This document shows positions 1 through 64,000 of a DNA stretch of 64,000 bases, piece by piece. This stretch comes from Cladocopium goreaui (lineage: Eukaryota; Sar; Dinophyceae; Suessiales; Symbiodiniaceae). Where the stretch lies: NCBI GenBank assembly GCA_947184155.2, contig CAMXCT020003680.1, positions 186,001-250,000 on the forward strand, read 5' to 3'. Every line of letters starts with the position of its first letter. Position 1 is the stretch's first letter. Made by a program: the position numbers and the translations under genes. Under the pieces are notes generated by a model. That model saw only the letters and a list, made by a program, of their open reading frames with translations. It was not told the DNA's origin and searched no databases.

Positions 1-2658
1 TGCGATTTCTGTTTTTTCCTCAATTCAATGCAGGTGCCGTGGACCATAGAGAACCCAACAAACAGCTGGCTGTGGGAGCTCCCGTGCATGCAACGACTTG
101 TCAATGCCTCCTATTTCACAACTTTCCATTCATGTGCATATGGTGGAGCCAGGTACAAGTCGACCAGTTTCCTGACAAACAATGCGGCCTTTTTATGTTT
201 CTGTCGGCAATGCGATGGCTCGCACGAGCACTTGGGATGGGGTTTTGACACAGAGAAACAGCAATTCTCGACTGCACTGGAAGCCGAGTACCCCAAGCAA
301 CTATGCGAAGAATATGCAAGAACACTTTTGGACATGGCAAAGGAGCTCAGCATGGATGTTGGGACTTATCCAAAGGCGGATGATAAGCTGCATCCTCAAA
401 AACAACAACCTGGCAGGGCTGTACCTCCGCTCATCCCTGAATACGATCGAGTGGTGTCTATTCTGCTTGACACCGAACCTCCACTCGACAGCAAGCACAA
501 ATTAACCAAGGATCTGCCGAATATCCCGGCAGGGAGTAAGCTGTTACGGTCTGAAGCAAAAGGGGGAAGCGGAATGAAGCAATTTACAATGCATGTTTTT
601 GGAATTTTTCATGGGTTCGAGAAGTTTACAACAATAGCAAGGTCTTTGTGGCACCCATTTGATGAGCTGAGACACATACCCGATTTGATGGTCCGCTCAA
701 TTTTTGACTTGTTGAGCAACAGCAGGCTTGCGACGTCAAGGCACCGTTTAGAGACCTTGCAGAAGTGGCGACGCTGGGCTTGTGACTTGAAGCCGGAAGA
801 AGAAGCCTTAAGGACTGCAATGCCAGAACATGTACGCCAAGTGCTCCATAACAAACGGCCAGCACTTCTGGAAAAACTGGCCACGGAGGAACTTGACTGG
901 CCAGACAAGAGGCTGTATGGAGAACTTTGCCAAGGTTTCCGCATCACTGGTGAAGCACCCGCTACTGGAGTTTTTAGACAACAACCGAAGCCTGCAACAA
1001 TGACTGAAAGCGAGCTCATGCAGCAGAGCAAATTTTTGAGACCGGCGATCATTGGCAAAGCAAAGAACTACAGCGAGAACAAGTTTGCTGCAGAGCTGTA
1101 TGACATCACGCTTCGTGAAGCGACAGAAAAACAATGGTTAAAAGGCCCCCTTACGTTTGAAGAAGTGACTCAAGAGATTGGCCAGCGATGGTTGCCGGTT
1201 AGACGTTTTTGTGTTGAGCAGAAAGGAAAGCTTCGTCCGATAGACGATTTCTGTGAAAACCGTTTGAACTCCACCTTCACCACAGTAGACAAGATCACTC
1301 TGAAGACGATGGACCACATCGTGTGGGCAGCTTTGATTGTTTTCAAACATTGCCTCCATGCACACGAGATGCGCTTTGTCTTGAGAAGTGGTGAAGAACT
1401 TGTGGGCCCTGTCCACGAAGACTGGATTGGCAATTGCGAGATGAGTGCCACTGCACTCGATTTGAAGAGTGCCTACAAGCAACTACCTCTGCACCAGAGC
1501 GATGCCAACAAGACGGTGGTGACAATTGCGGACCCTGCAGACTCACAAGTGAAACACTTTTTGATGCGTACTCTGCCGTTTGGGTCTTCGGCCTCTGTCT
1601 TACATTTCAATCGAATCAGCTGGCTCTTGTGGGCTCTGGGATGCAAATTGGGATTGTTGTGGTCGTGCTATTACGACGACTATCCCATTCTTTGCCCGTC
1701 TGGCTTGGAGCAGTCATCGCTGGGAGCAGCAAAAGCTATGATGAACTTGCTTGGATTCCAGTTTGCGGAAGACAAGCTGAACCTTCCAGCGAACACTGCT
1801 GAGATTTTGGGCGTGGAACTGGATTTGAAACAAAGCAAAGCTGGAAGTGTGTGCGTGCGAAACAAGCAAGATCGCATCGTTGACATTGAAGCCACTTTGA
1901 ATGAGATCCTCGAAACCAAGAAGTTGAGGCCAAAGGATTTGCCGTCACACTTGGGTCGTTTACAATTTGCAGACATGCAGGTAGCTGGAAGGGCCGGGAA
2001 ATTGGCCATGTGCGATCTGCGAACTTTGGGTACGAGTGGGAACTTGGCAGTCGACCTTAACGATAGTCAGCTGTGTGCACTGAAGCTGTTGAGACGCAGA
2101 GTGATTTCAGGCAAACCCAAGAAATTGACGGCAAGACCTCAGGCCATGCCTTGGATTTTATTTACTGATGGCGCGCTGGAGTATGATGATTGCGGTGGAG
2201 CTGAGGCAAGCATTGGAGCTGTTTTGATTAATCCGGGAGGAGGCATATGGTACTTTGGATGCAAGGTCCCCGATGACACCCTTGCTTCTTGGAAAACGGA
2301 TGGCCGCGAACATGTTATAGGCCTTGTGGAGCTCTACGCTTGCGTTGTGGCACTGAGACATTAGAAGAACCTTTTCAAATCTGAGAGGATCATCATGTTC
2401 GTAGACAACTACGGTGCGCAAGACTGTTTGGTCAAAGGTACTGCAAACGTCAAGGCATGGCGCGACCTTTTGCTGGTTTTGGAAGAGATGGATGATGAAT
2501 TATTTCAGAACCTTTGGGTGACTCGAGTTCCTTCTCAGTCCAACCCTGCAGATTTTCCGAGCAGAGGCACAGTAGCTGAACTTGACTTTCTGGGCGCCAT
2601 GACACAAGCCCAGCCGACATGTCCGTTGGCACACACGAAACTTGAAATGCTGTGCTGA
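1..2658 (+). CDS. Reverse transcriptase-RNase H polyprotein of DIRS-like element, 5' partial, in-frame stop
   Basis: This frame copies element RNA into DNA and degrades the RNA strand. It is open from base 1, so the first ATG at 28 is probably internal. Near the start, TIENP followed by a Trp/Leu/Pro-rich stretch resembles the tail of the methyltransferase-like domain in the polyprotein at 14616 (IEHPEDLG there). RT motifs follow: KLRPIDD (about 1231), LDLKSAYKQ (about 1459) and the catalytic YYDD at 1669-1680. RNase H shows FTDG (Asp at 2167), ELYA (Glu at 2329) and FVDN (Asp at 2404), then VPSQSNPADFPSRG. A TAG at 2362-2364 falls between the second and third RNase H acidic motifs, and the same frame continues to 2658. 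The stop makes this copy probably defective, unless it is read through or reassigned. Confidence 0.82.
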
Positions 2659-2667
2659 AGCGGAAAG

Positions 2668-2992
2668 GGGATCTTTGAGATAACGAAACACAATGCAGTG
2701 AATTTTTCGTTTGTGAATGAATGCAATTCAATGATGTTGCAATGCAGCAACAACCACACCATGCTGAACCAGAGATCTTTCCCCTTTCTGCGCAAGACGG
2801 AAAAGTGTGTGCCCGGTCTTTCATATCAGCTGCACATTCAGTTTGAACATGTCGCTCGAAAATTTGCAAATAAATTATTTGATGGGTTCACATGTTTTAC
2901 GATTTTATATATGTTTGTTACACGTGGCGCTATGCGATGCCGGTGTTGATCAGGGTCTGTTTGGGGCGCCAGGGTCACCGGTGCCATAATGT
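2668..2992 (+). repeat. Split direct repeat B1 of element 1
   Basis: This 325-bp block recurs 785 bp downstream at 3453-3777 with only a few mismatches seen (for example near 2783 and 2921). It starts 10 bp after the stop codon of the RT-RNase H frame. Its position matches the B1 repeat of the element at 9790-19395, though the sequences of the two elements' repeats are not obviously alike. Confidence 0.85.
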
Positions 2993-3452
2993 GGCCGTTG
3001 GCTTGCCAATAGCCGTTTATGGGTTAGGTGAGTGAAACTAGGCCGTTTCCCCTGGCTGCCCAAAAACAAAGTTAGAAATGAGATGCTTCTCCTTGCATGC
3101 TTGCTAGGTTTAGGTGAGGTAGGTATGTGCGTCTCCTCTTTGCTTCTGTCTCCTTTCCTCTGCGTGACGCATCGCGACCGCGTGTGAATTTCCGTTTATG
3201 GACTCTATGTTTGTTGTTTCCTTTTGCGCAGTTCTGTGCAGAACCAAATCTGGGAAAACAACTCCGATGTCATCACATGTTTATTTATGTTTGTATGTCC
3301 ATGCCACATCTGTCATGTTTACATGTTGAGCCTTGCATGTTGGAATTTTACATATCAAGAACTAAGCGGTGGGTGGGTGGGCTCATCGCTCACTTTTTGC
3401 CATGTTGTTTTCATTTCCCACCCCACTCGTTCCATGCACTCGTTCCCACCCT
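2993..3452 (+). repeat. Intervening block between B1 and B2 (candidate A2)
   Basis: These 460 bp lie between the two direct repeats. By analogy with the complete element downstream, this block should begin with the A2 copy of the 5' terminal repeat. The partner A1 would be left of the window, so the identity cannot be confirmed here. Confidence 0.45.
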
Positions 3453-3777
3453 GGGATCTTTGAGATAACGAAACACAATGCAGTGAATTTTTCGTTTGTG
3501 AATGAATGCAATTCAATGATGTTGCAATGCAGCAACAACCACACCATGCTGAACCAGAGATCTTCCCCCTTTCTGCGCAAGACGGAAAAGTGTGTGCCCG
3601 GTCTTTCATATCAGCTGCACATTCAGTTTGAACATGTCGCTCGAAAATTTGCAAATAAATTATTTGATGGGTTCACATGTTTTACGATTTTATATATGTT
3701 TGTTCCACGTGGCGCTATGCGATGCCGGTGTTGATCAGGGTCTGTTTGGGGCGCCAGGGTCACCGGTGCCATAATGT
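3453..3777 (+). repeat. Split direct repeat B2 of element 1 (3' end of element)
   Basis: This is the second copy of the 325-bp repeat. Identity with 2668-2992 ends at 3777, which is taken as the element's 3' end. The sequence then changes to unrelated flank. Confidence 0.8.
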
Positions 3778-4120
3778 TAATATATAGAGATGGATGTATG
3801 AGTGTTAAGATAAGAGTTTCAATTCCAGTCACAGTCAGGAGTCAGGACCCTAAACCCAATAAAAACCAACTTATATCATATTGTAATACTGTGCGTGTCC
3901 CAGCCCAGAAACGTTCGCCGCCTGCCAGGTCCGCCCGTTTATACTTTTTTTCAGGAGATGGCAAACCACCTTGGTTGGGGGCCCCAAAGCACATAGCCCT
4001 CATGACATGTTTATACATGCTGGTTTCGAGTCACATGGAAATAGGACTTCGCCACACCACCTCGTCGGATTGCTGAGGTGGCCACGACAACGATGACTTC
4101 GCTGTGAGTACATGGGCCGG
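3778..4120. other. Unique spacer, no gene seen
   Basis: The stretch lies between the retroelement end and the first 16-bp array. I see no long coding frame, RNA gene or clear repeat. Confidence 0.5.
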
Positions 4121-4605
4121 CCTCTGTGTAAAAGCGTCTGTGTGTACAAGTGATTGTGTGTAAAAGCGCTTGTGTGTAAAGCCGTCTGTGTGTAAAAGCG
4201 TCTGTGTGTAAAAGTGTTTCTGCGTAAAAGTGTTTGTGTGTAAAAGCTTCTGTGTGTACAAGCGTCTGCGTGTAAAAGCGTCTGTGTGTAAAAGTGTTTG
4301 TGTGTAAAAGTGTTTGTGTGTAAAAGTGCCTGTGTGTAAAAGCGTCTATGTGTAAAAGCTTCTGTGTGTCAAAGCGTTTGTGTGTAAAAGCAGCTCCTGT
4401 GTGTAAAAGGGTCTGTGTGTAAACGTGTCTGTGTGTAAAAGTGTCTGTGTAAAAGCGTCTGTGTGTAAAAGCTTCCGTATGTAAAAGCTTCTGTATGTAA
4501 AAGCTTCTGTGGGTCAAAGCTTCTGTGTGTAAAAGCTTCTGTGTGTAAAAGCTTTTGTGTGTAAAAGCGTCTGTGTGTAAAAGCTTCTGTGTGTAAAAGT
4601 GTTTG
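4121..4605. repeat. 16-bp minisatellite array, copy 1
   Basis: About 30 units of a 16-bp motif, consensus GTCTGTGTGTAAAAGC, with variants such as AAGCTTC and AAGTGTT. Because 16 is not a multiple of 3 and the motif lacks stops on the minus strand, all three minus frames stay open and give spurious Thr/His/Arg/Phe-rich ORFs. The same motif forms a larger array at 7345-8830. Confidence 0.95.
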
Positions 4606-4767
4606 CGATGCAAACTATTGTCTTGCACTTCTCACTATTTTGTCTTGATACTCCTCTTCTCGACTGCCTATAACACATCTTTCATATATTGTTTGTAAAA
4701 ATGTGTCTCCATACTAACAAGAGAAGACCCTGCTCCTCTGCGCTCTCGGGCCATCCGTCGTCTAGTT
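4606..4767. repeat. Conserved 162-bp flank of the 16-bp array, copy 1
   Basis: The block starts CGATGCAAACTATTG and ends CCGTCGTCTAGTT. It is matched, with scattered substitutions, by 8848-9009, which also follows directly or nearly so after a 16-bp array. The array and flank therefore belong to one dispersed repeat unit. Confidence 0.88.
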
Positions 4768-5238
4768 GAGAACAAACACCCCCAAAAAAAAAACCGCCCA
4801 TGTTGCCCATACGACAAGAGTGCCCGTGCGCGGTGTTCGGACCACATATGCTTCGAGCAATCTGGCGCTGCTGAGTGGCAAAAGCCTTGAGATCCTTCCA
4901 AGTGGTCCGGAACTATGGTGATCCAGGACAGATATACCGATATACCTACATGCCCCCAAGACTGCAATGAGGGGGGAGCTAGTCGCCAGACAAATAATTT
5001 CACTGCAACGGTGAAGAATTTTTCTTGTCTGGATTGTCCGCAGACAAGCTGTGCACAAAAAGGTTCCACGTTTGTTTCCTGTGCTGGAGATAGAAAACGT
5101 TCTTGGTGAGTGCCACGCCTCCATGTCGATGATTGCCTTGTGCTCAGGTCCAACCGTGATGGATATTCCCACAAACATCGACTGGATCGCTGGTAGCAGA
5201 CGATGCACACCTCTTCCAAAAGGTCAGCTTGCTTGCCC
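4768..5238. other. Spacer, no gene seen
   Basis: An A-run near 4785 and mixed sequence. Short ORFs exist on both strands but none shows a recognisable motif. Confidence 0.5.
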
Positions 5239-5745
5239 AACAGTTTTCGTGGCAGGCGCAGCACTTTGAACGTGTCCAGCGTCATTTCACATGGCAGGCG
5301 CAACACTTTAGACGTATGGTGTTGCATGTTTTGCGAATCGCATTGGCAGGGCTGCGTCAAGTGGCGACAGATGCAAATTCCATGGCAGGCGTGGCAGTTT
5401 GTGAGATGTGCAAAAAATTGACGGAAGCCTCGCACGAAACATCGATTTTGAGGTAGCAAATTTATAGGTTCCTAGAAAATTCGAGGAAAACGTCGATTCT
5501 GAGGCTGCAAAGTGTCAAAATTGGAGGAAGTCTCGCACGAAATGCTCGTTTTGACCTTCCTCGCGTCTCATCTCGAGTCTCTGGTTTTCCTGCGGCTTCG
5601 CCGTGTCTATGGAGGAAGCTGCAAAACCTCTCTTTTTACCTGCGTGGCAGGCGTGGCACTTTTGTGACATTCCAATCTGTTTGATAACGTGTCGAAAGTG
5701 TCAAAATTGGGGAAGTCTCGCACAAAAATGCTGGTTTTGATCCTC
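5239..5745. repeat. Dispersed repeat with TGGCAGGCG motifs, copy 1
   Basis: The segment holds several TGGCAGGCG(C/T)-type motifs (about 5262, 5303, 5385, 5645) and a partial internal duplication around AGTGTCAAAATTGG (5510 and 5696). The part 5239-5420 is similar to the reverse complement of about 57290-57480, including the shared GCGAATCGCATTG and GTCAAGTGGCGA blocks. It is therefore one copy of a dispersed family present twice in opposite orientation. Confidence 0.72.
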
Positions 5746-6116
5746 TGGGCTTCGGCCCGGTCACCACCGTGGCTGTCGAGCCTGCTGCCTGGGGCATCTT
5801 CCCTCTTGGGAGGGGTTGTCGGAGGCTTCATCTCTGTCTGACAGGCTCTTTGGTTGTTCATCGGCCGTTCAGCCGTGGCTCGAAGCCTTTTGTTGTGCAA
5901 CCGCAGTTGAGCCACATCCAGCACGTTCACATGAAGGCTCAGGCCATTCTGTGTTGTCAATAGACTTTGGATATTGCAGCCGAACAGATAATGACTCAGA
6001 CAAGTACATGATGGCTGCAATTCCAACATTGCCAAAAGGTCGAAAATCCGTGCAATATGTTTTTCCCGAGAGCGTCTGAGCGCAGGGTTCTTCCAATAGT
6101 GGGGGTCTGTAAAACA
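5746..6116. other. Spacer, no gene seen
   Basis: Mixed sequence before the CT-rich array. The short ORFs on both strands have no motif I recognise. Confidence 0.45.
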
Positions 6117-6690
6117 TCTTCTCATCTTCACATCTTCTCTCACATCTGCTCTCTCTCACATCTTCTCTCACATCTGCTCATCTTCACATCTGCTCATCTT
6201 CGCATCTTCTCTCACATCTGCTCATCTTCACATCTTCTCTCACATCTTCTCTCACATCTTCTCTCACATCTTCTCTCACATCTGCTCATCTTCACATCTT
6301 TCTCTCACATCTGCTCATCTTCACATCTTCTCTCACATCTTCTCTCACATCTGCTCATCTTCACATCTGTTCATCTTCACATCTTCTCTCACATCTTCTC
6401 TCACATCTGCTCATCTTCACATCTTCTCTCACATCTCTCACATCTTCTCTCACATCTGCTCATCTTCACATCTTCTCTCACATCTTCTCTCACATCTTCT
6501 CTCACATCTGCTCATCTTCACATCTTCTCTCACATCTTCTCTCACATCTGCTAATCTTCACATCTTCTCTCACATCTGCTCATCTTCACATCTGCTCATC
6601 TTCACATCTTCTCTCACATCTGCTCATCTTCACATCTTCTCTCACATCTTCTCTCACATCTGCTCATCTTCACATCTTCTCTCCTTTCTC
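6117..6690. repeat. CACATCTTCTCT / CACATCTGCTCATCTT minisatellite
   Basis: Pyrimidine-rich tandem array of 12-bp CACATCTTCTCT units mixed with longer units carrying GCTCATCTT. The plus-strand ORF across it (Ser/His/Leu/Ile) is only a reading of the repeat. Confidence 0.95.
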
Positions 6691-6769
6691 TCTCCCTTTT
6701 CTCTCTCTCGCCTTCTTTATCTTTCTCTCTTAAGGCCGAGGGTGGTGCCGGCGGCGAGTCACGAAACGT

Positions 6770-7344
6770 CAACCCTTTCGCACGAAATGAGGGTCGATCG
6801 TCAAAAACTGCGGAAAAATTGCGATTTTATTTGTCCCGGAGCAACCCTTTCGCACGAAATGAGGGTCGATCGTCAAAAACTGCGGAAAAATTGCGATTTT
6901 ACTTGTCCCGGAGCAACCCTTTCGCACGAAATGAGGGTCGATCGTCAAAAACTGAGGTAAAATTGCGATTTGACTTGTGCTGGAGCAACCCTTTCGCACG
7001 AAATGAGGGTCGATCGTCAAAAACTGAGGTAAAATTGCGATTTTACTTGTGCCGGAGCAACCCTTTCGCACGAAATGAAGGTCGATCGTCAAAAACTGAG
7101 GAAAAAATGCGATTTTACTTGTGCTGGAGCAACCCTTTCGCACGAAATGAAGGTCGATCGGCAAAAACTGAGGTAAAATTGCGATTTGCCTTGTCCCGGA
7201 GCAACCCTTTCGCACGAAATGAGGGTCGATCGGCAAAAACTGAGGTAAAATTGCGATTTGACTTGTGCTGGAGCAACCCTTTCGCACGAAATGAGGGTCG
7301 ATCGGTAGAAACTGAGGTAAAATTGCGATTTTTCCTGTGCCGGA
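6770..7344. repeat. 72-bp tandem repeat, 8 copies
   Basis: CACGAAATGA recurs at 6781, 6853, 6925, 6997, 7069, 7141, 7213 and 7285, an exact 72-bp period. Each unit holds the palindromic CGATCG and an AAAACTG(A/C)GG-type block. Since 72 is 24 codons, long ORFs are open across the array on both strands. Without other evidence these are not taken as genes. The array joins directly to the 16-bp array that follows. Confidence 0.95.
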
Positions 7345-8830
7345 CTTGTCTGTGTGTAAAAGCGTCTGTGTGTAAAAGCGTCTGTGTGTAAAAGACTGTG
7401 TGTGCAAAAGCGTTTGTGTGCAAAAGCGTGTGTGTGTGTAAAAGCGTCTGTGTGTAAAAGCTTCTGTGTGTAAAAGCTTCTGTGTGTAAAAGCGTCTGTG
7501 TGTAAAAGCGTCTGTGTGTCAAAGCGTCTGTGTGTAAAAGTCTCTGTGTGTAAAAGCGTCTGTGTGTAAAAGTCTCTGTGTGTAAAAGCGTCTGTGTGTA
7601 AAAGCGGGTAAAAGCCTCTGTGTGTAAAAGCGTCTGTGTGTAGAAAGCGTCTGTGTGTAAAAGCGTCTGTGTGTAAAAGCTTCTGTGTGTAAAAGCGCCT
7701 GCGTGTAAAAAGCGTCTGTGTGTAACAGCGTCTGTGTGTAAAAGGGTCTGTGTGTAAAAGCGTCTGTGTGTAAAAGCTTCTGTGTGTAAAAGCGTCTGTG
7801 TGTAAAAGTCTCTGCGGGTAAAAGTCTGTGTGTAAAAGCGTCTGTGTGTAAAAGCGTCTGTGTGTAAAAGCGTCTGTGTGTAAAAGCGCCTGTGTGCAAA
7901 AGCGTCTGTGTGTCAAAGCGTCTGTGTGCAAAAGCGTGTGTGTGTAAAAGCCTCTGTGTGTAAAAGCGTCTGTGTGTAAAAGCGTCTGTGTGTAAAAGCG
8001 TCTGTGTGTAAAAGCGTCTGTGTGTAAAAGCTTCTGTGTGTAAAAGCGTCTGTGTGTAAAAGCGTCTGTGTGTCAAAGCGTCTGTGTGTAAAAGCGTCTG
8101 TGTGTAAAAGCCTCTGTGTGTAAAAAAAGCGTCTGTGTGTAAAAGCATCTGTGTGTCAAAGCGTCTGTGCGTAAAAGCATCTGTGTGTAAAAGCGTCTGT
8201 GTGTAAAAGCGTCTGTGTGTAAAAGAGCCTGTGTGTAAAAGCGTCTGTGTGTAAAAGTGTTTGTGTGTAAAGGCCTCTGTGTGTAAAAGCTTCTGTGTGT
8301 AAAAGCGTCTGTGTGTAAAAGCGTCTGTGTGTAAAAGCGTCTGTGTGTAAAAGCGTCTGTGTGTAAAAGCGTCTGTGTGTAAAAGCTTCTGTGTGTAAAA
8401 GCCTCTGTGTGTAAACGGGTCTGTGTGTCAAAGCGTCTGTGTGTAAAAGCGTCTGTGTGTAAAGGCGTCTGTGTGTAAAAGCGCTTGTGTGTAAAAGCGT
8501 CTGTGTGTAAAAGTCTCTGTGTGTAAAAGCGTCTGTGTGTAAAAGTGCCAGTGTGTAAAAAGCGTCTGTGTGTAAAAGCGTCTGTGTGTAAAAGCGTCTG
8601 TGTGTAAAAGCGTCTGTGTGTAAAAGCGTCTGTGTGTAAAAGCTTCTGTGTGTAAAAGCGTCTGTGTATGTAAAAGTCTCTGTGTGTAAAAGTGTTTGGG
8701 TGTAAAAGTCTCTGTTAAAATGTAAAAGTCTCTGTAGTCTCTGTGTGCAAAATCGTCTGTGTGTAAAAGCGTCTGTGTGTAAAAGTCTCTGTGTGCAAAA
8801 GCGTCTGTCTGTAAAAAGTTCTGTGTATGA
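7345..8830. repeat. 16-bp minisatellite array, copy 2
   Basis: About 90 units of the same 16-bp motif as at 4121-4605 (GTCTGTGTGTAAAAGC), with occasional 1-bp length changes and a degraded end near 8700-8830. It is followed by the conserved flank at 8848. Confidence 0.95.
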
Positions 8831-8847
8831 AAAACTTTACAAAAATA

Positions 8848-9009
8848 CGATGCAAACTATTGTCTTGTACTAGTCATATATGGTCTTGATACTACTCTTC
8901 TCGTCTGCCTATAATACATCTTTATCATATTATCTTGTAATATAGTGTCTCCATACTAACAACAGAAGACTCTGCTCCTCTACGCTCTCGGGCCATCCGT
9001 CGTCTAGTT
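8848..9009. repeat. Conserved 162-bp flank of the 16-bp array, copy 2
   Basis: Matches 4606-4767 over the full 162 bp with scattered substitutions. Both copies end at TCTAGTT, after which the flanking sequences differ, giving a common 3' boundary for this repeat family. Confidence 0.88.
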
Positions 9010-9670
9010 TTTCCATCCAACGCCAGATGGCTCTCGCCATCAACAATTGCATTTTGCAAAATTCACCGAATTAGATCAGTGAACTGAATTGGATCGATAC
9101 ATAGTCCATTGAGCTGTCACCGTGTAAGAGAGAAAGCAAACAGCGAAAACAACAACAAAGCAAAACACACCAAAGAACCAAACAAAGAAAAACACAAAAC
9201 AGAAACCAAAAAACAGCACGGCTGGTGATCAGCTGATCAGTTCATAGGCATCAGCAATGTACGAGAAAGATGATAACATTGTATCACCAAGGGATTGGTG
9301 TGGCAACGGTTCAGCAAACAACCGAACAACAAGACCACAACAATGCCATACAGAAATCTGTAAGCCAGGAAGCAACAAAAGCACAATGCGGAAACCAAGG
9401 CTCCCCCCAGCCAGGAGCCTCGAGATCACAGAGAATATGCTCACAGATCCATGGATAGGATCCATAGGCCAGTGATGACTTATTCATGTGGCTCATGGAA
9501 ACTAAAAATGAGGGGTGGTGAAACGAACTGTGAAAATCGATCTAAGGTGAAACGTCAAGAAACTACAGGCGGTCAGGGGCCACTCACGTGTGCTTTGTCT
9601 ATCATCAGCCTTGAAGGTCTAGTACTCTTGCCAGAAGTCTTCATGAGGAAGATTCGGTAAGTTGGCACCT
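9010..9670. other. Left flank of the copia-type element
   Basis: Includes an A/C-rich stretch (about 9125-9215) but no gene or RNA I can support. This is the presumed pre-insertion flank of the LTR retrotransposon. Confidence 0.5.
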
Positions 9671-9789
9671 TGAACCTACTTGAACATCTTTAAACCTATC
9701 TTGGAACAATGCATGTGCATGTGAACATTTAGGAAACCATTTTAAGTTTGTAGGAACCGATCTGTGAACTATAGAACCCATAGGAACCT
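9671..9789 (+). repeat. 5' LTR, first part (interrupted)
   Basis: Matches 29677-29795 of the 3' LTR, with one difference seen (T for G near 9727). It is cut at 9789 by the DIRS-like element and resumes at 19396. Identity with the 3' copy actually begins at 9666 (CACCT); 9671 is chosen as the start because it begins with TG. Confidence 0.85.
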
Positions 9790-10197
9790 GACAGTTTGGG
9801 TTACCAAAGTGACTGTTTGGAAGCGTTGGGTTTTGGGGTGGGTGGCTGGGGCGCTGTTGTTGGCCGTCGCCTTTCGCGCTGCCGCGTTCCTTCCTCTCTC
9901 TGCTCCTGCTCCCGCGGCGATGTTAAGGAAGGGTGTTGATGATTGCTTCCGCGTTGCGAGCGACATGTTCGTTTAGTTTCAGTCTGGTTTATTTTGTTGC
10001 CTTGAGTTGTTGCCTGTTTAACCTCTTTGTTACTGCCTCAGTTTCAGTTTCAGTTGTGCATGCCTGTGAAGGTTTTGTTTATGGTTGTCAGTGTTAGGGT
10101 TTAGTTCGTTTGAAGTTACTGTTTACTGATTTATGAAACCCCAGGGTTCGAATTTTTTATACCTTTTCTTGCAGTTTTAGCTGTTCAATTTTTTAGT
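9790..10197 (+). repeat. Split direct repeat A1 (5' end of element 2)
   Basis: 408 bp beginning GACAGTTTGGG, repeated without a difference I could see at 18222-18629. It contains GTTTCAGTTTCAG-type motifs and probably the promoter, which I cannot locate. Confidence 0.95.
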
Positions 10198-10230
10198 AAG
10201 AGGGGCGCTACGCATGCCTCACGGCCGCAC

Positions 10231-12255
10231 ATGGTCGGAGATGAGTGGGCAGGGCTCAGTTTTCTGGGGCCGAAAATCCTGAGTACAGCTGCACAACTGT
10301 ATAAGAATCCATCTTCCTTTGCAAACGCTTTTGACACCGAACTTGAGGCACAAGAAGTGTTCAATCAGTTAGCTGAATCAACAGGTTTGGATGCTCAGCA
10401 TTTATCTGGTGAAGCTGCAACACGGTTGGTGGAGTGGTCAGTGTCAAGGCAGTTTGTTTTCAAACGACAGAGGCGTGCGGTTGCAGTTGAGCTTGAGTGT
10501 AGTTTGTTTGCAAAGAGGGTGGATGCACCTGTGGAGGCCTCAGATGCATATGAAACCATGGTCAAAGATGACCCAAAGCATGCTTTAGAAGTTGCGAAAC
10601 GTGTTTCCAAACAACGTAAGACTGCTGGCACGAACAGGGCAGAGCTGGAGGAGTCATTGAGGACCAAGTTTGCGCTGGAGCTTGCAACAATCATCAGTGA
10701 AGCTGGACTGCCAGTGGTTTATCAGGTACAACAGTTTGATGACCCCAACAAAGCATGGAAACGGATTTTTGGGGCCCGCAGGGGCAAGACTTTGCGAAAC
10801 AGGTTTCGTAGCTGGTGCAAGTATAGGCTATGGCTGGTTGCGTATGCAGGGGTCTTGTGGCCACGTTCAGTTGCAGATTTGGTGAATTACATTGAGGAAT
10901 GCATACAGTTTGGATGTGCCCTGTCAATACATACAGAGCTGCAGGCATCACTTGTGCTTCTTGAAAGGTGTGGCAGAGTCCCGGAGTGCAACCAGCTCTC
11001 CATGGATCCGACGTGGAAAGCTCATCTACATAGCTGGAGCCAGGAACTGAGTACAAACAGCAGACCACGTGGGTCAGCGCCACCTTACACTGTATCAGTT
11101 TTGTTGGCACTGGAGTTGTTTGTCATGGACGATCAGAGGGACTATTATGCACGTGTCATTGCATGGACCATTTTGGTTGCAACATGGGGTTGCATGCGTG
11201 TGGATGACATCCAGTGTGTGATGCCAGAAACAATGCGGCTTTCACCAAGAGGTTTCACGGTCCGCATGTCGCGCACCAAGACTACAGGGCCTGGCAAAAT
11301 CCATGGGCAGGTCCATGCATTTGTACACAGAAGTATTTCGCTTTCTGGCCATGACTGGATGGAGGAAGGGTTACAACTTTTCAATCATGAAAGTGCGATC
11401 TTCCCCAGGGACTATTTGATTCCAGCGCCTACAGCTGACTGGCGTGCAATGAGGAAGAAGTTGGTTGAACCACCGCAGCTGGCCAACTATTTCAGGATGG
11501 TGCTTCAGATGCTTGGGACCCCGAAGTTTGAGGATGGCCGGTGGCGTGTGAACGCCAACATGGAGCTGGTTCCAGCTGAGCTGTCGCTTTTCTGGAAGGG
11601 GCATAGTGCCAGGCATTTTCTTCCACAAGCGTCGGCGGCTATTGGATGTGACAAACATGACAGGGATTTTCTTGGCAGGTGGTCCATAGGACGTGTTGGG
11701 TCCAATGCATACCTTTTGACATCGCGCCAGATCACTGAGAGAATCCAACAACAGGTCATGCAGTCTTTCTATGGTGAGGGCGTCACCTATGACGAGAACG
11801 AGCTCTTGGACAACCTGCGTGAATTTGCTGAGAAGGCAGACTTGAGTGGGCAGCGGATCAGGCGCAGGCATAAAATGCTGCCATTGTCCAGGGCAGAGGA
11901 CCTGATCAGACGTGGCGACGAGGAAGAGTCGGAGGATGAGAACATCCAACAACAGGCTGAAGGTGAGCATTTTGCTCCCGATGACCCTGATGAGGGCATG
12001 ACCTACTTCGTCACAGTCTCGAGGAGGACAGGCTTCAGGAGACTGCATGTGACTGGAAAATGCCATGTTCATGCTGAAAGATGTCAACAGACTGAGAGTG
12101 TCGAATCGGTCACATGCACCAGTTTTGATGCGATTTGTAGGGTATGTAAACGTTTCTTAAAGGAACAAGTTGAATCAGGGTCTGACAGTAGCAGTTCAAG
12201 TGATGGCTCATCGTCATCAACGAGTGCGGAGACCTCAGGTGACGAGCCACTTTAA
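10231..12255 (+). CDS. Tyrosine recombinase of DIRS-like element 2
   Basis: The 674-residue protein probably integrates the circular element DNA by site-specific recombination. The catalytic set of the tyrosine recombinase family is visible: Arg323 in GCMRVDD, His458 and Arg461 in the HSARH box, and Tyr494 in GSNAYLL, with FLGRWS between. The C-terminal part (about 580-650) holds a small Cys/His cluster (GKCHVHAERC, CRVC), then a Ser-rich acidic tail. The start at 10231 is the first ATG after A1; an earlier start or a leader exon cannot be excluded. The gene lies before the gag-like and RT genes, which differs from the gag-first or RT-first order usual in DIRS and Ngaro elements. Confidence 0.88.
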   Translation: MVGDEWAGLSFLGPKILSTAAQLYKNPSSFANAFDTELEAQEVFNQLAESTGLDAQHLSGEAATRLVEWSVSRQFVFKRQRRAVAVELECSLFAKRVDAPVEASDAYETMVKDDPKHALEVAKRVSKQRKTAGTNRAELEESLRTKFALELATIISEAGLPVVYQVQQFDDPNKAWKRIFGARRGKTLRNRFRSWCKYRLWLVAYAGVLWPRSVADLVNYIEECIQFGCALSIHTELQASLVLLERCGRVPECNQLSMDPTWKAHLHSWSQELSTNSRPRGSAPPYTVSVLLALELFVMDDQRDYYARVIAWTILVATWGCMRVDDIQCVMPETMRLSPRGFTVRMSRTKTTGPGKIHGQVHAFVHRSISLSGHDWMEEGLQLFNHESAIFPRDYLIPAPTADWRAMRKKLVEPPQLANYFRMVLQMLGTPKFEDGRWRVNANMELVPAELSLFWKGHSARHFLPQASAAIGCDKHDRDFLGRWSIGRVGSNAYLLTSRQITERIQQQVMQSFYGEGVTYDENELLDNLREFAEKADLSGQRIRRRHKMLPLSRAEDLIRRGDEEESEDENIQQQAEGEHFAPDDPDEGMTYFVTVSRRTGFRRLHVTGKCHVHAERCQQTESVESVTCTSFDAICRVCKRFLKEQVESGSDSSSSSDGSSSSTSAETSGDEPL

Positions 12256-13271
12256 TCATGCAGATTAGATGAACCAGTTTGGGATTCCATGTTGCACTGG
12301 TGTTTGTTAGAATTTTGCTGTTGTCACCCAATGCAAGTTAGTTGAACCAGTTTGAGATTCCAGGATGCACTGGCGTTTGTTAGAATTGTTCGGTTTTCCA
12401 CCTTTCATCTTGTTTGGTCTTGATCCTTTCGTTTCACGTTGCAGGTGTCTCAGATTGGAAGTGCACACAAGTGCATCCGCGTCACAAAGACTGGGCGTGT
12501 GGGCACTGGCCTTGGCGTGAGTTCACCAAGGGTTTTATTTTAAGGAGTTTGAACTCAGGTCAAATCAGTTTCATGTTTTGTGATGTGACCCACTGCAATC
12601 ACGACATGTCAGTAGCACAGTGCCACCACTTTTACATGTTCACTCGTGGGCCGAAGTGGCCTGAAACGCCTGCATCACTGGCACCCGCCTCGGAATGGTT
12701 CAGACTGGTGAATGGTTTCACTTTGACAGTTTGTGTTTTCGGTGCTGCGTTTCTGTTATTTAGATGTGTTCATGTTTCACGTTACCTCAACATGTCAGTT
12801 TGGCGGCACCCGTCAGTTGGCAGGCCAGGTAGGTAGGGAGTGACCCAATGCACACAATGATGTGGTCACCAACTCAGCTTGGCGGAGGTGTCAAAAGAAA
12901 TGCCTTCAGAATCAGTGGCTGCCTTGCAGAATTCTGGGAATTCAGTTTGAAAATCTTTGCAGTCACCCAATCATGTGATTCAGTGAACATGTCAGAGGGC
13001 GGCAGCACACTTTATGTTGCGGCACGGAGCCACTTCAGATTCAGAGTCAGATTCAGGGCGCATTTAATTTGATTGAATTTCAGGCGATTGAACGTTTCCA
13101 GTGACTGCATTTCATTCCTCAGGTTACGTGACAGGTCTGATTGGTTTCATGTTTCGATGTTTGATTGTTATTTTACTTTAGTTTTGCTTGACGGTTCAGA
13201 TGATTTTCACTCCACTTTTGTTCAGGTCACTTTCATCCATCTTAGTAAGTTAGCTAACTTGGTCATTTGCG
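12256..13271 (+). other. Noncoding spacer between recombinase and gag-like ORFs
   Basis: One kilobase with no convincing frame. A partial tandem duplication of about 70 bp is visible (GAACCAGTTTG at about 12270 and 12343). It may hold a promoter, an intron or RNA-processing signals for the downstream ORFs. Confidence 0.55.
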
Positions 13272-14564
13272 TTGCCGACAATGGTTGACGACGCTGCACG
13301 ACGGGCTTATATTTCAGAGCATGTCAGCTCGGACCTGCAGTACATTTGGCAAGAGGCTGATGTGTCCCTCACCACTCAACACACTTTGGCCCAGCACTAC
13401 AAGACCATGAAGGTCTTCAGCTCTATGTGTGATACAAAGGCCGAAGTGCGCGATGCATTGCGCACAGACTTCCGTATAGATCCAACAGCAAGTCCTGAGA
13501 CCAGGGCTGACGTGGCCAAGGTGTTGACTGCGTGGGAGCTCTCGCGCACAATGACTGCAAAAGAACAGGAACTTCAAGCTGAAACGAAGGTGCTTGGTAT
13601 GCCACGAGTCTTGCAGCATACAGAACGTCAAGCAATGGTCAAAGCAGTCGAAGTTGTCTTGGGTAAGTTACAAGACGTGGAGATACCCAGCAATGAGTAC
13701 CTGGCCTTGAAGGTTGAGGAGTGCGAAGCAAATGAGCCTCAAGCGCTGGGGCTTGATGAGATCTCATCCAGGGCTGACACAAGCTCTTCAGCGTTACAGA
13801 CGTCTCTGGATTCGTCAGGCCATGTCAGGGTAACAAAGGTTAAGACAAAGGGCCGTCTTCCTGAGGACACAGAGTCCCAAGCTTTGAAGTTGGAAGCAGT
13901 CAGCTGGCTTTGCATGTCAGCAAAGTTTCGAAACAAAACATGGCTTCACGGTCTGGAGTTACAGCACTGGTCGAAATACACAGAGTACTTGCTGGGTGAA
14001 AAGGTTTTGGGATTGAAGTTCAACGTGGAAGGCCAATCACATGCAGTGAAGCCGCCTTGGGCTGTCATTCTCAGCTATGAGCAGAAGATGCGGAAAGAGG
14101 TGTTCAAGCTTGTCCAGGCAGGCACACACACAGTTGCGGAAGGCCTGACTGCCGTCATCAAAGACGCGGAGATCAAGGAGGCGCATTTCACAGCGCCGAT
14201 TGCCCTTGGTGTTGGATGGAACAATCAGCGACCATCAGTTCAGCCCAACAAATGGCAGCGCACAGGCTTCAAAGGGAAATCCAGTTTCAAAGGAGCACCA
14301 TCGAAAGGTGGCAAAGGCAAAGGTAAGTCCAGCAAGGGCTCCAGGGACTTCAATGGCAATAGTCTGGTAACACACACACCAGACGGCAGAGAACTATGCT
14401 TTGCGTTCAACGCCCAAGGGTGTTCAGGAAAGTGTGGAAGAGTCCATGCTTGCAGGATCAGAGGATGTTATGGCAAGCATTCGGCACGGGAACACCATAA
14501 GTACTCCAACAACAAACCTTCGCAACAAGGAGGCGATGACAAGAGCAAGGTTGGCGATGAGTGA
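13272..14564 (+). CDS. Gag-like protein with CCCH zinc finger, DIRS-like element 2
   Basis: A 430-residue protein. The first 300 residues are helical and charged without a motif I recognise. A basic Gly/Lys/Ser-rich linker (about 340-360) precedes a Cys/His cluster with spacing C-x7-C-x3-C-x3-H (starting CFAFNAQGC, about residue 377), followed by CRIRGCYGKH. Such a basic zinc-finger C-terminus suggests nucleic-acid binding, as in retroelement Gag proteins. The role is inferred from position and composition, not from a recognised Gag domain. The ORF ends 51 bp before the RT polyprotein ATG. Confidence 0.72.
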   Translation: MPTMVDDAARRAYISEHVSSDLQYIWQEADVSLTTQHTLAQHYKTMKVFSSMCDTKAEVRDALRTDFRIDPTASPETRADVAKVLTAWELSRTMTAKEQELQAETKVLGMPRVLQHTERQAMVKAVEVVLGKLQDVEIPSNEYLALKVEECEANEPQALGLDEISSRADTSSSALQTSLDSSGHVRVTKVKTKGRLPEDTESQALKLEAVSWLCMSAKFRNKTWLHGLELQHWSKYTEYLLGEKVLGLKFNVEGQSHAVKPPWAVILSYEQKMRKEVFKLVQAGTHTVAEGLTAVIKDAEIKEAHFTAPIALGVGWNNQRPSVQPNKWQRTGFKGKSSFKGAPSKGGKGKGKSSKGSRDFNGNSLVTHTPDGRELCFAFNAQGCSGKCGRVHACRIRGCYGKHSAREHHKYSNNKPSQQGGDDKSKVGDE

Positions 14565-14615
14565 CAGGCAGAACGTGGGGCTTCAAAGGAGGGTCATGGA
14601 TCTGTCAAGCAGACC

Positions 14616-17600
14616 TTGAGGGTTCTCTATTTGTTTGCAGGAGCCCCACGTCGAGCAGATATCAATTCCTTTTTGCATGGATACTCCCAGGCGCAGAATT
14701 TTACCCTGCATGTCCGCGAAGTGGACATTGAACGCTCTGAGTCTGATGACCTCAGCCGTGATCAGCTTTGGGAGGAGATTTTTACAGAGATCAGAGACGG
14801 CAAATATGATGTGTTGATTATGTCACCTCCTTGTGGGACATGGTCGCGAGTTCGATTCCAGTGGCAACTTCATCCAGGTCCCCGACCACAGCGCAACAAG
14901 TCTTGGCCATGGGGTTTTCCATGGCTGTCCGCAGCACAGCGTAAGAAAGTTGATTTGGCAAATTATTTTGTTTCTCAAACCATACGCGCAGCACACCTTG
15001 CTTTTGAAGTTGGGGCCTTCTTTTTGATTGAGCACCCGGAGGACCTAGGCACAGTCAATGGCGAGGCGCCAGCATCCATTTGGCAGCTGGATGAGATGCG
15101 TGACCTGCAGATCATAACCAATGCAACAACCTGGGCGATCTTTCAATGCGGGTATGGAGCTGACACTAGCAAGCCTACAAGGTTTCTTTCCTCAATACCA
15201 GGCATCAAAGCAAGGTTTACCAAATGGCCAGCCTTCGATGAGCAGGGCAAATATGTGGGGCCATTGCCTGCTAGGTGCACCCACACGCGCCATGTCCGGC
15301 GTCTTATTGGCAAGGACTCTCAGGGGCGCTGGGTCACAGGACCCGCCGCCTCATATCCACCTGGCTTGTGCAAATACTTGGCCAACCTCGTGGTCTCCGT
15401 CCTTCGGAAAGGGGGCACCCACGAGGTAACAAAAGTGGTTGAGAATACAGCTTCAACTGCAGCTTCGAAGGTGGTTGACCCACCAACCCATGAGGTAACA
15501 AAAGTGGCTGAGAATGCAGCTTCAGCTGCAGCTTCGAAGGTGGTCGACCCACCAACCAGTCTTGTGCGGCCCATGGAGGTAGACAAGTGCGGAGGCGACC
15601 CAAAGCATGCTGATGGTGTTTTCAATCGGTTGGTGCATGAGAAGCCGGCGGCACAGACCAGTGGGCATACAAAGTTGACGGAGGTTCAACACACCTTTTC
15701 AGACTCCAACTGGGGTAGGCCTATGATGGTTGAATGGTCTGGCGAAGAAAGGGAGATCACTGACGGTTTTGGCTTGTGCTCACCTAACAGGTGGGCTCCT
15801 GATTGCAGAGGAGTTGGGCAAAGCGCTCAAGCGCGTGACATCAATGACCGTGTCCATGACTTGCTGAAGGGTTTTGTTCATGAACAATTGGGAGACCTCC
15901 GCATGATGGCGTTCAAGCTTGCTACAGGGAAGCTGGCCGAGTCACCGTTTTGCAAGGAGGCACTTGACAGGCTCAGAAAACGCTGGGCCGCCCTTTTACC
16001 TGCTCCCAGTGGTGCGCTGCAGAAGGCAGAAGGCCAGCCCTTCCTGTTAGACCTCATGGCTCAGACTTTGAAGATCCAAGGCGACCCTGACTTTGAAATA
16101 TTGGTGGCCTCAAAGGACTCCTTCGCGACGGGCGTCCCTGTAGGGTATGAAGAGCCCATACCCCCTGCTCCTGCAGTTTTCCGCACCAGGACGAAACAGA
16201 GCAACCTGGATGCTTCTGAGTACATGGAAGAGGCACGTAACTATAAGTCTGCAGTCGAAAATCAAGAAGGCCTTGAGAACAAATTTAGGGAGGACGAGGC
16301 TCAGGGCATGATGTATCCCACCACCATGGGGGTCTTGAGGGAACGCTATCCTGGTAAACCTATTCTTGTAGCTGCCATGGGAGCCATCAAGAAGCCGGAC
16401 GGGAGTGTTAGGCCCATACATGATGGAACACACTTCGTCCAGGTTAACAATGGGATACAGTTTACAGACAAGCTGGACTACCCTGGGCCGCCGGATGTTG
16501 CTGGGGCTGTTCGAGCTGCAAGGGACACACAGGACTCCTTCTTCACTGTTTCGGCCGACATAAAGGCGGCCCACAGGTTGGTCAAGATCCGCGAGAGCGA
16601 CTGGAGACTTTTGGTTTGCAAGGCCAATTCAGATTCAGAAGTTTGCTGGGTCAACAAAGTGGGTACTTTTGGGGTGTCCAGTGCGCCCTATTGGTGGAGC
16701 AGATTGTTTGGCCTGGCTGGGCGGCTTGTCGCAAGGGTCCTTTTGAATAGATGGGTCGTACAGCTCGTGTACGTTGACGACCTCCATGTTGTTTGCGTTG
16801 GTGAGGAGAAGTTTGTGACCCTGTGGATGGCAATAGCGGCATATGAGGCCTTAGGCACCCCTTTTGGTTACAAGAAATTTTCAGGTGGCTTGGATGTCCA
16901 GTTCGTTGGGTATCGTGTTGACTATATGAACATTTCAGTGGGCATCAGCGAGGCACGTGGGCAGTGGTTGCTCACCTTCTTGCGGGAGCTGAGAAGAGAT
17001 GGTTACACTGTCCATGTCCATCGATTTGCAGAATTTCTTGGTAGGCTTGGCTTTACGTGCCGGGTGTTGCTCTGGTTGAAGCCGCACTTGGCTCCCCTTT
17101 ACTCATGGGCTTCAGCTGTCAGCAAGAGTACAGTCGCTACAGCGCCTAAGCTGGTCAGGCTTGTTTGCATGTTCTTGGAAAAGCAGTTTGAGGAACAGAA
17201 GTTCATGTTTTCTTGCTTGAAGCCGCAACGGCTGACAAATGAAGTATTCAGGACGGATGCGAAGTGCGAAAACAACCTTGTGGTGTTAGCTGGTTATCAT
17301 TTCCCTGATGGCAAGTGGTTCTCTGTGCGTGTCACGCCCCGTGATGCGCCTTACCTCTTCAAGGAGAATGGGGATAGTGAGTGGGCGTCGGCACCTGCAG
17401 AACTTCTTTCAGTTTTAGTTGCGCTTCAGCTCTTTGGCTACTTAGAGCCCAAGTCGGGAAGAACATGCATCCGGCTGTGGGTGCAGAGCGGAACTGACAA
17501 CCGCTCTATCGACTTCCTGTCCAGGAAGAATTCGACTACACGCTGGCCCCTCACATTAGTTAACATGCAACTGTCGCACTGCTTGATGAGGGCCGGTGTC

Positions 17601-17831
17601 AGAATCAGCTTAGCTTGGAGGCCGAGGGATCAGAACACTTTGGCCGATGACCTGACGAATTCCAGGTTTGGCGATGTCGATTTGAACAAGAGGATTGATG
17701 TCGCGCTTTCAGATTTAGATCTTTCCTTGCTTTTGGACCTGTGGGAAGCGAGGCATGAATTCTTGGACCGCGACTCTTGGGCGGTGTATGGAAAAGGGAG
17801 AGACAAATTTGAGAAATCAGCTTGGGGTTGA
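14616..17831 (+). CDS. Methyltransferase-like / reverse transcriptase / RNase H polyprotein, element 2
   Basis: A 1071-residue polyprotein. Residues 1 to about 190 resemble a cytosine-C5-type methyltransferase: LYLFAGAPRR (AdoMet loop position), REVDIE (acidic strand 2), MSPPCGTW with Cys73 in the catalytic PPC position, and IEHPEDLG (Glu139). Residues 270-315 contain a 23-residue sequence in two copies (69-bp period, 15420-15557). RT follows: KPDGSVRPIHDG, SADIKAAH (Asp648) and YVDD (719-722). The C-terminal RNase H includes TDNRSIDFLSR (Asp961) and RPRDQNTLADDLTNS. DIRS elements often carry a methyltransferase, but usually an adenine-type one placed after RT-RNase H, so an N-terminal PPC-type domain is notable. 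Whether it is catalytic is unknown. Confidence 0.88.
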   Translation: MRVLYLFAGAPRRADINSFLHGYSQAQNFTLHVREVDIERSESDDLSRDQLWEEIFTEIRDGKYDVLIMSPPCGTWSRVRFQWQLHPGPRPQRNKSWPWGFPWLSAAQRKKVDLANYFVSQTIRAAHLAFEVGAFFLIEHPEDLGTVNGEAPASIWQLDEMRDLQIITNATTWAIFQCGYGADTSKPTRFLSSIPGIKARFTKWPAFDEQGKYVGPLPARCTHTRHVRRLIGKDSQGRWVTGPAASYPPGLCKYLANLVVSVLRKGGTHEVTKVVENTASTAASKVVDPPTHEVTKVAENAASAAASKVVDPPTSLVRPMEVDKCGGDPKHADGVFNRLVHEKPAAQTSGHTKLTEVQHTFSDSNWGRPMMVEWSGEEREITDGFGLCSPNRWAPDCRGVGQSAQARDINDRVHDLLKGFVHEQLGDLRMMAFKLATGKLAESPFCKEALDRLRKRWAALLPAPSGALQKAEGQPFLLDLMAQTLKIQGDPDFEILVASKDSFATGVPVGYEEPIPPAPAVFRTRTKQSNLDASEYMEEARNYKSAVENQEGLENKFREDEAQGMMYPTTMGVLRERYPGKPILVAAMGAIKKPDGSVRPIHDGTHFVQVNNGIQFTDKLDYPGPPDVAGAVRAARDTQDSFFTVSADIKAAHRLVKIRESDWRLLVCKANSDSEVCWVNKVGTFGVSSAPYWWSRLFGLAGRLVARVLLNRWVVQLVYVDDLHVVCVGEEKFVTLWMAIAAYEALGTPFGYKKFSGGLDVQFVGYRVDYMNISVGISEARGQWLLTFLRELRRDGYTVHVHRFAEFLGRLGFTCRVLLWLKPHLAPLYSWASAVSKSTVATAPKLVRLVCMFLEKQFEEQKFMFSCLKPQRLTNEVFRTDAKCENNLVVLAGYHFPDGKWFSVRVTPRDAPYLFKENGDSEWASAPAELLSVLVALQLFGYLEPKSGRTCIRLWVQSGTDNRSIDFLSRKNSTTRWPLTLVNMQLSHCLMRAGVRISLAWRPRDQNTLADDLTNSRFGDVDLNKRIDVALSDLDLSLLLDLWEARHEFLDRDSWAVYGKGRDKFEKSAWG

Positions 17832-17887
17832 CTTGCAACCCGATTCAGTTTCAGTTTCAGTTGTGCAGCCTCGTTGCTTTGCAAAAA

Positions 17888-18221
17888 GGGGGAGCTTTGC
17901 CCTCGGCTGTGTTGAGAAAACCAAACGGATGGAAAGCGATTTGGATGAATGTCCGCTGATTGGACTTGAGACCTTGTTTCAGTGCCGTCTACCACCGATA
18001 AAAAGGCGTGTGACAGCAATCCACTTTCAGTGATCTTGGTTTTGTTTTCCGCATGTGCATTCGAATTTCAGTTGTGGCTTGTGATGTCAGTTTCGTTTTC
18101 ACGTTGTTTCAGTTTTATGTTTTCCTCGAACATGGCGATGCGCGCGTTTGTTTTAGTTCTGTTTCAGTTTTAGTTTCTTTGCGCACCGCGCCTCCTGCCT
18201 TACCCCAACGTTGTAGAACAG
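17888..18221 (+). repeat. Split direct repeat B1 of element 2
   Basis: 334 bp starting GGGGGAGCTTTG and ending GTAGAACAG, repeated at 19062-19395 (offset 1174). It starts 56 bp after the RT-RNase H stop codon. Confidence 0.95.
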
Positions 18222-18629
18222 GACAGTTTGGGTTACCAAAGTGACTGTTTGGAAGCGTTGGGTTTTGGGGTGGGTGGCTGGGGCGCTGTTGTTGGCCGTC
18301 GCCTTTCGCGCTGCCGCGTTCCTTCCTCTCTCTGCTCCTGCTCCCGCGGCGATGTTAAGGAAGGGTGTTGATGATTGCTTCCGCGTTGCGAGCGACATGT
18401 TCGTTTAGTTTCAGTCTGGTTTATTTTGTTGCCTTGAGTTGTTGCCTGTTTAACCTCTTTGTTACTGCCTCAGTTTCAGTTTCAGTTGTGCATGCCTGTG
18501 AAGGTTTTGTTTATGGTTGTCAGTGTTAGGGTTTAGTTCGTTTGAAGTTACTGTTTACTGATTTATGAAACCCCAGGGTTCGAATTTTTTATACCTTTTC
18601 TTGCAGTTTTAGCTGTTCAATTTTTTAGT
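18222..18629 (+). repeat. Split direct repeat A2 of element 2
   Basis: 408-bp copy of A1 (9790-10197), directly abutting B1. In split-direct-repeat elements, the B1-A2 junction recreates the joined ends of the circular intermediate. Confidence 0.95.
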
Positions 18630-19061
18630 CCACACCCTCCCACCCTGGTATTGGGTGTTCAATTTCCTTTCCATACGTCTTTTTGATGCAACAGCGCAAT
18701 CCCTTGAGACTGGCATGGGATGCTGACCGTTATGACTATGTCAGCATTCAAATTTTCTTTTTGGTTACGTGGAACTTATGGGACCATACTGGACCATCAC
18801 GTTTTGCCAACGTGCTTTGCTTCTCATTCCTGGATGACCGTGATTTACAGACTGTATGCTGCACTTGCTATGGCATTTACATTGATCGGGATGACATCTA
18901 CCTTCGGCTTGACGAGTATAATCGCTCAGAGGCGCTTTGTGGCACCCACTGATCACCGGGCTTTTCTGCTTGTCCATTGGACTCCTTCTGGAACTGGCCT
19001 TTCATTCTCCTTCATTTCATGTTTTGCAACGGATGCAATCAACGGCACTGGACTTGGATCG
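18630..19061 (+). other. Spacer between A2 and B2 of element 2
   Basis: 432 bp unique to this position. Classical split-direct-repeat elements have A2 and B2 adjacent, so this insert is unexpected. ORFs of up to 137 codons cross it, but they run into B2 and have no motif. Confidence 0.6.
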
Positions 19062-19395
19062 GGGGGAGCTTTGCCCTCGGCTGTGTTGAGAAAACCAAAC
19101 GGATGGAAAGCGATTTGGATGAATGTCCGCTGATTGGACTTGAGACCTTGTTTCAGTGCCGTCTACCACCGATAAAAAGGCGTGTGACAGCAATCCACTT
19201 TCAGTGATCTTGGTTTTGTTTTCCGCATGTGCATTCGAATTTCAGTTGTGGCTTGTGATGTCAGTTTCGTTTTCACGTTGTTTCAGTTTTATGTTTTCCT
19301 CGAACATGGCGATGCGCGCGTTTGTTTTAGTTCTGTTTCAGTTTTAGTTTCTTTGCGCACCGCGCCTCCTGCCTTACCCCAACGTTGTAGAACAG
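19062..19395 (+). repeat. Split direct repeat B2 (3' end of element 2)
   Basis: 334-bp copy of B1. The element ends at 19395 (AACAG); base 19396 resumes the interrupted LTR (ATAGGAACC). Confidence 0.95.
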
Positions 19396-19788
19396 ATAGG
19401 AACCAGGTAGGAACCAATTTGGAACCAAATGGAACCAGCTTGTGCATGGAAGAGCTTGGAGATGGATTTTCGTTTGTTTTTGTGGTTTTTGGTGTTTTTG
19501 GATGTTGTTTGACCCATGTCTTAGGAACTTGATGTTGTGAACTTATTTGGTAGAAGTTTTGTAGGTTATTTGTGAGTTTGAGCTGAAGACGTTTTATTTG
19601 GAGAAGCTGGAAGAACGTTTTTGAAGCTTGAGAACTCTTTTGAAGTAGTTTGAGAACGTTTGAGTGTCACTGCGTTTTACTCTGCACGACTCTCTAAGAA
19701 GAAGAGTGACTGAGCTGTCAAACCTGTGTGGTTTGGCTCAAGTCCGAGCTGTGAAAAAGAGCTGCCACGCCGCTCTCGTGTTTTCACA
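19396..19788 (+). repeat. 5' LTR, second part
   Basis: Matches 29796-30197 of the 3' LTR apart from a few substitutions and small indels, the largest a 9-bp difference near 19655. It ends TTTTCACA, directly followed by the primer binding site. Confidence 0.92.
19732..19742 (+). other. Spliced-leader-like 11-mer in the 5' LTR
   Basis: TTTGGCTCAAG is identical to the last 11 nt of the dinoflagellate spliced leader as I know it. It ends 46 bp before the LTR end and also occurs in the 3' LTR at 30141-30151. It may be a relic of a trans-spliced RNA copied back into DNA, or chance. Confidence 0.5.
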
Positions 19789-19803
19789 TGGTAGCGGAGC
19801 CCC
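19789..19803 (+). other. Primer binding site (tRNA-primed minus-strand start)
   Basis: TGGTAGCGGAGCCCC begins at the first base after the LTR. TGG pairs with a tRNA 3' CCA end, and the sequence resembles the TGGTATCAGAGC initiator-Met primer site of many copia elements. The actual tRNA cannot be named without the host tRNA set. Confidence 0.75.
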
Positions 19804-19920
19804 AGTGATCCTGAGGGTGAGGGGCAGACGCTAAGAGAGGTTGCTGTGATCTGTGAAAGATCGACACTGGACAGTTGAGAAGGTTTTAGAAGAGATCTTA
19901 AGAGATCTTAACCTGAGAAG

Positions 19921-22900
19921 ATGTCTGGACCTGTGCCAATGAGTCCAAGTACGGCGCCAGACAGCAATGTGAGCCAAGGAAGTGCTGCCAGTGCTCCTGC
20001 AGGAATGGTCTCAGGAAATGAGGGGGCTGTTCACGCAGGAACAACGCCTGTGTACAACATAGCAGATCCCCTACAAGGAAGTGGTGATCCATGGGCAAGC
20101 ACGACACCTTGGCTGAGCTTTTCACCAGGCACTACCCCTGCTGTTTTGCCAAGTACTCCAGTTGGATTGCCAGGAAGCTAATCCAGTCCTGGAAACAGTG
20201 GACAGAGTGGCAACACAGCTGCCACGTTTGGAATGCCGCCAGGGTTTTTAGATTCTGGTTTCACTGGTCCTGGAGGACCAGCACAGGCATCCACCACTGC
20301 CACAGCAGTAGACCCGGTGATGGCACAGATGCTGCGCCAACAGATGTTGCTCACCCAAGGGGTGATGGATCTTCTCTATAGGACAGGACCTGGACTTCCT
20401 CAACAACCAGTGCAGCAGACACCAACAGTAGCGCAGAACTCTACTGGACCGTCTGAGAGGTTGACAATGGATACAAAGTGGATTCCAGCAGCGCCACTGC
20501 CTGACTGGAAGTCTTGGAACAACAGGGCAAGAGAGTTAGCTGGTTTCAAGGGTTGGTTAGAGAAGTTTGCATCGTGGCTGTGTCTTGTCCACGATAGCTA
20601 TGCGCAAGAGCTCAAGGAGGCTATGAACTTACCATACCCTGTGGTGATTGTGAATCAAGACCAAGCAATTCGAAGCCGTCGATTGTTTCATTTACTTCAG
20701 CAGAGTTTTTCTGGATACTCGAGGGTAGACAACGTGGTGAAATCTCAGATTGCATTCTATGGCATTCAGGAGGCAAATGGTTTTGAGCTTTTGAGATTGC
20801 TGCGCAGGGAGTTCAGTTTGATGAGCCGTCCAGAGGCGCTGCAATACAGAGAAGCCTGCCTGAAGTACACGGTGAAGAAGTCAGAGAGGCATCTTCTTAT
20901 GGATGTACTGAGAGAGATTGGGGCTGAGATCGAAGGATTTCACTCTATGCTGGAAGCTTCACTGATCGCTGGTCAACTGACTGACTTGCGCATCACTGAG
21001 GGGGATCAATACCTTCTCTACCTGAGAAACTTGCCAGACAAGGTAGCAGAGTTCGTGCAGCTTCACTGTGGTGCAACAACAGTGGCCAGAGTTTGGGAGT
21101 CTGTGGTAGCATACCACACACGTATGAGACTCACCAACGACCTGGACAGCAAGGTGCATTTCGCCACAGGGCCAAAGCAGGGCTCTGAAGGCATCACTTG
21201 CCACAACTGCGGCAAACGAGGACACATAGCTCGAGATTGCCCACAGCCTGTGAAATGCAGCCATTGCGGCAAGTCAGGTCATGCAGCTAAGGACTGCTGG
21301 GCCAAGGATCCCAGCAAACGACCTGGAGCTTCCTCAACACCCAAGCCTGTTGCAAAGGCCAAGGCAAAGCCTGCTGCAAAGAGCAAAGGCAGCAAAGGCC
21401 GTGGCAAAGGTCGAGGGAAAGGAGGAAAGTTTCGAGAGGTTGAAGAAGGTGAAGAGCCTGCAGAGGCTGAGGAGTCTCAAGAACCAGAAGGTGAGCAGGA
21501 GGGTGGAAACCAGGCTGCTATGGTAGTCAAATCTTTTGCAGTGAAGACTGGATCAGATGCTGGTGGGCCAAAGGGGGCCACAGGGACATCGAGTACTGAG
21601 AGACCGGTGACACACCACCTGAGCAGCACACTGCAAGATTTTGTAGGTAGTGTAGGGATAGGAGATCCTAAGACCTGCTGGCTGGTAGACTCAGGGGCTA
21701 CATGCCACATCGTTTCTGAGAAGTGGGTCAAGCACTACACTGTGAGTTATGAGTATCCTGGTCCATCTCCAAGCTTGAAGGGTGCAGGAGACAATGATCT
21801 GCCTGTCAAAGGGGTTGTAGATCTGGAATTCAAGGTAGGTAAGACGAAGATTACCATGAAGCGTGTAGTAGTGGTAGGAATTCCTTTGAATCTGATCTCA
21901 ACTTACGCCCTTTTGGAAACTGGTTGGAAGACAGTCCTTGGCAATGCTGAGGAGAGTGGATTGTTTTTGAAGAAATTGAAACTTCCTTTGAAGATTTCTG
22001 AGAGAGCATGGTGGCTGAAAGTCAGTTTGCTTTCAAAGCACAAGAGTGGTGTGAAGGGTTCTGGACCAGCACCGATGGACTTGAGCACCATGAACACTGG
22101 AAACACTGTGAACACTGACAGCACTGAAACGAAACAAACCAAACGAAACACTTGTTGTGGTTGTAGTTCAGTTGCAGCAGTTGTCCCTGAGGATGTTGTG
22201 GCTAAGGACCTGGTAACTAAGGGAACTAAGGACTCTTTGACTAAGGACCCTGTGAATCATGTTGCCACTCAGGAGGTTGCGCAGGTCACCAAGGGTAGGT
22301 CAGGAGGTTCTGCCAAGGTCAAGGCCAAACGTCGGGAGCTTCAGATGAAGAGTGCAGACATGTTGCAGTCGTTTTCCTATGTTTGTAGGATGTTTCATTT
22401 TGGAAGCAGTCGCCTTTTTCAGCATGTTTTTGATGAACATGAGCCCAATACCATTGAAACAGACGTTTTGTTTAAGACAAACGTTGAAACAAACGATGAA
22501 ACGACAGACATTGAAGATGAGTTCATGTCATGTTGTGCATCTGAAACGACAGACAGTGAAGATGAGTTCATGTCATGTTGTGATTTTTCAGAGTTTTGTC
22601 AAGAGGATCATGGCACATCTGAATGCATGGAGTGGAAATACCATGAAGGGAGGACAGGTTCAGGTCAATCTGATCGGAAATGCAGGTGTGACTGGACGTT
22701 TGTGGACCCTTGTTTTAGGATGTTGCGTGGTTTTCCTCAGGTGGAGGACTTGACACAGGATGAAGTTGACGACAGTGACGTCATGGGTGATAGGCCTCAG
22801 GCAGGTGAGGTTTCTGAAGTTGGTTCCCCATCACTTGCCAATTCAGAAGATTTGGAGGGTTGGGGTCCCCATGAACCTGGTTTGCCAGAACGCCCAGACA

Positions 22901-25839
22901 CACCAGATGGTCCAGAGGGATCAGATCTGGAGTGCAGTGTCCCTGAACTGGGTGATGGACGTCTCAGGCTGGAACATGAGTGCAGGGGCCATTGGCCTTA
23001 TGACAGGGGATGTGATGATTGCGTGCAGTCAAGAGGACGCACACCTGCTAGGAGAGTAGGTCATAAGCATGAAACTCCCCACAGTCTTGCTGCTGATTTC
23101 CTTTTTGTAGCAGGGAAACCTTGGAAAGTTCTGGTCTTTTTGATGGTTCACACTGGGATGGTTGGCATGGTGGTTTGTGGTGGTGACAAAGAACGTGACG
23201 TGCAGTCAACTGCAGCTGTTCTCAATGAGATTGGTGTTGGAGGGTTGTCTGTAGAAGTAGCTACTGACAATGAGGCAGCACTGAAATCTTTGGTTGAAAG
23301 AGGCCTTGCAGCTAGTTCAGCACGAGGCTATCACTGGAGAAACATTTCAGAGGCAAGACCCCAGGCAAAAGGCATCGAGAGAGCCGTTTGCATCATGAAA
23401 GAAGGGATCTATGCCAATTGGTTGGCACTTGAACGCCATTGCAATGCCAGGATTGCGTTAGAATCACCCCTTTTGGGATATTTGGTGGGACATGTCTATA
23501 GGACGTACAACGCATACTGTGAGGGAAAGGCTGGGAGCACCCCCTTAGAACGTTTGAGAGAGAAACGGGGAGGTCAGGCACCTAGGTCTTACCCTTTTGG
23601 GGCAGTTGGGTTTTTGAAACCAATTCACCCTTCAAAATGGCCTGGTCAGCGTTTGGTGTTGTGCCATTTTCTCGGCATGAGATATGTGACTGGTGGAGGT
23701 TGTTTGGGGTACCCATTTTCTGTTGATGCTGAAGGGTATCGTGAGGTGATCAAAGGTCACTCTTTCAAACTGAAGGAACCTCTCCAGTATGATGTTGAAT
23801 CTCTTTTTCCTCTTTTGGCAGGCGCCAGGCCACAGGACTTCCCAGAACCACGTCTTGAGGCGCCACAGGCAGAACAGGCCTTACCCCCACCTGATTTTCC
23901 ACCAGAGTTGGATCCACCAGTTCTTCCAAGGAACGAGGTGTCTCCACAGCCCATTGCAGATGGAACTGAAGGGATGGATGTAGATGCAGGTGAGGTAGGT
24001 GAAGGTCCTGAGCCCATGACGATCGACAGGGTCGATGAGGGTTCAGAAGGGGAAGGATCTGAGGAGGAAGAAGGGGATGCGTGGTTGAACAACCTTATTC
24101 TTCAAACACAAGCTGATGTGTGGAACACTTTTTGTTTGAAAGAGTCTGGTTGTGTTTTCCCTGTTGGTGAGGGAAGTAGTGATTTCTTTGTAGAGGACTT
24201 TGGAGGTCAAAAGGTTCGAGTCGACATTCCTGAAAGTTCTTTTGACGAGCTCACTGGAGCTGCTTTGGACTTTGAACAGGTGAAACAGGGAATGAAGACT
24301 GAGGTACAGCAGCTTGAGCGACTTAAGGTCGGGCGCTGCCTTGTCGAACGGGATGGCCGGGCACTTGCTAAGGAAAAACAAGTCACGGTCTTGACCTCAC
24401 GTTGGGTATTGACCCAAAAGAACTCAGAAATCGTTCGGTGTCGCCTTGTAGTGCGAGACTTCGCTACGGGAGGGACCTCAGCCTTGAATGCTGGGATCTA
24501 CGCGCCAACGTCGTCGTTGGACGGGCTTCGTTGTGTGCTCGCAGTCTCCGTGGTGAAAGATCTCAGTTTGCTGACTGCTGATGTTTCTGTGGCGTTCATG
24601 CATGCGCCCGTGGAAGCTGAAGCTTGTGACTTAGTGTTACTTCCGGCGAACATTACAATCAAGGGATGTCGAGTGATTGCGTGGCTAGGGAAAGCCATGA
24701 ATGGGCTCAGGCGAGCCCCACTGTTGTGGTTTCTCGAATTGCAGCGGGTGGTGTATTCCATGGGAGGTCAAGACACCTTTGAGAATACTTTATTCAGGTT
24801 GCAGACGCCCCATGGAATGCTTTTAGTGCTGGTGTACGTCGACGACTTACTTGTCGCTGCTGAAAGTCCGCAAGAAGGTGAATCGTTCTTGCAACAGTTG
24901 CAGACTATTTGGCGAATAAAACTTACTGGAAGGATTCCAGCGCTTAAGAGAGGCGTCCTACAGTTTTTGGGGAGAACCATCTATCGAGAAAGGGATGGGG
25001 AATCCACCTTAAATCTGGGGGTAAGTGAGGCCTACATGACAGGGGTCATCGACAGTTGGCACGAGAAGTTGAAACCGAACGAGACACCGCCAAAGCTGGA
25101 AGAGATCTACAAAGATCGTGAGAAACAGGGCGAAGACACGCCTTTGACAGCGGAGGGTGAAGCACGGTACCGCAGGGTTCTGGGACAGTTGGCGTGGGCC
25201 GCGTTGTCCAGAGCAGATTTGTGTTTTTCAGTTTCATACCTTGCGCGATTCCAGTCGAAGCCATCAGGTGCAGCAGAAGCTTGTTTGCGTGCACTGTTGC
25301 GTTGGTTGTTGACGCGCCTTCACCGCGTGCAGATCATGCCTTCTCCGGAAGGATCGCCAAGCGTAGGACCGCGAAGCGTTGTTGGTTTCTGCGACGCGCC
25401 TTGGAATGTGGCCTCCGTGTCAGGGGGAGTCTTGATGTTCGAAGGTTGCTGCATCAAGGTGTTTTCTAGGAAACAGGAATGCCCAGCTTTGAGTAGCGCA
25501 GAGGCGGAGTTGTGTGCGATGACAGAAAACTCGAAGGAGTTAGTGTCGTTGGGAATGTTGTTGGAATCCATTTTGGATGGGATTCCGCTGACCATTTTGG
25601 GAACCCCGCAGTGTACAACAGGGACTTACCAGTTGGTTTTGCGCAACGACGCGACGGCCGCGATCAGCATAAGCTCAATGGAAGGGTTGTTGCGACGCGT
25701 CCGGCACATAGAACTTCGTGCGAAGTACATTCAAATGCTGGTGAAGAAGAAGCGTCTTTTGCTTGAGCACATCCCTGGACTTCAAAACCCGAGTGACGGT
25801 TTGACCAAGTCATTCAAGACTAGGGATATGCTGATTTAA
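19921..25839 (+). CDS. Copia-type Gag-Pol polyprotein (Gag, protease, integrase, RT, RNase H)
   Basis: The frame starts at ATG 19921 and meets a TAA at 20179-20181. It is then open for 1868 codons from Met 20233 to 25839, in the same frame, so the TAA probably interrupts one original frame. Numbering from 20233: two CCHC zinc knuckles at about 323 and 342 (CHNCGKRGHIARDC, CSHCGKSGHAAKDC), a basic linker, protease DSGAT at 486, an integrase zinc-binding region near 915 (HECRGH, CDDC), integrase catalytic Asp955, Asp1012 and Glu1049, RT with YVDD at 1535-1538, and RNase H with Asp1721, Glu1757 and Asp1806. Integrase before RT defines Ty1/copia. The single stop in an otherwise intact frame suggests a very recent defect or a downstream start. 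Confidence 0.93.
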
Positions 25840-26709
25840 CCTCGAGAAAGAGGTAGGTTTGGTGCCAGGACTCGACACCAATGGCTTGTCATGGATCCGT
25901 ACTTTTCAGCGTAGGCTGCAGTTGCTAGCCGAAGAAGGGGAGATGTCAAGTTTGTTGGAAGGGTCGGTAGCACGTAGCACCTGAATTTTGAAATTTTCCG
26001 AACGAATTGCATGACACAAGTCTGTTCCACTGAGGCATTTTGCTAAGGAACTTTTGTTTTTCGCTTGTGACTCAACGGCATTTTGCTAAGGTTTTGAACT
26101 CGATAGACGTTGGAATCGCAGGTGACCGCCTGGAATCCAGTTTGCTCCTACTGAAGGTCTTTGTCCCTTCCTACAGTTTTCACTTTGTACTGTTCTTTTG
26201 TTGCGAATCGGCGGATGTGGACCTTGAGTACTTCTGTTGTCCCGTCTGGATGGTTTGCTGGAGTTTTTCTGTTTCCGTGACGGTGTCCTGTCCTTTTCCG
26301 TCTCGGTTCTTTGGTCAGTCTTTGTCATGTTCGACTGATGTGCATTGTTGGACGATGTTGATCAGTAGAGGGATTCGTTTTGGACTTTTCGCTGTCTGAC
26401 TGTAATTTCTGTAGTGCACATGGAGGCCTACATGTTGACACTCAGGTTGCAGTTGTTGGAAGTTTTTCGTTTGCATGTCATGCCACGACACGTTTTTTGA
26501 AATAAAACGTCGGAAACGAAAACCAGTGAAACACCAGTTTTTCCAAACCTCAAGTTTTGTTTTTGTGATTTTTGGAGTGCTCTTAATGTGATGCAGAAGC
26601 CGTTTAGGAACAGAAGCTGTTGAGTGAGAGAACAGTTTTTGCTTTGCCACACTAGTCTGCGTGGATCAAGAGAAGAGAGCTTTGAATAGTTTCAGCGTCG
26701 GTTCTGTAG
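25840..26709 (+). other. Noncoding part between gag-pol and the extra ORF
   Basis: No coding frame is convincing. The phrase GCATTTTGCTAAGG occurs twice (about 26034 and 26078). Confidence 0.5.
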
Positions 26710-27775
26710 ATGGGAAGTATGGCAGATGCGGCGAATGTTCCGGAGAAGAAGACTGAAGTCAGTGAGGCTTTGAGTCATGGAGCTACCTCAGTGGAGGAGT
26801 TCGTACCAGGACAGGTCGCAGTGCCTGCTTTGGATTTTCCAGCCAATCCGAAGTCTCCGACAGAGCTGAAAGAGGACCAAGTTGGAGACGAAGTCGACTT
26901 GGCAGTACAAGAACTGCCGGAGAAGCGAGCTCGCAAATCTCTTGAAGATGAATTGGGAAAGCTGATGGAGCGCACCCGAGAAGGGTACGACCTTACAGCT
27001 GCAGCGCTAGATAAGGTGCAGCAGCACCTTGATATAAGCCGCCAAATTGGCAAGGACCTTGCGCAGTTAGCGCAAGAGGTGCATTGCGAGAAAGTTGGAG
27101 CCAAATACCAGTTGGCCCAAGTTCATTCCAAAACCTGGAATGGCAGGTTGGTGGTACCAAACAGGAATCCAACACCAGCATCAAAGCCATCGCCAACAAA
27201 CTTTTGTCCAATGCGACAACGTCCAAAGAGGCTTTGAAGTCAATCCATGCTGAGCTCAGAGAAGGCAAATGAAAAGCTGATTAAAGCTATCAACGATGGC
27301 TTCGGCACGTTGGCAGCAGCCTTTACGGCGACATCGTTGCCTGGGAAAGAGACAGCAGGATCTGGATTCCCACCTGCACCATCACCACCTAGTTGCACCA
27401 CCAGCAGCACCGCCGGTGGCACCATCAGCGACAGCGATGTATGGAATGCCAGGCTATGCTTCCAGTTATGCGGCTGCACCGCCCAATACTCCTCAGACAC
27501 CAGCAGTGGTGCCCACGGCACCATCGGCATCGTCGATATCTATGCCCCCAGCTCCAACTGTGGGAGCAGCGGTGTTGAATGAGCAACCACCGCGACCTTT
27601 GGTCCTGATGGTTGCAGATGAATCAGGAGCTCCACGCAGAGCGGCCGTGTCACCAACACGGCACCTCCCCGGAAGCAAACTTTCAGGGACGTATTTGAAT
27701 GAGTTCGGTCTTGGTTGCATTCACCATGCTGGAGGATTCCACCGCAGACTCCCTGACGTGTTCCTTCCAAAGTGA
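26710..27775 (+). pseudogene. Decayed extra ORF between pol and 3' LTR
   Basis: A protein-like reading begins at ATG 26710 with an acidic, then helical Lys/Glu/Leu-rich region that may form a coiled coil (to about 27085). It then shifts to a second frame (about 27090-27260, Ser/Lys/Ala-rich, ending AELREG), back to the first (27247 to about 27370, KANEKLIKAINDG), and into a third frame rich in Pro/Ala ending at 27775. Each segment looks coding where the previous one loses that character, so several indels probably broke one gene. I do not recognise the family. Extra 3' ORFs are known in some copia lineages (envelope-like ORFs of sireviruses), but nothing here shows a membrane segment, so that link is not claimed. 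Confidence 0.5.
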
Positions 27776-29676
27776 GTGTGAGAAGATCGAACCAGAAAGG
27801 TTGGCCAGTTCCACAGAAAGGGAACAAGAGCTCTGAATGAGCTGATCTATGTTTTGGGATGACAGAAGCTGCAGCGTGAGTGTGCTTAGCTCGGAGAATA
27901 GGTTGTTACAGCCTCGAGGTTCACCCAGCTATAGCCAAGAGTGCAGAGCCGTGCAGCTGAGAGTCAAAAAGAGAGGATTGCAAGTCATTTGAACTTGATT
28001 GCAAGTCATTTGAACTGGATTGCAAATCATTTGAACTTGAATGCATCAGTTGTTTTTCATTTGCTTGCATTGTGTTGCTTGATGTACACGTTTTCATTGC
28101 AGAAGCCGTCCAAGAAACAACAGAAGCTGTCAGTTCAGAGCTGCTTGCATAAGCTGTGTAGGAAACCGTTGTCAGGGTATCCAGTTCTGTTTGCAGAAGC
28201 CGTCCAACTATCTTGCAGAAGCTGTGCATAGGTTTTGTAGGTGTTTGACAGTCGCAACAGTTTTGGATTTTTCATGTCTCGTGATGTCAATTCATGTGAT
28301 GTTCATTTCACTGTTTTGGATTTGATGTCTACTGTTTTCACTTCTAACTAGTTTGATGTCACTTGCATGCAGTTGGACACATGTGGACTCATTGGACGAT
28401 GTATGCAACAGTTTTCACAGTTGTCATGGTTGTGCAGTTCAACTTGTCGACAGTTTTTCACTGCTCTGTTTTTGGGATGTTCTTGCAACTTGTTGTACTT
28501 GATTTGAACGTGTTGCAAGTAACTTGAACTAAGGTACAACGATGATCCAATGATGGAGCTGTAAAAGGGTCTGAGAGATGGCAATGCCATATGAGACACC
28601 CTTGCAGCTGAGGATCATAACCTGTTTGTTTGTTGCATGTTCTTGGAACTTGGTTGAAGTTGTCTTGAACTTGAAGTTGAAGTTGATTTGAACTTGGTTG
28701 AAGTTGTCTTGAACTTGGCCTGTCGTTGAACTCTTCCTGAACGTTCTGTCCTTGTGTGTTGCAGTGGTTCTCATGTTGTGGACTTTCTCCATGGATCGTT
28801 GGTCACTGTTGGTTTGGCCTTATCTTCTGAAGGGTTTGAACCCCAGTGCACAACATGTTGGATTTGGAGGGTATCCATAACTGAACGTCCAGCGCTTAGC
28901 AAAGCCAATCCAGAGTTTTAGGACTCTTGGATATCACGTGGAATGCTTAGCACTATGGCCACTGTTCAGCGCTCAATGCATTCAGCTCAGCTACCAAGAC
29001 TTTGCTACACAAAGTTGGGCTGATAACCAGGGAAGTTGTAGAGGTCTGCAACTGCCAAGTTACAGGGTTTAGAAGCCAAGGTTCCAAGAGACGTGAAACC
29101 GTTGCCAAGCATTTGGAAAAACGGGTTCGAAAATTTGTTTCAGTTTGTTATGGGTTTTTGTGTGGATGATCCTAACTTGAGGGCTTAGGATTCCCAAGGT
29201 CACATGCCAGCGACATGGATACCTTGGTATCCTTTGAGGGTCTATCCCAATACCCAGAAAGACTGGACACCAAGGTCGTTTCCAGCGGAAGTACCATTGA
29301 TGCCAGTTTCCCCTTACTTTGATGAGATGATGATGACAAACGTGAGACAGTTTCAAATACCAAGGTTTCCAAAGTTGTGAACTCAGTTCCAAGCTGTGGG
29401 TTACTCAGAAAGAGACCAACCGACCATACCCCATAACCATCTTTCTGAGGACGCTTTAAAACCCAGGCCGTTTTCGAGTTTTCTGTGCGCTAGTTCCTAG
29501 CTTAGTTGTTGAGCATGGATCTTAGTTTGTGATGTCTGGAACTTAGTTGTGTGGGTTCAGAACTTAGTTGTCTTACAAACGGTATGGTAGTCTATAGGTA
29601 CTTCGGTGTACAGCACTACTGTCCAAGAAGGGGTGTGAAAGTTTGGTGAGAGGATGTACAGTGTACTGAACCACCT
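27776..29676 (+). other. Long noncoding 3' part of the copia-type element
   Basis: 1.9 kb without a convincing frame. There are short tandem motifs: CAAGTCATTTGAACT-type units near 27970-28040 and TTGAACTTGGTTGAAGTTG-type units near 28645-28720. No clear polypurine tract lies directly before the 3' LTR; the nearest purine run is GGTGAGAGGA at about 29645. Confidence 0.55.
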
Positions 29677-30197
29677 TGAACCTACTTGAACATCTTTAAA
29701 CCTATCTTGGAACAATGCATGTGCATGTGAACAGTTAGGAAACCATTTTAAGTTTGTAGGAACCGATCTGTGAACTATAGAACCCATAGGAACCTATAGG
29801 AACCAGGTAGGAACCAATTTGGAACCAAATGGAACCAGTTTGTGCATGGAAGAGCTTGGAGATGGATTTTCGTTTGTTTTTGTGGTTTTTGGTGTTTTTG
29901 GATGTTGTTTGACCCATGTCTTAGGAACTTGATGTTGTGAACTTATTTGGTAGGAGTTTTGTAGGTTATTTGTGAGTTTGAGCTGAAGACGTTTTATTGG
30001 AGAAGCTGGAAGAACGTTTTTGAAGCTTGAGAACTCTTTTGAAGTAGTTTGAGAAGTTTGAGAACGTTTGAGTGTCACTGCGTTTTACTCTGCACGACTC
30101 TTCTAAGAAGAAGAGTGACTGAGCTGTCAAACCTGTGTGGTTTGGCTCAAGTCCGAGCTGTGAAAAAGAGCTGCCACGCCGCTCTCGTGTTTTCACA
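29677..30197 (+). repeat. 3' LTR (uninterrupted copy)
   Basis: 521 bp, from TGAACC to TTTCACA. At 29790-29800 it carries the intact sequence GGAACCTATAGGAACC, which is the empty counterpart of the DIRS-like insertion site in the 5' LTR. The spliced-leader-like 11-mer is at 30141-30151. Confidence 0.92.
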
Positions 30198-30629
30198 GTA
30201 GTGTACATTAGCTTTTCGCAACCGTGTTGTTTTTTTTTTACAGTTGCTAGCTTATCAGCTCCTTTTAATTTGTTTGGGCCACAGACTCTTAATTCGTTTG
30301 TGCATATTTCGGAGACACGGTGGGCTTTACCCAATCGTGTCTGGAGGCAATCCCCATGGATTTGTGTGGTTTTGTTTGGTGTGGCTCCGGCCCCGTTTTG
30401 TGTTGTTTCGCTGTTTTTCTTCTGGCGAAACGCAAATCTAGCCGGGAGATTTGCGGGTCGTCGCTGTTGCCGTGTTTTTTCTCTTTGTTTTGGCTTAACC
30501 ATGTGCCTCGTTTATGAAGCCAAAGTGTTTCATATATATATATATATTTGGTACAGTTTTTTACCGCTTCTCTCACTGTCAGGACCGAGCCTTAGAGCGA
30601 GATCGGCCACAACAGAGAAAACAAAAAAA
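30198..30629. other. Right flank of the copia-type element
   Basis: T-rich stretch and a short AT run (30534-30548). A 247-codon ORF crosses it but begins inside the LTR and runs into the foldback arm, so it is not credible. Confidence 0.5.
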
Positions 30630-31598
30630 ACTCTGCTAAGCTCCCTGTCTGTCCGCCTCTGCCTGTCCTGGGCGCTCCCCCCCCGTCGCATCTGCTTTTT
30701 ACTTGTCTCTTCGTCTGGTGTTTCGTCTGTTTTTGTCTGTTTTCTGAATGGCTCTCCTTCTAGTTGCCCTGTCCGCCCTGAGGCCCTTCTGGAGATCGTC
30801 CTAGGCCGTCTGCTTTGCTACATTAGTCAAGGTGTACTTCGTGTCCGCAGATGGGATGTGTTGGTACACTTGGACTGACCAAGGGCTTCGAGCTGAGCTG
30901 GGCTCATTTGAAATAGGACATCCGTGACATCGCGTCCACTCACCCTGAGAGTGGGGCAGAAGTCTGCCAATGCCACCTCCAGAACGAGCCATGAAAGCAG
31001 TCTTTGCTGCACGCGGGCCTGGGCAGCAGAGCAGGGAGCGGTGCTGGACAGTTCCACTCACTGCACTGCTGCGTAGTCCATTGCATCGGGCGGCTACACT
31101 GCACCCCCGAAGCAGTCAGGAGGGCAGCCAGCAACCTAATTAGAGACAAACAGGCAGCCAAACGAATTTAGGGTAAAAACCTTCCAAAATAGTCACGGAA
31201 GGTGGGTGTACCTGGAGGATTCCTCAGTGGGCGACTCTCAGCTTAGCTCGCGGCTTTCATAGACCTTATAGTAACCATAGTATCACGCAAGATGAGCAAA
31301 ACCAGGTGAACACGAAAGAAGAAGAAAATGAATGTCATGGTGGAGAAGCCCTAGGTCAGTCCAAGTGTACCAACACATCCCATCTGCGGACACGAAGGTA
31401 CACTTTGGCTAATGGAAGGCAGACGACCTAGGACGATCTCCAGCAGGGCCTCAGGGCGGACAGGACAACTAGAAGGAGAAAACACAGAAGAACAACAGAC
31501 ACAGCACCAGACGAAGAGACAAACACAAAACAGATGCGAAGGGGGAGGAGAGCGCCCAGGACAGGCACAAAAAACAGACATAGAGATCAGCAGAGTGC
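30630..31598. repeat. Foldback element: about 250-bp imperfect inverted repeats
   Basis: The left arm (30630-30889) is complementary to the right arm (31351-31598) over nearly its whole length, with mismatches and small indels. Shared blocks include GTCAGTCCAAGTGTACC, CCCATCTGCGGACACGAAG and CGATCTCCAG(A/C)AGGGCC. The loop is about 460 bp. The structure would give a long hairpin RNA if transcribed, and looks like a foldback or MITE-like element or an inverted duplication. Confidence 0.85.
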
Positions 31599-31904
31599 GC
31601 CGAGGAGGGGGACGCACGCTGCACTACGGCGCAGGGAGTGGTGTCGTGGGGCCACGTGAAGCCGACTCAGAGGGGGAAGCCAAAAACCACAAACGCCAGG
31701 CACAGCATGGTGTAGAGGGCGGTGCCCCAGGGCCGAAGCCTTTGTTGCCATACAATACGAGAGGGAGCTTAGCAGAGTGGGCCGAGGAGGGGGACGCACG
31801 CTGCACTGCGGCGCAGGGAGTGGTGCCGTGGGGGCACGTGAAGCCGACTCAGAGGGGGAAGCCAAAAACCACAAACGCCAGGCACAGCATGGTGAGAGGG
31901 CGGT
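31590..31904. repeat. Tandem duplication, 182-bp spacing
   Basis: 31590-31723 and 31772-31904 are near-identical (from GCAGAGTG to GAGGGCGGT). The linker 31750-31776 contains GGGAGCTTAGCAGAGT, the complement of the left foldback arm near 30630, so the right side of the foldback was partly duplicated. Confidence 0.85.
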
Positions 31905-31984
31905 CATTGTCCAAACCCAGCATCGTGAGATTGGATTGAAGACTGACAGAGAGCTCTGTGAAGAAGGCATACCGCAGCTTGAAT

Positions 31985-34305
31985 ATCACTGAGTTTGACG
32001 AAGCTGTTCCAGTGGCTCACCATCAGGCAAACGGTGCACCAGAGGTCACAGTGCAGATTCTTGCAACAGATTGAAGACCGTGTTGCAAGTGGAAAAGCAA
32101 TCTTCAGTTGCCTTCATCCAGTTTGGGCTTTGGTTCATGCAGGTTGGTTACAAACCGTTTTGTGGTGAATGCAGGGCAAACAGCATACGAGCGTGGAAAT
32201 GACAGGTTCTACACTGGTAAAGTTGCCATGTTTGGTGAGGATGTTTTGGGATACTTGCGTGTTGACAATGGTGTTTTTCTTTCAAGAAGCATTCGGCGCA
32301 ATGCCATCCCATTCAATTTGCATCGCCTTGGTGAACTTGAGAACTATCCATGGGAGTTTGGACTTGCTGCATTGGGCAATGGATTTGTTCACAGCAAAAG
32401 GGAAACACACGCTCTGCAGCCTAACGCTGCATTGCATCAGCAAGTGACCCACCATCAGCTGCACATGGACAAAAACGACTTGCAGATACCGGATTTTCTT
32501 TGCTGGCATCTACGTTTTTGGTTGATGACTTTACGTCAGGTGAGCACGCACCCAAAACTCCAAAGCTTTCTGATGAAGCCAAAGAAAAACGTTTGAATCA
32601 GTTGGCCAGCACCGTGACCAGCACAGACCTTCCCTTGTACGAACATGAGGATGAGCCAGTTTCTTTCAGCTTCCAAGATGATGAGCTTGACACACTGGAG
32701 GAATATGAGCTTGGTTTCAACGACAGTGAGTACTACTGTACGATGATCAAGCACTGACAGATGAAGCAGTTTTGCAGCCGCTCACATTTCCCTTCAGCAA
32801 GTGCGAACCCAATGTAGATTAACAAGAACTCATGCGTCTTGATGCGTTGGCTGATGCACTAGAGATCAAGCGTTTGACTGGTATGCATGTTCTCACAGAT
32901 GCCAGTGCTCGATCTCGTCGAGTAGTGGTATAATGCCCGTCTCAGGACCGTGCATAGGCAGCTAGCCGCGGATCGATTCCCCCCGGGTACGGGGCCGCGA
33001 TCGTGACGTGGTAGACGAGTAAGTCTCAATACACCGCGACCCGCCGAAAGGCACAGGGCGCTGGTCAAAAAAAACAAAAAACAAATAAAACAAATCTCAC
33101 AGATGCCAGTGCTATGCCAGCAGATGCAAAGATCCTTTCAACCTGGATTGTGCGTACCTGGCGTGAAAAACTGAATGGCGAGGGCCAACCAGTGTGGCTA
33201 GGCAGGTCACGATTTGTGGCCCGAGAATTTGCATGGATGGATGGTGTGATTCATTTTTTTCTCCAGCAAGCAGTGCCATAGTTTCAACTTTGCTTCCTAC
33301 AGTTTTTCTTGAGCGCAGGGAACATAAGCAAACAGTCATGTTGAGCATTGATGTGAAAGATGCTTTCCTTACAGTGCAACAGAAAACACCCACCATTGTC
33401 AACTGTCAGATGGCCGATGGAACTGTGGTCAGTTATGGCCTTGGTAGGGTGCTCCCCGGACAGAGAGACGGCAGCCTTTTGTGGCACAAAGATATCACTC
33501 AGCTCTTGCGTGATCAGTTGAGTATGACACCTCACACACCATACCCTTGCATGTTGAAAACACGTGGCAACAGTTGCTTCTTGCTGATCCACGTTGACGA
33601 CATCTTGGTTGTTGGACGTCGTGATTTTGTCATGGAGAAGTGAGTTGGTTGCTTGAAGTCAAAATATGAAATAGCCACGCAGCTGATGGAAAAACCTGGT
33701 GATGAAGTTCATTTCCTTAAGAGAAAAATGACCTTGTTGCCCGATGGACGTCTTACCATCGAATTGTACCACAAGCATGTTCAACAGATGTGCAACCTCT
33801 TGGGATTGAACAAAAGACTTCAAGGTAAAAAGACCCCAGGCCATGCGGATATGGATCAACAGGATGTTTCAGGTGAATTGGCACCAGCTGATGCGAAAGT
33901 TTTTAGGACTTGCGTTGGTGTGTTGCTGTACCTTCGCGCAGATCTTCCTCACTGTCAGCATGTGGTCAGACACCTTGCTACTTACAGTGCCCACGATGAA
34001 AAGCATGACAGTCCTGAAGCATGTAGTTTCATGCCTGGATTGCCATGAAGATGTTTGTCGGTCACTGAAATGGCAAGGACATGCAGCAGGCATCTTTCAC
34101 AAGTACCCGAGCGTATCCGCTATGGAAACCTTGGTTGAGGTCTACACAGATTCAGACTGGGCTTGCGACAAGTCGACACGTGGGTCTGTGTCAGGTGCAA
34201 CGATTTTTTGGGGTTGCTGCTTACTTTACAGTTCATCCAGAACACAAAAGCTTGTGGTGTCACTTTCATCTGGTGAAGCCGAGGTGTATTCTTGTTCTTC
34301 AGGTG
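31985..34305 (+). pseudogene. Decayed copia-type pol (integrase end, RT, first half of RNase H)
   Basis: Coding remnants run through several frameshifts. An integrase C-terminal part is readable at 31985-32250 (NRFVVNAGQTAYERG, GKVAMFGEDVLGY). RT N-terminal sequence appears near 32825-33240 (LTGMHVLTDAS, WREK, FVAREFAW), then the RT palm: LSIDVKDAF (about 33345) and HVDDILVVG (about 33590). RNase H begins with VYTDSDWA (about 34140) and SSGEAEVYSC (about 34270) and then loses its continuation at about 34305. A SINE interrupts RT at 32910-33094. The gene is inactive; the missing end lies in the opposite orientation at 36960-36640. Confidence 0.82.
32891..33113 (+). mobile_element. tRNA-derived SINE with 19-bp target-site duplication
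   Basis: A 185-bp insert (32910-33094) is flanked by exact copies of TCTCACAGATGCCAGTGCT (32891-32909 and 33095-33113). Its 5' part has RNA polymerase III promoter-like boxes: box A around GTGGTATAATGC (32925-32936) and box B GGATCGATTCC (32970-32980). It ends in an A-rich tail (33067-33094). Removing the insert and one repeat restores a continuous RT reading (LTGMHVLTDASAMPADA). These are the marks of LINE-mediated SINE retroposition. Confidence 0.9.
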
Positions 34306-34400
34306 GGTTCGGGGTTCGTCTGTGCACGTCAAAAGTGGGTCGTCTGTGCACGTCAGACGGTTGGTCGTCTGTGCACGTTTTTGTTGTGTGTTTTTGTCAT
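34306..34400. repeat. TCGTCTGTGCACGTC short tandem repeat
   Basis: Three units of about 30 bp, each with GTCTGTGCACGTC, beginning directly where the RNase H reading is lost. A related-looking TGTGCGCGGATGAC array lies at 35728-35838. Confidence 0.8.
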
Positions 34401-34579
34401 TGTATCTCTGTAACATGATTCTTCTTCTAGCTTTTTTTAAAACATCATCACACAACTCATCAAGTTATGGTTTTTTCCTCACATCTCTGTGTGGGGCTTT
34501 TGTTTTTAGGTTTGTATTCCTTGCCTTCTCCTCCTTCTCCTCCTGAGTTGCTTCTTTCTCTCTCAACTTCACTCAAGTT

Positions 34580-34985
34580 GTCTCACACAATGCACACATT
34601 TCATCTCACACAACTCCTCTCATCTCACAAGTCACACAACTCATCTCACACAACTCATCTCACTCAACTCATCTCACACAACTCAACTCTCTCAAGAGCC
34701 GCTTTCGTGTGGCATTTGGTGGAGCTGCTTCGTGTTCTCTCACTGAACTTCACCCAAGTTCTTTCACACAACTCATCTCACAACTCACACAACTCATCTC
34801 ACACTACTCCACTCATCTCACAACTCACACAACTCATCTCACGTATTTCCGCTCATCTCACAACTAACACAACTCATTTCACACAACTCCTCTCATCTCA
34901 TAAGTCACACAACTTATCTGACACAACTCATCTCTCACAACTCATCTCACACAACTCAACTCACTCAAGAGCTGCTTTCGTGTGG
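34580..34985. repeat. ACAACTCATCTCAC minisatellite
   Basis: Degenerate CACACAACTCATCT units. A CAAGAGC(C/T)GCTTTCGTGTGGCATTTGG block occurs twice (about 34694 and 34965), so there is a larger unit of about 270 bp. Confidence 0.9.
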
Positions 34986-34992
34986 CATTTGG

Positions 34993-35700
34993 TGAACATG
35001 AACCTAATTAACTCACCCCACCCCACCGGTAACTGATCATGAAAGAGCTGTGCCTGTCTCTGCTCTACGGGAAGAAAGATGATGAGGTTGCTGTGCCTGT
35101 GTGTGCATAGGAACATGAACGTTATCATCCCACCCCACCCCACCCCACCCCACCCCAAGGGTAACTGATCATGAAAGAGCAGTGCGTGTAAGTGCTCTAC
35201 AGCAAGAAAGATGATGAGGTTGCTGTGCGTGTGCAGGCATAGGAACATGAACCTTATTAACTCACCCCACCCCACCGGTAACTGATCATGAAAGAGCTGT
35301 GCCTGTCTCTGCTCTACGGGAAGAAAGATGATGAGGTTGCTGTGCCTGTGTGTGCATAGGAACATGAACGTTATCATCCCACCCCACCCCACCCCACCCC
35401 CCCCACCCCCCACCCCCCCCCAAGGGTAACTGATCATGAAAGAGCAGTGCGTGTAAGTGCTCTACAGCAAGAAAGATGATGAGGTTGCTGTGCGTGTGCA
35501 GGCATAGGAACATGAACCTTATTAACTCACCCCACCCCACCGGGAACTGATCATGAAAGAGCTGTGCCTGTCTCTTCTCAACAGCAAGAAAGATGATGAG
35601 GTTGCTGTGCCTGTGTGTGCATAGGAACATGAACGTATATCCCACCCCACCCCACCCCATCCCACCCCCCCCAACCCCACCCCACCCCCCCGCCCCAACC
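34993..35700. repeat. Higher-order tandem repeat with CCCCA tracts
   Basis: AACTGATCATGAAAGAGC recurs at about 35030, 35162, 35279, 35428 and 35545. Two unit types alternate (GCTGTGCCTGTC and GCAGTGCGTGTAAG), each ending in a CCACCCCACCCC tract, so the higher-order unit is about 250-265 bp. The minus-strand ORFs across it are repeat readings. Confidence 0.92.
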
Positions 35701-35727
35701 CGAAATGGCTGGTTCCCAGCATCAATG

Positions 35728-35838
35728 TGCGCGGATGACCGCTCTTTGTGCGCGGATGACGCGGTTTCTCTGTGCGCGGATGACTCGTTTGCAATGTGCG
35801 CAGATGACTCGCTTTCAATGTGCGCAGATGACGCGTTG
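35728..35838. repeat. TGTGCGC(G/A)GATGAC short tandem array
   Basis: Five units of 18-25 bp sharing TGTGCGCGGATGAC or TGTGCGCAGATGAC. Confidence 0.85.
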
Positions 35839-35981
35839 ACCTTCAGGGGCCTTTGACAGCATTCTTCGTTCCACCTGAGATCCAGTTTCCTCCTCTGAGT
35901 TTGATCTGGCGGGTGTTGCTCTCCACGTCCAAGCGCTCTCGCAACCATATCCACGTTGGTACTCAGTCCTGCACTGGATGC

Positions 35982-36263
35982 TCATAATGCTCCATGTTGC
36001 TGCAACGCCCGTACAAAGCTGTAAGCTCTTTGAGCCTGTGCCAGAATGGTTGGAGTATTGATGCTTCTGTAATTTGGTGAATCCTCATCATCTGATATGT
36101 CACTCATATGTCCAAGTGTCCTCAAAGTGGCACCACGTAGAGATTCCACAGGGGAATGCAAAGCTGATTGCAAACAACGTAGAATGGCCACACGCTCTTC
36201 GTAGCGTCTGCGCCTGTCATGATCAGTTGTACTGTCACGGCGCCTGCTGCAGCGTCCAATCAA
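35982..36263 (-). pseudogene. Possible C-terminal extension of the inverted copia relic
   Basis: A 93-codon minus-strand frame with charged, protein-like sequence (RRRYEERVAILRCL, SDISDDEDSPNYR). It lies downstream of the inverted RNase H piece in the same orientation and could be the end of the same polyprotein or a separate ORF. No domain is recognised. Confidence 0.35.
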
Positions 36264-36386
36264 CCAAGCAACACAGTTGTCAGCTGTTGGTTCTGGGTGG
36301 CTGTATCAAACCTTGTTGTTTCATCAGCACCTGCAGTCTCATGTATGGTTGTATCAGCCGTTGCTGTTGTGTCAACACCTAGATTG

Positions 36387-36960
36387 TCATTCATGACAAC
36401 TGGCTCTGCATCTGGTTCTTTCTTGTGCAGCTGGAACTTGAGGCATGTTCGCAAACAAACGTAAGAAAACAAGACATGCAAATCCAAAGATCAACGTAAA
36501 AATCACGAGCATCTGTGAAGGATTTGAAGCAGTATCCTCACAGCAACCCTTCAGTGAAATCAAAGATGTCAAGCCCAAGACGCTCAAGATCTGCAAAACG
36601 TGATGTTTCTTTTGAAAAATGCCACCAGGATCTTCTGATCCTTCCAATGCTGCTGCAGTTGTATTGAACATTCCAAGCAAAGCCATGAGAGATTTGAGTC
36701 TCCCACAAGGAAGTCTTTTGGTCCCGGAATCTGCCGGGTTCAGGGATCCTGCAATTGCTGCCAAACGCATGTGACCTCCATTGATGTGGTCCTGAAGCCA
36801 AAAAATCTGCATGAGAGATGTCTGACTCTTCCAACTCCCTGACGCAACAAGATTCCACGTGCAGCTCAGCTGTCTGTATGCAGCACTGTCACAACTCTGA
36901 AACCTGTCATCCATGCGATCAGGCGGGCAAGCAGGTATTTGCAGTCCACGCAATCAGAAG
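36387..36960 (-). pseudogene. Second half of copia-type RNase H, inverted
   Basis: Read on the minus strand from about 36960, the sequence gives YLLARLIAWMTG, VLHTDS, a stop (36866-36868), then ARGILLRQGVGRVRHLS. After a frameshift it gives IFWLQDHINGGHMRLAAI, SLNPADSGTKRLP and LKSLMALLGMF. These are the third acidic motif and C-terminal motifs of a copia RNase H, exactly the parts missing from the plus-strand relic that stops at 34305. The frame continues to 36387 with a hydrophobic stretch (LVIFTLIFGFACLVFLRLF). Confidence 0.8.
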
Positions 36961-36969
36961 TCTCCGACC

Positions 36970-39900
36970 CAGATCTATGGGCAGTCCTTCACCACAGAGA
37001 AAATTCAGAAGAAGAAGAAGAAAACGCAATGGAAGACTGATGCTTCCAATGCACTTGAAGCTTTGTTTTTCCATGGCCAGCAGAGCCCTGGGAAAGCTGT
37101 GACGGGTGAGCCTCAGGGTAATTTGGATCTGAGTAAGCCCAATGGACCAGAACATTTACCTTGAGGAAATTAGAGTGTTTCAAAGGTGAATCGAGAGGCC
37201 AGCCCTAAAAAGGGTATTGCAAGTAGTGGCAACTCAATGAAGTCCCCAGCGGCAACGGCCAATCGACACTATAGGAACTTTCAGTTTGAATTTTGGTTGT
37301 GCACATCAAATGATGGCACAAATGCGGGGTGAAACATATTTACCCTTGCTGCACACATGTTTCATAGCAACATGACATGTCAGAGTCACGCAGTTGTCAA
37401 CTCATGCGCAAGACGCACAATTCGAGAAGTATATATTCTGATACGCTTTTGGATCAGAGAAAAATTCAATTGGAAATTGCAGTGAAGTCTGCATGTCTCA
37501 AGTTGCAACGTCGTGAAACGCTCGCGCGCTTTCAGATCCGCCGGGATATTTTTCACGTTTGTTTTTGAGGGATTTGATTTTTGACAATTTTCATGTTTTT
37601 TATTGCACATGTATATACGTAAACCATGTTTATTTGCAAACCGTTATTTTTTAAATCTTTTGCGGAACTTGAATCTATATATATATATATATTAACATCT
37701 GTGTTTTTTCCTTGTGTATGAATTTTTGACTTGTCTATCTGGAAATAACCCGTCCTGCTGCATCAGGTCCACGCACGGTGCTTGATAACATCTTGGAATC
37801 AACTTGTTGGAATTAACTATGCATGTGTTGCTGTTGGGCTCATGTCACTATGGCGCACCATGCAGTTAAAAATTGTTATGAACGTTGGGTGCATCAAAAT
37901 GAAATGCAATCAACTGAAACATGTGTGGGTTTCTTCACGCTTAAAGCCGTCCGGAAAACAAGGCAAACAAATTTATCCTAAATAATGGGGAAACTAACAA
38001 CTGTGATATCCCTTATAAAGTCTGTGCCACTGCTGCATACGAACGCAGTGCCAAACATGTATGGTGCATCTTTTGATTGATTGATTGATTGATGTCCGCA
38101 AGCGGCCTCAGTTGATATTGGCTAGCCGTGATTTAGGGTCGATTGAAATTTTATGTGTCGTTTTGAGGTTTCTCGAAATTTGCTAGATGAATTGAAGCAG
38201 GTGCGGCTTAAATTGGGGAAAAAAATGGACGGAAATAAACAGCGAACAAATATGGGAGGATATGGTTCCTGCAGGATGAAGATTTTTCGCACGTTGTTTC
38301 CATCATCGAAAGTGCAAGGCGTGGGATTTTTTTTGGCACAATATCTGACTAGGTACGAATTTTCAACCTTTTCACATGCAGGCGTGGAACGAAGTGCCAC
38401 GAACTTCGGGAGAGGATGGCAGGCCAAAATTTTTGGTTGCATGAAGTATCGTTTGGTTCCGTAGGCATACACCCAAACAAAATTGTCATGTTTTGCAGTC
38501 AAGGTGGCTATGGTGGACGGCAACTAACTTTGCTCGCTCCAACCAACAATGCGATCAAAAAGGCTGCAGAGGCATGGTGAAGTTGCATCCCGGAAACCCG
38601 GACATTGCAATATTGCAACGTGCCATTTTATTGCAACATATTGCTTGGTAAAAAATGACACATGTACAGATTTGATTTGGCACATTTTGTTTATTTGCAA
38701 AAATGATGCATGGAAATTTGACGAATTTCACACATCAAAATATGCAGGCGAAAAAAACAACAGTGGACTTGTTCTGCAAGATGCCAGAGGCGAAAACAAA
38801 GGACCTGTGATCATGATTAATGAATCAATATTATATACAGTAATCATGTTTTCTATTTTGCCAAACTTAAATCTAGTTGCATGGTTTGCCAACCTTACAT
38901 TTATGTTGTGTTTTGAATTTTATCCATTTTGATTTCAACTATGTTGCTTAGCTGTTGCAGGTTGCAGAAACTATTGCCCATCATGCCGTGACGAACTGGG
39001 TTGTGGACGGATGCAAAACAGTTTGAGTCCTCAAGACAGAGGTCAGATGGCTTCAGATAAACTGTTCTGAGGTGTTTGACAGGTGGCCCCTTTCTGCCCT
39101 TCGAATGCTTGGAACACCTCTGGAGCTCTGAATGTCATAGAGACGAACAATGGAACCCGTGACAACAGTGATTTGTTAGTTGACATATTGTGATAAAATA
39201 TTTTAATATTGTTTTTTTCATTCACACTGTGACTTTGAATTCAACAATTTCAGGAGAGCTTACAATCTCAGAAATTGGTGTTTTTGCCGGGTTCCGAGAA
39301 GCAGAGGAACAACAACTACATTGGACCGCATTTTTTTTCCGTTTGTGAACATGCATAGTCTGAAACTGCACAAAATTCACCAACATGAGGAAATATATGT
39401 ATTCGATGCAAAAAAATGTGAACACTTCGAAATGGGCATGCCAACAAGGCCCAGTGGCGGAAAGGTGAGTGTCAAACTTGTTGGTTCGATGTTTTGGCCT
39501 CAGTGAAACTCAATCAGCATATGCACAGCATAGACTAGTGACTAGTTGCTTCCCGGATATTGACGTCATTGACTCTGAGGCGACCAGTGCGAATAAACTC
39601 TGGTGATATACTTTGCAGAAATGGCCTTCTGCACAAACTTGGGTGAGCCAGCTTAGTTTGGCTTTCAATCTGGTTGCAATAGGATAGGATTACTTGTTCA
39701 CTTCATATTTGATTCAAATTCTTCTCCCAAAATCGTCCGTCGTTCATATTTATTGTTCCTTGGTTTGAAACAGGTTTTAGTTTCATTTTGGGAAGTCTGA
39801 TCGGTTCTTGTGTTCTATTGAGTGTTTGTCATTGAAACGCCCTCTGCTGTTTGGTAGGGACAGGGCATATTGCGTAGGCCCGTGAAATCCAATACAACCG

Positions 39901-40905
39901 GTGAGTCTCACGGGTCAGTGCTGTTAACGTGTTCCGCAATCTTATCAACTGCGCGGCCGTCTATCCTGGCTAAGAACTGCAACGCTCCACTTGCCATAAC
40001 TGTCATAACTTGTATCAGGAAATCCTCCTGTTACTTTCATGAACCATGCACCAGGAGTTCAAGGGGATATGGAACATCAATGCGCGTAGTCACTCGTACT
40101 TTGTTGGTGGTACCTCTTGTAGTTTCGAACCTTGAATGGGTTTGCCGGGAATTCAGTTTCCGTTTTAGGGTAATATGCCTTGACCTGTTCCGCACTTTCA
40201 TGCCAAACAATGTTTGGCATTGTTTATTTGGGCTGACCTACGTCGCTCCTTTCTGCTGTCAGATCATGATAGACCATGGATGTTGTTTTAAATTTGATTG
40301 TATTATCCTGCTCCACCAGATGAAGTCCGAGTTGCGAATTGGCTAAAACGGCTAAACATGGTCTTGCTATGTCTTGCTTCAGGTGTTTACTTGTGTCAGC
40401 CAAGCAAGGATGGCGGGGAGTTGCAAGCAAGGATCTTAGAGACGGTTTGTTCGTGCTCCCTTTCTGGCACGTGGCAGGCAAGGCGTCGGACTGTGTCAGG
40501 TCGGGAAGAGGCGGTTCAGAGGGCAAACGAAGCACAACAGGAAATGCTGAAGGCCGGAGCTTCCAAACAATGAATTGTTGGCAGAAACAATGCAACTCCA
40601 ATGCAATTCCGAAGCAACTCTATGCCTGTTCTTCAAGCCGTGTCATGTCATTGCCAGGACCGGCGTGAGCTAAATGGTAAAGCCCCTGGCAATCAGGAGA
40701 TGTGTTTCAAGTTGTGGTTCAGTCTGGTTGCAGGCTTTTGTCAAACTCTTGAGATCACTTGACTCTACATTCTACATTTGTACTTGTGTTCTAAGGCAAG
40801 ACGTGGGCAGGACCGCCCCCTCCTGGACCTGTTTCCAAGGTGCCGGGCTCTAGTTTTATCCACAGGCACGAAGAATGTTCGGGGATGGTTGCTAACACAG
40901 TTGAC
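36970..40905. other. Mostly featureless region
   Basis: No long coding frame, RNA gene or mobile element is recognised. There is a TATA run (37676-37692) and a TTGA microsatellite (38073-38092). A GCAGGCGTGG / GTGCCACGAAC patch at 38380-38420 recalls the dispersed repeat at 5239. Small multi-exon host exons could be hidden here. Confidence 0.5.
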
Positions 40906-40908
40906 TGC

Positions 40909-41112
40909 TACGCTTCAACTGGCTTCCTGACTTGAGTTTCACGCTTCAACTTGCTTCCTGACTTGAGTTTCACGCTTCAACTTGCTTACTGACTTGAGTG
41001 TCACGCTTCAACTTGCTTACTGACTTGAGTGTCACGCTTCAACTTGCTTACTGACTTGAGTGTCACGCTTCAACTTGCCAACTAACGGACTTGAGTGTCA
41101 CGCTTCAGCTTG
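40909..41112. repeat. ACGCTTCAACTTGCTTACTGACTTGAGTGTC minisatellite
   Basis: About five to six units of roughly 31-36 bp sharing CACGCTTCAACTTGC and GACTTGAGT. The last unit is longer through an inserted CAACTAACG. Confidence 0.9.
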
Positions 41113-41940
41113 CTGGGTGGGGGCCCACAAGATAGCGATGTTCATGCTGTCTTGGTGAAGTTGGGGCATTTATATAGCAAAGTTTTGTTTTTCAACTGTT
41201 TGACTGTTCTGCCTGGGAACACTTTGAAAACTAACAAAAAGCGCAACTGGGAGACCGGGACCCTAGTTTTAGCACATGCGCGCACATGTGGCGCATGTCG
41301 ATGCCCAAAGACAAAGACGGCGAGGCTGTCGCAGCTCGGCGAACCGCCATAGCCCAAGTCGAGGAACAGAAGTTGCATCAGTTGCATCCAGTGGAAAGAT
41401 GTGAAAAGAAGAACAAGTTGAACAGAAGTTGAACAAGGGAGAGGAATTCAAGACTTGATTCAAGACCAGTCGACAAGATCCCTCTTGCATTGGAAAGCTG
41501 AAAGCGCTCTAGAGGGACAGGCGAGGTGCCAAGGAGGATGATAGCTATATAATTTGAAGGGAATGATTCCACACAGTGTCTAGGTTAATTATATTACCAG
41601 CGGTAGCCTTTAACAAGTTTAATTTGAAAGTGTGACGCACCACACGCCCAATTTTTCAGTAGCTTTCAAATGTTTTTGTATTCAGTTTCTTATCAACGGA
41701 AGACTGGGCCTGTAGTGCTATTTTTTTTGCTTTTGTCTCCCTAAGTTCATGTTCAAAGTGAACGCACGATACTTTACATAAACATCCAGAATGTCTCATT
41801 CACATTTGGTCACTATCACAGATTTCGATTTTAACATTCAAATCACGAAAGCTAGCGTCAGCTAGCTGGAGTCTTCTTGCTTTAGCAAGTATTCCGGGGG
41901 CTGCTCAAGGATATCACGTGATTTTTCACGCGAAAGGCCC
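41113..41940. other. Spacer, no gene seen
   Basis: Unique sequence without a supported feature. Confidence 0.45.
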
Positions 41941-41950
41941 CCCCCAACCC

Positions 41951-42039
41951 CACCATCATCAGCATCATCATCATCATCATCGTCATCATCATCATCACCA
42001 TCATCATCATCATCGTCATCATCATCACCATCATCATCG

Positions 42040-42070
<31 letters not shown>

Positions 42071-42072
42071 CA

Positions 42073-42110
<38 letters not shown>

Positions 42111-42158
42111 GTCATCATCATCATCATCATCACCATCATCATCATCGTCATCATCATC

Positions 42159-42189
<31 letters not shown>

Positions 42190-42203
42190 TCGTCATCATC
42201 ATC

Positions 42204-42234
<31 letters not shown>

Positions 42235-42237
42235 TCG

Positions 42238-42268
<31 letters not shown>

Positions 42269-42465
42269 CATCGTTATTGTCAGTGTCATTGTCTTCGCCA
42301 TTGTCATCGTCATCGTCATTGTCATCGTCACCGTCATTGTCATTTTCAGCCGTCATCGTCGTTGTCAGCGTCAGCGTCATTGTCATCGTCATCAACTTTG
42401 TTATCATCATCATCATCATCATCATCCTCATCATCATCATCATCGTCATCGTCATCATCGGCATC
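41951..42465. repeat. TCA/TCG trinucleotide microsatellite
   Basis: About 500 bp of (CAT)n with CGT and CAC interruptions. It reads as poly-His on the plus strand and poly-Asp or poly-Met on the minus strand; these ORFs are repeat artefacts. Confidence 0.97.
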
Positions 42466-42789
42466 AGGTTCGATCCTCCCCGGGTTTGTTTTGGAAAATG
42501 TGTCTATATACTTGCCTTCTTATCCCTGGTCGATGACGCCGTTGTCTTGGGACAGTTGTGTGTGTCTACCTTCTCCTTTTCTGTTGCTTCACATCCAGCG
42601 TCGCAAAAGTTTCCAGGCAAACCTCAGCTACTGCCTGGAAACTATTTCTGGTTGATTTCCTGGTCATCGTCTTCCGTTGAATGCAGAATCTGATAACGAA
42701 GATAACCAAAGGACGCCTTTGATCTTGATTTGGCGGTATTTATCATCCATTTTTCAGGGACCCTGATTTTAGCACATTTAAAGATCACA

Positions 42790-42895
42790 TACATGCATAT
42801 ATATATCTATATATATGTGTGTGTGTCTGTATATGTCTATATGTATGTATATGTCTATGTATGTGTCTGTGTATGTATACTATGTCTCTGTACGT
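42790..42895. repeat. TATATA/TGTATG simple repeat
   Basis: AT and TG dinucleotide tract of about 100 bp before the purine-rich array. Confidence 0.9.
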
Positions 42896-42897
42896 AC

Positions 42898-43560
42898 ACA
42901 ACAGCAACAACAACAACAACAAGACGAACAAGATGAACAAGATGAACAAGATGAACAAGATGAACAAGATGAACAAGATGAACAAGATGAACAAGATGAA
43001 CAAGATGAAGAAGATGAACAAGATGAAGAAGATGAACAAGATGAAGAAGATGAAGAAGATGAAGAAGATGAAGAAGATGAAGAAGATGAAGAAGATGAAG
43101 AAGATGAAGAAGATGAAGAAGATGAAGAAGATGAAGAAGATGAAGAAGATGAAGAAGATGAACAAGAACAACAACGACAACGACCACGACAACAACAACA
43201 GCAACAACAAGAACAAGAACAACAACGACAACGACCACGACAACAACAACAGCAACAACAAGAACAAGAACAAGAACAAAAACAAGAACAATAACAAGAA
43301 CAATAACAAGAAGAACAAGAATAACAAAAAGAACAAGAAGAACAATAAGAACAAGAAGAACAAAAAGAACAATAAGAACAATAAGAACAAGAAGAACAAG
43401 AAGAACAAGAAGAACAAGAAGAACAACAACAACATCATGAACAAGAACAACGACAACTACTACAACAAAAACAACAACAAACATATCATCAACACCAACA
43501 ACAATCACAATAACAATAAGAATAACAATAACAATAACAACAACCACAACCACAGTGACG
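42898..43560. repeat. ACAAGATGA / GAAGATGAA / ACAACAAGA array
   Basis: A strand-biased array with almost no T in its 3' half. It starts with 9-bp AACAAGATG units, passes to GAAGAAGAT-type units, then to AACAAGAAC-type units. A 54-bp block (GAACAACAACGACAACGACC onward) is duplicated near 43165 and 43219. All frames are open, giving Asp/Glu/Gln, Lys/Met and Asn/Lys readings. Confidence 0.95.
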
Positions 43561-43599
43561 ACCACGACGACGACAAAAACAATACCATTGACGCAACAA

Positions 43600-46360
43600 C
43601 TTATATATCACATGCCACAATGTGCTGGAGGACTCCTTCTAGGGAAACATGTTCCTGGGCCACCAATTTGCCAAGATGCTTTCCTGTTGTTTAGACGTGT
43701 TCTGCTTCTGTCAAGCCTCTTGGTTCCGGCCGACCACAACTCTTTGCTTGGTCTGTTCTGCTTGTTTATTTTCTATCCTTTTCTCCCTTCACGGGCGGGA
43801 AAATGATGTGATTCTGCTACTGTGTGTAAGTGAGCCAAAGGGCCGGGGAATTTTTTGTTTTTGTAAAGAGCAAGATCCTGCCTTCATATCCTTGTTGACT
43901 GTGTTCATACCTCATTCCTGGGTCCAATTTCCTCCATGGAAGGAAACTACGAACACATTTTGATTTTCCAAACGACACAGTGGATTGTATGACCGTGTCA
44001 ATGAAACCCCAGCCCAACAATTTTTTACCAACTTCTTCATTCTTTGAAAAACAAATTTACAGGCGTGTGCTGTATGTTCCACACCGGTTGTGCAACCCTG
44101 ACCCAGGTTTCAGCACATGACCGCCAGCGAGCACGAGCATTCGCTCCACTTTACGGTGATGACTATGTGCCCAGTCTGTGAGATTCAATTATCCAACATT
44201 TGATCTGGATAGATTTTGGCACGCTTGATGGTGATGTTTCACCCAAGGAGCCTCGGATCTACACAGGTTCGAATCTTCTGAGTCTATTGGGTCTACTGGT
44301 TTTATGCGTGTTACATTCATTGGCTAAACAGGTGGCGTGCATTGAATCTTGTGCAGGTGACGAACCACTCCCTCCGCGACGGGATTTTTCACAACTGCGT
44401 ACTGTTCCAACTGTAACTCGACGCACACATTAAGCCGCACTTTGAAATCTCTGAACATCTCAACCTCCTTTCTCTTTCAGGTTACAAGAGACAAGAGCCT
44501 TCCAAGTCAAGCACCCACGCGTGATGATGCCTGGGAGGCCTTTCTCAGGGCACTGAAATGCACTGACATGCATTGAAAACATATGAGTAGACATGACGGG
44601 ACAGCCAAATCAATGAAATCAATCCATACGACTTGTTTGAGGAGTGGGAACCTCTCAAACGGGAGGAGATGAGACTCCAGCTAGAGTTTGCATCTGAGAA
44701 TAAGATTTCCATAGCATGAGCCAACCTGCTTTCGAACTGGCAATGGCAGTAATTAACTGCGAGGCTTGAAGACTTGCAGAGGTACTTGCAGTCCAAGGAG
44801 GTTCGTGTAAGAATTGTGCGCCACAAGTTCCACAATCATATGGATTTCTGTAGAGGCACTCATTGCGGAGCATGCTGCTTTTGTTCGGGAGGCCGCATGA
44901 AAGGTGTTTGTTCAATCCACGCTTTCATCATTAGCATCATGCATCATGCAGCCTTGCGGCCGTGCCATGCCTTTCTCTTCTGAGAAAGGTCTTGCCACCT
45001 TCTGGACTTGGCTGGGCAAGTTCGCACAAAGCGTTGGTTGAAGTGCTCTTGTCGAGCCATATCCTTGGGTCCCATGTTTTGGTCAGTGACTGTCAGTGAC
45101 TCTCAATGTTTCATTGGACTTGGAGCATGACGTAACGCTGGTATGCTGCTGCGGCATGCTGCCTTTGCTTCCCTTTCTTTACAGAATTTGCGCAGGTGCA
45201 GACGAATACCAGCCAGTGTCTTACAGCCCTGCAAGCCCCACTTCTTGCACGCACAATATACCTTCACAGCGTGTGTCTTTTGGCTTTCAGCAAGCGCATG
45301 AACGCAGGTTGTTGCAGTCCCGTCTTTCTCATGAAGATCCTAAACTCATTACATCAGAGGCTGAAGAAAATGAGCACATATGAGCACCATTGTGCCAACA
45401 GGATTGGACCATATCTACAATACAAAGATTTGCAACCTGTACTGCCTGTACTGTACTGTACCTGGCAGGTGAGGCTGAGATGCTGTACAGTGCCATCTGG
45501 AAGTCGGCTATGCTGTGAAGTACGCTGGAACAGAGCGCGTCTAGCGACTGCGTTGTAGGGCTCATGAGGCCTTCATGTAATCTCAAAGAGCAGTCAAAAG
45601 ATTTGTTGGAAATGCCATGAAATGCCTTGGATTTCCTTTGTTTTGAAGTGGTTGCCCTTCTGGTGCTGGATGTTACGGGCTGTTGTTGTTTGGATGTCAG
45701 TTACCTATATGGACTTCCAAACTCTGGCTTACTCTGGAACTGCCGGGGCCTTGCGGACCTTACTTGGATAGCCAGCAGCTAATCATCGACTCATGACCTT
45801 CGCCGCCGTTGTACTGTGGCATACTGCGACCTTCAAACCGGTCGCGGTAAATTTGCAAGGCCGGAAGTGCTGCCTAGCGCGACCTTCCCATTGTGGAGTG
45901 CCTCAACCTTGGCACAGCAAACTTGCAAACTTCAGAAGCATGTTTTGTGCACAAGGAGAAATGTTGGGAAAGATTCACCTTTTAGTTTCTTGTGCGAGCA
46001 AAATTTATCTGCGCAAGTCCCAAGGACTCAGAGGTTCGGATGTTCTGTTGCTACCACAATTAATTCCTCATAATTCCTCAATGAACGTTATATTTTATAT
46101 GTGAACCATGCAGAAAGTGCTCCCACAATTATCTTTGGATCTGGGTGAGAAGAATTCTGGAAGTGGAGAGATTTAATGCTTGACGTGCCGCAATTGAGCT
46201 ATGGAGACATGTTTAACTTACAAACGACTGGAACCAGTACTAGTAGGTATATAAACGTTTTGAAATTTTGCTGCAATGCTACACGCAAGAATTCATATCT
46301 TCCATGTGGGACGGAGCCAAGATGTTAGTGAGCAAAGACCTAGCAGGCGCTTGTCACATT
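43600..46360. other. Region without supported genes
   Basis: Mixed-composition sequence with short frames only. Small exons of a spliced gene could be present but cannot be identified here. Confidence 0.45.
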
Positions 46361-46361
46361 G

Positions 46362-46432
46362 ATACGGGGACAGGGGGACACAGGGGGACACAGGGGGACA
46401 CAGGGGGACACAGGGGGACACAGGGCGACATA
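46362..46432. repeat. GGGGGACACA 10-bp tandem repeat
   Basis: About seven units of a 10-bp motif with G-runs of four or five, a potential G-quadruplex-forming tract on the plus strand. Confidence 0.93.
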
Positions 46433-46716
46433 GCTTATGTCTTGAGAGGAATCTCGATTGAAAGATGCTGCCAAGGCTCCATCAGGTGAGCGGGGGATGG
46501 AGTCAAGGCAAGGTGTTGCGCTGAGAAAGTCATCGGTTCACTCTATCAACACGGAGAAAACTGACGTATGTATATATATATATATGTATATGGTACCACC
46601 CAAAAAAGTCTACAATTTTTCTGTTTTTACTGGGATTTACAGTGTTTTAATAACATTTTGGCAGATATTTTTGAGGGGATAAATTTTGAAGGTTGTGCAT
46701 GATTTTGGGACCATAT

Positions 46717-47650
46717 TTCCCCACCTGCCAGGTGAGGGTTGTTAGATTTTATCTAAGTTGCCTGGTCCTCCTCCTCCTCCTGCCGCCTCCTCCTCCTCTC
46801 CTCCTCCTCTCGTTGTCCTCCTCGTCCTCCTGCTCAACTGCGACTCGCGATCCACAGTGTTCGCTGTCGGACCTCAACCACGACCATCCACGCCCAGTGT
46901 TCCCTGCCGGACCTCCACCACGACCATCCACGCCCAGTGTTCCCTGCCGGACCTCAACCACGACCATCCACGCCCAGTGTTCCCTGCCGGACCTCAACCA
47001 CGACCATCCACGCCCAGTGTTCCCTGCCGGACCTCAACCGCGAGTATCCCCGCCCAGTGTTCCCTGCCGGACCTCAACCACGACCATCCACGCCCAGTGT
47101 TCCCTGCCGGACCTCAACCGCGAGTATCCACGCCAAAAGATATGCCACATAGAGTGCCAGAAGATATGCCAGATAGAATGTTAGAAGATATGCCAGATAG
47201 AATGCCAGAAGGTATGCCAGATAGAATGCCAGATAGAATGTCAGCTAGAATGCCAGAAGATATGCCAGATAAAGTGCCAGAATGTTTGCCAGATAGAATG
47301 CCAGCAGATTTGCCAGATAATATGCCAGAAGATATGCTAGATAGAATGCCAGATGGAATGCCAGAAGATTTGCCAGATAATATGCCAGAAGATATGCCAG
47401 ATAGAATGCCAGATGGAATGCCAGAAGATATGCCAGAACATATGCCAGAAGATATGCCAGAAGATATGCCAGAACATCTGCCAGAAGATATGCCAGAACA
47501 TCTGCCAGAAGATGTGCCAGGTAGAATGCCAGAAGATATGCCAGATAGAATGCCAGATCGAATGCCAGAAAATATGTCAGATAGAATGCCAGAAGATTTG
47601 CCAGTAACAACATGTATAAATGTCATGGTGGGGATCACACGAAGTAAAGT
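46717..47650 (+). repeat. Composite dispersed repeat, copy 1 (palindrome, CT tract, minisatellites A and B, conserved end)
   Basis: It begins with the palindrome CACCTGCCAGGTG (46722-46734), followed by GAGGGT and TAGATTTTAT, then a CCTCCTCCT tract. Minisatellite A is a 40-bp unit holding TGCCGGACCTCAACC (about 46860-47130). Minisatellite B is built from ATGCCAGATAGA and ATGCCAGAAGAT units (47130-47605). It ends in GTCATGGTGGGGATC near 47622, with ACGAAGTAAA after it. Copy 2 at 60560-61490 has the same parts in the same order and nearly the same total length. Confidence 0.88.
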
Positions 47651-47769
47651 ATTTTTTTTTCATATGTGTCTTACTCATTGTTATTCTAGTTTGTTTTGGC
47701 AGTAATATATGGTATGACATAAATACACATATAGTATATATATATATACATATACAATATACACATATA

Positions 47770-48235
47770 CATAACCCCATGGGGGGTTTTCAACCAAACC
47801 AAGGACACCAAAAACAAAAAAACAAAACCACAGAAACCAAAACCAAAAAAAAACAAAGATTTAGGACCCCATGGGGGTCCCCAACCAAAACCAAAAAACC
47901 AAAACCAAAAAAAAACCAAGACCAAAAAAACCAAAACCAAAGAAACCAAAACCAAAAAACCAAAGATTTAGGACCCCATGGGGGGTCCCCAACCAAAACC
48001 AAAAAAATCCAAAATCAAAGAAACCAAACCAAAAAAAAAAAACGACAAACTCGAGAAAGCACTGCTCTCCCCTCTAGGGTCCCAAATCTGTGTTTTTTTT
48101 TGGTTTTGGTTGGGGACCCCCCATAAGGTCCTAAATCTGTGTTTTTTTTGGTTTTGGTTTCTTCTGTTTTTTTTTTTGGTTTGATTTTTTTCTTGTTTTG
48201 GTTGGGGGCCACCCATGGAGTCCCATTTCTTTTTT
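47770..48235. repeat. Inverted CCCCATGGGG / CCAAAACC repeat region
   Basis: Two direct units with GATTTAGGACCCCATGGGG followed by CCCAACCAAAACC (about 47847 and 47963) face two complementary units (about 48100-48140 and 48190-48230). The plus strand is A/C-rich on the left and T/G-rich on the right, giving a large imperfect hairpin. Confidence 0.8.
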
Positions 48236-48339
48236 TCCTGTTTTGTTTTGTTGTTTTTTGGTGTTGGTGTCTTTGGTTTTGGTTTTGGCTTTCTCATTTG
48301 AATCCAATTTTTTATATTTTGTTTTTTGTTGGTTTCAAA

Positions 48340-48910
48340 TACCATTTAATACTTCTAATACACTGTTAATACACCTTTTACTGCAGTATACGTTTAATAT
48401 ACAATTTAATAGGGCTTTAGCATACGATTTCATATAACATGAGTATATTTAATAGTTATACCTATAGTGTACCTTGAATTTACCTTTGATATACCTTTAA
48501 TGCCTTTGGTATACCATTTGATATACCGTCGTTTATGTACCATTTCATATACCTTTAATATACAATTCAATATAACATAACATGACTACGTCTTGAATAC
48601 ACCTGTAATATACCTTCAATATACTTTTAACATGCTTTTGAAATGCCGTTCTCAATACCTCTAGTATACATGTAATATACCATGTCATATACCTTCAATA
48701 TACCATCTAGTACACCTTTCAATATACCATTAATATTTCATACGATATATTTAGCATGCATTGTATATATATATATAGGTTTTTATTTACTATTTCATAC
48801 AACTGTCATTTACCATTTCATATACCTTCAATATACCATCTAATATTACATGAGTGTGCCTTGAATATACATGTAATTTACTTACAATTCATATATCTTG
48901 ATTATATCTG
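48340..48910. repeat. Degenerate AATATACCTTT array, left block
   Basis: Degenerate units of the type TTTAATATACC or CATTTCATATACC on the plus strand. It borders the candidate TIR element at 48918. Confidence 0.85.
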
Positions 48911-48917
48911 TAATATA

Positions 48918-50509
48918 TTGCCAAGCCCCTGGCTGGCTTAAAACGTTTGGCCAGTTTTTGGTGCTCGGGGGGGGGGGGTATTGGTGTACGACTGGTGCAA
49001 ACCTGGTGCAAGGGTGGGTCTGGCCGTTTTTTGTGCATCGACTAGCCGGTGCCCGGAACAAGAAATATGGTGTTGGAAAACCCCTTTTTTGGTGTCAAAT
49101 TTCAATTTTTTGGTGAAAACTTGGTGCTGAGAATCCATTTCTTGGGGTTCAGAATGCATTTTTTGGGGTTCGGAAACTTTGATGAAACTTCTTGAGGGTT
49201 TCCATGAAGTTGCCAGGAAGCATGGAGGTGGTGAAGTCAACGATGTGTGTTTTATTTCCCCCCTTGCACCAAAAACTGGCCAAACCTTTAAAGCCAATCA
49301 GGGGATATCTAAACAGATTATTGTTTTTCAGGCCGTCTTAGGCTTCGTGTTATCATCAATATGCACATGACAACTTTACACACAGGCTCAAGGACGAAAA
49401 AATGATAGGCACCGTGTAAGTGCCCTCTGCCGTGTTTGACATGGCTTTGAGTGGGCTTTACCAACATGGCAAGGCATTTCCCCTTTTCGAAAAATAAAAA
49501 GCAATCCCAGTGCTCACCAGAAATCATTCCACCCTTCAAAATCCCTCCAAACCCCTTCCAAATCTTTCCAAGCCCTCCAAATCCCCAAAAAATTTCCCCC
49601 ATTTTTCCAAATCACCAAAAATCACCAGAAACTTTCCCAAAACCCCCAAACCCCCGCCCCAGCCACCCCAAAACAACCCCCCGAACTCCCCCGAACACCC
49701 CCAAACTAGCCCCCACCCGCCCCAAACCCACCAAAACACTTCCCAAATCCTAAGAAATCATCCAATTCGGCGAATTTCGGCCAAAACTTGACACCGCTTT
49801 CGGCAAATTCCAACACCACTTTTTGGAAATCGGGAACCAGTCGGGAACCAGTCGGGAACCAGTCGGGAAAATCCGTGCACCGCCCCTTTGGCACTTTTTT
49901 GGTCGATTTTTGGCCCTTTTTGCAGGGTTTTTCCCAAAAACCGCCCAAACAATGTGAAAAAACATGCATTTTTAGCATTTTTCATGGTTTTGTTTCCAAT
50001 TTCAAGCTTCCGAAAGCCCGGCAGTTTCACTTGAACAGTTTCACGGTTTCACAGCATCTTCTGGATCCGGGTAGAATTTGGTCATGTTGGGCCAGAGCGA
50101 AAGGGTAGCGGCTGTGTTCCCACAGGGGCGTGTTTCTTGTTGTAAACTGTTAAAATATTGTAGTTCAAGTTGTAGCAATAGAACATTGCAGTAGATAATG
50201 GTGGCTGCAATTTGGTTTTTCCTGAGCACTGACTTCCCATATGTTGGGACTGGTTGGTTTGTTTTTGACATCCTCCACACCTAAAACCACAATTTTGACA
50301 CCAAACTTAGCCTTTAGCACCACAAAAAGGCGTTTTTAACACCACAAAAAGGATTATCAAACACCAGGCCCAAACACCAATTTTATGATTCTGAACCCCA
50401 CATTTTCCCCACATTTTTATTTTCCAGCACCCCTTTTTCATTTTCCAGCAACTTCCGTGCACCGCCCCCCCCCCCAGCCCACGTTTTAAGCCAGCTACGG
50501 GCTGGCCAA
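48918..50509. mobile_element. Candidate non-autonomous element with 29-bp imperfect terminal inverted repeats
   Basis: The left end TTGCCAAGCCCCTGGC is followed by TGGCTTAAAACGT. The right end, as reverse complement, reads TTGGCCAGCCCGTAGC then TGGCTTAAAACGT, matching at about 24 of 29 positions. GTAATATA flanks both ends (48910-48917 and 50510-50517), which would be an 8-bp target duplication, but the flanks are themselves AT repeats. No transposase is encoded. Inside are G/C runs and a GGGAACCAGTC 12-bp triplication (49830-49868). Confidence 0.6.
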
Positions 50510-51245
50510 GTAATATACCTGCATATACCTTAATATACCATTTAATATACCTTGAATCTAAATGTAATATACCTGTAATATGCCTGTCACATACCTTTAT
50601 TAACCAATAAAATGGTTCATTGAAGATATCCTGGGAAAAACCAAAGGTATATCCATGGGATATTTTAAATACACTAAAGGTGTATGACATGGTATATCAA
50701 AGGTATTTCAAAAGGAATATCAAAGGATATTGAAGATATATTGACCGTATGTTAAAGGTGTGTTAAAGGTTAGCTAAAAATACGTATATTTAAGGTATTC
50801 TCATGTTCTGCTAAATGGTACACTAAGGGTATATTAACTAGTATATTAAATGATATATTAAAGGTATATTTATTGAAGGTATCGTCAAGGCATACTAGAG
50901 CTATTTTCAAGATGGTATATCAAAGGTAGATTCTAGGTTTCTCAAATGATATACTAACGGTATATTAAATTGTATATTAAAGAGGTAGTACATGTGTATT
51001 AATTAATTAGATTGGAGTTCAAAGTTATATTAAAGGTATATTGAAAGTATCCTACAGGTATATTGGAGGCAAGAACATGGCCAAGAAACTTGTATTTGTA
51101 TAAAGGTATAATAAAAGTATATTAGATGGCGTATAAAATGTATATTGAAGATGTACTACATTGTATTTAAAAGGCAAATTAAAGGTATCTTGAAGATACG
51201 GTCATAGTCAATAAAATGGTATATTAATGGTATATACATATATAT
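50510..51245. repeat. Degenerate TATACC / GGTATA array, right block
   Basis: The first about 100 bp continue the TAATATACC polarity of the left block. From about 50640 the units are the complementary GGTATATTAAA type, so the array changes strand polarity. Confidence 0.8.
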
Positions 51246-51737
51246 ATAATATATGCTACCCCCCCCCAAAAAAACTACCTTTTTCACTGCTTTTTCTTCC
51301 CCCCCCAATACCCACCCTGAAGCAATTTTGGGCAGAAGATATGTTGTCATATTTGTTTGTTAGAGATGCAGAAAGAAACATTGGGAAGATGGGACGAAAC
51401 AAGTTTTCAAAGCATTTGATTTGAAGAAAAATGTTGTTACAGGAAAATGCTGCTTACAGCTTACAAATCTGCCTTGAAGTCAAGATATTCCCTTAAATGA
51501 GAATCACTATTCTTGCAAGAAAACTATCATGTATGGAAGGATGCAATACATTCTTTGATGAGGCTCAGCCTTCCTCTCATTTCTCTTGTATGACCATGGC
51601 TTTTCGTTTTTTGATGAAGTTGAGGCAACAGAGTAAGAAAAATGCTTTGGTCAAACATATGAGTCCGGACTCCGGATCCCTGGCCCCCCCCCCAATGGTA
51701 TGGTCCCCCAAGCTCTCGGGAACACAGGACACGGGAC

Positions 51738-52190
51738 CATACATACATACATACATACATACATACATACATACATACATACATACATACATACATACAT
51801 ACATACATACATACATACATACATACATACATACATACATACATACTACATACATACATACATACATACATACATACATACATACATACATACATACATA
51901 CATACATACATACATACATACACACACACACATACATACATCCATGCATACATACATACATACATACATACATACATACATACATACCTATCTACCTACC
52001 TACCTACCTACCTACATACCTACATACCTACATACCTACGTACCTACGTACCTACGTACCTACGTACACACATACATACATACATACATGCATGCATGGA
52101 TACATACATACATACATACATACCTACCTACCTACCTACCTACATACATACATACATACATACATACATACATCGATACCAACATACCAA
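51738..52190. repeat. TACA tetranucleotide microsatellite
   Basis: About 450 bp of (ACAT)n with CTAC and GTAC variants near 51990-52070. Open frames of Tyr/Ile/His/Thr or Met/Tyr/Val/Cys are artefacts. Confidence 0.98.
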
Positions 52191-52199
52191 CATACCAAC

Positions 52200-52500
52200 A
52201 TACCACCACCACAGGCCACAGGGGGGGGGACCAGAAGAACCATACCACCACCACAGGCCACAGGGGGGGGACCAGAAGAACCATACCACCATCCCAGGCC
52301 ACAGGGGGGACCATGGGTGGGCTTGGGCGTCCTGGGTCATATATATATATATATGTGTATATGTATATGTGAGCCCGGTACTCCCCCAATGATATGGTCC
52401 CCCCCCGCCCCCAAAACCTCGCATTTACAGTCATTTGGGTGGCACGGCCTCCCAATTGTACGGCATTTGGGAGGCACAGCCTCCCATTTGTCTGTTATTT
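52200..52500. repeat. CCACCACCACAGGCCACAGGGG tandem units and CCTCCCA duplication
   Basis: Three units of about 40 bp (CAGGCCACAGGGGGG, GACCAGAAGAACCATA) run from 52206 to 52315. A 41-bp unit, GCATTTGGGAGGCACAGCC-like, occurs about twice at 52430-52490. Confidence 0.85.
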
Positions 52501-52589
52501 TCAGCATTTGAGAGCCGCAACCTCGTCACTGGGCCCTGTCTAGCTGTATATTTCTACCCAAAACCTGTTTAGGTTCTGCCTATAGCATA

Positions 52590-53760
52590 CCTCACACATG
52601 ATCTACCAGTCATTGTATGCAGATTATATACTCAAAGCGTACCTATGCATACTACCTATATATACCTGTATAATGCTATATCCTTTATGCTTGCATGCAG
52701 TATGTAACTACAAATACGTGTATATATGCCATAAATATTTGTATACATATATACATATATATATATATATGTATATATATACATATATACATATATACAT
52801 ATAGATGTATTATATATGTATATGTACATATATATATATACACTATATATATACACATATACATATATAGACATATATATATATATATGAACCTATACAT
52901 TGACACATATATACATACATATATATATATATACACAGACATATCCATACCACATATATATATATATGCATAAATACATAGGTATACATGCATATATCTA
53001 TATACATCTACAGTACACGTATTCATATCTAGACATATATATATACACAGACATGTCCAGACATATATAGATATAAATACATTTACCTTTACATATATAC
53101 ACACATTCATTGTGTATATTTAAATATGTAAATATATCTATACATATTTTGATACATATGCATGTAATTACATATATATATATTTACATATGTATACATA
53201 TATATATATATGTATAAATAAATAAGTATATACATACATATATATATATATATATTTACAAATTTGCGCGAAAACACATACATATTATACACATATACTC
53301 CTTACACCCTACATATACTACCTACACATGTTTCATAGCTGCCTGCATACGACTCATTGCATAGCGTGCCCATATACATACATACTTATATATATATATA
53401 TGTGTGTACATGTATATACATATAGATATGCATGTGTATATATATATTTATACGTATGCATATATATATATTTATGTATACATATATTTTTGCACAGATG
53501 TACATATATCGAATACATGTTTATATACATACATATACATATGATGCTTTTTTACATACATGTACATATATAATATATATATATAAATATTGATTTACAT
53601 TTACATAAAAAGACACACGCACATATATATATATACATACATATTTACATATATATATACATATATATATAGAAATACATACAGTATATATGTACATATA
53701 TACATATATTGCCAATGACATATATATATATATATTCATTAAATATACCTGCCGAACTAA
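52590..53760. repeat. AT-rich ATATATACAT low-complexity region
   Basis: About 1.2 kb of TATA, ACAT and TGTA mixtures. No coding content is credible. Confidence 0.93.
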
Positions 53761-54819
53761 CATTATACACCTTTGTGTAGTATATACACTGCTTCATCAC
53801 TGCTTATATACTCCTTACACCCTACATGCATGACCTGCACATGTGTGATAGCTTACGTGTATACGACTCATTCATAGGGTGCCCATATAATATATGTATA
53901 TACTCCCTGTAAACTCCTAAATGCTTTCGCTATATGCACCCTATAAACTGGACATCAACCAGCTGTGAGATAGACTTGATTTTTGCACGGACGATGTAAA
54001 CACTTGCAAACTTCCTCATGGCTGTGTCGCGGCTTGTCACAGGCTTCAACATCTTGAGGCCAGAATGGAGTTTCGATGGCGCTGACAGACTTGACAAGTT
54101 CGATTTGCTGCTTGAGTCAGACCACACGTGATCGTCTGTAATCGCTTGTGATCACTCGTTTGTACTTTGTGGCCTTATTGAGGCACATCTCCTAATTGAG
54201 CAAGCCCAAAAGGCACTCCAGTTGGGCGACTCAGATTGCATTCTCAGCATTTAAAAACAGAGTGGCCGCAGATACCCACGCGACAGACATCTACAGACTC
54301 ATTCTAACATTGTCACACTTGTACAATTTTTCACAAAGTAGATCGCCAACAACGCCCCAGAGCAGTGGTCCAAAGCTTGAAAGGGTGAGGGCTGGCGCGG
54401 CCGAGAGTATCATTGGACACTCTTGCAACATGCTTCTCTTCGGAAAGTCATGTGACTACGATGATGATGTTGTAGCGACAGCAACTGCAGCAGTGTCAGC
54501 AGTAGCCCATGCTGCTCCTGGAAATGGAGTGAGAATGCGAGGGTGTCGCCGTAATGCTGTGTCTGCAGCATGTACACCGGAGGAAAGGCCAGCATCCACC
54601 AAGCCCAAAGAGAGACGAGACGAAGCACCAGCAACTTCTCTTATGAGTGCAGCCTCGAAGATGGCAGTGGACACGTTGCGTCAGAGACGCTTCCTGGCAA
54701 TCAGTGTGGAGCTTTCCTATACTCTGTACACGACAAGTGTTGTGATGTGTTGTAATCAGTTTGTCTTGGCAAGAGACCCCAAACAGTGTTGCAAAGAACA
54801 TGACGAAGAGAAGAGATAC
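53761..54819. other. Spacer, no gene supported
   Basis: Holds a 234-codon plus-strand frame (54196-54900) with Ala/Thr/Val-rich and charged stretches. Its end is a reading of the AGATCTCT array and it has no motif I recognise, so I do not call it a gene. Confidence 0.4.
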
Positions 54820-55865
54820 CCGGGTAGATTCTGCAAGATTCATTTGCGAAGATCTCTGCAAAAGATTGTGTGCAAGATCTCCTTGACAGGATCTCTATAG
54901 AAGCTTCTGCGTAAGGATATCTGTAGAAGGTCCTCTGCAAGAGACCAGTTCACTTTCCCTTCGTCAAGATCTTTGTGACAGAGAATTGCCAAGATCTCTG
55001 TATCAAGTGCCCATAGGAGATCCCTTGGCAAGATCTCTCAACCACACCTCTAGACAACCAGACCTCTGTGAGAGGTCTCTTAGCAAGACTGCTGTAGGAG
55101 ATCCCTGCACAAGATTTCTGTACAAGCTCTCTATAGGAGTTCTCTCGCACGCAAGGCCTCTACAAAACATCTCTTCTCAAGATCTCTGCAAGAGACCTCT
55201 CTGCAAGAGATCTCTCTGCAAGAGATCTCTTTGCACGATCACAAGGTTCCCAAAAAAGATCTCCTCGGAAGATCTCCGCGCAAGGTCTCCAGAAGAGATC
55301 TCCGCACAAGAAATCTGTAAGATCTCTGTACACGGTCTCTATAGAACATCTCTTGGCAAGATCTCTCCATAAGGTCTCTACAGGATATTCCTCCGTGCAG
55401 GATCGCTGTAGGAGATCTCTGTACAAGATGTGAGAGATCTGCTCTATAACTACAACAGGTCTCTTAGCAAGATCTCTGTACATACAAGGTCTATAAGATC
55501 TCTTGGCAAGATTGCTGGAAGAGATTTCTATACAAGATCCAAAGCTCTCTATGATAGGTCTCGTGTCAAGATCGCTGTAGGGGATCCTTTTGCAAGATCT
55601 CTGTGTACAACCTTTCTGTAAGAGATCTCTATGCAAGATCCCGGTACAAGGTCTCTAACGGAAGATCTCTGCAAGAGATCTCTAAATAATAAGATCTCTG
55701 TTCAAGCTCTCAAAAAGAGATGAAGCTCTTGTCAAGATCTCTGTAAGAGATGTCCGTACAATGTCTCTGTGAGAGATCCCTTGGCAAGATCTCTGTGAAA
55801 CACCCCTCGTCAAGATCCTTGTGCAAGCTCTCCGAACATCTCCTTGACAAGATCTCCTTGACGGA
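54820..55865. repeat. Degenerate AGATCTCTG(T/C)A(C/A)AAG array
   Basis: Dozens of short units (about 15-25 bp) sharing the palindromic core AGATCT followed by CTGTACAAG, CTGCAAGAG or similar, in irregular order. The palindrome makes either strand look alike. ORFs rich in Arg/Ser/Leu/Ile on both strands are readings of it. Confidence 0.88.
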
Positions 55866-56130
55866 ATCAGGGCCAAGCCGCGACGAGAGCGCTTTGACAC
55901 GCGCAAAGTGACGAGAGGGTTGCGCGAGTGATGTCTAGATGAGCACCGCGCCGCAAACGAGAGCGATCTGACATGCGCAAAGTGTTGAGCGGGTTCGGCA
56001 AGCGATCTCAAAATGAGTCCCCCACCACAATGAGAGCGACCGGACACGGACAAAGTGAGAAGGTTTTGCGACGACGAGAGCGCGCCCACACGCGCACAGT
56101 GAAGAGAGGGTTGCGCGAGCACATGTAGAA
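55866..56130. repeat. GAGAGCG...CGCGCAAAGTG degenerate tandem repeat
   Basis: Four diverged units of about 50-75 bp sharing GAGAGCG, a GACACGCGCAAAGTG-like block and a GGGTTGCGCGAG-like block. Confidence 0.75.
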
Positions 56131-56650
56131 GAACTCCACCAAGTATTGCGGGTTTAGAAAGCACGTTGGAAACTCACCAAGTACTGCACTCGCTGCGAAA
56201 AATCAACATTGAAAATGAACGTTGCGAAAAACAATATTTTACCTAGGTTTCTGCAACTTTTTCGTTGAGGTCTCTGAAGTATTGCCGTTGCCACGAAATT
56301 GAGCTTGACTATACACCAAAACAAAAATGACGTCAGCTTCACCAAACGATACTTTGGAGCCTTTCAAACATCCGCCAAGTTCACCAAACACTGAACCTGC
56401 CACAAAAAATGACTTCTGAAATCACCTCTGATTTCGACCCGCGCCTCCAACGTTTTGGCAACGTGCACGAAGTAGCTCGCTTGCCTCGCGGATGAAGCAA
56501 GATGCGGCCCTCGAACCCAAATGCTCACACGTATGTTAATGGCACAGATGTCGAAACACATAGAGAGGAAAACCTCATAGATGTTGCAACCCGTGGCTGC
56601 AGCCAGTTTTTGTACCTTCGGCAGAGCACGATCGCGCGCCGCCAGCAGTG
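56131..56650. other. Spacer, no gene seen
   Basis: Contains scattered CACCAAGTA / CACGAAA phrases but no feature I can support. Confidence 0.4.
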
Positions 56651-56654
56651 GGGT

Positions 56655-57225
56655 GTTGAGGGGGGAATGTAGTGTGTAGGGTATGAGTGGGAATTGTGGA
56701 GTGTGAAGTGTCGAGTATCGAGTGTCGAGTGTAAAGTGTAAAGTGTGGAGTGTAAAGTGTAGAGTGTCGAGTGCGGAGTGTAGAGTGTGGAGTGTAAAGT
56801 GTACAGTGTAGGGTGGAGTGTAAAGTGTCGAGTGTGGAGCATGAGTGTAAAGTGTAAACTGTAGAGTGTGGAGTGTAAAGTGTAGAGTGTAGCGTGTAGA
56901 GTGCGGAGTGTAAAAGTGTAGAGTCGAGTGTGGGGTATAAGTGTAAAGTGTGAAGTGTAAAGTGTGGAGCGTGGAGTGTAAAGTATAAAGTGTGAAGGGT
57001 AAAGTTTAAAGTGTAGAGTATAGACTGTAAAGTGTGGAGTGTCAAGTGCAAAGTGCAAATTGTAGAGTGTGAAGTGTAAAGTGTGAAGCATCGAGTGAAA
57101 AGTGAAGTGTACAGTGTGTAGTGTAAAGTGTAGAGTGTTGAGTGTAAAGTGTAGAGTGTGGAGTGTAAAGTGTAGAGTGTGGAGTGTCAAGTGTAGAGTG
57201 TGGAGTGTAGAGTGTAGAGTGTCCC
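56655..57225. repeat. GTGTAAAGTGTAGAGTGTGGA minisatellite
   Basis: About 570 bp of AGTGTAAAGTGTAGAGTGTGGAGTGT-type units (7-bp submotif AGTGTRR). The minus strand is free of stops in long stretches, giving Thr/Leu/His ORFs that are artefacts. Confidence 0.95.
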
Positions 57226-57259
57226 AAATATTACGCCTGTTCAAAATGACATGCGACAC

Positions 57260-57985
57260 ACAACAGATCTGCACCAAATACTGCCGTTGCCACGCAAAAT
57301 GAGACTCTCACGATGTCCCACGCCTGCCACGCTATTTGTGCATCATCGCCACTTGACACAGCTCTGACAATGCGATTCGCAAAAAACACGCAATACCACA
57401 TGTCTAAAGTGCTGCGCTTGCCACGCAAAATGAAGATGGGCGCGTCCAAAGTGTGTCGAGTGCCACAAAAAATGCAAGTCATCTTCTGAAAACCTTGCAA
57501 AACAACTTTTGTATACTTTTGTCATGTTATGAAACATGTTGCGACGTCACAAAGTGTCACGCGTGCGACACGAAACAAGGTTGGGCAACGTTTGAAACTC
57601 TCAAAAATGACCACTTTTGTAGCTCCCCATAGGCACGGGCACAGGGACCTCATACGAACGCCGGCGAATGGTTGCGAAAGGTTGCGCAATGTCTAGGGAA
57701 CACACCCTCCACCCCCAAACCCCCCAGAGTGAAACGGGAACCCTTGCTACGCATTTGGGAAAAACATCGAAAGTCTGGCGCTGTCATGCAAAAAAACGTT
57801 CAAGGCTTCAACCGGCCCGAAAATCCACACCTGCCACGAAAAACGTGCATAGCTCCAAAAAGGGACACGGCACACAGGCGAGAACGCACCTCCTGTAATA
57901 GGCTTGCGTATAGCAGTCTCTTGGAACACATTTCGTGCGAGACTTCCTTCGCCAAGGGAAACCCGAGGAATTGTAAAGGTCACCG
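57260..57985. repeat. Dispersed repeat with GCCTGCCACG motifs, copy 2 (opposite orientation)
   Basis: The reverse complement of about 57290-57480 is similar to 5239-5420. Further motifs of the family continue to 57985, such as CACCTGCCACG (57826) and TTTCGTGCGAGACTTCC (57932), the complement of the GGAAGTCTCGCACGAAA block at 5526. Confidence 0.7.
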
Positions 57986-58085
57986 AAAATGCAAACAAGT
58001 ATGAGGCAACCTTGAACCAACATCATGCCGTAACTAGTACCGTAGGAACCCCAAGCGTGAACACACTGTTTGCGGAAGTTTTTTT

Positions 58086-59322
58086 TTGGGAGGAACAACA
58101 TTTTTGGTTAGGCCTGTGCGTATTCCTGGGGTGTTGGGCAGCTTAGGAGGAACAAGCCGAATGGCAACTGTTTGCAGTGGTGTAAACAGATTGGGCGCAC
58201 AAGATGATGGCGAATTTGATTCAGAAATGCACAATAGAAGCTGGGTGTTGGCTGCGAATGCCTGCCAGCCGCTCAGCACGCTCACCAGCATTGAATTGAG
58301 TTGTGGTGTTGCAGACTCTGGAGATGGAACCGCGCATGACACCAATTTTGGGCACACTCCGTTGATACAATCAGCCATGGCTGGTATTGTTTCAGAAGTG
58401 CAAGGTCTCCTGTCAGCAAAATGCAATCCGGATGTGCAAGACGAAATGGGGATGACAGCACTCATGTGGACGGCATCTTCTCTTTACTATCCTGCATCAT
58501 GGAAACAAGATCACACTGGAGTTGCAATTTTGCTTTTGAATGGCAGAGCGTCAATAGACCTGGAAGACAACAATGGAGTCACGGCTTTGATGCATGCGTT
58601 GACATCATCTTCTGACAGCAGTGGTTTGAGTGGCAATCCTTTGGGGAATTCCGGTTTTGCATATCAGCGACATGGCCGATCCAGCCTGTACTGGGAGCGA
58701 GCTTGCCTTGCAAGTGGCGTGGCCGACATGATTCGGCTGATCATTGATTCGGGCCGGGGACTTATGCTAAGCCAAACTGTTCTTGTCAGATCAAAAAAAT
58801 CGTAGAGATTGGACAACATGTGGTACTGCAAAGTGAAGACGAACGATGTCTTGAGGTGCTGATATTGATCACTGCAGCAAGGATGGGATGACACCATTGA
58901 TGCTGGCCGCTGCAATTGGGAGCATTGGTTCCATGAAAATTCTTATTGAAGCCAGGGCAAACTTGCATCTCCAGGACCCTGAGGCAGTTTGAAGTTTGAT
59001 CTTGTCGCAGGTTGCTTATCCAGAGATTGAAATAGATTGAGGAATGGTCAGGCCACATTAACAGCAGTAGAAGCTGACTCCGTGAGCTGGTGAATGCAAC
59101 AATTCATGCAGGAGTCGCAAAGCAAGGGGCTCTTTATTGATATGTTCATTGAATATGTTGTAATGCCAAGCATGGAAATACATTTATAAAAAGCAAACGT
59201 GCCAAACCGACCAGGACATGAATGGTCAAACAGCACTTCAGTGGGCTGAGCAGAGAACAGACGCTGATGCAGAGATGGTGGAAACGTTAGCAGCAGTCTC
59301 CAGAATCAATCATGCACCTTGA
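58086..59322 (+). CDS. Ankyrin-repeat protein gene, three exons proposed
   Basis: Proposed exons are 58086-58752, 58856-58974 and 59215-59322, giving 297 codons plus a stop. Exon 1 contains ankyrin motifs: GHTPLIQSAMAG (about residue 89), DEMGMTALMWTAS and NNGVTALMHAL. Exon 2 adds KDGMTPLMLAAAIG and RANLHLQ, and exon 3 adds DMNGQTALQWAEQ. The joins preserve frame and ankyrin phase (IDSG/ADID and LHLQ/DMNGQ). They need a GC-AG intron (58753-58855) and a GA-AG intron (58975-59214), donor types known in dinoflagellates. Ankyrin repeats mediate protein binding; the partner is unknown. The start is uncertain: Met at 58086 or 58161, or an upstream exon. A 37-residue Ser/Gly-rich insert interrupts one repeat. 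If unspliced, the locus would be a pseudogene. Confidence 0.7.
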
Positions 59323-60559
59323 CTGTACCTTGAATGTACCAGACAAGGTGTTCCAGCTGTGTCTTGCCCGAACAGCTTGCTGCAACAACTTGCTGCATCT
59401 TGCTGAACTTGCTGCGTTTGATGGTTGTTTTCCTGTTCGACTGCTCGAAGGAAAGTATTTTACACCTGTCTTCAAAAGGATGTTGAGGATCCTTAATTCA
59501 ATTTGTAACAGGTTATTGTAGCTTACTCCAGAAGCGGCACTTCGGCAAATGACACATGGGCCTCCTCAGATACTTTACGTTTGTCTTCAAAGAAGAGAAA
59601 CCAACTAGAGACCCACTTGTAGATCAGTGGGTTGCAAGTCACTGAAATGATAAATATTGAGTGACAGAGTGTGAGGATTCTTTTTTCAGTAAGCAAAAGG
59701 ATTGGGCAAGGACTGTTTGCCTTGAGGCAATGAGACAATCCCTGCCATACGTCTTATTTTGTTTGCTGACCTGCTTTGAATTTGGACTGCTTGCAGCAAA
59801 TGCCTGCTCATTCATGATACCTCTTTCGAGGCAAGATTCTCGTTGTGAGTGTAAGATATACGCACTCATAGTTGAAGTTCGTGCGTGAAGACTGTAGCTG
59901 CATACTGCTGCATGCAGTCATTTTTCTTTGCAAATGCTCATACAAAGCAATTTGCCGCTTTTTAGGTGCCCTGCGGCACTTCCCCCCTTGGCCACTTTTG
60001 TTCTCGCTCTTTGGTCACCGGACTAAGCTTAAAAGCTGCAGGAGTGCTTGGAATCTACCTAGACTTCAGACATCAAAGGGGGATATAGTTCCGGCCCTTG
60101 AGTAATGCACTGTGGAAAGTTGACGACATGGATTCAAAGTTGCTTCGGTAGGTCCCAAGAAAATTCAGTGTCGAGATCTTGATGGAGGGTTTGACACAAA
60201 GGTTTGCTGAATTCCCCCATACTCTCGTTGCGTTTGCAACGAAGACCAGCCGCACTGAAAATCAATGGTCTGAGTTGGGAACCCCTGAGTTTCTGGTCAA
60301 AAACCGTTTGGGTTCTGGTTGTTGCCATTCCACTGCAAATGCCAAATGCTTTTGAATGTGTAGATCGAGTGATAAATGTCCTACCTAATGTAAAATGCTC
60401 GTGGTGTAAAATACCAGGTATATACAGTATAACAAGATGCCCATGTGAAAGGCGATCAAAATTCTGGTGCAGATGGCTTCCCATTTACAGGCTTCTATTG
60501 TGAATGACTTCTAATGTTAGGAGTCTGCCGGCGGATGTTTTTCAAACAACTTTGTTTTG
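59323..60559. other. Spacer, no gene seen
   Basis: No supported frame or repeat. It could hold the 3' UTR of the ankyrin gene. Confidence 0.45.
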
Positions 60560-61490
60560 TTGCCCACCTGCCAGGTGAGGGTCTCTAGATTTTATCAGAG
60601 TTACTTCCTCCTCCTTCCCTCCGCCCTTCCTTCCTTCCGCTTCCGGACCTCAACCGCGAGCTCCAGATCTCAGTGGACCTCAAACGCGAGCTCCAGATCT
60701 CAGTGGACCTCAAACGCGAGCTCCAGATCGGAGTGGACCTCAAACGCGAGCTCCAGATCGCAGTGGACCTCAAGCGCGAGCTCCAGATCTCAGTGGACCT
60801 CAAACGCGAGCTCCAGATCTCAGTGGACCTCAAACGCGAGCTCCAGATCTCAGTGGACTTCAAACGCGAGCTCCAGATCTCAGTGGACCTCGAACGCGAG
60901 CTCCAGATCGCAGTGGACCTCAAACGCGAGCTCCAGATCGCAGTGGACCTCAAACGCCAGCTCCAGATCTCAGTGGACTTCAAACGCGAGCTCCAGATCG
61001 CAGTGGACCTCAAACGCGAGCTCCAGATCGCAGTGGGTTGGAGCTCAGACCTCGACCGCGAGCTCCAGAGTCAGTGGACACTGCCATGCCTCAACCAGGC
61101 TCCAGTTCTCAGTGGGCACTGCCGTTGAGGTCCGGAAGTGCCCACTGAGAACAGGAGCTCGCGGTTGAGGTCCGGCAGATCTGGCGCTCGCGGTTGGGGT
61201 CCGGCAGTGCCCATGTCAGAGAGAATGTCAGAATAGATGCCCGATAGAATGCCAGAATAGCAGGTCAGATAGAATGCCAGAAAGAATACCAGAATGAATG
61301 CCAGAAAAGATCCAGATAGGATGTCAAATAGACGCCAGATAGAATGCCAGAATAGAACGTCAGAATATATAGAATGCCAGAAAGAATGCCGGAATAGAAC
61401 GTCAAACAATATATGCCATATATACTTCCAGATGAGATGTCGGAAACTATGACAAAATATTTTGTCACGGCGGGGATCGCTCGAAGTAAG
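60560..61490 (+). repeat. Composite dispersed repeat, copy 2
   Basis: It begins with the same palindrome CACCTGCCAGGTG (60565-60577), GAGGGT and TAGATTTTAT, then a CCTCCTCC tract. Minisatellite A is here a 30-bp unit (60646-61035, about 13 units; GACCTCAAACGCGAGCTCC core) that shares GGACCTCAACCGCGAG with copy 1. A perfect 16-bp inverted repeat follows (61105-61120 and 61137-61152). Minisatellite B has degenerate AGAATGCCAGA units (61210-61440). The end is GTCACGGCGGGGATC (61464) and TCGAAGTAA. Confidence 0.88.
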
Positions 61491-62447
61491 GCAATTCTTT
61501 TCCTTGAAGGTGACCAGAAGAGACCAAATTAGCACCAAAGTGGTCCAAAAACCGGCACAGCTGGATTTCCAGGCTCCTATTGCCTTTTTGAGCCGATATA
61601 TGTACACTGCTCGGCAAATGTCACAGCAAAATCCGATGAAGCTGGGCTCAGCATCGGCTTATTTTGAACCAAGGTAGTCTTGGGGCTCGAGCAGGGGATG
61701 ACCTCCAACCAACACAAAACAAAACCTAAATACGTTTGAAATAGGTTTGGTCGGTTTGGTAATTATATATAATTATATAACGGGCACTTCCCACGTGACT
61801 TTATTTTTTTGTCGTTTTTTTGTTTGGTTGGGCACACATTCCTTGCAAACAGCTTCAGATATGATTAGCATTAGTCAGCCAGATAGCCAACCGAAGGCCT
61901 AGCCGATACTGGGCCTGTGTCAGGCCATTTGGAGGTTGTGTTCGAATATGTTGAATCCATATTGGGCCTATTTTGAGTCTACGTCACTTGGCACTGGCGA
62001 GGAACAATTTGAGCTGACAGAAAGGATTTCCATCATCCCACCAGCGGGGCCCAATTTCTGGCCGTCAATGCGTGTCAAGGAAAACGGTCGACAAATTAGC
62101 GGGAAAAAACAGGGCATGTGAATTAGCCCTCATTGACCTCAACGAATCCTGCCTGTCTGCCTGTGATTCTTCCTTCAAAGATTTTGCATCTTGACAGCTT
62201 TGTCTTCCAGTTTGCCAGCCGGTCTATTGGTGCTGTTGTGGTCTTGAGGGTCTTTTTGGAACGTCCATGACTGTTGAAATGTTTTTGCAAAGTCGCTCTT
62301 GAGGTTTTGCCTCTGTACAGTAATTTGCAGAGGCATTGAAACAGACCAGAATATACAATTCCGTTTCTAAAGCAGGCGCAGGTTGCAAGGTCTCCTTCGT
62401 GCCTACTGGTTTAAGATAGTTTTTTTTAGAGGCGTTGTAAATCAGTC
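61491..62447. other. Spacer, no gene seen
   Basis: Unique sequence with a short AT run near 61763. No supported feature. Confidence 0.45.
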
Positions 62448-62951
62448 ATGCGCAATTGTCTGAGCGAAAGGTCAGATGAGCTTGATGCAGGGGAGCTTGC
62501 GGGTAGAATAGTGAAGGAGGCGGGGAGGGAGGCTCTGCATTTGTGCTTAATCTCACGAGTTCATGTTTCAACCCTGTGCTTTCTGCTTCTGGTAGCACTT
62601 CCGCCTCCACTTGGTGCAAAGCAGGCAGATTGCATTGCTGATGTCTTGTCTTGGATGGAAAACCACGGGATTTGTTGGGGCAAGGAACTCAAGGGACTTT
62701 GCAGATTCGACCTGCTTGGACTTGGAGACGTTGAGCCAGTGATTTTTGATATCTTGGATGGATTTTCAACAAAGATTTCGATGGTGCAGCGACTGAGTTG
62801 CCCGTACTGTAACGAGTGTACATCTGAAGGTTTTTTCCCTTGGACTATTCCGGCTTCCATTGCTTTACCAAGGCTTGCCAGACCAGCGCAAATTTGCTCG
62901 GTTGTGCGAGGCACACAGATAACATCTAAGAATCCATATGAAATCTATTGA
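62448..62951 (+). CDS. Hypothetical 167-codon ORF
   Basis: The frame has balanced, protein-like composition in its middle (ADCIADVLSWMENHG, FDLLGLGDVEPVIFDI) and a CPYCNEC cluster that could bind a metal. A hydrophobic stretch (STLCFLLLVALPPPLG) sits at about residues 41-56. No family is recognised, and an in-frame exon of a spliced gene is as likely as a complete gene. The length alone is not strong evidence. Confidence 0.22.
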   Translation: MRNCLSERSDELDAGELAGRIVKEAGREALHLCLISRVHVSTLCFLLLVALPPPLGAKQADCIADVLSWMENHGICWGKELKGLCRFDLLGLGDVEPVIFDILDGFSTKISMVQRLSCPYCNECTSEGFFPWTIPASIALPRLARPAQICSVVRGTQITSKNPYEIY

Positions 62952-63636
62952 CGACATACGGACGATGTGTTGGAAAAAAGGCTGCAACTATTTTGAGAGC
63001 GCACAGAGTTTAAATACAACATTTACCCAAACGGTGTGGCCAACAAATTCCAGGGTTTGTGCACATGGACTCGGGGCACTGACAAAGAGGTTGCAAAAGA
63101 TTCCTGACAGTCGTGTCTTCTCGCAGGTGTGTTCTATTCGTGGTGTTGCGCTCCAGGTCTTTGAACGTGAACTCAAACTGCCTGCCAGGGCAAGTAGTTT
63201 GAACAGCTTTCGATAATTTTAGGTTTCGTGGCAGGGACACTACTTCGGATGCATCGGGTGTCAGCTCTTGTAGCAGGCACAGTTGAGGTCCGTGGGGACG
63301 ACTGTCCGACATTATCTTTTGAATTTACGCTTTTAAACTCACATTTTCTGATGTTATGCTGGCGCGCTATTTACCGTCCCATAAAAACCATGGTCGGAGG
63401 GCTGTAATGTTCACTTGCACGTGCACATGTGGACGCCTTTGTTGGAGGTTCGGGGCCGTTGGTTTGGGGTTGGGGCAGTAACGTTCACTTGGATGTGCAC
63501 ATGTACTGGATTATATAGCTTATATACAAATATATATATACAATATAAATTTAAAGGTTAGGGGGTTGGGATGGGGTGGGGCAGTATAACATTCACTCGC
63601 ACTTGCCCACGTGCTCGTTGATGCTACGCTCTTGCC
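62952..63636. other. Spacer, no gene seen
   Basis: Contains GGGGTTGGGG-type G-rich phrases and two similar GTTCACTTG(C/G)A-(T/C)GTGCACATGT phrases (about 63408 and 63484). No gene is supported. Confidence 0.4.
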
Positions 63637-63785
63637 TCTTTCGTAACTTTCCAACACGCTCTTGATGCTATGCTCTTCATTTTCTCATGTACTGTGACTT
63701 CCAACATGCCCTTGATCCTACGGTCTTGAATTTCTCATGGCACTTCCAACACGCTCTTGATTCTTGATTCTACGCTCTTCCTGGA
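63637..63785. repeat. CCAACACGCTCTTGAT short tandem repeat
   Basis: Three to four degenerate units of about 50 bp sharing CTTCCAACACGCTCTTGAT and (G/A)CTCTT(C/G). Confidence 0.75.
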
Positions 63786-64000
63786 AAAGATTTGGATTCA
63801 ATTGTCGAAACTGTAAAAAAAAATGCAATGGCGAGCCCACCTCGTTTTTGAAAATAATTCCCTGTAAAGGTATGTAAAGGTTGCAAACGTGACTAAAACA
63901 GGAACCTTTTTTGAAGCAACATGCAACTCACGAAATCCAAGAGTTACTGCAGCGCCGTGACGTATATCAAATGGTAGGCCGGTAATTGGCACGCCGGGAT

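What the first reader, a model, noticed from the sequence alone, without database searches (positions are those of the whole stretch)
9790..19395. Complete DIRS-like element with recombinase-first gene order and split direct repeats
The element has A1, three ORFs, B1, A2, spacer, B2, with A1=A2 (408 bp) and B1=B2 (334 bp). The tyrosine recombinase ORF comes first, then a zinc-finger gag-like ORF, then RT-RNase H. DIRS and Ngaro/PAT families usually have gag first and the recombinase in the middle or last. The 432-bp insert between A2 and B2 is also unusual. The combination may mark a distinct lineage.
Basis: partly seen in the sequence, partly recalled or inferred. Interest (0 to 1): 0.75.

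Follow-up and report, generated by a model that had tools for sequence, protein, structure and literature searches.

The report
Recombinase-first DIRS retrotransposon in Cladocopium
An intact, recently moved jumping element of a coral-symbiont alga copies itself through RNA and inserts with a Cre-like recombinase; its genes stand in an unusual order, it hides a DNA-methylase-like domain, and one relative carries the trace of an RNA tagged by the host.

Summary
The 9,606-bp element sits in the 5' LTR of a Copia element whose 3' LTR is the empty site: a precise insertion without target duplication. 18 of 20 fetched stretches show the full order, the other two are partial, in families down to about 34% YR identity; YR and RT-RH trees largely agree, so YR is no nested element. 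The A2-B2 spacer ranges from 43 to 761 bp. Symbiodinium DIRS with A-coding-B-A-B repeats and shuffled integrase/Pol order were reported in 2018 (PMC5890265): a new variant of a known kind. Host very probably Cladocopium goreaui.

The parts
9790..10197 (+). A1, left split direct repeat
   Evidence: 408/408 identical to A2; exact boundary from the empty site
10164..10175 (+). Spliced-leader acceptor (TTTTCTTGCAG|T): AG ends at 10174; the 23 nt 10175-10197 are the part of A1 kept in the trans-spliced RNA
   Evidence: copy L025 has the DinoSL joined at the equivalent base
10202..10213 (+). Conserved GGGGCG-type motif just after A1 (possible primer-binding site; inference)
   Evidence: GGGGCG-like sequence follows A1 in the 15 copies printed, GGGACG in L029 and L032 among them
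10231..12255 (+). Tyrosine recombinase ORF (674 aa); R323, K350, H458, R461, W484, Y494 conserved (catalytic roles inferred)
13272..14564 (+). Gag-like ORF with C-terminal Cys/His cluster (from 14397); stop TGA followed by C
14562..14564 (+). In-frame TGA-C between gag and Pol, proposed readthrough stop
14616..15401 (+). Pol N-terminal C5-cytosine-methyltransferase-like domain (PPC and EHPED motifs)
15402..16295 (+). Variable Pol linker with a 69-bp tandem duplication (15417-15554)
16296..17831 (+). Reverse transcriptase (YVDD motif at 16770) and RNase H
17888..18221 (+). B1; starts with a G-run (possible polypurine tract; inference)
18204..18262 (.). Dyad across the B1|A2 junction, proposed recombinase (att-like) site
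18222..18629 (+). A2
18630..19061 (+). A2-B2 spacer (432 bp); a 137-aa ORF (18720-19133) runs across it into B2, without a Pfam match above cut-off
19062..19395 (+). B2, right end
9666..9789 (+). Left part of the host Copia 5' LTR
   Evidence: 123/124 identical to the 3' LTR
19396..19788 (+). Right part of the host Copia 5' LTR
   Evidence: 394/409 columns identical with 11 gap columns, in an alignment that starts 6 bases inside B2
29672..30197 (+). Copia 3' LTR = empty target site

Best explanation
It is an intact, recently inserted DIRS-order (tyrosine-recombinase) retrotransposon of a large dinoflagellate family, related in plan to the reported SymbioDIRS elements, with the order A1-YR-gag-(TGA)-[C5-MTase-like/RT/RH]-B1A2-spacer-B2. 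Shown: anatomy, exact ends, insertion without target duplication, conserved order, purifying selection where it could be measured, C5-MTase fold in a model, conserved gag-TGA-C-Pol arrangement, one spliced-leader-headed copy. Inferred: the pre-RNA is trans-spliced to the dinoflagellate leader at an acceptor 23 nt before the end of A1, which gives the YR message and removes the first 385 nt of A1; gag and gag-Pol come from the downstream frame by UGA readthrough; reverse transcription restores the lost start of A and the end of B from the intact B1A2 unit and closes a circle with two B|A junctions; YR then recombines a B|A junction (a dyad) with a genomic half-site like RACNW, leaving no duplication. 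The MTase domain probably methylates the cDNA or its target.
Against: The spliced leader rests on one copy (L025), whose left flank does not fit the RACNW half-site and whose gag holds an internal TAG, so it may be a dead end inserted another way; the acceptor was not traced in the distant families. The dyad test failed for 3 of 9 (L032, L033, L035) and was weak for L039 (56/500 shuffles) and modest for the window (15/500); a contiguous-stem test was not significant in the window (190/300) or L033 (39/300), though stronger in L028, L037 and L040 (10, 6 and 5 of 300). A stem after the TGA is significant in only 4 of 9. Many dN/dS pairs are saturated, and several finite ones have dS of about 2 or more. 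Foldseek TM-scores for the MTase are low (0.28-0.44 by query for the 26 matches at E<=1e-3), and PF00145 is matched by only 2 of 44 Pol proteins, below threshold. Three of 15 copies have a further in-frame stop within 300 codons after the TGA (L030, L038, L040). No RNA, protein or activity data. Primer and polypurine sites are by position only.
Confidence: 0.72

Rival explanations
1. It is simply a SymbioDIRS-Dnmt3 element as published in 2018, with the DNMT domain diverged beyond Pfam; nothing new but the sequence.
For: Same host family, A-coding-B-A-B repeats, DNMT in Pol beside RT, YR in a separate ORF, shuffled order of integrase and Pol (PMC5890265 sections 6-7); C5 fold here with DNMT3A/B among the best matches.
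Against: Those elements were sought with PF00145 (section 15) and fall within eukaryotic Dnmt3; here PF00145 gives no hit at E<=1 in the window protein and sub-threshold hits in 2 of 44 relatives. By that method these elements would probably have counted as DIRS without DNMT, which the paper also reports. The published sequences were not compared.
Confidence: 0.3
2. The YR ORF belongs to a separate nested element, so the order is an accident.
For: A gap of about 1 kb lies between YR and gag.
Against: Same arrangement in families with 34-100% YR identity and largely matching trees; no repeats of 30 bp or more bound the YR alone.
Confidence: 0.02
3. The leader in copy L025 marks ordinary mRNA retroposition by another element (LINE or LTR), not the element's own cycle.
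For: DinoSL-tagged retrogenes are common in dinoflagellates (PMC6050394, passages); L025's left flank does not fit the half-site.
Against: L025 ends exactly at the normal B2 end without a poly(A) tail. Either way it shows that element RNA is trans-spliced in A1.
Confidence: 0.45
4. The A2-B2 spacer is functional (a gene remnant or a needed sequence) or peculiar to this copy.
For: Ngaro is described without it (A1-[ORFs]-B1A2B2, PMC8547959 passage); a 137-aa ORF crosses it; the spacers of L033 and L035 share 535 bp at 79%, and the ten compared begin C-rich.
Against: Present at 43-761 bp in the 17 copies with both A2 and B2, so not peculiar to this copy; no Pfam match above cut-off for the ORF (best E 0.02); among ten spacers only three pairs match at E<=1e-3, and L034, close kin of L033, differs from it after 56 bp.
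Confidence: 0.1

Closest known systems
SymbioDIRS-Dnmt3 and DNMT-less Symbiodinium DIRS (de Mendoza et al. 2018, PMC5890265; sections 6, 7, 15 and passages read)
   Same: Symbiodiniaceae host; A-coding region-B-A-B; separate YR ORF; DNMT-type domain in the Pol ORF; order of integrase and Pol shuffled between types; RT poorly matched by Pfam
   Different: Methylase domain here is not recognised by PF00145; YR-first with gag between YR and Pol, gag-TGA-C-Pol, spliced-leader trace, dyad and half-site are not in the sections and passages I read
PAT-like elements (Pat1, Toc3, Kangaroo)
   Same: Split direct repeats A1-B1-A2-B2, an MT-type domain, zinc-finger gag in Pat1 (PMC4157794 section 7)
   Different: MT of the DIRS class is Dam-like N6-adenine (PMC5890265 section 6) and follows RT-RH in DIRS1 (PMC3266345 passage); gag first in DIRS1 as described there, and in PAT as recalled; in nematode-form Pat1 and Kangaroo the internal repeats lie between MT and YR
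Ngaro-like elements
   Same: Split direct repeats, YR, RT-RH
   Different: No MT domain; internal repeats downstream of the YR (PMC4157794 section 7; PMC8547959 passages)
DIRS1-like elements
   Same: YR, circular intermediate, insertion without duplication (PMC3266345 passages)
   Different: Inverted terminal repeats and ICRs, absent here; gag first

Membership tests
DIRS order (YR retrotransposons) | YR in place of a DDE integrase, together with RT-RH | tested here: met
DIRS order (YR retrotransposons) | Insertion without target-site duplication | tested here: met
   empty site in the Copia 3' LTR, one insertion
Split-direct-repeat groups (PAT, Ngaro, VIPER) | A1-ORFs-B1A2-B2 with A1=A2 and B1=B2 | tested here: met
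   with an extra A2-B2 spacer
DIRS1-like | Inverted terminal repeats and internal complementary region | tested here: not met
   the only inverted pair of 20 nt or more (seed 10) is 23 nt, internal, 78% complementary
PAT-like | Dam-like (N6-adenine) MT domain after RT-RH | tested here: not met
   the MT-type domain is C5-like and lies before RT; Pfam gives only RVT_1 for Pol at E<=1, and by reading few residues follow RNase H
PAT-like | RT/YR phylogenetic position with PAT | not tested
   no reference sequences reachable
Ngaro-like | No MT domain; YR downstream of RT | tested here: not met
   YR first and a C5-MTase-like domain
VIPER-like | Kinetoplastid element grouping with VIPER/TATE in RT and YR trees | not tested
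   host is a dinoflagellate; no reference sequences
SymbioDIRS-Dnmt3 | A-coding-B-A-B in a Symbiodiniaceae genome | tested here: met
SymbioDIRS-Dnmt3 | PF00145 DNMT3-type domain in Pol | tested here: inconclusive
   C5 fold present, PF00145 below threshold in 2 of 44 relatives and absent in the window protein
SymbioDIRS-Dnmt3 | Clusters with the published SymbioDIRS RT or DNMT sequences | not tested

The most novel reading that the evidence does not exclude
Dinoflagellate YR retrotransposons have been rebuilt around the host's spliced-leader system. The element RNA is always cut and capped by DinoSL inside A1, so each RNA loses the first 385 nt of the element, and the split-repeat layout (intact B1A2 inside, 23 nt of A kept as an R-like stub) regenerates the lost end. 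Placing the recombinase first puts it directly behind the leader, while Pol is made only by UGA-C readthrough from gag, and a hidden C5 methylase precedes RT. Such elements would then also be candidates for the unidentified machinery that makes DinoSL-tagged retrogenes.
Probability: 0.25. Interest if true: 0.78.

Novelty: new variant of a known kind. Interest (0 to 1): 0.6.

Why it matters
It gives a fully bounded element with its empty site and many relatives, from which a testable replication scheme follows: trans-splicing, readthrough, repair of the ends from B1A2, circle, half-site integration. A C5-methylase fold that Pfam does not see suggests that methylase-bearing retrotransposons in dinoflagellates are commoner than counted in 2018. 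PMC6050394 (passage) says that the kind of retroelement behind dinoflagellate retrogenes is unknown; an element RNA carrying DinoSL makes a YR element one candidate.

Tried and rejected
Rejected: DIRS1-like (no inverted terminal repeats); nested separate YR. Tried without result: NCBIfam and PHROGs (no useful hit); solved-structure sequence search with profiles A1 and A2 (0 matches at E<=0.01); relatives in viral contigs with the Pol protein (none); tRNA genes as possible primers in 16 of the 20 stretches and the window (none); remote named relatives by a profile of 11 divergent YRs (55 proteins, none with an organism name). The first YR search gave 96 proteins, one named Symbiodinium sp. CCMP2592; the Pol search gave 323, best 120 listed, with Cladocopium goreaui and Symbiodinium sp. 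CCMP2592 the only organisms I saw named. A contiguous-stem list at the junction came out empty; the gapped dyad test replaced it. The script stopped partway; the remaining copies were redone with hand-set coordinates. In one search only the window slice starts right after the stop (L028 2 nt late, three upstream of it; 2 of 5 significant); one search repeats it properly. One search was an input error, repeated properly. Papers: PMC5890265 sections 6, 7, 15 and passages; PMC4157794 section 7 and passages; PMC6681497, PMC8547959, PMC9210276, PMC3266345, PMC6616646, PMC6050394, PMC8226300 passages only; the rest search listings. 'SymbioDIRS' occurs in 1 paper of the library; the other literature searches were made, some with capped lists (53: 20 of 46 shown; 54: 20 of 116; 88: 12 of 148; 106: 8 of 92). 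That readthrough or a spliced leader is unreported for YR retrotransposons rests on these alone.

Not done because unanswered: genome-wide search with Pol, gag, the A repeat and the leader junction in G000, so copies whose YR is absent or very different, other gene orders, and further spliced-leader copies could not be counted. Counts rest on the 20 stretches, chosen from the 68 matches (878 candidates, 66 scored: a lower bound; some matches are pieces of one copy); six rows had 99-100% identity, one being the window itself. L021 and L023 share identical flanks and were counted once in the half-site test, but both stand among the 20 and in the trees. L025, L027, L029 and L030 were left out of that test for a missing or truncated A1, L026 and L036 for no repeats found. 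L021, L023, L026, L027 and L037 were not in the TGA count.
Full report
Observation. The repeats are exact: A1 9790-10197 and A2 18222-18629 agree in 408 of 408 positions, B1 17888-18221 and B2 19062-19395 in 334 of 334, with B1 abutting A2. Three long ORFs lie on the + strand: YR, gag-like, RT-RH. The identical repeats imply a recent insertion.

Ends and target. The flanks 9666-9789 and 19396-19788 are the two halves of a Copia 5' LTR; the matching 3' LTR lies at 29672-30197, past the Copia pol ORF 20233-25839, and is uninterrupted. Against this empty site the element is a precise 9,606-bp insertion between T9789 and A19396 with neither duplication nor loss. A TGGTAGCGGAGCCCC sequence follows the LTR at 19789, as a Copia primer site would (recalled).

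Host. The window is G000:C3680:186001-250000 of a 1.17-Gb assembly. Protein P0105, named by its source as Cladocopium goreaui, lies on a contig of 170,217 bases, the length of C1204, and its four pieces match the C1204 copy L028 at 89-100%, three of them at 99-100%. The host is therefore very probably C. goreaui.

Copies. A YR search of the genome gave 68 matches from 878 candidates of which 66 were scored. I fetched 20 stretches of 10 kb. Order YR-gag-MTase-RT was seen in full in 18 of 20; in L026 the first element is cut by a second one that runs off the stretch, and in L036 no RT was found. Some of the 18 have broken frames, and L029 has a reversed piece inside RT. In L031 a 32-residue gag piece precedes the YR, probably of a neighbouring element; no other stretch shows gag before YR. 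The sample was chosen by YR, so elements with another order and an unrelated YR would be missed. YR and RT-RH trees of 17 rows give the same main clades; among these L032 moves, joining the L031/L033-L035 group in the RT-RH tree alone.

Spacer. A2-B2 distances: window 432, L022 432, L024 433, L025 about 434, L027 and L028 110, L029 and L032 435, L030 761, L031 167, L033 604, L034 584, L035 562, L037 50, L038 53, L039 43, L040 57. Among ten spacers compared, three pairs match: window-L028 in the first 27 bp, L033-L034 in the first 56, L033-L035 over 535 bp at 79%. A 137-aa ORF that crosses the window's spacer has no Pfam match above cut-off. L021 and L023 (the same locus twice, by their flanks) have B1 followed directly by flank, lacking A2, spacer and B2, as B1 x B2 recombination would leave.

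Recombinase. The model (pLDDT 83.3, pTM 0.65) matches Cre, Flp and Xer recombinases; R323, K350, W484 and Y494 are invariant and H458 and R461 nearly so in 56 sequences. dN/dS 0.05-0.06 in the pairs with finite, non-zero dS.

Gag-Pol junction. In 16 copies examined of 21 held, the stop that ends gag is TGA followed by C (TGA-CAG, -CAA, -CAT, or TGA-CTA in L030 and L035); Pol lies in the same frame in 15, L029 being the exception. In those 15 no ATG occurs before the MTase domain starts; three of them have a further stop in Pol within 300 codons (L030, L038, L040). UGA-C, and above all UGA-CUA, is a known leaky context (recalled). A significant stem within 90 nt downstream occurs in 4 of 9. Readthrough is the simplest reading; reinitiation or non-AUG starts are not excluded.

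Spliced leader. Copy L025 (also seen as L006) begins not with A1 but with TCCGTAGCCATTTTGGCTCAAG, the complete DinoSL, joined to the base after the AG at window 10174 and followed by the normal element to the exact end of B2. It is the only place within 3 mismatches in the 362,886 bases then held, overlaps counted. So element RNA is trans-spliced in A1, and 23 nt of A1 stay in that RNA. A similar acceptor is seen in L028 (by eye); distant families were not resolved.

Boundaries of A and B. After A1 a GGGGCG-like motif follows in the 15 copies printed (GGGACG in L029 and L032); after A2 a C-rich start follows in the 15 printed. B starts with a G-run in 13 of 17; L031, L037, L038 and L039 lack it or have a weaker one. 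By position these could be primer-binding and polypurine sites; then B+A is an LTR-like unit and the integrated element is a permuted form of a two-LTR circle. This is inference.

Integration site. The B|A junction holds a dyad: in the window CCCAACG-N6-AACAG|GACAGTTTGGGTTACCAAAGTGACTGTT-N6-CGTTGGG. The best dyad centre falls at A +11.5 to +12.5 in 6 of 9 representatives (shuffles reaching the value: window 15, L028 5, L030 0, L037 1, L039 56, L040 0 of 500), not in L032, L033, L035. Fourteen independent left flanks show purine at -5 (14), C at -3 (11) and A/T at -1 (14), resembling the AACAG arm; right flanks show no clear preference. I read this as a recombinase arm and a half-site in the target.

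Known or new. The broad plan is in PMC5890265. The order YR-gag-Pol is a circular permutation of gag-Pol-YR, which may explain how it arose through the circle (idea, untested). The methylase fold hidden from Pfam, the TGA-C junction, the spliced-leader trace and the dyad with its half-site are what I would call new, within the limits of the searches named.

Noticed in passing
window 28-2364: A second, different RT ORF cut by the window's left edge, with part of the same methylase-like domain before RT (profile A1 positions 152-273, E 3e-4); no second YR was found in the window by profile A2.
   Followed up: partly
window 9666-30197: Copia element with an 1868-aa pol ORF (two zinc knuckles, RVT_2) carrying the DIRS insertion in its 5' LTR.
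   Followed up: partly
L022 (oriented) 9771/9772: B2 followed directly by another A repeat: tandem or nested element at a B|A junction.
   Followed up: partly
L021 and L023: Two contigs with identical element flanks; both lack A2-spacer-B2, as after B1 x B2 recombination.
   Followed up: partly
L026: A copy with 93% YR identity interrupted near the end of its gag by an element of the 47-53% identity family.
   Followed up: no
L033, L034, L035 spacers: L033 and L035 share a 535-bp spacer sequence (79%), while L034, otherwise much closer to L033, differs after 56 bp: spacers seem to be exchanged.
   Followed up: no
P0093 and P0217-P0269: A separate large clade of related YR proteins, mostly from unnamed metagenome sources; hosts unknown.
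   Followed up: no
window 12258-12398: Two 68-nt direct copies (84%) in the gap between the YR and gag ORFs.
   Followed up: no
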